DNA of 34,355 nt from a virus. The number at the start of each line of letters is the position of its first letter. Position 1 is the first letter of the stretch. Shown piece by piece: positions 1 through 34,355 of the stretch. The notes below the pieces were generated by a model. The model was not told the origin of the DNA, searched no databases, and saw only the letters and a list, made by a program, of their open reading frames with translations. Where the stretch lies: positions 1-34,355 of IMG/VR virus record IMGVR_UViG_3300029319_007653, one strand, 5' to 3'. The position numbers and the translations under genes are program-made.

Positions 1-1367
1 AAGTCGTGATTTGAGCCACTGGTCGTCATTTCAGAAGTTAAAGAAACCACTTCTGGATGTGCGCTGTAGATTATGGGATCCTCGGGCTCAACAAATAATA
101 CCGAGGAGGAAACAAAGCAAGAGCCCGTGTTTCTGTGAGAAGCGGCGTAACCAGTCCAAATACCGTTGGTTAGACGGCCAGAGAAGTCCAAAACAATACC
201 ATCAGTTGATGCATCACCAACGATCCCTTCGTTGAACTTGTAGTAACATCCGAGCGGGGCGTTGTTATCTTGTGTGTTGGCCCCTCCAAATACGGGCTGG
301 AACCAGTTCATATTTATTTGTTTTGATGTTCTTCGGGTTTTCCAGAATCTAAATTCGTCCATCGAGCCACTAAGTTTACCTGCGGCAGCCGATGCTGAAC
401 TACCAGATGGTGATGTTTGAAGAGCACCAATGCGAGCATCGATTCGACCAGTGAGTTCATCCACACCAAAGGAGCCGAACGAAGTTTCATTCTCCAGAAC
501 TCCGTCAACATAGAAATAACTTCTAACACCTGTTGATTCCGACAGGAAAGAAACTGCGTAATGATGCCAACTGGAGTCTGCAACCGAAGCAGTTGTAAGG
601 TTGCTGGAGGCTAACGCTTGATCACTAAATCCTTGTGTGCCTTTTTGCAGCGTAGCCCTAAATGGGTTTGCACCAGAGTCGCCGACACCGGATGCAGACA
701 TATAAAGAGTCAAACGGCCATAATCAGAAGAAGAGGATAGCTCTCCGTTCCAGAGGTCGATGATAACCTCTTTTTGTGTTAAGGCCGGAGCGAATGCTTT
801 TTTGTTAAGCCAAAACTCAATGGTGGTTCCCTCAGAAGGATTGATTCTAAAGTTTTGTGTACGGTTTTTCGCCGAGTCATACTTTATTGATTTATCAAAG
901 TTCTTAAATAATGAACCCTCAAGCATTCCATCAGATGCGGTGTGAAGACCGCCGAATGCTGTAATGTATTCTGTGGTGACGGGTAAACCATAACCATCGG
1001 CTGTAGATGCTTGGTTACCCCAGCCGGGGGCACTGAATATTGCATATCCGGTTGTTTTTGGGTATTTGTTCTCGAAGAGCCATTGTTCGATGTAAGACGA
1101 AGACAGCTCGAACTGTAGTCTTTCACTCTTAGATCCATCGTAAGGATATGTATTGTAAACTCTCTCAATACCAGTGGTGTAGTATTTTTCCGCAGAACCA
1201 AACTTAGCAAAAAGGCTTGGATCCCCAAAGTCCAAAAAAGGAACAAAGGTGGTGTTATCTTGTATTCTGGTATCAAGATATGTGGTAGATTCTAAGTCGG
1301 CACTTGCGCTTTCAGCGCTTTCGACAATTGCTACTTTTGATTTACTAAATAAATCCCTAATAGTCAT
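1..1367 (-). CDS. Virion protein with LamG-like jellyroll domain (partial, C-terminus outside window)
   Basis: The frame is open from the ATG at 1367 to the left window edge, giving about 455 residues with no stop, so the C-terminus is missing. Residues about 141-345 look like a concanavalin A/LamG jellyroll (LamG_3 type): EFWLNKK, then a hydrophobic strand followed by FYVDGV, then GSMDEFRFW and later YYKFNEG. This fold in phage proteins usually serves carbohydrate binding or adhesion in tail or baseplate appendages. The gene lies just downstream of baseplate wedge genes, and its start overlaps the end of the preceding gene by 11 bases, so it is probably cotranslated. I infer a surface-exposed tail or baseplate adhesin. 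A purely structural decoration role is equally possible. Confidence 0.75.
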   Translation of the reverse strand, partial: MTIRDLFSKSKVAIVESAESASADLESTTYLDTRIQDNTTFVPFLDFGDPSLFAKFGSAEKYYTTGIERVYNTYPYDGSKSERLQFELSSSYIEQWLFENKYPKTTGYAIFSAPGWGNQASTADGYGLPVTTEYITAFGGLHTASDGMLEGSLFKNFDKSIKYDSAKNRTQNFRINPSEGTTIEFWLNKKAFAPALTQKEVIIDLWNGELSSSSDYGRLTLYMSASGVGDSGANPFRATLQKGTQGFSDQALASSNLTTASVADSSWHHYAVSFLSESTGVRSYFYVDGVLENETSFGSFGVDELTGRIDARIGALQTSPSGSSASAAAGKLSGSMDEFRFWKTRRTSKQINMNWFQPVFGGANTQDNNAPLGCYYKFNEGIVGDASTDGIVLDFSGRLTNGIWTGYAASHRNTGSCFVSSSVLFVEPEDPIIYSAHPEVVSLTSEMTTSGSNHD

Positions 1368-2874
1368 ATTCGTTTACCTTAAATTTAAAGTGATACGGTT
1401 GCTCAATATAAGAGCCGACAGCAGCATCATAAATTGATACATTAATGTTGTAAGAAAATCCGGGCTCTAACATCTCCATGTCTAGATCAAAATAATTTCC
1501 AGACACATCATAAGACAACAATGTGGAATACATACTTCCTGTGCCGTATGGTATAACAATATAATCATCAACCACTCGGCTAATTTGGTATGATGCACTT
1601 TCAAAAGTTAAGGTAGGTACGGTTGCTTGAGCAACGGTGTAAATATTTGGAGACCACCCTTTTTTTCTTGCAAACATGCGGAAACGCGCAGATTGCTTTG
1701 GATAGTATCCGTCTTGCAAATTCGTGAAATTTATGAAATACTTGCTGGAGTCAGAGAAGCTTGAGCCCTCAAATTTTTCGACGTCAATACTTCCAGTGTG
1801 AAACTGAAGAGTGGCTTCTACGGCAGACGAAACATGCAGACTTCCAGTGAACCAAACATCAAACAGTTTGCTCATCGTAGAAGATCCGGTAAACGCCACA
1901 GATGCAGAGTAAATCCCTGTTGAAACAATACCACCGGTCACAACCAAGTTGTTTGTAGACTTAACATGAGTCCCGTCAACCACCAACTGTAAAGCACTGG
2001 CGGTTGGGGCCGTATTATCAAGAGTCCCTGAGAACAAAGAAACATATACGTGCTTGTTTACACCGAGACCCGGAATATCTCTTAACTTGCCTCTCACAAA
2101 ATTGTACAAGTACAGAGTATTGATGTTTTCCTCAGCGGGAACCAAAGAGGAAGAAAGGTAGAAATCACCACGATTGTCGGTTATACGATTGTCCCATCGG
2201 GCCTCTAGAACGGGTCGTTTGAAGAAATATTCGGACCCTCTTGCAAAGAACTTCTTAGTGTAATAAGAAAGGCTGCCGCTTTCAATTGCATGGGGCAACT
2301 TGACTATAAAGCCGTAGTTGTTACGAGTTGGAGCATCACCAAGCCAATCTTCAACCATTGTGGTTACATCAAGAACCATATCCTCGTTCCCGACTGGGAA
2401 AGATGCGGTTGCATTTGGGGTCTCCAGATATGCGCCGCCTTGGCTTGTCCACGAGGTATTTCCAGCGCTCTTAACCCAGTTTGAACCTTCAACATCATAA
2501 GTGATATCGGTGTAATTGTCCATGTCTAAGCCAAAGCCCTCTTCCCAAGTTGCGGTAATTGGGTGTACATTAAGCGTAAAATCTCTTGGGAGAGTGGTGG
2601 ATCCTCTAGCATTAAAAAGCTTCAAGTACCACTTTAAACTTCCAGATGCAGGTAAAAGGCCGTCGTCTCTATCGGAGTTAATATCAGTTGTGTTGAATTG
2701 TACTATAAATCTTTCTAATTCAATCGATGAAGTTGTTGCTTGGCCATATATTGAAAAAACTTCTAAAATATCTGCCTGACCCATATTGGAGCCAGTACCT
2801 CGTGTAACCAAGTCCGCTTTAAACGAATTGGTAATTGTATTGTCTTTTGTAGCAAAATATCTTTTAATAGCCAT
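1357..2874 (-). CDS. Virion structural protein with N-terminal DNRLRE-like domain
   Basis: The product has 505 residues. Residues 1-230 resemble a DNRLRE-type beta-sandwich. They begin with KRYFATKDNTI, carry the pattern ATWEEGFG in the middle, and close with DVTTMVEDWL followed by NYGFIVKL, the typical end of that domain in secreted and surface proteins. The rest is rich in Ser, Thr, Gly and Tyr with many predicted beta strands, as in fibre or appendage proteins. The ATG abuts the end of the gp6-like gene, sharing one base, and the TAG overlaps the LamG gene start by 11 bases. The position right after gp25 and gp6 homologues suggests a baseplate-attached component such as a fibre connector. 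The domain call rests on motif pattern only. Confidence 0.7.
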   Translation of the reverse strand: MAIKRYFATKDNTITNSFKADLVTRGTGSNMGQADILEVFSIYGQATTSSIELERFIVQFNTTDINSDRDDGLLPASGSLKWYLKLFNARGSTTLPRDFTLNVHPITATWEEGFGLDMDNYTDITYDVEGSNWVKSAGNTSWTSQGGAYLETPNATASFPVGNEDMVLDVTTMVEDWLGDAPTRNNYGFIVKLPHAIESGSLSYYTKKFFARGSEYFFKRPVLEARWDNRITDNRGDFYLSSSLVPAEENINTLYLYNFVRGKLRDIPGLGVNKHVYVSLFSGTLDNTAPTASALQLVVDGTHVKSTNNLVVTGGIVSTGIYSASVAFTGSSTMSKLFDVWFTGSLHVSSAVEATLQFHTGSIDVEKFEGSSFSDSSKYFINFTNLQDGYYPKQSARFRMFARKKGWSPNIYTVAQATVPTLTFESASYQISRVVDDYIVIPYGTGSMYSTLLSYDVSGNYFDLDMEMLEPGFSYNINVSIYDAAVGSYIEQPYHFKFKVNEYDY

Positions 2875-4673
2875 TATCTAGCCACTCCCTTAATATCTTT
2901 GAGCGGGTATTTTAATTCAAAAATAGCGTTCTTAGGTGCTTTATAGAATGTAGCATCTCGTGATTTGATGTCGTCAAAATCAATAGATGTAGCAGAATAA
3001 AGGCCGCCAGTTTTATTATAAATTTTTATTTTCTTTAAATCAGAAACGCCGTTGACTTTGGTTATTATGTTTGCAATCTCGGAGATATAAATCGGCTCAC
3101 CGATATAAAAATCAAAATCATAGTCAGCAATGATTTTATTGATTACACGATTGGTCACGTCGGTTGGATTAGAATCTCGTGTGACGCTTATCTCAAAGTC
3201 GATCCCAAAGTTAACGACCTTAGCATCGTAGATGTCTATTACATCATTGAGCATTTTGTAGCTTGAGATCCATTTTTTCAGATTTTGTTTTGTTACTGAA
3301 TTGGTTGTTGTTAGTTTGCCGTTACTATCGGCTGAGATAAGGTATAGTGCTAGCCTTCTGTTCGTTCCACTTGGGTCATTGATAGCGTTTGCTCTCTTTA
3401 CCGATCCAAACTTAGGAGGCATGCTGTAACACAAAGATTCGTAATCTTGCTTACTTACTGCTCGGTTTTGTGCAGCGTAATGGTTCTTGGCTCGAACCTT
3501 CAATTCTTCGTTAGAAATCCCAGAGGTATCCTCGGAGATTGGCTCGTCGTTAGTTACTTCAAGAGAGTTTTCGACAGTTCGTTTTGTAGAGGCAACCAGC
3601 GAATCAGGGTTGTCAAACTCAACAATCTTTCTACCAACTGTGTTTAGGGCATTTACGGGCACATTGGCTGAGGTGAAGTCATTAACTTTGTAAACAACTG
3701 TTAACTTTGTTCCGTCTGGAGATAAGCCAAGTTTATTGGTTCTGAGGAGCATCGTAGGATCGAACGAGCGATCTGTAATATATCTTTTACCATACATTTG
3801 TATTGTTGCTTTGGAGGGCTCCACGATTCCTGTGGTTTCTGCTGTTTCCGAACCGAAGCCGAACTGCAAATACGTACCAGTATCATCTTGTTCAACAACG
3901 AAGCGACGGGTTGCAACGAATGGCTTCATAATACTTCGTACACCGTCGGTGGCCGCGTTCTTATTGGTGGTATCAATAAAGACCACCTCTTGAGATAGGA
4001 AATCAACCTCAAAATAATTGTTTCCTTCTGTGTCTATAACTGAAAATACTTCTGTTATGTTGTTGCCGCCAACTCGAACTTTTCTAAATCTTACAAACGC
4101 ATCATCGGTAAGGTCAATAGTCACGGTTTCAAATCTACCCGAAACGACCTGCCCATAAGCCCTCACAGCGAAAAATGTGGTTGCACCGGTTGCAGAATCA
4201 AATTTGGCTGCGACAACTTCATTGGAAGCATCATCAAATCTTACATCCTCAGTGAGGATAAAAGCGCCACCGTTAGAACTCATGAATTCAGTTCCGCGCT
4301 TAACTATGGGGTAATAAGTGGTGTCTGGTGCCGTACCAGCGGAGTTAGCTGGAACTAATACAAACAGTGCGACAGTTCCATATGAATTCTTAATACCGGA
4401 AAATTTGTATCCCAATGTGTTAGCATGCTTTCGAATGTTATCAAATTCAATACTAGTATCCAAGAAAGACTCATTGGCTTGGTAATCCAGATAATAAGAC
4501 AATATATCACCGGCGTAAGCAACGGTGTCCAGCATCAACGAAGCAAAGGAAGCTTTTGAGAAATCATTCACTCGTGCTGGGTAGTATCTTTTGGAGTATT
4601 CTACTAAATCATTTTTGATTGACTCAAAATCCCTACTCGTATATTTGATGGGGACAATTTTCTTCTTGGCCAT
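2874..4673 (-). CDS. 6: Baseplate wedge protein, T4 gp6-like / baseplate J-like
   Basis: The product has 599 residues, close to T4 gp6 (660). The N-terminus has IKYTSRDFESIKNDLVEY, then a helical section with SFASLMLDTVAYAGDILSYY and IRKHANTLGY, typical of gp6 wedge proteins in T4-like marine phages. The middle has the baseplate-J pattern KVRAKNHYAAQNRAVSKQDY. In T4, gp6 forms the ring that joins the baseplate wedges. An AGAGGA-like Shine-Dalgarno (AGAGGA) sits 7 bases before the ATG. The neighbouring gp25-like gene, 40 bases upstream, encodes the wedge partner, which supports the call. No truncation or frameshift is seen. Confidence 0.85.
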   Translation of the reverse strand: MAKKKIVPIKYTSRDFESIKNDLVEYSKRYYPARVNDFSKASFASLMLDTVAYAGDILSYYLDYQANESFLDTSIEFDNIRKHANTLGYKFSGIKNSYGTVALFVLVPANSAGTAPDTTYYPIVKRGTEFMSSNGGAFILTEDVRFDDASNEVVAAKFDSATGATTFFAVRAYGQVVSGRFETVTIDLTDDAFVRFRKVRVGGNNITEVFSVIDTEGNNYFEVDFLSQEVVFIDTTNKNAATDGVRSIMKPFVATRRFVVEQDDTGTYLQFGFGSETAETTGIVEPSKATIQMYGKRYITDRSFDPTMLLRTNKLGLSPDGTKLTVVYKVNDFTSANVPVNALNTVGRKIVEFDNPDSLVASTKRTVENSLEVTNDEPISEDTSGISNEELKVRAKNHYAAQNRAVSKQDYESLCYSMPPKFGSVKRANAINDPSGTNRRLALYLISADSNGKLTTTNSVTKQNLKKWISSYKMLNDVIDIYDAKVVNFGIDFEISVTRDSNPTDVTNRVINKIIADYDFDFYIGEPIYISEIANIITKVNGVSDLKKIKIYNKTGGLYSATSIDFDDIKSRDATFYKAPKNAIFELKYPLKDIKGVAR

Positions 4674-4713
4674 ATAACATTCCTCTCACCAATTAAATAG
4701 TGATTGAGCACAA

Positions 4714-5127
4714 TTATGTTGGAAAAACCATATCTTGCTGATCAAGAACATCCAGACTAGGAATGTAGTATTGGATGATTACGCGCAGCGCTTGAGAATC
4801 TGCGCTTGCAAGACCGACACGCAAGTCCTTTATTGTGATGTATGGCATATAGATAGCAACTTGATTTGTGATTCTGGTCTTTATTTGACTCTGGGTCGCA
4901 GTGTTAGCCAATTCAAACAAATAATTCTGGATGCCGATTCCGAAGCTTGAATCCGTAATTCTTTCGCCGGGTCTGGTGAGTAACAACATTCTAAAGTTTT
5001 GCTTTACTTGGTCCTTTGGGTCTGTGATATCGTCCAATGGGTCGGTGACTCCATCTAAAGAAGGGCCGTAAGCAATAGAAGTGTAAGACGTTTGGTCTAT
5101 TTTTTTGAAAAATGGGTTGATACTCAT
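4714..5127 (-). CDS. 25: Baseplate wedge protein, gp25/GPW family
   Basis: The product has 137 residues, the usual size for T4 gp25 (132). It shows the family pattern: an N-terminal segment with DQVKQNFRMLLLTRPGER, then FGIGIQNYLFE, then a C-terminal beta region with ITIKDLRVGL and LRVIIQYYIP. The family is part of the conserved wedge core of contractile injection machines and is needed to trigger sheath contraction. The start is supported by AGGAGA five bases upstream, which overlaps the TAG stop of the giant structural gene. It lies between that gene and the gp6-like gene, a common order in T4-like phages. Confidence 0.92.
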   Translation of the reverse strand: MSINPFFKKIDQTSYTSIAYGPSLDGVTDPLDDITDPKDQVKQNFRMLLLTRPGERITDSSFGIGIQNYLFELANTATQSQIKTRITNQVAIYMPYITIKDLRVGLASADSQALRVIIQYYIPSLDVLDQQDMVFPT

Positions 5128-5132
5128 GTTGT

Positions 5133-5138
5133 TCTCCT
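5133..5138 (-). promoter_or_regulatory. Shine-Dalgarno of gp25-like gene overlapping upstream stop codon
   Basis: AGGAGA on the minus strand, five bases before the ATG at 5127. It shares bases with the TAG stop of the 2561-residue gene, so terminating ribosomes could reinitiate on the gp25-like gene. Confidence 0.7.
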
Positions 5139-8100
5139 AGTTCTTAAATAGTGACGCAAACTCACCAGCGCACTCATTACCGTTTTTATCATACGGCCTA
5201 GAGCGCAATCTTCTTCGACGCCACCATTTCATGGCTGGGTCTGTTTTACCGAAGATGCTTCCCTCTTTAAATTGATTTAATATCTCTCTTAATGACCTCC
5301 CGTCATCTCGTTCTGGTTTCTCAAAGTCGTCTGATCTATAAAAAGATGCGAAAAGCTGTCGGCATATTCTTTTAGAATCACTTAAGATTTCTCCTTTCCA
5401 GCCATCGTCAAAACGATCTATAATATTATCCAAATCCCTCTCAACATCAGCGCCAATTGATTCGATGAACGATTCATTTACATACATCATTGAAAGTGAA
5501 GGCAACTTAGTAATACCAAATGCATAATTCATAACAAACAAATATTCTTCTGATTCGGCAAGATTATCAATATAGCATTTCAAGTCTTGGCCCAGATCTT
5601 TGTCTGAAAACTCAAGTTCTTTAAATTTAATATCTGGAATATCCTGCTCGTAAGAAGCGATTGGGATTGAAGTGATAAATGCCTTCTCTCTTTGTATTAC
5701 TTCAGGGTCTATTTTTGAAGGGTCAATCTGAGCACCGATTATCGGATCGTACACCATGCAAATTCGAACTCCAAATCTCAATCCAGTGGAGCCCTCATAA
5801 GATGTGGTTGTTGCAATCGCATCTCCAAAGATATCCGAAATGTTTGTTGAATCGTCAAATTGGTCTTTTGATTGAGCAAAGTACGCTCCAAACTCGGGAA
5901 TACTGCAAACCCCTCTCAGGCTGTCGGGGCGCTGAGTAACTATTGATGTTGCTGGGACAGTGGTGCCCTCTTGTCTTTCTGGGTTATCACCGGAGTTCCA
6001 GAAAGGACTGGTTGCCGCCATCTCTTCAGGTTTATCCACGATTCTAATATATTTTTCAATATAAAATCCACCGGTCGCTAACAGGGTTGATGTCTGCGCT
6101 TCTCCGACATTTGGAACATCACCGTAGTTTATCTCACCATCTACAATTGGTTTCTCTGTTTCAGTAAGGCCAGATCTTAAAGTTGTACCAGCATAGACGT
6201 CACTGAGTGCAAATGTGTATTTGTGATAGCTGTCGATGTATGGTGGGTTTTTCAAGTTCTCATTTAGTTCAACGGACATTGTTTCTAATTCACTCTTAAC
6301 CAAGTATTTCAACAAAGTTTTTGCTGCTCCTCGAACATTGTGTATGGTGTTTATCTTTGAAGCAAAACGAGCTCCATTGAGAGTCAAAAAGTTAGGTCTC
6401 AATTCGACTTCTTGGTCAACAAAGTTACCCATTTTAGCTAAGGATCCAAAACCAGCGATATACAGTCCGCGCAGTATTTGTCTGACCGCTGGTTGATTGC
6501 GGTATTCCTCTTCAATCTTGGAAGGATTGACTACTTCGATGCCGCCTTCTCCTCTTGCATTTGCTTCTTGGCCTTGCGGTGTATATCTTAGAAGGGCCGG
6601 TGAAGTGCCTCGGATCTTAATAAATGCTTCCTTACTTGGGTAAACAAAGTTTCTTTGTGCTTTATTTATTTTGTTTCGGGCTTCATCGATCTCGGAGTTA
6701 GATTGAATTTCTCCCAAATCTATTTTGCGGACCAATGATTGTACTGCTTGCTCTAAGAACAAAAGCCAATAATTATAATTTTGTATTCTTCCACCAAAAA
6801 TAGAGAATCGTGCTTCAGTTTCATCCAAGCCGTCTTGCATCCTCTCAACAATTAGAGACTCAAACCCTGAATCGTAATTCTTGCTATCATATTTCATGTG
6901 AGACAGAAGCGGAAGAGTTTTAGTCATTGCCTCAGTGATATAGATTCTAATTGTTGCTTTAATTGTGGTATCCAAATAAGCAAGCGTTGAAGGGTCAGAA
7001 ATTTTATCAAATGGTATATGTTTTACACAATCAGGATCTTCCCTAAGTCTTGGGTCCATTGGGATTGCACGCTCTAATTTTCTTACGTTATCTGCTAATT
7101 CTCTGAGTCCTATGAAGTCAGTTCGTCGCGGAGCACAACCATCGAATTCTGGAACTATGGTTTGCGCAAAACCCAACCAACCAGAGAAATTTTGTGGCTC
7201 AATATAGATTGGAGGATTGACGTAAGTGCCTCCGTAGATGGAAGGATCTAAAAAGTGAACTCTTGGGTTCTCTGTGGCTGACTTGCCGAGGACCATTTCT
7301 TCATTGTCGTAAGTGTACTCCCATGTGTCTTCATCGCTGGTGGCTTCTGGGTCAACATAAATTAAGTCATCGGGGGTGAGATTGTTTGCTTCGTAGCCAA
7401 AATCATAGCCCTCTGGTTGGGTTCCATCCAATCTGGTGTTCAGACCTTTCATGATTCCAGAATACAAGTATTTGGTGTAATTTTTATATGACTCTTTTGC
7501 AATAGGCTTCGTTGGTAACGATGGATGCCCAGCACCAGACAGGATCGAGTTTACATAACTTGCAAAGATTGCACCCTGATAAGGGATTTGTAATTCTTGA
7601 AGAGCCTTCTCTGAGATTCCGCCGTGAGTTTCTAATAGAGCACCACCACTCAAATCAGTGGGCACACCTACCTTTATTCTATATTGTAGATTGTCGTAAG
7701 GCATATCCTTGCCGTCATCATCTGGATCATCAGGGTCTGGGACGTATTCGTTGCCGTAATAATAAATAAACGATCTGTATCCTAAGTCTTTTTCGATCTT
7801 GACTTCTCCATCTTGATAAGACGTCATACAAAGTTCGTGCTCAAATCTTACACCACTATCCTTGTCGTTGTAGAAGTCGAGAGTTAAGTCAGGGTTCTTT
7901 TTGTACTTTGTTCTATATTTAACCTTCACGTCTCTCATATCGCCGACTTGTTTGACGGTCCTTGTTTTAACTTGGGGGCGGCGCTTGGTTTCAAAGGTGT
8001 AATTTATATCAAATTCGTTTTCATTAAGCTTGTCTTTAGTAAGGATTCCTACCGTCTCGGGGAATACACCAACGGGCTCCTCAGAGGAAAGTGCTCCGAA

Positions 8101-11100
8101 ATAGATCTCGCCGATCTTTGTTTGTTCAAATCTTTCTTTCTTTGCATCCCACGCCTCTTGCGAATCGGCCCAGTCAATTTGAAATACCACATTGTTGGTT
8201 CTTTGTTGATGACGTTTGAGGGGAAGATTACAAGTATCAGCAAGAATGTTGTCCAAAAGCGAGTCTCTTTTTCCGATCATGTCGTTTGAGAAAGCAAGAG
8301 ACAATGATCTAAATACACCGTCAGCCAATTCATCAGCAACGGCGGCTGATTCAGCAGTTTCCATTTGTGCAATCCCACCTGCGGAAGGATCACAGAATGG
8401 GTCTTTAAGGCGACCACCGGTATCTGGAAACAGAGCATCGTTTATTGCATCGCCCAATATCTGTTCTGGTCCTTGGTTAGCGAGATCTGCTAAGTCTCCT
8501 AAATCATCCTCTGCTTGTTCATTCAGTTTGTCAACATAGTCTTTAGCGTCCTCTGGGTTTAAACCAGCGTTGGTTAGAAGTGCTTGTCTTTTATTGTTCC
8601 AATCCTCAAGTTGTTCGTTAGTTAAACAAATGCTTGCATCAACAGGCAGATCCACATCGGGACGTTGAAGATTCTCTCTCACCGCTTGTCGCTGGTCAGG
8701 AGTCAAAAAGTTACCAATCGATGAAAATATCGCTGCTACTTTCTCAGGAGTGTTAAAGAACGCTTCAAATTCGGGATACTGAAGGGTGATTGTTGAAGAT
8801 ATTCTGCTCAAAGTGTTTACGTCTTGTTCTCCATCATTCGCAACGATAAGCTGTTCCAATTCTCTGCGAGATGATATCCGAGCGATAGTTTGAGTTATTT
8901 GTAAATGTTTGTTTCTCAAATCATTTTGAGTTGTTTGTTTGGCTAATCGATCAAGCTCATTGTTAGTAACACCAATCGATGTGAGCAAACTGGATGTAAA
9001 GTCTTGAATCTCGTCGTCGGATGCATCATCACCACAGAAAAAGTCTCTCATCAGGCCGCCAAAGTTTGCTTCGGGGCCTTTAACCGCCTCTGCTGCAAAC
9101 TGCCCCACTGCTTCAAGCGCCTTACATAGCGCATTCTCGATTGTTAACAGTATTTTTAGAACAAACGCCGTTATAACCCTGACTATTAATTCTTCAATGG
9201 CTTTTTTGAATGCCTCTTTTAAAAATCCCCATATGATCTTGGGTAGAGAGCGGATGTTTCCTAAATTTGGAATCCGTGGGAAGGCAAACCTTCCGTTATC
9301 CAAACACTGTCGGAAAGTGAGCGTACTCAGGAATGAGTCAATTGGGGGGTAAATAAAGTGAACATTTGGACAATCAAAAGAAGCAATTATTCGTCCGATC
9401 AATTTTGCACCCGGAATTTTGTCCAGCGCAGCGAACAAATCTTGAATTCCGACCAAAGTCATGAATGCCTCAACATACGCATCAAAAACTGCTTTCTGGA
9501 CGTTGCCTAATGCTTTACCAATAGATCCCTGTTGCACTTGATCTGGGTTGGTTATATCTACTGCACCAGTTTGGTTTCTGGCATCAGCAATCATTTGATC
9601 TTGCTCCTCAGTAGAAAGCGAGTTCCAGTAATCTAGTTGTTCTCCACCCAATGCTGTAGATTCTGCTTCTAAATCTCTTATCTCTTTTTGTAGACTGGAA
9701 ATGAGATCTGCGCCTCTTGAATCAGCGGTGCTAAAGAGTTGATTCTGGAATTGTGTTAAAATCCTGCTCTCTTCGTCTGTCTTGCCCAAAATCGCTGTAA
9801 TCCTGTTGATCACTCCTGTATCGATACGATCGCCGGGGTCTTTTGGGGGATTCAGAACGGCTATGGTTGCAGCGTCTACAATTCCTGTTTTCTCTAAAAG
9901 GTTTCTTTCTTGAAAAAATTCAACTGCTGTTTTTGTATTAGGTCCAAATTTACCGTCTTCTTCAAAACCTACAGCAGTCCACTCAAATTCGTCTGGTATT
10001 GGTGGCCCGTATAAGCCAATAAGCATCAGCTGTAGTGTACTGACGTCTTTTCCTTGAGATCCTTGTTGCAAGACAATGCCTTCAGGCAGCCTTAGAGCAG
10101 AGCTATCATCTCCAAGAAACCGAGCAGTCGTTTCAAGATATGTTTTTAGTTCTGATAAGAATGATTCAATAAGTTGTATTTCAGACTTTTTAGCCTCAAC
10201 TTGTGCTTGTTTTGATTTGAATTGATCGGAGACCGCCGAGTTTTGTTGTAATTGTACTTCTTGATCGGTAACGATTCTTCCCGGATCATAGTTTGTTTCC
10301 CACGGTGCGGGCATGTTTCTAAAAGTTCTAGCAACATAATCTTTAATGTCTTGTTGTTTGCGAGGATCCAAGCCCAAAAGAAGCTTTTCCATACCGCCGG
10401 GGGCCATGTTCTCAAGAGTAGAGCGTATGATAGTCCGTAGAGCCGTGTCCAGATCCATACCAGCCATCAAGCAACGAATTGCTTTCTGAATAAGCTTGGT
10501 GAATCCGCAAAGACCAAAGTTGCTTATAAAATTTTTAAGACGCTGTTTTGCGCTTAGGCCCTTCTTTCGTGCAAGTCTACTGGTATTTAACCCAGCCAAA
10601 CCGTAAGATGAGAACTCTTCTTCAGTTAGAAATATAGAAATCAGCGAACCTTCAAATTCAAAAGATTCTAACACTGCGTCTCTTGCAGCCCGAACAAAGG
10701 GGTCTTCGCCTCTTTCCGAACCTCGGTTTCTTCGTCTTGTTTTCGCCTCAGATTTAAAGAATTGACGATCTTCTCTTCTTTGTTTCCTCTGTTCTCTGCG
10801 TAGATCTCTTTTGTTTTCAATCTCGTCAGCCTGATCATAGATACTTTCCCACGAGCGTCGAGCAGCGCGTTTTTCCGATCTTGCTTCTCGGGTTGCTTTT
10901 CTGCGTTCTTGATTTTGTTTTCGTTCTCTTTCTCTAGCGTTTGAGTTTTCTAAAAACACCATTTGTGCGTGAGATTCATCGATAGTATTTTGGCTTTCAT
11001 CAATTTTTTTAATGACCTCTTCAAGTTCATCGATTATATCATCCAATGTATCTATGCCGTAATTGTTAGCGGTAAGTCTAGCGTCGGCGGGTTTGCTCCT

Positions 11101-12822
11101 AAGTGGCTTGTTTTCAAAACTTAGTATGAGTTCGTAAGCTGCGAAATCCTGCATTCGGGAACTTATACGTCCTATCAAGAACTCTGTTTCTCTTTTAAAT
11201 CCAACAATTTTCTCATTCTCGGAGTCTATCGTTGTCTGTAAGTTTTTGAGACTATCAAACCCCTCTTGAACACGTTCGCTGCCCAAAGAATCTTGATGGT
11301 CACGGCGAGCATCAAACAAACTTGGGTTTTGAGCATTGAAGTTTTCATCAGCGAGATCACTCTCTAGCCTGTCGAGTGCCTTGTCGTCTCCTCTGGAGGC
11401 GGCTGCTCCAGCGGCTAATATCTTACAAGCGTTCTGGTTCCATTTATATTGAAGACTATCCCATGTCGAAATGATTTGGTCGAAGAAGAAATCACGAAGA
11501 CCTTCGGTTCCACCCTGATTGTCTATAACGCATCCTAATATTGAAGTACCGGCCTCAACGACAGAAGTCTCTGCTGTCTCATTACCGTAATCCAAAGAGA
11601 GTTCGGGGTAAGTATATTGCACCAAGAAGTCAAGCCACGGAGGGGTCTCTCGTGAATTTAAATCACTTTCTATATCGTTAAGTTGTGCTATGTACCCCAT
11701 CACGGTGGGGTTGTTGAACGGTGCCTTATATTTAACGCCATCAGATTTTTTTAATCGATTTAAACTAATTCTTTCGTACTCTGGACAATCATTGCCCATA
11801 ACTTCTAGTTTTTTGATATAATAGGGATTATTTTCGTTTTCGCTCTTGAATGTAATCTTAATCTTGATAACAGATTTGGGAGTCACTATCGATCTAAGCT
11901 TGTATGGAGTTTGAGCCTCAATCAGTTCCTCAATGTCGTCCAAAGCCGTGTCTAATTTTTCTGGATATATTTTGCAATAAAACGAATTCTTGTATGATCC
12001 AATAACGGGATCCTTCTGAAATACCAACTTACCTTTCTCGGTTTGCCACCACATGGCCTGATATTTGCTGTATACATCCAAGGTACGCTTCAGCCTTCTA
12101 AGTTGGCCTTTAACTCTTATACCGTCGAGGACAACCTCTTTAATTGTTGCGGCATCCTCTGGTTCTTCAACGAATTGTTCAGCAGGGACTCTATCAAATA
12201 TAAATGCAGGTATTACAACCTTTACCCAGATAGGCACGCCCCCTTTGGGAGATTGATATGTAGAAATCCAATAGTCGTCGGATCTTGCATAGAGTTCCAG
12301 ACCTTCAGGATTAAAACCATCGGCATTGGACAGATTGTAAGCTTGAAGTACTGCCTCTTGTATACCGTACGAGTCATAACTTCCGTTTTGAACTTGTTGA
12401 GTTACAACCTCAATCAATTGTTCGGTTGTTGCGTTCTTTTCCTTAAGCATTCTTTGAAGTTTTTGAGGGCTATCAGGAAAAGCGAACACTACATCGTTTG
12501 ATATCTCCTTATCAAAGAATCGCAACAATTGATAAATTCCTGCTATCTTATAAGAATCAATGATTTCTTTTAGACTTTTACCTGAATCTCTAATTTGAGA
12601 CACATCATAAGAATCGCCTTCGTTGTTAACATTAACTCGGACAACATATTCGCACGTTCTTCTATCAAGATATGGCTCTTCGTTTTGGTGCCACACCACC
12701 TCGATTGCATTTGGATCAGGTATACAAGTTGGGCACACCTTTGGAGGAGGAGTCGCTTCTTGGGTTGGTAAACAGACATCTTCTTGTTTGTTTAAGAATT
12801 TTGATGGATTTGATTCGCTCAT
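5137..12822 (-). CDS. Giant virion structural protein with peptidoglycan-binding domain
   Basis: The product has 2561 residues, the largest in the window. Residues 17-33 hold three cysteines (C17, C30, C33, the last two as CPTC). Residues about 627-705 are an extremely Arg/Lys/Glu-rich probable coiled coil. Residues about 912-990 match a PG_binding_1 domain: GSQGKDVSTLQLML, then DGKFGPNTKTAVEFFQ, then TGIVDAATIAVLNP. Residues about 1110-1250 contain amphipathic and hydrophobic helices. Other parts show no family I recognise. Its ATG overlaps the previous stop (ATGA), and it sits between the spike-like protein and gp25, so I infer a baseplate or tail-tip component contacting cell wall during infection. 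A tape-measure role is less likely because long uninterrupted helix does not dominate. Confidence 0.8.
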   Translation of the reverse strand: MSESNPSKFLNKQEDVCLPTQEATPPPKVCPTCIPDPNAIEVVWHQNEEPYLDRRTCEYVVRVNVNNEGDSYDVSQIRDSGKSLKEIIDSYKIAGIYQLLRFFDKEISNDVVFAFPDSPQKLQRMLKEKNATTEQLIEVVTQQVQNGSYDSYGIQEAVLQAYNLSNADGFNPEGLELYARSDDYWISTYQSPKGGVPIWVKVVIPAFIFDRVPAEQFVEEPEDAATIKEVVLDGIRVKGQLRRLKRTLDVYSKYQAMWWQTEKGKLVFQKDPVIGSYKNSFYCKIYPEKLDTALDDIEELIEAQTPYKLRSIVTPKSVIKIKITFKSENENNPYYIKKLEVMGNDCPEYERISLNRLKKSDGVKYKAPFNNPTVMGYIAQLNDIESDLNSRETPPWLDFLVQYTYPELSLDYGNETAETSVVEAGTSILGCVIDNQGGTEGLRDFFFDQIISTWDSLQYKWNQNACKILAAGAAASRGDDKALDRLESDLADENFNAQNPSLFDARRDHQDSLGSERVQEGFDSLKNLQTTIDSENEKIVGFKRETEFLIGRISSRMQDFAAYELILSFENKPLRSKPADARLTANNYGIDTLDDIIDELEEVIKKIDESQNTIDESHAQMVFLENSNARERERKQNQERRKATREARSEKRAARRSWESIYDQADEIENKRDLRREQRKQRREDRQFFKSEAKTRRRNRGSERGEDPFVRAARDAVLESFEFEGSLISIFLTEEEFSSYGLAGLNTSRLARKKGLSAKQRLKNFISNFGLCGFTKLIQKAIRCLMAGMDLDTALRTIIRSTLENMAPGGMEKLLLGLDPRKQQDIKDYVARTFRNMPAPWETNYDPGRIVTDQEVQLQQNSAVSDQFKSKQAQVEAKKSEIQLIESFLSELKTYLETTARFLGDDSSALRLPEGIVLQQGSQGKDVSTLQLMLIGLYGPPIPDEFEWTAVGFEEDGKFGPNTKTAVEFFQERNLLEKTGIVDAATIAVLNPPKDPGDRIDTGVINRITAILGKTDEESRILTQFQNQLFSTADSRGADLISSLQKEIRDLEAESTALGGEQLDYWNSLSTEEQDQMIADARNQTGAVDITNPDQVQQGSIGKALGNVQKAVFDAYVEAFMTLVGIQDLFAALDKIPGAKLIGRIIASFDCPNVHFIYPPIDSFLSTLTFRQCLDNGRFAFPRIPNLGNIRSLPKIIWGFLKEAFKKAIEELIVRVITAFVLKILLTIENALCKALEAVGQFAAEAVKGPEANFGGLMRDFFCGDDASDDEIQDFTSSLLTSIGVTNNELDRLAKQTTQNDLRNKHLQITQTIARISSRRELEQLIVANDGEQDVNTLSRISSTITLQYPEFEAFFNTPEKVAAIFSSIGNFLTPDQRQAVRENLQRPDVDLPVDASICLTNEQLEDWNNKRQALLTNAGLNPEDAKDYVDKLNEQAEDDLGDLADLANQGPEQILGDAINDALFPDTGGRLKDPFCDPSAGGIAQMETAESAAVADELADGVFRSLSLAFSNDMIGKRDSLLDNILADTCNLPLKRHQQRTNNVVFQIDWADSQEAWDAKKERFEQTKIGEIYFGALSSEEPVGVFPETVGILTKDKLNENEFDINYTFETKRRPQVKTRTVKQVGDMRDVKVKYRTKYKKNPDLTLDFYNDKDSGVRFEHELCMTSYQDGEVKIEKDLGYRSFIYYYGNEYVPDPDDPDDDGKDMPYDNLQYRIKVGVPTDLSGGALLETHGGISEKALQELQIPYQGAIFASYVNSILSGAGHPSLPTKPIAKESYKNYTKYLYSGIMKGLNTRLDGTQPEGYDFGYEANNLTPDDLIYVDPEATSDEDTWEYTYDNEEMVLGKSATENPRVHFLDPSIYGGTYVNPPIYIEPQNFSGWLGFAQTIVPEFDGCAPRRTDFIGLRELADNVRKLERAIPMDPRLREDPDCVKHIPFDKISDPSTLAYLDTTIKATIRIYITEAMTKTLPLLSHMKYDSKNYDSGFESLIVERMQDGLDETEARFSIFGGRIQNYNYWLLFLEQAVQSLVRKIDLGEIQSNSEIDEARNKINKAQRNFVYPSKEAFIKIRGTSPALLRYTPQGQEANARGEGGIEVVNPSKIEEEYRNQPAVRQILRGLYIAGFGSLAKMGNFVDQEVELRPNFLTLNGARFASKINTIHNVRGAAKTLLKYLVKSELETMSVELNENLKNPPYIDSYHKYTFALSDVYAGTTLRSGLTETEKPIVDGEINYGDVPNVGEAQTSTLLATGGFYIEKYIRIVDKPEEMAATSPFWNSGDNPERQEGTTVPATSIVTQRPDSLRGVCSIPEFGAYFAQSKDQFDDSTNISDIFGDAIATTTSYEGSTGLRFGVRICMVYDPIIGAQIDPSKIDPEVIQREKAFITSIPIASYEQDIPDIKFKELEFSDKDLGQDLKCYIDNLAESEEYLFVMNYAFGITKLPSLSMMYVNESFIESIGADVERDLDNIIDRFDDGWKGEILSDSKRICRQLFASFYRSDDFEKPERDDGRSLREILNQFKEGSIFGKTDPAMKWWRRRRLRSRPYDKNGNECAGEFASLFKN

Positions 12823-13778
12823 GTTATATATACGCTATCTGATAAATAATTTCTCTTTCCTAAAATTGGAAGCCTATCTTCATAGTCACCAAAATTGATC
12901 TCCTGAATGACCAAATTAAATTGATTTAAAAGGTTATTAAGAGAAGCCTTGAAGCCTTTTGGGTAGTCTGCTCCGATAGCAAACGGAAGAGTTCCGACAC
13001 TTGGAAGGGCAATACCAACACCGACACCACCTACAGGATGTGTATGCAAAAGAAGAGCATTGTTCATTCTGATCATTCGATTGTTCAAGTCAGCCATTCC
13101 TGCTACAACATCTTCCAATATATCAGTCAAAGTTCCGAGGTATTCTTTTAAATCATTTCCCTTTACTGCTGGCTGTAGATTCTCCGAATCTCCTGCTATG
13201 AGGTCAATTTTTCCACGTGCATCAAGTGACCCACCAGTGGAAAGCGTCTCTTTTTTGATTGATGAGTTCAAGCATGGACCGGCATAAATTTTAACGTGCT
13301 CTCGCCCAACAATTCTAATGTGGTCTGCTTTTAGTGCAACTGCTGAGCGATCATTGGCGCTTCTATTTGTTCCGGTAGGTAGTCCAAAATATTCATCAAT
13401 ATTTGATCTTTCAGAAATATAAACAGTGGCTGCATCTGTGATTAGATTTGGCCCAGTAACTAAAGCATCATTGTTTGCTCTGTAGGCAGATGCTAGCCCT
13501 GCTATAAGATGGACACGGCCACACTTACCACCAAACGCACCTTTGCCGGAGCCGTTTGAATACGGTCTGTCTCTTCCAAGTATCATAAAAGCATTATTTT
13601 CACCAGCCATGACTGTTTCAGATGGTGCTTGATCGTAAACCGGAATACATTCAGCCAAAGGTGTGTGAAAAGGGCCAGTAAATTCACCTGATGCGATAAC
13701 CTCTTTAATATCTTCGTTTGTAAACGAGAGGCATTGTACGTCAATTGCTTTTCCGTCTTGTTTTAAGTTTCCAGCCAT
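12819..13778 (-). CDS. Putative baseplate central spike-like protein
   Basis: The product has 319 residues. The middle has short beta-strand repeats, such as GRVHLIAGL, ATVYISERS and VALKADHIRIVGREHVKIYAG, like the beta-prism or needle segments of gp5/gpV-type spikes. A histidine motif LLLHTHPVGG follows around residue 240, of the kind seen in spike and VgrG-like proteins. It lies directly after the OB-fold plus lysozyme hub gene, the position expected if a T4 gp5-like device is split over two genes. A Shine-Dalgarno (AAGGA) precedes the ATG, and the TGA overlaps the giant gene start. I recognise no named family with certainty, so the spike assignment is inference from pattern and position. 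Confidence 0.5.
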   Translation of the reverse strand: MAGNLKQDGKAIDVQCLSFTNEDIKEVIASGEFTGPFHTPLAECIPVYDQAPSETVMAGENNAFMILGRDRPYSNGSGKGAFGGKCGRVHLIAGLASAYRANNDALVTGPNLITDAATVYISERSNIDEYFGLPTGTNRSANDRSAVALKADHIRIVGREHVKIYAGPCLNSSIKKETLSTGGSLDARGKIDLIAGDSENLQPAVKGNDLKEYLGTLTDILEDVVAGMADLNNRMIRMNNALLLHTHPVGGVGVGIALPSVGTLPFAIGADYPKGFKASLNNLLNQFNLVIQEINFGDYEDRLPILGKRNYLSDSVYIT

Positions 13779-13814
13779 GTGTAATTCCTTTATGTTTTTT
13801 TAAACAAAAACTTA

Positions 13815-14972
13815 TTAGTTGTTGCTTGCGGGGGCTGCTTTGGCAGCTTGGTAGTCGCGCAATATCTTTTCAGCAGTGGCGCCTCTTTCTTTGCCTTTTT
13901 CTTTGGCGTTCGCAGGGTTCTCAAATTTAACGCACATTTCATAACCAAAAGTGTAAGGATTGGTTGTGGTCCTATCTAATCCCAGTTGCACCAACCTTGG
14001 GCCAACATAATTTAATTGTTCTTGGCCATTGTTTTTTTGAATAAAAGTAATAAAATCTTGTTGCCCAGTGGAGGTCCATGTACCATCGTCATTCATAAAC
14101 TTATATTTTTTAGCAATAAGCATGCCCTCGGCACCGCCTCCGCACACATTTAGCTGAAAGAAGCCAAAAGAGCAGTATTTACCGGGGTTCTTACTTATAC
14201 CATTTACTGTTGGAATGGCTCTTTCTTCTGCTCCAGCAACGCGCTGGTCGCCAGCGGCTGTAGAGTAAAAAGCAGACTCGGCGTTCGCATTGGCTGCAAC
14301 ACCTGCAAGGGCAGCATCTGAATAACCTGCAAATGCACGATCGGCCTTCAGTCTGTCTATAAAAGATATAGCAGACATCTTTTTGAAAAACATGGCCTCA
14401 ACATTACCAACAGTCTGGGGAGTGCCCGTATTAAACGATGAATTACCAAAAGGCTCAAACTGACCTGCAAGTGCAGAATATCTAGAATCAGACGAATTCA
14501 AGACTTTGGTATATCTAAGACCTCGCATTTTTCCATGATGATCCGATTGTGGGCCTTGTTCAAAGAATCTTAATTCAACACGACATCCCATTTGAAAATT
14601 TGGGTTTGGTTCCCCAGCTTTGAGTTCACTATCTGGATATGCTGTGAGCAGTCCTCCGACAACATTGTTAAATGCCTCGGATTGTTTTTCGTCATCGGCC
14701 ATGGAATCAATAATTGCTTTGGGGTCAACAAAAGAATCATCGACTCCTTCAATGAAAACCTTTACAGCTCTAAAGTTGTTCTGTGTAACTTGGCCCTCAG
14801 AGATATCTGGTACAGCGCCGGGGTCGCTCATTACGATCCCGATGAACGTGGTTTTACCTGAAAATATATTTTTCTTAAAATTTCTCTCAAGCTTTTGCTC
14901 TTCTTCAATTTCATGGCGTGCAGTTCTATCTTGCATTGCACGGAAGAATTTTGAAAATATACTTTCACTCAT
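13815..14972 (-). CDS. Baseplate hub protein with OB-fold and tail lysozyme domain (gp5-like)
   Basis: From the ATG at 14972 the product has 385 residues. The N-terminal half has an OB-like pattern: TTFIGIVMSDPG, then AVKVFIEGVDD, then MGCRVELRFFEQG and GKMRGLRYTKV. Residues about 205-320 look like a phage tail lysozyme or transglycosylase: AAGVAANANAESAFY-type helix (ANANAESAF) with probable catalytic Glu232, then YCSFGFFQLNVCGGG, like the SFGxxQ motif of lysozyme-like folds. In T4, gp5 combines OB-fold, lysozyme and needle to pierce the envelope; here the needle part seems to be the next gene. The frame opens earlier at a GTG (14984), but the ATG gives an eight-base overlap with the upstream stop, as elsewhere in this window. 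Confidence 0.7.
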   Translation of the reverse strand: MSESIFSKFFRAMQDRTARHEIEEEQKLERNFKKNIFSGKTTFIGIVMSDPGAVPDISEGQVTQNNFRAVKVFIEGVDDSFVDPKAIIDSMADDEKQSEAFNNVVGGLLTAYPDSELKAGEPNPNFQMGCRVELRFFEQGPQSDHHGKMRGLRYTKVLNSSDSRYSALAGQFEPFGNSSFNTGTPQTVGNVEAMFFKKMSAISFIDRLKADRAFAGYSDAALAGVAANANAESAFYSTAAGDQRVAGAEERAIPTVNGISKNPGKYCSFGFFQLNVCGGGAEGMLIAKKYKFMNDDGTWTSTGQQDFITFIQKNNGQEQLNYVGPRLVQLGLDRTTTNPYTFGYEMCVKFENPANAKEKGKERGATAEKILRDYQAAKAAPASNN

Positions 14973-15258
14973 TTTTCTTATCACCGGAAATCATATCAAA
15001 CAAGTCATTTTTATCTAAATCTGATAATCCCACTGATTTCTCATTTTTGGACATCAAGCCAGCGACCTTAACAAGTTGCTCATTAGATCTCTGAAGGGTT
15101 TCAACATATTTAGACATTATGATACCCACTTCTCGATGTCGTGCTTCGTCTACGGCGACGTATTTGATCGCGTCGTCCAGAAGCTCTCTAGTGATTTTGC
15201 GGTCCTCTTCTATGTTTTTAAGGGCCTTTTCAATGGTTTCATCAAGTTTTTTACTCAT
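14965..15258 (-). CDS. Small helical protein of unknown function
   Basis: The product has 97 residues, mostly charged and predicted helical (for example LDETIEKALKNIEEDRKIT and ETLQRSNEQLVKVAGLM), without signal peptide or membrane segment. I do not recognise a family. It sits between the late sigma gene and the hub-lysozyme gene, and its end overlaps the hub ATG by eight bases, so it is probably coexpressed with the tail genes. It could be a small tail component or assembly chaperone, but nothing in the sequence decides this. Confidence 0.7.
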   Translation of the reverse strand: MSKKLDETIEKALKNIEEDRKITRELLDDAIKYVAVDEARHREVGIIMSKYVETLQRSNEQLVKVAGLMSKNEKSVGLSDLDKNDLFDMISGDKKNE

Positions 15259-15276
15259 AGTGTAATTAGTTTCCAG

Positions 15277-15978
15277 TTAAATTTTACCGTTGTCCCAGTC
15301 GCTTCTGAAATCACGATATTTTTCTCTCATTTTATTTAATTGGGTTACAATTTGTTTGGTGTTTAATCCTGTGAGTTCTCTTAAGTAAAGATAAACCGCT
15401 TTTTTGTTGAGGATGTCGATTTCATCGGCAGAGGAAAGAACAATCTTGATAGCCTCATAGACCTTCTTTTCATTCTCTCGCATATCATTGGTTCCCCATG
15501 ATTCGATCTCTTCCCACAGTTTTAGCCAAAAATCATCCTTTTCCCTTTTGGTTAGATAGTTTGATTCTGCTTGCACCTCTTGTTCGTAGACCTCGCGAGC
15601 AACAAGATCATATTCGATCTCTCGCTGACATCGCTTAGTCTGCTTCTTTACTTTGTGAATAAACCAGTTTTTGGTCACAACACTAAAGTATGAAAACGCC
15701 TTAGAACCCTTTGCGGGGTCAAATTTATCCAATATAGTCACAAGCCATGCTTTACATTCTGCTCTCAAATCATCAATATTTGCTAAGGATGTGAAGTGAT
15801 ATGAATAAACTATTTTATCAACCATCTCGTTGAATGTGGGCTGTATAAACTCCACATAAAGTTCAGATTTTCTCTCATTACAAATTGAAGAGCAATATTC
15901 AACTATTGCCGCCTCGTGTACCTCCGTAAAATACATCCTTTTCGGAGAAGTCCTTCTCCGGCCTCGTCGTTTCGTCAT
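15277..15978 (-). CDS. 55: Late transcription sigma factor, T4 gp55-like
   Basis: The product has 233 residues. The central part resembles sigma region 2 as found in gp55 homologues of T4-like phages: FTSLANIDDLRAECKAWLV, then LDKFDPAKGSKAFSYFSVVTKNWFIHK. No region 4 helix-turn-helix is evident, fitting gp55, which recognises only the late -10-like element and works with the sliding clamp. The first 15 residues are very basic (KRRGRRR). The ATG at 15978 places its first 80 bases inside the preceding gene; an internal ATG at 15936 (Met15) would shorten this overlap to 38 bases. It would direct host RNA polymerase to late structural genes like those to its left. Confidence 0.75.
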   Translation of the reverse strand: MTKRRGRRRTSPKRMYFTEVHEAAIVEYCSSICNERKSELYVEFIQPTFNEMVDKIVYSYHFTSLANIDDLRAECKAWLVTILDKFDPAKGSKAFSYFSVVTKNWFIHKVKKQTKRCQREIEYDLVAREVYEQEVQAESNYLTKREKDDFWLKLWEEIESWGTNDMRENEKKVYEAIKIVLSSADEIDILNKKAVYLYLRELTGLNTKQIVTQLNKMREKYRDFRSDWDNGKI

Positions 15979-16294
15979 ACGATTCTTCGTCCTCTAGTTC
16001 GTCAAGCTCCATCGGCTCGGTCATTAAATAAATATCGCTATAGTCCTCCAGTACATCAAGCAATGAATTTGTGTGTTGTATTAAAAATTGGATTGTTTCG
16101 TCTCCGTGAAACATTTCCATGGAGTATATCTTTCTCAAATGTTCTCTGTAAATGCCTAAAAGATCTACCAAATCGGTAAGATTTTGAGACACAAATAATA
16201 TCTTGGACAACAGTTTCCTGATGTACCAAATCATAAAAATATTAACTGCACCAGACAAAGTTATAGCAATAATTAGCCAATTAGTTATAGTCAT
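15899..16294 (-). CDS. Membrane-anchored small protein of unknown function
   Basis: The product has 131 residues. Residues about 5-26 form one hydrophobic transmembrane or signal-anchor helix (NWLIIAITLSGAVNIFMIWY), followed by a helical region and a very acidic tail with repeated Glu and Asp. I do not recognise a family. The start is preceded by AAGGAAGG and overlaps the zinc-ribbon gene end by 14 bases; the last 80 bases overlap the sigma gene in another frame. A host-membrane role is possible but unsupported beyond the helix. Confidence 0.65.
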   Translation of the reverse strand: MTITNWLIIAITLSGAVNIFMIWYIRKLLSKILFVSQNLTDLVDLLGIYREHLRKIYSMEMFHGDETIQFLIQHTNSLLDVLEDYSDIYLMTEPMELDELEDEESYDETTRPEKDFSEKDVFYGGTRGGNS

Positions 16295-16535
16295 TCGGGT
16301 GCCCTTCCTTTTTCATTTGTGCTAAAAGTTCACGATTCTCTTCTATCGCTTTAGTAACACGGTCTTTGGCTGTGGATTTATCCTGCCTTACTTCAATTCT
16401 CTGTATCAATTGTGGGATGCGAGTGAGCATACCGGAAGAGGAACATTCAAGGCACTCTGTTTGTGTCTCAGACATTCCGTGGCGGATTTCGAACTCACTT
16501 TCGCAAGCTTCACAACGATAGTAATATCTAGGCAC
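16281..16535 (-). CDS. FmdB-family zinc-ribbon protein
   Basis: The product has 84 residues. The N-terminus PRYYYRCEACESEFEI with C8/C11 and C28/C31 makes a four-cysteine zinc ribbon typical of the FmdB family of putative regulators; the C-terminal half is a charged helix (IEENRELLAQMKKEG). The start is GTG; its first base overlaps the TAG stop of the upstream gene. FmdB-type ribbons are common but their biochemical role is poorly defined. Its place just upstream of the late sigma gene makes a role in transcription or in nucleoprotein assembly conceivable, which is inference. Confidence 0.75.
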   Translation of the reverse strand: MPRYYYRCEACESEFEIRHGMSETQTECLECSSSGMLTRIPQLIQRIEVRQDKSTAKDRVTKAIEENRELLAQMKKEGHPNDYN

Positions 16536-16738
16536 TACTGGAGACTCGTCTCAATAGTTTCACCCTCTGTGTTTGGTGCTTTAACGACCGGTGGGTTCAT
16601 AACAACAAGTTGCCCTGAGTCGTCTACCTGAATTTCAAACCCTTGGAGGACTGGTACAATATCAGATTGTTCCAGAAGGGATTTTTGGAGCGCCATCATA
16701 ATTGCTCCAATGGCTTGATTTGATAAAGTGTGATTCAT
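16535..16738 (-). CDS. Small protein of unknown function
   Basis: The product has 67 residues: an N-terminal helix (LSNQAIGAIMMALQKSLLEQ), then a short beta segment (FEIQVDDSGQLVVMNPPVV). No family is recognised. The start is well supported by AGGAG five bases before the ATG, and the ATG overlaps the upstream TGA. It is coupled to the zinc-ribbon gene by a one-base overlap, so the two are probably made together. Confidence 0.7.
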   Translation of the reverse strand: MNHTLSNQAIGAIMMALQKSLLEQSDIVPVLQGFEIQVDDSGQLVVMNPPVVKAPNTEGETIETSLQ

Positions 16739-16974
16739 TTTTTCTCCTGTTTCAAATTATCTAATTCTAAATTAAATGTTTTCATATACCCCAACATTGC
16801 GCTGACTTTATATATTCTTGTCGCCATCTCAAATATATCGGAGTTAACTGAATGATAAACACCAAGACCTTCATCGTCAATACGCTTTATTAAAGCTTTA
16901 CATTTTTTTTCTAACTCAACAAGGCAATTTTTAAGTTCCTTATTTTTCTCAACCGTTAGTTCAAATTCAGTCAT
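16735..16974 (-). CDS. Small helical protein of unknown function
   Basis: From the ATG at 16974 the product has 79 residues, starting MTEFELTVEKNKELKN and mostly helical with many Lys and Glu. The frame extends upstream to an ATG at 17031, but that start would lie inside the 4,6-dehydratase gene; the ATG at 16974 follows that gene's TAA by one base, the arrangement seen throughout the window. No family is recognised. It marks the boundary between the carbohydrate island and the late-expression block. Confidence 0.6.
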   Translation of the reverse strand: MTEFELTVEKNKELKNCLVELEKKCKALIKRIDDEGLGVYHSVNSDIFEMATRIYKVSAMLGYMKTFNLELDNLKQEKK

Positions 16975-16975
16975 T

Positions 16976-17926
16976 TTACCATCTAAAGTGTTTCTTGTAG
17001 TGATTAACAAGATCTTTGATTTCATCATCAAATATTCTTTTGGGGGACCACCCGAGAGATCTTAATTTATCATCATTAAGGGCATAGCGAACGTCTTGGC
17101 CTTCTCTTTTATATCCCAAATCGACATAATCAAGGTAATTACGATCATCGTCAAAATAACATTCAACTATTTTTTTAACTGTTTCTTTGTTTTTTTGTTC
17201 AAATCCACCTGCGACATTATAAATCTCATCGTAAGTTCCCGATTCGATAATGCAAATAACCGCCTCAGCAGTATCACCGGCATGGAGCCAGTTTCTTACA
17301 GGCTCGCCCTCATCATGAAGTCTTATTTTTTTGTTTCTCTGTAGAAGTTTGACCGAAACCGGAATCAATTTTTCAGGGTATTGTCCTTGGCCGTAATTAT
17401 TCGTAGGTCTCAAAATAAGATACTTAAGGCCGTAAGTGCGAGCCCATGCAAATATAAGCATGTCGGCGGCGGCTTTTGATGCAGAATAAGGGTTGCTTGG
17501 TTTCAGAATATCCGTCTCTATATGTTCTCCATCAACAATATCACCATAAACTTCATCGGTGCTGAAGTGAAAGAAGATCGGTTGATTATCAACGTTTTTT
17601 GGCTTTTTACGGATCAAATCAAGCAAATTCTTGGTGCCAACCACATTTGAGTGTATAAAATCCTCTGATTCAATAATGCTGTTTCCAACATGGGACTCCG
17701 CTGCTATGTTAATGACGTAATCGCAATCAGGCAGATAAGCAACATCAGCGATGTCTTTTTTTATGAAAGTAAAGTTTTCAAACATCTCAAAGTCTTTTAG
17801 TAAGTCTAGGTTTGCTGCATAAGTACATTTATCAATACCATATACTTGCCAGCCCTTTGCTAAACAGCGCTTTGTTACATGCGAGCCAATAAGCCCCAAG
17901 CATCCGGTGATTACAACTAATTTCAT
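16976..17926 (-). CDS. Nucleotide-sugar 4,6-dehydratase, RmlB-like extended SDR
   Basis: The product has 316 residues, close to the RmlB family (about 350). It starts with the NAD-binding loop GCLGLIGSH; the 4,6-dehydratase signature STDEVYG gives Thr123, Asp124 and Glu125, and the SDR pair is Tyr147 and Lys151 in YSASK. AAESHV and RPTNNYGQGQYPEKLIP are also typical of RmlB. Such enzymes convert an NDP-hexose to the 4-keto-6-deoxy sugar, the entry step to most deoxysugars. Active residues are complete, so it should be functional. The nucleotide (dTDP, CDP, UDP) cannot be told. GGGAGA lies before the ATG, which follows the cupin stop directly. It may feed the 3-dehydratase encoded at 21329. 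Confidence 0.85.
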   Translation of the reverse strand: MKLVVITGCLGLIGSHVTKRCLAKGWQVYGIDKCTYAANLDLLKDFEMFENFTFIKKDIADVAYLPDCDYVINIAAESHVGNSIIESEDFIHSNVVGTKNLLDLIRKKPKNVDNQPIFFHFSTDEVYGDIVDGEHIETDILKPSNPYSASKAAADMLIFAWARTYGLKYLILRPTNNYGQGQYPEKLIPVSVKLLQRNKKIRLHDEGEPVRNWLHAGDTAEAVICIIESGTYDEIYNVAGGFEQKNKETVKKIVECYFDDDRNYLDYVDLGYKREGQDVRYALNDDKLRSLGWSPKRIFDDEIKDLVNHYKKHFRW

Positions 17927-18292
17927 TTAATCTCCCTTCTCGATCCTATAACTGTCGCTATCAAAATGTTGAGTCGAAAACTCAAACAGCTCAGTATCTT
18001 CCAGTGCTTCCATTCGATGTCTTAAGCCCGTGTAGACATGAAAATTGTCTCCTGCTTCAAGAATTGTGGTATGTGCTTTGTCTATATCATCTTGGTCCGA
18101 GTAATAAACGAGTATCTTTCCAGACTGGACATAGAATACTTCGTCCTTCAGTTTGTGATAATGCCAAGAGCATTTCTTGCCCTTTACAAAATAAAGCAAT
18201 TTTCCACAATACTTTTCTGAATTGTGAAACCACTTTTCAAAACCCCATCCTTTGGGGACAAAATTAATTTCCTGCGTTGAAGAAGTCTTCAT
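17927..18292 (-). CDS. Cupin, mannose-6-phosphate isomerase type II-like
   Basis: The product has 121 residues, a single cupin domain. Motif 1 is WHYHKLKDEVFYVQSG with metal-type histidines and Glu; motif 2 is LEAGDNFHVYTGLRHRM. The start KGWGFEKWFHN resembles the cupin domain of type II phosphomannose isomerases and related sugar-phosphate enzymes. A sugar isomerase or epimerase role in the island is likely, but substrate is unknown. The gene begins inside the HAD gene, overlapping it by 29 bases, with AAGGA before the ATG. Confidence 0.7.
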   Translation of the reverse strand: MKTSSTQEINFVPKGWGFEKWFHNSEKYCGKLLYFVKGKKCSWHYHKLKDEVFYVQSGKILVYYSDQDDIDKAHTTILEAGDNFHVYTGLRHRMEALEDTELFEFSTQHFDSDSYRIEKGD

Positions 18293-18590
18293 CTTTCATT
18301 CCTTTATCGTCAATATAATAGTCTCCAGCGGGTTTACCCAAAAACAGTTGATGATATTTTACTCCCCATGTTTTGAGTTGTTCCTCTGTGAGCTTTCTAA
18401 ACGCTGCTTCAGCATAAGCAGCCGAATTATCGGACCGGCCCATACCTCGGGCCGTTAATAAAATAATTATATGTCCTTCCTCAAATAGTTCGTTAACTTT
18501 TTTTATGCGGTTCTCGATTGGAAGCGCAGTTTCATAATCTCCAAATGTATTGGTACAAAGAGTACCGTCTATATCAAAAACATAAGTCAT
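18264..18590 (-). CDS. HAD-family phosphatase
   Basis: The product has 108 residues, a minimal HAD core without cap. Motif I FDIDGTL has Asp6 and Asp8, motif II is LLTARGMG with Thr46, and motifs III/IV are Lys86 in LGKPAGD and the acidic pair YIDDKG (Asp94, Asp95). Small HAD proteins of this kind occur in capsule and LPS sugar clusters and may dephosphorylate a sugar phosphate. Next to an HldE-like nucleotidyltransferase, removal of a phosphate from a heptose bisphosphate is an attractive idea, but motif I is not the usual GmhB form. ATGA overlap with the preceding gene. Confidence 0.75.
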   Translation of the reverse strand: MTYVFDIDGTLCTNTFGDYETALPIENRIKKVNELFEEGHIIILLTARGMGRSDNSAAYAEAAFRKLTEEQLKTWGVKYHQLFLGKPAGDYYIDDKGMKDEDFFNAGN

Positions 18591-18985
18591 TGTGACTCCA
18601 AAATATTGGTGGTAGAATAATCCCCAATACGCTCAAAAAACTTTAATTCTTTTGCATGCTCACAACCAATTACTGTTTTCTCTCGATAATCAGAGCCGAC
18701 TATCATAACCTCTGGTTGAAACAGACAAATTAAATCTCTCAGTCTCGCTTCAGAATCAAATATAACTACCTTATCAATGTATTTGATTGACTCTAACATA
18801 AACTTTCTATCATCTTGATTATTGATTGGGCGACTATCTCCTTTTAAAGACTTCACCCGAGAATCAGAGTCAATACCAACGACCACAGTCCCACCAAAGC
18901 TCTTAGCGTACTTGAAGAGCTCCAAGTGTCCTCGGTGCAAGATATCAAAGCACCCATTAACCCATACGTGTTTAGTAGTTAGCAT
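18587..18985 (-). CDS. Cytidylyltransferase-fold nucleotidyltransferase, HldE C-terminal domain-like
   Basis: The product has 132 residues, the size of one nucleotidyltransferase domain. VNGCFDILHRGHLELF holds the HxGH motif (His17, His20); SRVKSLKGDSRPI and the late STT at 124-126 match the RfaE/HldE domain II type, which makes ADP-heptose from heptose-1-phosphate and ATP. The partner kinase domain is encoded separately at 20175. Related enzymes use glycerol-phosphate or other alcohol phosphates, so the heptose substrate is inferred. It starts 14 bases inside the upstream SDR gene. Confidence 0.75.
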   Translation of the reverse strand: MLTTKHVWVNGCFDILHRGHLELFKYAKSFGGTVVVGIDSDSRVKSLKGDSRPINNQDDRKFMLESIKYIDKVVIFDSEARLRDLICLFQPEVMIVGSDYREKTVIGCEHAKELKFFERIGDYSTTNILESQ

Positions 18986-19901
18986 ACCACGGTCTATCTA
19001 TAAGTTTATACATCTTGATCAACTGATTGATTCCAAAATCTAAATCGTATTCACATTTGAATCCTAGATCGTAAAGTTTTTGGCTACTCACAATATAGTC
19101 TCTTTTGTCTGGATCTTGCGTAAATTCTGCTCGGATAATCTCGATAGGTATCTGTTCATTGATCTTCTCGGCAAGTTGTAATTTATTCATGTTAATGCTA
19201 TCGTTTCCAACATTAAACGTCTCATTCTTGCAGCGATCCCAGTTCTCCATAATAAATTCGAACACACGACATACATCCCAAATGTGGACATAGTTTCTCA
19301 TGAACTCACATTCATACAAAACCAAAACGCGATCTTTGATTGCTTTTAATACAAAATTGTTAACAAGCAAGTCAGTGCGAGCACGACTTGAGGGACCAAA
19401 GACAGTCGCCAAACGAACTGTGCAACATCCCTCGGTTTGTCTAAAAATATCTTCTGCTGCAACCTTGGTTTTGCCGTATAATGATACAGGATTCAAAGGG
19501 GATTCCTCTGTGCATACTGAACCATCAACACTAACACCGTAACCTGAATTTGTACAAGGATAGATCAAAATTTGATCATCTCTTTTAACTTCTGCTAACC
19601 ATTGGTTAACGTCCAAGTTTACCTCGGTGGCCTCACGGGGTCTCTGGTCACACAAAGGAAAACCAACAAGCGCAGCGAGAGGAATGATAACATCGGCGTC
19701 TTCAACATATTTCTGCATAATGTCTAGTCTACGAACATCCAAGCGATCAAAGTCGAAACTTTCATGACCAACATATCGCAAAAGCGAATCAGGCTCGTAA
19801 TCCAGACGATCCAAAACTTGAACTTCATGGCCGCTGCTAAGCAAAAAGCCAACTAATTCGCTGCCTATGTAACCAGCGCCTCCAGTTATCAAAATTTTCA
19901 T
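18972..19901 (-). CDS. NAD-dependent epimerase/dehydratase (extended SDR)
   Basis: From the ATG at 19901 the product has 309 residues. It begins MKILITGGAGYIGSEL, the full NAD-binding loop; NSGYG supplies the Ser/Thr region, and SLYGKTK the catalytic Tyr and Lys. RNYVHIWDVCRVFEF and FNVGNDS are common C-terminal SDR marks. The STDE motif of 4,6-dehydratases is absent, so an epimerase or reductase of a nucleotide sugar is more likely. The start is decided by AGGGAG nine bases upstream and an ATGA overlap with the Mpo1-like gene; an earlier ATG at 19925 would give extra residues lacking in the family. Confidence 0.8.
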   Translation of the reverse strand: MKILITGGAGYIGSELVGFLLSSGHEVQVLDRLDYEPDSLLRYVGHESFDFDRLDVRRLDIMQKYVEDADVIIPLAALVGFPLCDQRPREATEVNLDVNQWLAEVKRDDQILIYPCTNSGYGVSVDGSVCTEESPLNPVSLYGKTKVAAEDIFRQTEGCCTVRLATVFGPSSRARTDLLVNNFVLKAIKDRVLVLYECEFMRNYVHIWDVCRVFEFIMENWDRCKNETFNVGNDSINMNKLQLAEKINEQIPIEIIRAEFTQDPDKRDYIVSSQKLYDLGFKCEYDLDFGINQLIKMYKLIDRPWYANY

Positions 19902-20188
19902 CTTTCTAATCTCCCTAAGATCCAATCTTTTAGCATAATCCAGTCACACGCCTTGGCCCACAATGGGTTAGAAAATGCAGCCGGTTTGTTTTTTTCAAAC
20001 ACGAAATGGCCAGTCCATGCAAACGGATATATTACAAACGGTGCGAGCACCAAAAGTGGCCAAACTTGGAGGTATATAACCTCGATTATAAACGCGATGG
20101 TAACAAACTGTCCCAGCACATGTAATCTCCTACACCATTTATTTTGATGTAATGTGAGATAATATTGATAATATTCATGAAATTTCAT
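19898..20188 (-). CDS. Mpo1/DUF962-like membrane protein
   Basis: The product has 96 residues with two hydrophobic segments, about 25-40 and 43-58. The Mpo1-like (DUF962, YGL010w) pattern is clear: YYLTLHQNKWCRRLHVLG with His14 and His23, then FAWTGHFVFEKNKPA with His61 and Glu65. In yeast, Mpo1 is an iron-dependent dioxygenase of 2-hydroxy fatty acid alpha-oxidation at the ER; bacterial members are mostly uncharacterised. The conserved His residues suggest a metal site is kept. It sits between the HldE-like kinase and an SDR, overlapping both. A role on a lipid or lipid-linked glycan is only inference. Confidence 0.75.
   Translation of the reverse strand: MKFHEYYQYYLTLHQNKWCRRLHVLGQFVTIAFIIEVIYLQVWPLLVLAPFVIYPFAWTGHFVFEKNKPAAFSNPLWAKACDWIMLKDWILGRLER
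19911..19916 (-). promoter_or_regulatory. Shine-Dalgarno deciding the start at 19901
   Basis: AGGGAG nine bases before ATG 19901. It lies downstream of the alternative ATG at 19925, so it favours the shorter protein. Confidence 0.7.
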
Positions 20189-20924
20189 TGACTGTGTTAA
20201 CTCCTTTTAGTTGAACTACTTCAGTAGCGCACTGATTAGCAAATTCAATTGCTTCATCAATGTTCTTGGACTTTAAATAGTTCACACAAAGACCAGCCAT
20301 AAATGTGTCTCCAGCACCACACAAATCTTTAATCTCAACTTTTTCAACCTGATAGGTTTTGTTTCCTAATTTACAGCCATCAGAGCCCAAAGTAACAATA
20401 ACTTTGTCTTTTGCCCACGAAGACTTTTTTATAAACTTCATTGAAGCTGCGTACTCATTCTTGTTTATTTTTATATAAGTGCAGTCCTTACAATAATCTC
20501 CAATTATTTTTTTTGTGTCGATGAAAACAAGAGGGTGATTCTCGCATATAAACTGTATATCTTCTTCCAGCAAGAATCCCTTGTTGTAATCTGATATGAT
20601 TATAAGTTCAAAACCGGAGATAAAGTCAATAGTCAGGTCTTCAATCCTCTGAATATTATTTTCTCCGGAATCAATTCTGAGAAACATGTGGTTTGTCTCT
20701 TCGTGGACATAGCGCTTCTTCTCGATCACAAGGCTATTTGTTTTAAGTATCGCTGGAGATCCCATGGAAACAACATTTTGATAAACGTTACCAGCCATTC
20801 CAAGGTTTCTTTTTTCGTAATTGGGAATAAAGACGGGCACAGGCGCATCCGGTGCTAGTCGCTCACAACGACCATAAACATGTACATCTTTGCACCCGTC
20901 GCCAATTACTAAAATTTTACTCAT
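20175..20924 (-). CDS. PfkB-family sugar kinase, HldE N-terminal domain-like
   Basis: The product has 249 residues, shorter than a full HldE kinase domain (about 320). CERLAPDAPVPVF and LGMAGNVYQNV match the start of heptose-7-phosphate kinases; SDYNKGFL, DTKK and KINKNEYAA follow in the same order as in HldE. The PfkB signature LCGAGDTFMAG gives catalytic Asp206. The family phosphorylates D-glycero-D-manno-heptose-7-phosphate at C1. With the nucleotidyltransferase at 18587 it makes a split HldE. No GmhA-like isomerase is seen, so heptose phosphate would have to come from the host. It overlaps its neighbours by 8 and 14 bases. Confidence 0.8.
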   Translation of the reverse strand: MSKILVIGDGCKDVHVYGRCERLAPDAPVPVFIPNYEKRNLGMAGNVYQNVVSMGSPAILKTNSLVIEKKRYVHEETNHMFLRIDSGENNIQRIEDLTIDFISGFELIIISDYNKGFLLEEDIQFICENHPLVFIDTKKIIGDYCKDCTYIKINKNEYAASMKFIKKSSWAKDKVIVTLGSDGCKLGNKTYQVEKVEIKDLCGAGDTFMAGLCVNYLKSKNIDEAIEFANQCATEVVQLKGVNTVNEIS

Positions 20925-21327
20925 TCCAACTAATATCCCAATCTTTAAATTCTGCTGCTAGACAATCTATTTTGTAATCTTTTCTACCACCGGCAACTTC
21001 TTGGATTTTATTCTTTGCAGTATTTCTAATACCATTGAGGCCGTGGGTAAGTTCAAGATTGTTTCCGTCTTTAATACCTTTGCGATAGTTTGACTCGTTG
21101 TGCCAGATATGCAGGTTCATTTGAGACAGAACTACAATTGCTCTTACAGTGTTGCTATCTAATATAACATCTTTTTCCTTCAGTGTCAAGTCGATATCAT
21201 GTAAAATATCAGAAATTTCCTGAGCGTATTCTTCTTTGTGTTCGGGAATAAAGACTTCCTTAAGTTGTACAATGGATAATCTGTCTACCAATTCAGACAA
21301 GGTGGGTAAATATTTTCTTTCGCTCAT
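20917..21327 (-). CDS. Conserved protein of unknown function, possibly DUF4254-like
   Basis: From the ATG at 21327 the product has 136 residues, mostly helical. Conspicuous segments are LSELVDRLSIVQLKEV, LSQMNLHIWHNESNYRKG (residues 68-84), THGLNGIRNTAKN and DYKIDCLAAEF. The N-x-x-I-W-H-x-E spacing recalls DUF4254 proteins, which occur near LPS glycosyltransferases, but this is only a resemblance. GAGGAG lies before the ATG, just behind the upstream stop; the frame opens earlier but without such a signal. It lies between the 3-dehydratase-like and the heptose-kinase-like genes. Confidence 0.7.
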   Translation of the reverse strand: MSERKYLPTLSELVDRLSIVQLKEVFIPEHKEEYAQEISDILHDIDLTLKEKDVILDSNTVRAIVVLSQMNLHIWHNESNYRKGIKDGNNLELTHGLNGIRNTAKNKIQEVAGGRKDYKIDCLAAEFKDWDISWNE

Positions 21328-21328
21328 T

Positions 21329-22468
21329 TTAAACTCCTCTACACAATGCAAGACCTTCTCGCATCGCAGTACAAATACGTTCTACGTCATCATCGCTTAA
21401 ATACTGGTGACACCCAATATGTACACCATTCATTCCAACCCACTCGGCCTCTGGGAAGTCTCCAAGAGAATAGCCCATATCTTCGAAAGCACCATGTTGG
21501 GTCGGGATGCAACCAAAGTTTCGCTTATGGTGTATGTTATATTTATCGAATGTATCTTTTATTATTTCAATATTGCCCTCGTGTTTGCAAGTAATACTAA
21601 ATCCATGAGGACAGTTGATGTTTCCTTCGTCTTCCTCTGAGAACCATGCAACATCTTCAAAGCCTTCAACCGCTTTACGCATACGCTTCATGAAAGCATG
21701 ACGTGTCCAGAACGTATCCCAAAAAACGTCGATCGCTTCCAAGCCAACAGAGGCTTCCATATCGTTCATTTTAGAGTTTATGCCTGTTCTTTGGTGATCA
21801 AAATATACAGAATTAACTGGGCGTCCGTGAGATCTGGTTGAGAAAATCAGATCGCCGATTTCGTCACTGTTGGTGGATACCATACCGCCTTCTCCGCAGC
21901 ATACCAAATGAGCAACATAAAAGCTGTATACAGACATGTCTCCCCAGTGGCCAACAAGTTTGTCTTTAAATTTTGCTCCATGTGCTTCACATGCATCTTC
22001 AATAACAATTAAGCCGTGGCGTTCGGCTATTTCACAAATAACATCCATCTCAGCCATTCGACCCATTGTGTGAACAACTTGGATAGCCACTGTGTTTTCA
22101 TTGATCGCTTCCTCAATCTTAGATTCATCTATATTAAGGGTCTCGCGCTTTACATCTACAAAACGTGGAACAAGACCAGCTGCTCTAACTGCATTAGAGG
22201 TGGCGATAAATGATAGTGCCGGAACAATGACTTCGCTCACGTTTCTTTTGGCGTCTTTAAGATCATATAAGGAAAGACATGCATTTATACATCCATCTGT
22301 CCCTGAACTGGTTGCGACACTTCGCTTATAATCAAACAAGTCGCTCCATTTTAATTCAAGTTCTTTTACTTTTGGACCTCCAGAGGCCCAATTTGTATCG
22401 CAAACATTCATCAAGTTTTTACGGGCTTTCTCCCCGATTCTCAATTCTCCAAATTCTATTCTTTTCAT
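21329..22468 (-). CDS. DegT-fold PLP/PMP enzyme with histidine in place of the PLP lysine: probable sugar 3-dehydratase
   Basis: The product has 379 residues, a full-length DegT/DnrJ/EryC1 protein. SSGTDG (54-59) is the phosphate-binding region, and IEDACEAHGA provides Asp158 for the cofactor ring. The Schiff-base segment reads SFYVAHLVCCGEGG: His187 stands where sugar aminotransferases have lysine. The same replacement occurs in ColD (GDP-4-keto-6-deoxymannose 3-dehydratase) and in E1/RfbH (CDP-4-keto-6-deoxyglucose 3-dehydrase). The SFYxAH order is close to E1, but the spaced cysteines of E1's iron-sulfur site are not seen, so a ColD-like, cluster-free mechanism is favoured. It shares one base (TAATG) with the ThDP beta-like gene. 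Confidence 0.8.
   Translation of the reverse strand: MKRIEFGELRIGEKARKNLMNVCDTNWASGGPKVKELELKWSDLFDYKRSVATSSGTDGCINACLSLYDLKDAKRNVSEVIVPALSFIATSNAVRAAGLVPRFVDVKRETLNIDESKIEEAINENTVAIQVVHTMGRMAEMDVICEIAERHGLIVIEDACEAHGAKFKDKLVGHWGDMSVYSFYVAHLVCCGEGGMVSTNSDEIGDLIFSTRSHGRPVNSVYFDHQRTGINSKMNDMEASVGLEAIDVFWDTFWTRHAFMKRMRKAVEGFEDVAWFSEEDEGNINCPHGFSITCKHEGNIEIIKDTFDKYNIHHKRNFGCIPTQHGAFEDMGYSLGDFPEAEWVGMNGVHIGCHQYLSDDDVERICTAMREGLALCRGV
21334..21339 (-). promoter_or_regulatory. Shine-Dalgarno deciding the start at 21327
   Basis: GAGGAG six bases before ATG 21327, overlapping the end of the upstream gene. It favours this start over the ATG at 21351. Confidence 0.75.
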
Positions 22469-22992
22469 TAGTACAAGTCTCCATGTTCAATAATTAAAGT
22501 TGATCGATCGCCATTAAGTGCTCTTTCGTATGCGGGCATCACCTGAAACGGATATAATAATTCAACCACATCAATGTTGGTGCATGCGCTGCGGAAGCAT
22601 TCGGTGTAGTTTGCTTTGTGTTGGTGGCCCGGATCCAACGGATAAGACGAGCCAACAACGGCTTTCATAATAATCTTTGGCTTACTTTGGCCCATGGACA
22701 TTGCTTCCCATTTATCCAGATGATTAACGATCTGATTCATAGCCAGAATTATAAAATTCATTCGAGGATACATTGAAACTGGTATGAAACCCTCAATCGC
22801 TAATCCTAGTGCAATACCCGCTTGGAACTCTTCGGCAACCGGTAATTCCAAAAGCTTCTCGTTTGGGAACTTTTTTACCTGATGGGTTAAGGCTGTTCCC
22901 TTGTATTCTATGGCTTGGCCCATAAATATTGTTTTGGGATGGGCTCCCAATAATTCCATCGCTTTGTATACTTCTTCTTTATAAGTTGACAT
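22468..22992 (-). CDS. ThDP-dependent enzyme, pyruvate dehydrogenase E1 beta-like (pyrimidine domain only)
   Basis: The product has 174 residues. It follows the E1 beta transketolase-like pyrimidine domain: PVAEEFQAGIALGLAIEGF, with Glu54 at the position of the ThDP-activating glutamate, then MNFIILAMNQIVNHLDKW, and the closing IIEHGDLY that in E1 beta ends this domain. The usual C-terminal transketolase domain of about 130 residues is missing; the protein stops just there. GGAG is six bases before the ATG, which follows the alpha-like stop directly. It should pair with the alpha-like product at 22993. Confidence 0.8.
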   Translation of the reverse strand: MSTYKEEVYKAMELLGAHPKTIFMGQAIEYKGTALTHQVKKFPNEKLLELPVAEEFQAGIALGLAIEGFIPVSMYPRMNFIILAMNQIVNHLDKWEAMSMGQSKPKIIMKAVVGSSYPLDPGHQHKANYTECFRSACTNIDVVELLYPFQVMPAYERALNGDRSTLIIEHGDLY

Positions 22993-23625
22993 TTAAAACT
23001 CCACAAAAACGCCGGTGCCTGAATGAGGATAAGACATTTCGTATTTATAATAAATGACCTCAGCCTCTGAATTCTCAGACATCTTTTTATATATTTCATA
23101 TATAGATTCTGTTGGTATCGAGCCCCAACTGGCTTCTGTGGGAGTTCCCACTGATTTACCATTGTCTTCAATTATAAAAGTAATTGGTAAATCTTTCCCT
23201 ATTGAGTAAACAATAGACTCATGAGAGATACCAGTTCTGAAACCCATATCACCCAAAAAGCAATATACTCTATCTTGTTTTCCCTGTCTCTTGAGAGCCA
23301 TGGCTGTGCCTACAGCGATAGGAGAAATTCCTCCTACAATCGCAGAACTATAGAAGTTGTAATCTGCGTAATGAAGCGTGATTGATCGGCCTTCTAATAT
23401 GTCTTGTTTTATACGCTCTTCTGGGATCCCTTTCAACAATGCGTGCAAATGACTTGCCCATGTTGAATAAACATAATCTTCTTTTGTAATCTCAAGTTCA
23501 GCAAAGATATCCACAAGCTTTTGTTCATTCCCATCACGAAGATGCACAGGTGCTTTGATAAGTCCTGCCTCGTAGATTTGTGCTATTTCTTCTTCGAACT
23601 TTATTAAATCATTGGCTGTTAACAT
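22993..23625 (-). CDS. ThDP-dependent enzyme, pyruvate dehydrogenase E1 alpha-like
   Basis: The product has 210 residues, against about 320-360 for E1 alpha. The ThDP motif is kept: LGDMGFRTG starts at Gly125-Asp126, and Asn155 in IIEDNGKSVGT follows with the exact GD-x28-N spacing of E1 alpha proteins. HLRDGNEQKLVDI and YSTWASHLHALLKG match the N-terminal substrate region. The C-terminal quarter of the usual protein is shortened. E1-type enzymes decarboxylate a 2-keto acid and transfer the two-carbon unit. No lipoyl E2 or E3 gene is nearby, so transfer to another acceptor, perhaps a keto-sugar, is likely. The start overlaps the RmlC-like gene by 17 bases and has AGGAG upstream. Confidence 0.8.
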   Translation of the reverse strand: MLTANDLIKFEEEIAQIYEAGLIKAPVHLRDGNEQKLVDIFAELEITKEDYVYSTWASHLHALLKGIPEERIKQDILEGRSITLHYADYNFYSSAIVGGISPIAVGTAMALKRQGKQDRVYCFLGDMGFRTGISHESIVYSIGKDLPITFIIEDNGKSVGTPTEASWGSIPTESIYEIYKKMSENSEAEVIYYKYEMSYPHSGTGVFVEF

Positions 23626-24118
23626 GTTCTTTCAACTCCTGCAAGGTTTGGGCGTTTTCATCCCTGTCTGATACTATATTATGAAATGTTGTGGCCCATT
23701 GTGGTTTTATGGTGCTATCGTTATAATGCACACTCCACTGGTCTTCGGGTCCGGTATATAATTCGCTCCACTTGTAGTAAAAAATACAATTAGAACTCAA
23801 GCATTGATGCGCGTTTAAAGTTCTAGGAGGAACAAGCACTGATTTAATATAATGATCATCACCGTTTAACATATATGTGCTTTTTTTATCTGTGTCTATG
23901 TTGTAAGTAACAAGTTTTACTTTACCATGCAAGCATGTAATCAATTTCCAAGTTTTATTGTCTCCGTGAAAACCACGAATCACTCCTTGGAATGATTTTG
24001 AAATCTTGTCTTGAACGAACGTCACACCTTCAGGCATATCTTCTTGTTTGAAAATAGTGTAGATATTACCTCTTTTTTCAAAATACTTACCCTCAAAAAA
24101 CACAATATCATCGTACAT
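23609..24118 (-). CDS. Nucleotide-sugar 3,5-epimerase, RmlC-like cupin
   Basis: The product has 169 residues, close to RmlC (about 180). FVQDKISKSFQGVIRGFHGD is the family signature, with His51 in the catalytic position and Lys58 in TWKLI. NAHQ (His104) and YYKWSELYTG with Tyr121 correspond to the second half of the site. RmlC epimerises 4-keto-6-deoxy sugars at C3 and C5; relatives act on C5 or C3 only. It could change the configuration of a 4-keto sugar made by the dehydratase at 16976. It overlaps both neighbours by 11-17 bases; no strong Shine-Dalgarno is seen. Confidence 0.8.
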   Translation of the reverse strand: MYDDIVFFEGKYFEKRGNIYTIFKQEDMPEGVTFVQDKISKSFQGVIRGFHGDNKTWKLITCLHGKVKLVTYNIDTDKKSTYMLNGDDHYIKSVLVPPRTLNAHQCLSSNCIFYYKWSELYTGPEDQWSVHYNDSTIKPQWATTFHNIVSDRDENAQTLQELKEHVNSQ

Positions 24119-25064
24119 TGTTTATATACCACTCCGAGGTTCTCTTTAAGCCTTCCTCAACAGATGTTTTCGGTTCCCATCCAAGATCATTCTTTGCTTT
24201 GTCGCAATTCAGAATGACGGTGGTCGGGATATCTGGTTTAGTTAAATCGAACTTAAATTCTAGATCTTTACCATTCAGGGTCATGATTGTTTTCGCCAAC
24301 TCCAAGATAGGATATGCTTGGCCAGCACCACAATTATAAAGCTCATATTTGCTTTCTTGATTCTCGATACACTTGTCGATAAAGTCTATCAAATCGTCAA
24401 TGTAAATAATATCTCTGGATGCTCTTCCTTGTCCCCAAATTTCAAGAACTTCGTCTGCATTGATTACTTTATTAACAAATGCGGGGACAACATGACACTT
24501 ATCGAGATCAAATTTATCATATGGACCATAAACGTTTGAATGGCGGAAAGCAGTAAACTTGGTCTCACCAATTCTGGAATAGAAGTCACACATCTTCTCA
24601 CAAAACACTTTCATGTTACCCACACCAAAATAAGCAGGATAGATTTCATCCAGAGGGCTCCAGTCTGCTTCTGATTGTGGATGATCTTTTGGTTGATACA
24701 TCACGGTGCAACTTGGAAACAGCAAGTGTCCAACCTTGGTGCGCATTGCTTCTCGAAAGATCCAAGAGTTCATCACAGAATTGTCTGTAACGTGAACATA
24801 TGGTCGCTCTACTACGTCTTTAGCGCCGGTGGTTGTTGCGGCGGCCTGAAGAACGACATCAAATCTTTTGCTCTCAAAAAGATCAATAACCTCAGATTCT
24901 ACTCTGAGGTCAATTGAAACATACTCCACTCCCTCAACGACGCCTCTTTGAGGAACATCTTTGTTGAAAAGAGTAGCTGTGATATCATAACGATCTTTGA
25001 AGTAATCAAGGGCGGTTTTACCAATGAATCCATCAGCACCGCAAATCAGCATCTTCTGCTTCAT
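24108..25064 (-). CDS. Fcl/WcaG-like NAD(P)-dependent SDR with atypical active site (copy 1)
   Basis: The product has 318 residues. CGADGFIG is the cofactor loop; AAATTTGAKDV and the VYGPYDKFDLDKCHVVPAF segment are like GDP-fucose synthases. The expected YxxxK reads V148-G-N-M-K152, so the canonical Tyr is missing, although Tyr145 and Phe146 lie just before. The C-terminus (GKDLEFKFDLTKP, then SVEEGLKRTSEWYINN) is closely matched by the protein at 25716, indicating paralogues. A reductase or epimerase acting on a 4-keto sugar is likely; the altered site leaves the exact reaction open. It starts with ATGA overlap after the methyltransferase. Confidence 0.75.
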   Translation of the reverse strand: MKQKMLICGADGFIGKTALDYFKDRYDITATLFNKDVPQRGVVEGVEYVSIDLRVESEVIDLFESKRFDVVLQAAATTTGAKDVVERPYVHVTDNSVMNSWIFREAMRTKVGHLLFPSCTVMYQPKDHPQSEADWSPLDEIYPAYFGVGNMKVFCEKMCDFYSRIGETKFTAFRHSNVYGPYDKFDLDKCHVVPAFVNKVINADEVLEIWGQGRASRDIIYIDDLIDFIDKCIENQESKYELYNCGAGQAYPILELAKTIMTLNGKDLEFKFDLTKPDIPTTVILNCDKAKNDLGWEPKTSVEEGLKRTSEWYINNVR

Positions 25065-25723
25065 TCTTCCCCCTTGATAACGTAAGCAATACCAACCTCA
25101 GCAGAGTACGAAATAAACGTCCAATCAAGTCCAGATTCTCTTATAACACGAGGACTACCATATCGCTCGCCTTCAAAGTTAACGTCGTGCATAGCAATAA
25201 TACCACCGGGCTTTACTTTTGACCAGTAGTTTTCTAGATCCATTTTTACATATTCGTATGAGTGGTTACCATCAATAAAAACAGCGTCATACTCTCCGTC
25301 TTTGATAAGTTCATGTGCTTTAGTTGAGTCGCCCTGAATTATTGTTTCATGATCCAAGTCCATCTCAGGCAAGTATCTTTCAATGAATTCCTTATCGTAC
25401 TCAATAGTAGTCATATGGTCTAACAAAAGACTAAGCATAAAGTGAGTTGAACCCCAGTGTCCCAAACCAATTTGGAGCATATGTTTAACATCATTATCGA
25501 TAAGTAATTGCAAGAAATCAGATATTTCTTCCCGCACCTGTTGGGTTACTTGAGGATGGCTGTTAACAATATCAACATCTGGATTGATGTACAAGTCTTT
25601 GTACCAATCGTTGGCGGCCAATATGTCTCGCGAACGTTGTTCAGAGATAGCCAAAATAGCTTCAACGGTAGATAAAGCAGTTTGATCTTTTATGTATCGT
25701 CTTATAAATTTTTTATTAATCAT
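25061..25723 (-). CDS. SAM-dependent methyltransferase, Methyltransf_24-like
   Basis: From the ATG at 25723 the product has 220 residues. It has a Rossmann-type core: MLQIGLGHWGST (SAM motif I), TIEYDKEF, then AVFIDGNHSYEYVKMDLENY and GGIIAMHDVNF, the pattern of Methyltransf_24 enzymes that often methylate sugars. The start is decided by GGAGAG six bases upstream and an eight-base overlap with the preceding stop; an earlier ATG at 25771 lacks such a signal and lies deeper in the neighbour. It sits between two paralogous SDR genes, so a sugar O-methyltransferase is the natural inference. Confidence 0.75.
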   Translation of the reverse strand: MINKKFIRRYIKDQTALSTVEAILAISEQRSRDILAANDWYKDLYINPDVDIVNSHPQVTQQVREEISDFLQLLIDNDVKHMLQIGLGHWGSTHFMLSLLLDHMTTIEYDKEFIERYLPEMDLDHETIIQGDSTKAHELIKDGEYDAVFIDGNHSYEYVKMDLENYWSKVKPGGIIAMHDVNFEGERYGSPRVIRESGLDWTFISYSAEVGIAYVIKGEE

Positions 25724-26705
25724 TGTTCTCTCCAACATAGTAAGGATTAAATCGTCCTTTTGTGGGGCCATTCTTTATGTACCATTCGTAAGTTTCACGA
25801 AGACCTTCCTCCAAGCTAACAGAGACTTCAAAACCGTGACCTTTTAAGCGATCTGTAATAGGCACTCTAAATTGATCACCGGTTGGCTTAGTAAGGTCAT
25901 GGGTGATTTCAAGATCTTTTCCTGAAACCTTAACCAATGCTTCAATAACTGATTTAATAGTAAATGTTCTTCCGTTACCCACATTCATTGGCTCAGAAAT
26001 TTTGTTCTCAACTGCAAAGATAGCAGCACGAGCAACATCACGGGCGTGGATGATATCACGACCGGCTTCACCAGTTCCCCATATTTCTACAGTGTCTGTT
26101 GCTTCAGCAACTTTTCGAGTCAACGAAGGGATCAAAGTAGAGGTGCGGAGATCAAAATTATCAAATTTTCCATAAATGTTAGCGGGCTTGATAATAGACA
26201 TCTTTGCTGTCTCATATTGTTCATCATATGCATTAATTTGGACTTCGCCCATTCGCTTAGACCAACCGGCGTACCAATCGTTTGGAGATGGATTTTGTGT
26301 CCATAAGTCTTCTTCTTTGAACGTTCTAGCCGGTCCATAAGTACCGATAGTGCTCGTGTATAAACCCCATTTAACTGATGGCGTATTGTAAATTGCATCG
26401 ATCATATTAGTGTTCATCATGATGAAATCTCTAAAGATCTGATACTGAAATGTCTTCATAACAACAGGAGACCCTTTGATTCCTGCAATGTGAAACACGT
26501 AATCCATGCCCTCACACAGTTTGTGGCAGTTTTCTTTTGAGCGAAGATCCATCTTGATATATTTGGCTCCCCATGCAGGATCCAGATTGTTTTCGTCTAA
26601 TGAAACAGAGGTAACGTCGGCACCTCGTTTAACCATCAACTCTACTAGTTCTCGACCGACAAGACCGGTACCACCAGTAATTAATACTTTTTTGTTTTCA
26701 AACAT
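25716..26705 (-). CDS. Fcl/WcaG-like NAD(P)-dependent SDR with atypical active site (copy 2)
   Basis: The product has 329 residues. VLITGGTGLVGRELV is the cofactor loop, LYTSTIGTYGP the Ser/Thr region, and YAGWSKRMGE the segment of the catalytic Lys150. Here the residue four before the lysine is Ala146 and the tyrosine is one position earlier (Tyr145). IIKPANIYGKFDNFDL and the C-terminus (GKDLEITHDLTKP, SLEEGLRETYEWYIKN) match the SDR at 24108. Probably a nucleotide-sugar epimerase or reductase. GGAG precedes the ATG, which overlaps the upstream glycosyltransferase gene by eight bases. Confidence 0.78.
   Translation of the reverse strand: MFENKKVLITGGTGLVGRELVELMVKRGADVTSVSLDENNLDPAWGAKYIKMDLRSKENCHKLCEGMDYVFHIAGIKGSPVVMKTFQYQIFRDFIMMNTNMIDAIYNTPSVKWGLYTSTIGTYGPARTFKEEDLWTQNPSPNDWYAGWSKRMGEVQINAYDEQYETAKMSIIKPANIYGKFDNFDLRTSTLIPSLTRKVAEATDTVEIWGTGEAGRDIIHARDVARAAIFAVENKISEPMNVGNGRTFTIKSVIEALVKVSGKDLEITHDLTKPTGDQFRVPITDRLKGHGFEVSVSLEEGLRETYEWYIKNGPTKGRFNPYYVGENND
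25728..25733 (-). promoter_or_regulatory. Shine-Dalgarno deciding the start at 25723
   Basis: GGAGAG before ATG 25723, inside the end of the upstream SDR gene. It favours the 220-residue methyltransferase over longer forms. Confidence 0.7.
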
Positions 26706-27651
26706 GTTTATTACTCCAAGTGATTAGTGAATCATCGTCAGTCTGAATATAACGATAGATTTTTTCAACTGTATAATTTAAACTTCTCTGATAAGCGGCC
26801 TCTATGATGTCTCTATAATTTTTAAAATTACTGTTAACATCGTCAAGAATATCATTTAATTCATTAAAGTCTTCAAAATATATAAATTCTTTATCTGGTG
26901 TGTAGAAATCCTCGACCAGATTCCAAGGATCTTTCTTTACGATCATCAGAGACTTGCAACTTGCAATCTCGTGTGTTCGAACTTTGAATTGCGGCATGAT
27001 GCCGTCTTCAAAATGCATAAAAGCATCACCATCATTCTTTATTGATGAAGGGCTCATGTAAATCATATTAAAGCTCAAAGATGATCTACACTTACTTAGT
27101 TCGACCAACTTTTCATCATTAGTAAGCATAACGTGTGTGCATTTAAAAAATTCATATGGATGCCTCATCCATGTGTTTTTCTGAGAGGTCATGAATTTGT
27201 ATTTATGTCTCATCAAGCTCTCAATCGCTTTTATATGATCATCGCCATGAATTGAGCCCATCCACGAAGAAACAGCGTCATAATTTCCAAATTCTTTGAC
27301 CGTTATGTTGGTGTATGGATACGGTATGTATTTAAACTTTTCATATCCATAGTGCTCATTCATAAACTTGCAAGTAAATGGACAAACACAGTAAACATGT
27401 GTGAACCAATCATAATGATCAAAGTGGTAATAACCAGATTTGGCTGTGAACTCGCAAGGGCTCCAGAGAGCCAACAAACACCTTCTTTTATAATCAATAA
27501 AGGGCTCTTTTATATTGTTTCTATAAATCCAAGCAGCACCATTCATCAATGCCTCTTCGGTTGAATCGTCGCCCAAGGGTTGCAAGCTTTTATGCATATA
27601 GGGCACAACTCCCCACAATGAATCATCAGACCAATCACCAACTATCTTCAT
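26698..27651 (-). CDS. Glycosyltransferase, CgeB/Glyco_trans_1_2-like
   Basis: The product has 317 residues. The C-terminal third has the GT-B arrangement of the Glyco_trans_1_2 (CgeB-like) group: MPQFKVRTHEIASCKSLMIV, then EDFYTPDKEFIYFEDFNEL, then YRDIIEAAYQRSLNYTVEK. In this group the RxxE motif (here RTHE) contacts the donor nucleotide sugar. The N-terminal half is unusual and rich in aromatic residues and cysteines. Donor and acceptor are unknown. The ATG has GGAG upstream and follows the previous gene's stop by one base. Confidence 0.7.
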   Translation of the reverse strand: MKIVGDWSDDSLWGVVPYMHKSLQPLGDDSTEEALMNGAAWIYRNNIKEPFIDYKRRCLLALWSPCEFTAKSGYYHFDHYDWFTHVYCVCPFTCKFMNEHYGYEKFKYIPYPYTNITVKEFGNYDAVSSWMGSIHGDDHIKAIESLMRHKYKFMTSQKNTWMRHPYEFFKCTHVMLTNDEKLVELSKCRSSLSFNMIYMSPSSIKNDGDAFMHFEDGIMPQFKVRTHEIASCKSLMIVKKDPWNLVEDFYTPDKEFIYFEDFNELNDILDDVNSNFKNYRDIIEAAYQRSLNYTVEKIYRYIQTDDDSLITWSNKHV

Positions 27652-27652
27652 T

Positions 27653-28366
27653 CTATCTCCAGCCTCTTATTCTGCAATCGATATTAAATTCATCGATAAT
27701 GCTCTTCATCTCATTTGGGTACTCGGATAAGTTCCATTGGCCTTTCACAACAGCGGTGGCGATGCAAGGATAAATATTTGAATCATGGTGGTGTATGCCT
27801 CTCTTGGGAGTTCCACCATAATGCAGGAGACCTCGAATTCCAAGTTGTCTACAGTAATCGCCGCCATTTGGTTCATGCTGCATTCGTCCATTTTCACTTG
27901 GCGCAGCCCGAAAGACACTTTCAAACGCTCGTGTGTCCCAAAGCGACGCTTGTTGAGCAAATAAATTGGGACTATCAAAATCTATTATGTAGAGATCGTC
28001 TTTGAAGTGGTCTACTTTCTCTGGTCCTTTTATAAATTTACAAAAACTGTATTCTGTGTTGTCCAGAACCTCAGAGATCTCTTCTATCTTTTTCTGCTGA
28101 ACAAAATCATATAAATAATAATCTTCACTTGTATAAATTATATACTTCTCTTTGACTTGCTCAATGCAAGACAGAAACTGGTTACGATATGAAACGTTAT
28201 TGTCATAAGTTATAGGAATAATGTTTGCAGGAATGTCCTTGGTCGTATCTGTGAAAGCATACTTTTTGATACCGCTTGCATATTGATCAAGCCTCCCAAA
28301 ACAAGGAGGCCAGACATCAGAGTAGTTCGAATTGGTATCAATAATAAGGGCTATGTTGTCTTTCAT
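27653..28366 (-). CDS. Putative GT-A-type glycosyltransferase
   Basis: The product has 237 residues. The N-terminus ALIIDTNSNYSDVWPPCFG and the segment KYIIYTSEDYYLYD (Glu81-Asp82) resemble the start and the acidic metal motif of small GT-A glycosyltransferases; near the C-terminus is a histidine-rich GIHHHD. No family is recognised with confidence. It lies between a glycosyltransferase and a compact DegT-like enzyme, with ATGA overlap to the latter, so a role in glycan assembly is inferred from context and weak motif only. Confidence 0.5.
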   Translation of the reverse strand: MKDNIALIIDTNSNYSDVWPPCFGRLDQYASGIKKYAFTDTTKDIPANIIPITYDNNVSYRNQFLSCIEQVKEKYIIYTSEDYYLYDFVQQKKIEEISEVLDNTEYSFCKFIKGPEKVDHFKDDLYIIDFDSPNLFAQQASLWDTRAFESVFRAAPSENGRMQHEPNGGDYCRQLGIRGLLHYGGTPKRGIHHHDSNIYPCIATAVVKGQWNLSEYPNEMKSIIDEFNIDCRIRGWR

Positions 28367-28989
28367 TTTTTTAAAACCGGAATGTTTTTAAAGAGTTCAA
28401 ACTCAGTCAAATCTCTGTATGGTGGGTCCTCTGGAATGTCGGGCATGTGCTCAGGATAGTTCTGCATCAGTGTTAATCCTCGGGCAGCTTGTTCAGGCGT
28501 CATGTACATGTTCCAGCCCTCTTCGTCGATCATATCTTCATGGTATTTTTTGCCGTCGGTTCGGCCTTCGTATCGACGTGCTTTGAACCATTTTGCAGCC
28601 TCAGCATCGTCGCATAAAATGAGTCCACCCTTACCAATCTTGAGGTGTTTTTTGATGTGAAAACTGAGGCACATAAAGGTGCCGGGGATGTACATTCCGG
28701 AGGTCAATCTCTTCGCCGCATCATAGATTGGGTGAGGCTTCAATTGGTAAATTCCTTTCCAATCGATCTCCTCAAAAATTAAATTTCCACCGGCTTGTTG
28801 GATGGATTGTGGAGGCGAAAGATAGGTCTGTTTTGGAATGATTACGTCTTTGTTTTTAACGTCAACCCATAGGCACGAAAGGAAGATTGCATTGGTGCAG
28901 CTGTTCAACGAAACAGCATATTTTGACCCGCAATAATCAGCCATTGTTTCTTCAAACATTTTAACAATTTTGTAAGGATTATGACGCAT
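28363..28989 (-). CDS. Compact DegT/DnrJ/EryC1 aminotransferase with PLP lysine retained
   Basis: The product has 208 residues, against about 370 for the family. KYAVSLNSCTNAIFLS matches the phosphate-binding start, IIPKQTYLSP the next strand, IYDAAKRL gives Asp90 for the cofactor ring, and SFHIKKHLKIGKGG gives Lys114 at the Schiff-base position with correct spacing to GxGG. About 45 residues between the strand at 70 and Asp90 and much of the C-terminal domain are absent. No frameshift is needed to explain this. It would transfer an amino group to a keto-sugar if active. It is the first gene after the promoter at 29005-29033, with GGAG five bases before the ATG. Confidence 0.7.
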   Translation of the reverse strand: MRHNPYKIVKMFEETMADYCGSKYAVSLNSCTNAIFLSCLWVDVKNKDVIIPKQTYLSPPQSIQQAGGNLIFEEIDWKGIYQLKPHPIYDAAKRLTSGMYIPGTFMCLSFHIKKHLKIGKGGLILCDDAEAAKWFKARRYEGRTDGKKYHEDMIDEEGWNMYMTPEQAARGLTLMQNYPEHMPDIPEDPPYRDLTEFELFKNIPVLKK

Positions 28990-29004
28990 CTAAACTCCAA
29001 TAAT

Positions 29005-29033
29005 ATTATAACCTATTTGGCTTCATTTGTCAA
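29005..29033 (-). promoter_or_regulatory. Perfect consensus sigma-70 promoter
   Basis: On the minus strand, TTGACA (29033-29028) is followed by exactly 17 bases and TATAAT (29010-29005). It lies in the 67-base gap between the GNAT gene and the compact DegT-like gene, the largest gap in the window. Transcription would start near 28998, at or next to the GGAG Shine-Dalgarno, giving a leader of about ten bases. It could drive genes from 28989 leftward through the sugar island. That host RNA polymerase with its housekeeping sigma would use it, probably early, is inference. Confidence 0.8.
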
Positions 29034-29056
29034 GTAAAATATATAGAAATATTTTT

Positions 29057-29449
29057 TTATTCTTTCTGCAAAAGATAATATTTCTTCTTAAAGTTACACT
29101 TTTGAAATAAACGCAAACTTGCCTCATTTTCTAACTTAACTTTGGCTGTTGCGTTAGGAAAAAATTTCATTATTTCTGTGATCATGTAGGTCCCAACCCC
29201 CATTCCTTGAAAATTTGGATGAGTTGCAACTCTAATATCTCCGCGTATAACGCCAACATATCCCGCTGGTTGATCATTAACCAAACAAAGATAAAAGCAG
29301 TTTCCCCACGCCTCCATGTACATCTTATGGTGAGATTTTTCTATGTATTCTTGTTCGATGAAACCCTCTTTGACTCCATCCATATTGCGCAAATTGCGGA
29401 TAAACTCCCAGTAATCGGGATTATTTTGAACAAATGTCTTTGTTACCAT
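29057..29449 (-). CDS. GNAT-family N-acetyltransferase
   Basis: The product has 130 residues. The acetyl-CoA motif is IRVATHPNFQGMGVGTYMI (QGMGVG), and LENEASLRLFQKCNFKK is the usual C-terminal motif B; CLVNDQPAGYVGVI is the strand before it. The family transfers acetyl from acetyl-CoA to an amine; in this island, acetylation of an amino sugar made by the neighbouring DegT-like aminotransferase is likely, as in N-acetylated deoxysugars such as in Fdt or Qdt pathways. The gene overlaps the upstream one by seven bases and ends the transcription unit before the 67-base gap. Confidence 0.8.
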   Translation of the reverse strand: MVTKTFVQNNPDYWEFIRNLRNMDGVKEGFIEQEYIEKSHHKMYMEAWGNCFYLCLVNDQPAGYVGVIRGDIRVATHPNFQGMGVGTYMITEIMKFFPNATAKVKLENEASLRLFQKCNFKKKYYLLQKE

Positions 29450-30237
29450 ACGTCAACCTGCCTCCCAAAAGGGCTTCCAGAGTTCATCCAATAGGACGTT
29501 AGATAGCCTCTTGTGTATTTCCAGCCTTCCAAGTCCAGCAGGGGATTTAAGCACGATCCGATGTCTAAAAAGGTGTTATTTTGGTTCATTTTGAAGCATT
29601 CATGTATCACAAAGTTGGAAAGTGATGCAGCAGAGCATAAAACTATTGCATTATTAACATCTTTTGCTTCGATGTAGTCCATTACTTCTTGCACGACATT
29701 GTAATTGTTTACCATGCAATTTGATCCGATTATGAATGATTTTTCAACAGAGAATGGAAGTTTCATTACATTTGCGTTTTCATTTACGATATAAAGCACT
29801 TTTCGGGAACCCAAGAGGGGAACAATCTCTTCAACGAATCTTGAGTAGTTTGCATTTATGAGTAGATTTGCGAACGTTAAATTGGCGTGATCTCCGCCAT
29901 GAAAATCGATCATCCAATCGAAATTCTGTCTTCCAACGTGGCCATCAGTAGCCGTGCAAATGCCTTTAAAATAATTTTTCTGATTGTGTTTGAACGAGTC
30001 AATTAGCTTCTGTCGGTAGAAAGAATGCTGCTCTGGATAGAACTCTTTTTGCTCTTCTTTCGTGTAGATATTTGGACCCGAAACATCACCTGTGACGTAG
30101 TGCTTTTCAGCGAGTACAACGGTCTTATTTTGGAGGATAAAAAGCTCGCCATCTGAGAATCTAGAGAAGGCAAAATTCTCTCCCTCTTTTATCATCCGAA
30201 CGAGTTCGTCAAAGTCTTTATGAAAATTTTTAAACAC
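29443..30237 (-). CDS. Glycosyltransferase of GT-D (DUF1792)-like type
   Basis: The product has 264 residues. The segment NFAFSRFSDGEL (Arg26, Asp29, Glu31) is like the FSRFGDGE start of GT-D fold glycosyltransferases, and the late NTFLDIGSCLNPLL fits the conserved end of that domain. Those enzymes use a DxE motif for the metal and nucleotide sugar. The start is GTG, with AGGAG eight bases upstream and one base of overlap (TAGTG) with the epimerase stop. Assignment rests on the short motif; other folds cannot be excluded. Confidence 0.55.
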   Translation of the reverse strand: MFKNFHKDFDELVRMIKEGENFAFSRFSDGELFILQNKTVVLAEKHYVTGDVSGPNIYTKEEQKEFYPEQHSFYRQKLIDSFKHNQKNYFKGICTATDGHVGRQNFDWMIDFHGGDHANLTFANLLINANYSRFVEEIVPLLGSRKVLYIVNENANVMKLPFSVEKSFIIGSNCMVNNYNVVQEVMDYIEAKDVNNAIVLCSAASLSNFVIHECFKMNQNNTFLDIGSCLNPLLDLEGWKYTRGYLTSYWMNSGSPFGRQVDVW

Positions 30238-31223
30238 TACAAAAGCTCCTTGAGGACATCAGAAATTTTATACGATGCAAAGCCGTCGCCATAAGGACAA
30301 TCACCGAACGGCACTGGGTCTTTTTGCAACTCGTGAAACAACATTTCAATCTTGTCTGGATTGGTTAAAAATGAAAACACACCAACGCTCTCAGTCCTCT
30401 CAGTATGCTCTCTGCATACGATGCATTTCTTGTTGAAAAAAGATGACTCCTCTTGGATACCTCCGGAGTCAGTGATCACCAATTTGCACTTCGCCAAACG
30501 TCTAATAAATTTCTTATATGGAATCGGGTCAACGACGTTCACATGCTTCAAAAGATGTGCATGTTTTTTGACTCGCGGGTTGGGGTGAAGCGGAATGGTG
30601 AAAGTGTACTCTGGGTAGTTTGATGCGATCCTGTCTAGCGTCTCAAACCACACGGCCATCGAGTCATGATTTTCGCGGCGGTGCAAAGTGATGATTACTT
30701 CGTCACCATATTCTGTCTCGATCCCAGACAAGTTGTCGAGCACTGTGTTGCCGACAAGATAAACGTTCTCAAAAATATTCTCAGCATGTAAAGCATCCAT
30801 TGCTTTCTGAGTTGGGCAGAAATGAATATCAGCCATACATGAAACCGCTCGTCTGTTGAACTCTTCGGGATACGGATGACTCTTATTGTAAGTTCTCAGC
30901 CCTGCTTCAAGATGAATTATTTTTATACCTCGATGAAAAGCAGCGAGAGCCATAGCAAAAACAGAACTGGTGTCGCCTTGCACAAATATACTCGTGATCC
31001 CTTCAAAGATTTCTTCTTGGTTCATCATACTTTGAACTATCGAGTCCAACCTGTTTGCGCCATCAGAAACTTCAAGCCTCGTGACCTCTTCGTCTATGGA
31101 ATCCAGAATGTCCAAATGTTGACCCGTAAATAATAACTTGTATGGTATATCATTTCGTATCACATCAACAACTGGTTTTATTTTAATCCATTCGGGGCGG
31201 GTCCCAAAGCAAATCAGCATCAT
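30237..31223 (-). CDS. wecB: UDP-N-acetylglucosamine 2-epimerase (non-hydrolysing)
   Basis: The product has 328 residues, slightly shorter than WecB (about 370). FGTRPEWIKIKPV opens the protein; VQGDTSSVFAMA, HLEAGLRT, YPEEFNRR, then LHRREN and TDSGGIQEES are the family's active-site segments, all intact. It interconverts UDP-GlcNAc and UDP-ManNAc. The companion dehydrogenase WecC is not in the window, so the product may be used as ManNAc or go to a pathway off the right edge. Two ATGs at 31223 and 31220 are possible; the first gives an ATGA overlap with the upstream stop. Confidence 0.9.
   Translation of the reverse strand: MMLICFGTRPEWIKIKPVVDVIRNDIPYKLLFTGQHLDILDSIDEEVTRLEVSDGANRLDSIVQSMMNQEEIFEGITSIFVQGDTSSVFAMALAAFHRGIKIIHLEAGLRTYNKSHPYPEEFNRRAVSCMADIHFCPTQKAMDALHAENIFENVYLVGNTVLDNLSGIETEYGDEVIITLHRRENHDSMAVWFETLDRIASNYPEYTFTIPLHPNPRVKKHAHLLKHVNVVDPIPYKKFIRRLAKCKLVITDSGGIQEESSFFNKKCIVCREHTERTESVGVFSFLTNPDKIEMLFHELQKDPVPFGDCPYGDGFASYKISDVLKELL
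30246..30250 (-). promoter_or_regulatory. Shine-Dalgarno of the GTG-started gene at 30237
   Basis: AGGAG eight bases before GTG 30237, within the end of the upstream epimerase gene. It supports a real GTG start. Confidence 0.7.
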
Positions 31224-32836
31224 AGCGAAATATCCTTAACCGTTTTCCATCCCTTTGAAAGCCCAGTTTGCACACACAGATCTCTTTCGCTAAAGAATTG
31301 CTGATGTGATACGGCGCTGTTGGTGGAAGTAGCTTTTGAGTCTATACCTAGTTCGTTTCCTAAAATAGAACCATGCATCTCTTTATCAGAAGGGGGGTGT
31401 GGAGGACAATATGTCGGAATGCCGCCATGAATCTTCGCCATGAAAGCAAATTGAATATCTTCACCGTTGTCCCATGTCGTGGGTTTCTCTTGCCACAAAT
31501 ACCTCAGCCACTCTCTTTTGAAGAACCAAGCATGACCAACAAGGTCTACTTCTGTAACTTCAGGGTTCTGAGTGGGCCAACCGCATCGGTCATGTTGTAC
31601 ATAGCGGTTTCCTTTTAAAATGATTCCTGCTGATCCCAATATCCCCTCATGAGTCTTCATGGTGTTCAAGCAGTTTTCATGCCACTTAGATCCGGGGATT
31701 GTATCATCATCATATATGGCTACATATTCTGTGTCTGCTAGCAGAGAAGCTGCGAACCTTCCATAAAATTTCCAGTTAAAATCATTCTTGAATACTCGAT
31801 CAACATCGAGACCAGAAGGATCAAAATTTTCATTATCCTCGTGGTGGTTTATCCACAGCCATATCTGGGCTGGTTTAACGGTTTGATTCCTTAAAGCCGC
31901 TATTTGCATTTCAAGATTGTAAGGGCGTCTATAACAGTTCAAAATTACAGTAATATCGCCTTCTTTTTGATCTTGATTTCTTTCTTGATTAAGACACTCT
32001 ACGATCTTCGAGACAACCAAATCTCTTTGACTATCTACAAAATTTATTAACTCTTCGCCCTTATATTGCTTGAACCATGGCTCGTATGTGCAGCCGTTTA
32101 AGGTATTGGTCGCTAATTTGCATCCAAGCATTCTTGCTTCAAGGATAACGCGACAAAAAGTTTCAAGAGTCTTTGGAAAAAAAACAAACCTTTCATACTT
32201 CGCTAACTCAGCAATGAAAGATTCGTAACTTGTCCTTGGTAAAATGTCGTATTCAAGCCCTTTAGATGTACAATGTTTTATTGCCTCTGGGAGTCCCTTG
32301 ATCGGATTCCTGTCTCCAGAAATAAAAGACTTGTTATTTTTTGTGGTTATGTTTGATCTTATGAAATCAAGTTGCTCTTTTGACCACAACGAGCACCCTA
32401 GATTAACAACATTGTCGATCCCAAGGTTCAACTCTAGAACTTCTTTATGTTTTGATGACTGACAGAAGACAAACTTTGCTGAAGCATAGAAGTCTCGATT
32501 TACAATCTCTTGAGGGGGTGCTTTAAAATTGGTGAACAACGCAGGATTACGATTCACAAGGTACTTGTGGTCATGCTCCATAATAAAATATTCATATTGA
32601 CCAAGTTGAAGGTATTTTCTACAGTTTTCCGGAACGCCTAAGAAATTGGAAACAATAAATTTAAAACCCATCTTACCATAAAGCAAAATGTGCTTGCTCG
32701 TGAACTCTTGGCTCTTGAACTTACACACTTTGTAACCTTTGGATTCTAACTCTGATATTAAAATATCATCACATATTTCTGCTCCGCCGTTTATTTCATT
32801 TACAAAGAAGTCAGAAATAAAAACGATTTTCTTCAT
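31220..32836 (-). CDS. Two-domain glycosyltransferase fusion (GT-B, GT4-like, plus GT-A, GT2-like)
   Basis: The product has 538 residues. Residues 1-285 look like a GT-B enzyme: VFISDFFVNEINGGAEICD, then FISGDRNPIKGLPEA, then LETFCRVILEA with the EX7E pattern. Residues from about 292 form a GT-A domain: ITVILNCYRRPYNLEMQIAAL and YVAIYDDDTIPGSKW with a DDD metal motif near 375, then TWDNGEDIQFAF. Two catalytic domains in one chain suggest successive transfers during glycan assembly. The ATG overlaps the upstream stop by one base (TAATG), with GGAG eight bases before it. Donors are unknown. Confidence 0.8.
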   Translation of the reverse strand: MKKIVFISDFFVNEINGGAEICDDILISELESKGYKVCKFKSQEFTSKHILLYGKMGFKFIVSNFLGVPENCRKYLQLGQYEYFIMEHDHKYLVNRNPALFTNFKAPPQEIVNRDFYASAKFVFCQSSKHKEVLELNLGIDNVVNLGCSLWSKEQLDFIRSNITTKNNKSFISGDRNPIKGLPEAIKHCTSKGLEYDILPRTSYESFIAELAKYERFVFFPKTLETFCRVILEARMLGCKLATNTLNGCTYEPWFKQYKGEELINFVDSQRDLVVSKIVECLNQERNQDQKEGDITVILNCYRRPYNLEMQIAALRNQTVKPAQIWLWINHHEDNENFDPSGLDVDRVFKNDFNWKFYGRFAASLLADTEYVAIYDDDTIPGSKWHENCLNTMKTHEGILGSAGIILKGNRYVQHDRCGWPTQNPEVTEVDLVGHAWFFKREWLRYLWQEKPTTWDNGEDIQFAFMAKIHGGIPTYCPPHPPSDKEMHGSILGNELGIDSKATSTNSAVSHQQFFSERDLCVQTGLSKGWKTVKDISL

Positions 32837-34080
32837 TAATCAAACTCCATCACAGCAGGTTCTTCTTGTTGTTTTGCTAACATTGAGCTATCAAAACCAA
32901 GCACTCCATCTACAAACTTTTTCTCTATTACTTCACGAGAAAATTTGGTCTCTAAAATTGCTTGCAATTCGGTGGCTTTAGACTTGTGAGATTCCCAATT
33001 TTTCAATATATCTCTCAAAGCCATCTTGTAAGAGCCTTGATCAGCATAAGCCCATGAAGCGTCGGGACGAATAACGCCGTTCCATACGGCCTCTGGTTGT
33101 ACTGGTTTTATTTCGTGCTTGACTGCTTTGAAATAATTAACTCCCTCATGAGACAAGAAGTCTAATTGTCCAGACCACGGAACTGTAATAATCGGCAATG
33201 CCTCTCTGGCTGCTTCGAAAAGCGGAAGACCAAACCCTTCACCGTGAGATATATTGATCATACACTTAACTTTATCGTGGTTGTATAGCCAAGTCAATTG
33301 GCCTCTATCCAAATCACCATGCAGTAAGTAAATTTTACATTTACGATCAGAGTATTCCTCAAGCAGTGTCTTCAAAGCAGACATGCTTCGGTTTGCATCG
33401 CCAATGCTATTTCCACCTTGATTTGTTTTTACAACCAAGCCCACTTCTTGATCGTGGAACTCTTCAACAAACCACTTAATGGTGTTATCTATATTTTTTC
33501 TTGGTCCTGCTTGAGAAACAACCAAGAAATTAAAATCAAATTCTGGTTCGAACTTTTCAATTGGGAGCGGGTCTGCTCTGAGAACATGTTCGTGAACAAT
33601 CTCAATTGGTGTTTCCAGTTTGTAATTAACAACCTCTCCAGTTTGGTTGTTGGTGGCTTGCACCATTGTATTCTCATAAGAATCTTTTGAGTGCTTAGAG
33701 GTTACGAGGATTTTGTCTACCTGTTCGTTACCCGCTTGCAACCACTCGCCAGCGACTATACTAGCTTCCATTCCAGCAGTATATCCAATATTAACTGGAC
33801 AAATACGTTTCCATTCATTTGGTATGGTAATCTGAAGTGAAATATCGGGATTTAGTTGTTTGTTTTGTAACAAAACTTGTGTTTCACCGATTCTTTGATC
33901 TAGCCAATCTCTGAATTCAGACTTTTCCCAAATCCAGCCGGTATTACCCCACGTGATGGGTACAACATAAATATCAAACAAATCTTCACGACTACGAAGA
34001 GCACGAAGGGCAAAACGACTCTGTTCGCCGTAGCCTGATTGAGAGAGCACCGGGGCTCTTACAAATATTTTCTTTTTCAC
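32836..34080 (-). CDS. Glycosyltransferase family 4-like (GT-B)
   Basis: The product has 414 residues. VVSQAGPRKNIDNTIKWFVEEF marks the start of the donor-binding domain; the EX7E motif is in SHGEGFGLPLFEAA, followed by LPIITVPWSGQLDFL. The N-terminal domain has APVLSQSGYGEQSRFALRAL, the acceptor-side glycine-rich loop of GT4 enzymes. It probably adds a sugar with retention to a growing glycan. The start is GTG with a strong AGGAGGT five bases... see the separate site; GTGA overlaps the upstream stop. Donor unknown. Confidence 0.82.
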   Translation of the reverse strand: MKKKIFVRAPVLSQSGYGEQSRFALRALRSREDLFDIYVVPITWGNTGWIWEKSEFRDWLDQRIGETQVLLQNKQLNPDISLQITIPNEWKRICPVNIGYTAGMEASIVAGEWLQAGNEQVDKILVTSKHSKDSYENTMVQATNNQTGEVVNYKLETPIEIVHEHVLRADPLPIEKFEPEFDFNFLVVSQAGPRKNIDNTIKWFVEEFHDQEVGLVVKTNQGGNSIGDANRSMSALKTLLEEYSDRKCKIYLLHGDLDRGQLTWLYNHDKVKCMINISHGEGFGLPLFEAAREALPIITVPWSGQLDFLSHEGVNYFKAVKHEIKPVQPEAVWNGVIRPDASWAYADQGSYKMALRDILKNWESHKSKATELQAILETKFSREVIEKKFVDGVLGFDSSMLAKQQEEPAVMEFD

Positions 34081-34355
34081 GCGACCTCCTGAAATACAAT
34101 TCCGTCGTAATTTGCTCTAGTTTCCCATGAACCTTCTTCTTCGTGAAGTTCGGTCATGATATCAACCCATTGTTTGTTAAAAGTCTCAAAGTTATAATTT
34201 TTCATAACATGTTCTCGACCTCTCAAACCAAGTTGTTTTCGTTCCTCTTTGGTCATTACAAACATTTTTTCCAAAGCAGAGACAACTTGGCTTTCGCTCA
34301 ATCGGTCTTCATATATATAAGGGACATCTTGCGACCCGATCACCGCCTTTGATTC
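34077..34355 (-). CDS. C-terminal end of a glycosyltransferase (partial, N-terminus outside window)
   Basis: The frame is open to the right edge, giving about 92 residues that start ESKAVIGSQDVPYIYED; a GTG at 34343 is internal to the open frame and need not be a start. LSESQVVSALEKM, ERKQLGLRGREHVMKNYNF and FNKQWVDIMTEL are typical of the last helices of GT4-type glycosyltransferases. The missing N-terminal part lies beyond the window. It overlaps the next gene by GTGA, extending the glycan operon to the right. Confidence 0.65.
   Translation of the reverse strand, partial: ESKAVIGSQDVPYIYEDRLSESQVVSALEKMFVMTKEERKQLGLRGREHVMKNYNFETFNKQWVDIMTELHEEEGSWETRANYDGIVFQEVA
34084..34090 (-). promoter_or_regulatory. 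Strong Shine-Dalgarno of the GTG-started gene at 34080
   Basis: AGGAGGT three bases before the GTG at 34080 (spacer CGC), within the end of the upstream gene. It supports GTG as the start. Confidence 0.75.

Follow-up and report, generated by a model that had tools for sequence, protein, structure and literature searches.

A phage DegT-fold protein with histidine at the Schiff-base lysine position, from a putative third lineage of iron-sulfur-free sugar 3-dehydratases

The locus described here raises the question of which reaction is carried out by a marine phage protein that has the DegT fold of sugar aminotransferases, but a histidine at the position of their catalytic lysine, and which sugar the surrounding genes could make with it. 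The locus lies in a DNA stretch of 34,355 nucleotides, in the following referred to as the window, which was analysed as a whole and comprises positions 1 to 34,355 of the IMG/VR record IMGVR_UViG_3300029319_007653. The source record is a virus fragment of 48,850 bp that carries genes for a late sigma factor of the T4 type and for the baseplate wedge. Beside the baseplate-wedge-like genes, an ORF for a 2561-aa phage protein is found (5137-12822, minus strand). Just past the right end of the window, a few consecutive bases of a glycosyltransferase gene (L268, minus-strand ORF 3-1055) are unread (XXXX in the ORF) at about 980-1000. The features around the DegT gene are collected in Table 1.

Table 1. 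Coordinates of the DegT gene, its key codons and its neighbours in the window.
Feature	Position	Strand	Basis
DegT-fold protein, His-type, 379 aa; predicted PMP-dependent sugar 3-dehydratase	21329..22468	(-)	Pfam, AF2, Foldseek, tree
His187 codon (Schiff-base lysine position)	21908..21910	(-)	alignment with Lys of 3bn1, 7b0m, 7b0d and His of E1, ColD
Asp158 codon, expected partner of the pyridine nitrogen	21995..21997	(-)	aligns with E1 D191, ColD D161, Per D159; invariant
SSGTDG, residues 54-59, phosphate-binding region	22292..22309	(-)	sequence and alignment
Minimal E1-beta-like ThDP subunit, 174 aa, PYR domain only	22468..22992	(-)	Transket_pyr; Glu54 invariant
Minimal E1-alpha-like ThDP subunit, 210 aa	22993..23625	(-)	E1_dh 48.8 bits; GDM...EDN motif
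RmlC-like sugar epimerase / cupin	23609..24118	(-)	PF00908 81.6 bits
SDR, GDP-fucose-synthase-like	24108..25064	(-)	family matches
SDR, GDP-fucose-synthase-like	25716..26705	(-)	family matches
Conserved phage protein after the DegT gene in many relatives	20917..21351	(-)	cluster c8, 10 phage loci
HldE-N-like heptose-7-phosphate kinase (PfkB)	20175..20924	(-)	TIGR02198 117.7 bits, below cut-off 345
SDR, most conserved neighbour of the clade	18972..19925	(-)	cluster c1 in 50/66 loci
HldE-C-like nucleotidyltransferase	18587..18985	(-)	TIGR02199 114.8 bits, below cut-off 181.5
Small HAD phosphatase	18264..18590	(-)	TIGR01689 39 bits
RmlB-like NDP-sugar 4,6-dehydratase	16976..17926	(-)	TIGR01181 300.6 bits, below cut-off 365.1

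The DegT ORF starts with ATG, and its translation is covered over the entire length by the Pfam family DegT_DnrJ_EryC1 (263.5 bits vs a cut-off of 19.8). An AF2 model was obtained with a pLDDT of 95.6 and a pTM of 0.93. In a Foldseek comparison, TMq was 0.90 against both E1 (3bcx) and 7b0m, and the overall fold and cofactor pocket resemble those of GDP-perosamine synthase 3bn1, 7b0m and other Lys-type sugar aminotransferases. The fold does not separate aminotransferases from E1-type enzymes; it is the residues that discriminate. In the window protein, the Schiff-base segment reads S182-F-Y-V-A-H187-L-V-C-C-G-E-G-G. In pairwise as well as multiple alignments, the H187 column contains the catalytic Lys of 7b0m, 3bn1 and 7b0d, and also His220 of E1 and the catalytic His of ColD (2gms). 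The latter is found at chain position 190 in the numbering used here and is His188 of the literature. A ‘mini’ DegT protein of 208 aa is encoded elsewhere in the window (28363-28989, minus strand); it keeps the lysine (SFHIKKHLKIGKGG) and has neither the VIEDACEAHGA segment nor the C-terminal domain.

Members of the window clade were collected from viral contigs, scanned twice, and from a scan of bacterial and archaeal genomes, which together gave 62 distinct proteins with 42-82% identity. They come from marine-type phages, Nanoarchaeota, Methanoperedens and other archaea, Omnitrophota, Chloroflexi, Acidobacteria, Myxococcota and others. Position 187 is His in all 62 phage, archaeal and bacterial members, so that the catalytic lysine expected of an aminotransferase is missing throughout. 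The reading of His instead of Lys at this position, made in a first-pass annotation of the window, was thus confirmed, and Asp158 and the SSGTDG region, which it had described as intact, are indeed present and aligned to known enzymes. For the DegT gene, dN was 0.13-0.17 with saturated dS, which leaves the YN00 ratio without value; the gene is under purifying selection. Together with the histidine in 62/62 members, this rules out a sequencing or assembly accident or chance. Regarding the scanned collections, one contig of 130,604 bp, listed with a Prochlorococcus single-cell genome, agrees in length, range and match with an IMG/VR virus contig (L054 and L093), and it appears that a phage contig sits in a genome collection here.

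With the motif columns removed, a careful tree was calculated from 31 sampled His rows and 15 Lys rows. All 31 His rows, including E1 and ColD, were split from the 15 Lys rows at one branch (bootstrap/SH-aLRT 100/97), and this split was present in 200 of 200 bootstrap trees. A quick tree of 104 rows agreed with it. On the His side, E1, ColD and the SFxFSHH type were separated from the window clade and its sister clade (100/100 and 98/94), and the window clade was equally distant from ColD and E1. The simplest reading of this tree, which is unrooted and whose rows were recruited with seeds from the window's own clade, would be a single origin of the Lys-to-His switch, with the window clade as a third His-type branch. 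A recent swap within the window phage is ruled out, as the histidine is common to E1 and ColD on the same side of the one branch. Judged from these alignments, the swap is a lineage trait and the window clade a third, uncharacterised, Fe-S-free His-type lineage. The sister clade is also of the His type and occurs in archaea and viruses (L061, L063, L101, L102, L104 and L106); here GEGG is replaced by SFYIAHNIQVGELGA and similar motifs.

As to the possible sugar, the window contains several heptose-type genes around DegT, all of these heptose-gene matches scoring under curated cut-offs. In the relatives, SDRs, a GHMP kinase (HddA-like, 138 bits), an HddC-like guanylyltransferase (152 bits), GmhA, GmhB and a B12 radical SAM enzyme recur near DegT, and by homology these would be genes of the GDP-manno-heptose route. 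Since related clusters contain HddC-like and GMD genes, the substrate could plausibly belong to the GDP-manno sugars, as in the case of ColD. At L163, a GDP-mannose 4,6-dehydratase (479 vs a curated cut-off of 415) is found near a ThDP pair and a His-type DegT, which would readily supply the type of substrate that ColD uses. That the substrate of the window protein is itself a heptose is possible but somewhat doubtful. No PHROG match was found for the conserved phage protein that follows the DegT gene, and in the literature no description was found of a DegT-transketolase phage module or of a heptose 3-dehydratase.

The most conspicuous neighbours, which like the heptose genes had been overlooked in the first-pass annotation, are two short ThDP subunits, and the stop codon of the beta-subunit gene shares one base with the start codon of DegT. 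The best profile match of the alpha subunit was human PDH E1 alpha (8e-15) and that of the beta subunit PDH E1 beta 1ik6 (7e-13). The pair keeps the ThDP/Mg motif (GDM...EDN) as well as the catalytic Glu, which is Glu54 and is invariant. In this E1-type alpha/beta architecture, and in its location beside deoxysugar genes, it is similar to the alphaKADH2 enzymes KbDH-alpha/beta, AviB1/B2 and EvdU5/EvdS3. Unlike these it is far shorter (210 + 174 aa), and its beta subunit falls short of full length, without the transketolase C-terminal domain. A 2-oxo-acid dehydrogenase complex was rejected, given the missing C-terminal domain of beta and the fact that no recurrent E2-like family stood out among the clustered neighbours. 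KbDH-alpha/beta branches a ketosugar in vitro with a two-carbon unit from pyruvate (PMC12247030), and ketosugar branching has been proposed for EvdU5/EvdS3 (PMC10338323) and AviB1/B2 (PMC4753412). Because related E1-type enzymes add such two-carbon branches to ketosugars, a 3-deoxy branched sugar would be a plausible product of the phage cluster. The product of E1 is CDP-3,6-dideoxy-4-keto-glucose. The same compound is the substrate of YerE, the ThDP enzyme of yersiniose synthesis (PMC12247030), although YerE is a decarboxylase-type flavoprotein, unlike the E1-type phage pair. A 3-dehydratase beside a ThDP ligase would thus follow a known logic, here with a reduced form of the E1-type ThDP enzyme.

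In a reciprocal test, viral contigs were scanned with the ThDP beta profile, which gave at least 485 related stretches. The minimal split pair (22468-23625, minus strand, and loci L108-L187) corresponds to phrog_34187, a family labelled ‘unknown function’. A recurrent gene order is B12 radical SAM, ThDP alpha, ThDP beta, GHMP kinase, His-type DegT and SDR. A DegT protein of the main cluster was present in 61 of the best 80 ThDP loci, and all distinct DegT proteins with an aligned site near the pair in the best 80 viral loci were His-type (47/47). They belong to several lineages, with the motifs AH..CGEGG, SFYFAHHMSTIEGG, the E1-like SFYPAHHITMGEGG and STYVNHLVVGGVGG; the last of these marks divergent proteins without GEGG that adjoin the pair at L160, L163 and L173. 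The A2 search profile should detect Lys-type neighbours, because the window-clade profile A1 ranks 7b0m above ColD. As a control, Lys-type DegT proteins, in which the Schiff-base Lys is present, were used as seeds for another scan, and the pair was found within up to 7 kb at 0 of 80 loci. This compares with 11 of 21 dereplicated phage loci of the window clade (Fisher p = 2e-9, uncorrected for relatedness). In cellular clade loci, the short pair was detected in 4 of 40 and longer E1- or transketolase-type matches in 20 more, and full-length E1 alpha/beta genes lie nearby, often directly downstream of DegT.

It is important to add that no more than about half of the loci in the clade have a ThDP pair. 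In the cultured cyanophages S-SM2 (L269:9296-10504) and P-TIM68 (L270:9365-10510), a fused ThDP protein has heptose kinase and phosphoheptose isomerase genes as neighbours, and no DegT is annotated at a distance of up to 10 kb. The two enzymes are consequently not obligate partners. These cyanophage loci, and the split transketolase genes in several cellular clusters, speak for an alternative in which the 3-dehydratase is real, while the pair is a transketolase-like or other ThDP enzyme that supplies sedoheptulose 7-phosphate, both genes being simply members of a heptose cluster. We consider this alternative unlikely, although it deserves attention. The profile of the pair is PDH/BCKDH E1-like and not transketolase-like, a genuine split transketolase is nearby at some loci (L021), and the pair is linked to His-type DegT only, over several His lineages. 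By analogy to the enzymes above, branching of the same sugar by the ThDP pair is possible, with rather more doubt than confidence.

Turning to the chemistry, the well-characterised nucleotide-sugar 3-dehydratases are, to our knowledge, limited to E1, ColD and SpnQ. In these enzymes, a Schiff base between PMP and the sugar is formed first, followed by loss of the C3 hydroxyl driven by the His, which is the catalytic acid/base. Thereafter E1 and SpnQ need electrons via [2Fe-2S], whereas in ColD, which has no cluster, the intermediate is hydrolysed and PMP is reloaded from glutamate (PMC8987622). E1 (CDP-6-deoxy-L-threo-D-glycero-4-hexulose-3-dehydrase, RfbH/AscC; 3bcx) has in common with the window protein the DegT fold, the His at the Lys site and the SFYxAH form of the segment, which in E1 reads SFYPAHH with the catalytic His220. 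Additionally, Lys233 of the window protein is equivalent to Lys290 of E1. In contrast, Lys315 replaces Arg374 of E1, both proteins lie on separate branches, and the RfbH model NF011936 gave 182 bits vs a cut-off of 423. The [2Fe-2S] ligand loop of E1, with its four cysteines, is missing. At the columns of C253, C257 and C261 all 62 clade members have gaps; at that of C251 the window protein is non-Cys, and Cys is not one of the residues most frequent there in the clade. The absence of the E1 iron-sulfur cysteines, seen earlier in the window protein, therefore extends to the clade, and the deleted ligand region in all 62 rules out E1-type Fe-S binding.

In the case of ColD (GDP-4-keto-6-deoxy-D-mannose 3-dehydratase; 2gms), the DegT/aspartate-aminotransferase fold, the His in place of the Schiff-base Lys and the lack of [2Fe-2S] ligands are the same as in the window protein. 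However, the ColD segment SSFYSHH has a Ser before the His where the window protein has Ala, the window protein does not group with ColD in the tree, and the active-site residues Arg250 and Arg331 of ColD (own numbering, via a two-residue chain offset) are Lys233 and Lys315. These Arg-to-Lys changes may alter amino donor or sugar binding relative to ColD. The earlier proposal of a ColD-like mechanism combined with an E1-like SFYxAH segment thus stands regarding the missing cysteines and the E1-like ‘AH’ pair, and needs revision in that the clade is a third branch apart from both enzymes. This equal distance from ColD and E1, and the two arginine changes, could also fit a His-type PMP enzyme with other chemistry, be it host ferredoxin electrons as in SpnQ/E1, a one-way C4 amino transfer or another heptose reaction; SpnQ, for example, is able to transaminate without reductase (PMC8987622). 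As the Fe-S ligands of E1 and SpnQ are absent in 62/62 members, we regard this as rather improbable.

Lys315 is the sole invariant lysine among the 62 clade members, and its column is Arg in 22 of 22 other His-type rows, while Lys233 swaps with Arg. The first-pass annotation had considered that a nearby lysine might take over the Schiff-base role. Across the clade alignment no lysine near the site is invariant, which rules out such a substitute. A plain PLP aminotransferase using a different lysine is thereby very improbable, even if the PHROG family of the window protein (phrog_3139) is labelled aminotransferase and its top-scoring solved structures are aminotransferases, and even the H220K variant of E1 yields only non-catalytic transamination (PMC8987622). 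A catalytically dead DegT-fold scaffold or regulator, as the loss of the usual catalytic lysine might suggest, is hardly credible at all, with the cofactor-site residues and the His invariant over phages, archaea and bacteria and the gene under purifying selection.

Because the window clade has neither Fe-S ligands nor a substitute lysine, ColD-like action is expected. Altogether, PMP-dependent, ColD-like 3-deoxygenation by the window DegT is well supported but unproven; dehydratase activity as such is quite likely, and turnover of the ColD type without external electrons is reasonably probable. In this mechanism, PMP and a 4-keto nucleotide sugar would form a Schiff base. His187, which is unable to form an internal aldimine with PLP, would serve as acid/base and take the C4' proton of PMP, and the C3 hydroxyl would be expelled. 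With no iron-sulfur cluster, hydrolysis would free the product and an amino donor would restore PMP, as in ColD. The phage cluster, with its kinase, nucleotidyltransferase, and 4,6-dehydratase-like and epimerase SDRs, would make a nucleotide heptose or a related sugar. The overlapping minimal E1-type ThDP pair would most likely put a two-carbon unit on the keto group, so that a surface glycan would receive a 3-deoxy, C-branched sugar. As a whole, the explanation that the window DegT is a PMP-dependent nucleotide-sugar 3-dehydratase in a heptose cluster with ThDP branching is in our view probable on balance. A wider generalization is tentative and, taken in full, unlikely: that a two-cofactor module is common to phages, archaea and bacteria, with a PMP 3-dehydratase of the third lineage and then a minimal split E1-type ThDP ligase converting a nucleotide-activated heptose (or hexose) to 3-deoxy C-branched higher sugars. 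We know of no virus with such sugars.

The window clade is annotated as ‘aminotransferase’ everywhere. A third Fe-S-free lineage over phages, archaea and several bacterial phyla would mean an early Lys-to-His switch with later diversification. The clade also offers a natural set of Fe-S-free enzymes for asking how the ColD-type reaction ends, and the minimal ThDP pair is a candidate for a small ketone-accepting C-C ligase. The exclusive neighbourhood of the ThDP enzyme directly predicts an unusual sugar. Overall, this points to a route to unusual deoxy, possibly branched, sugars that is common to viruses, archaea and bacteria.
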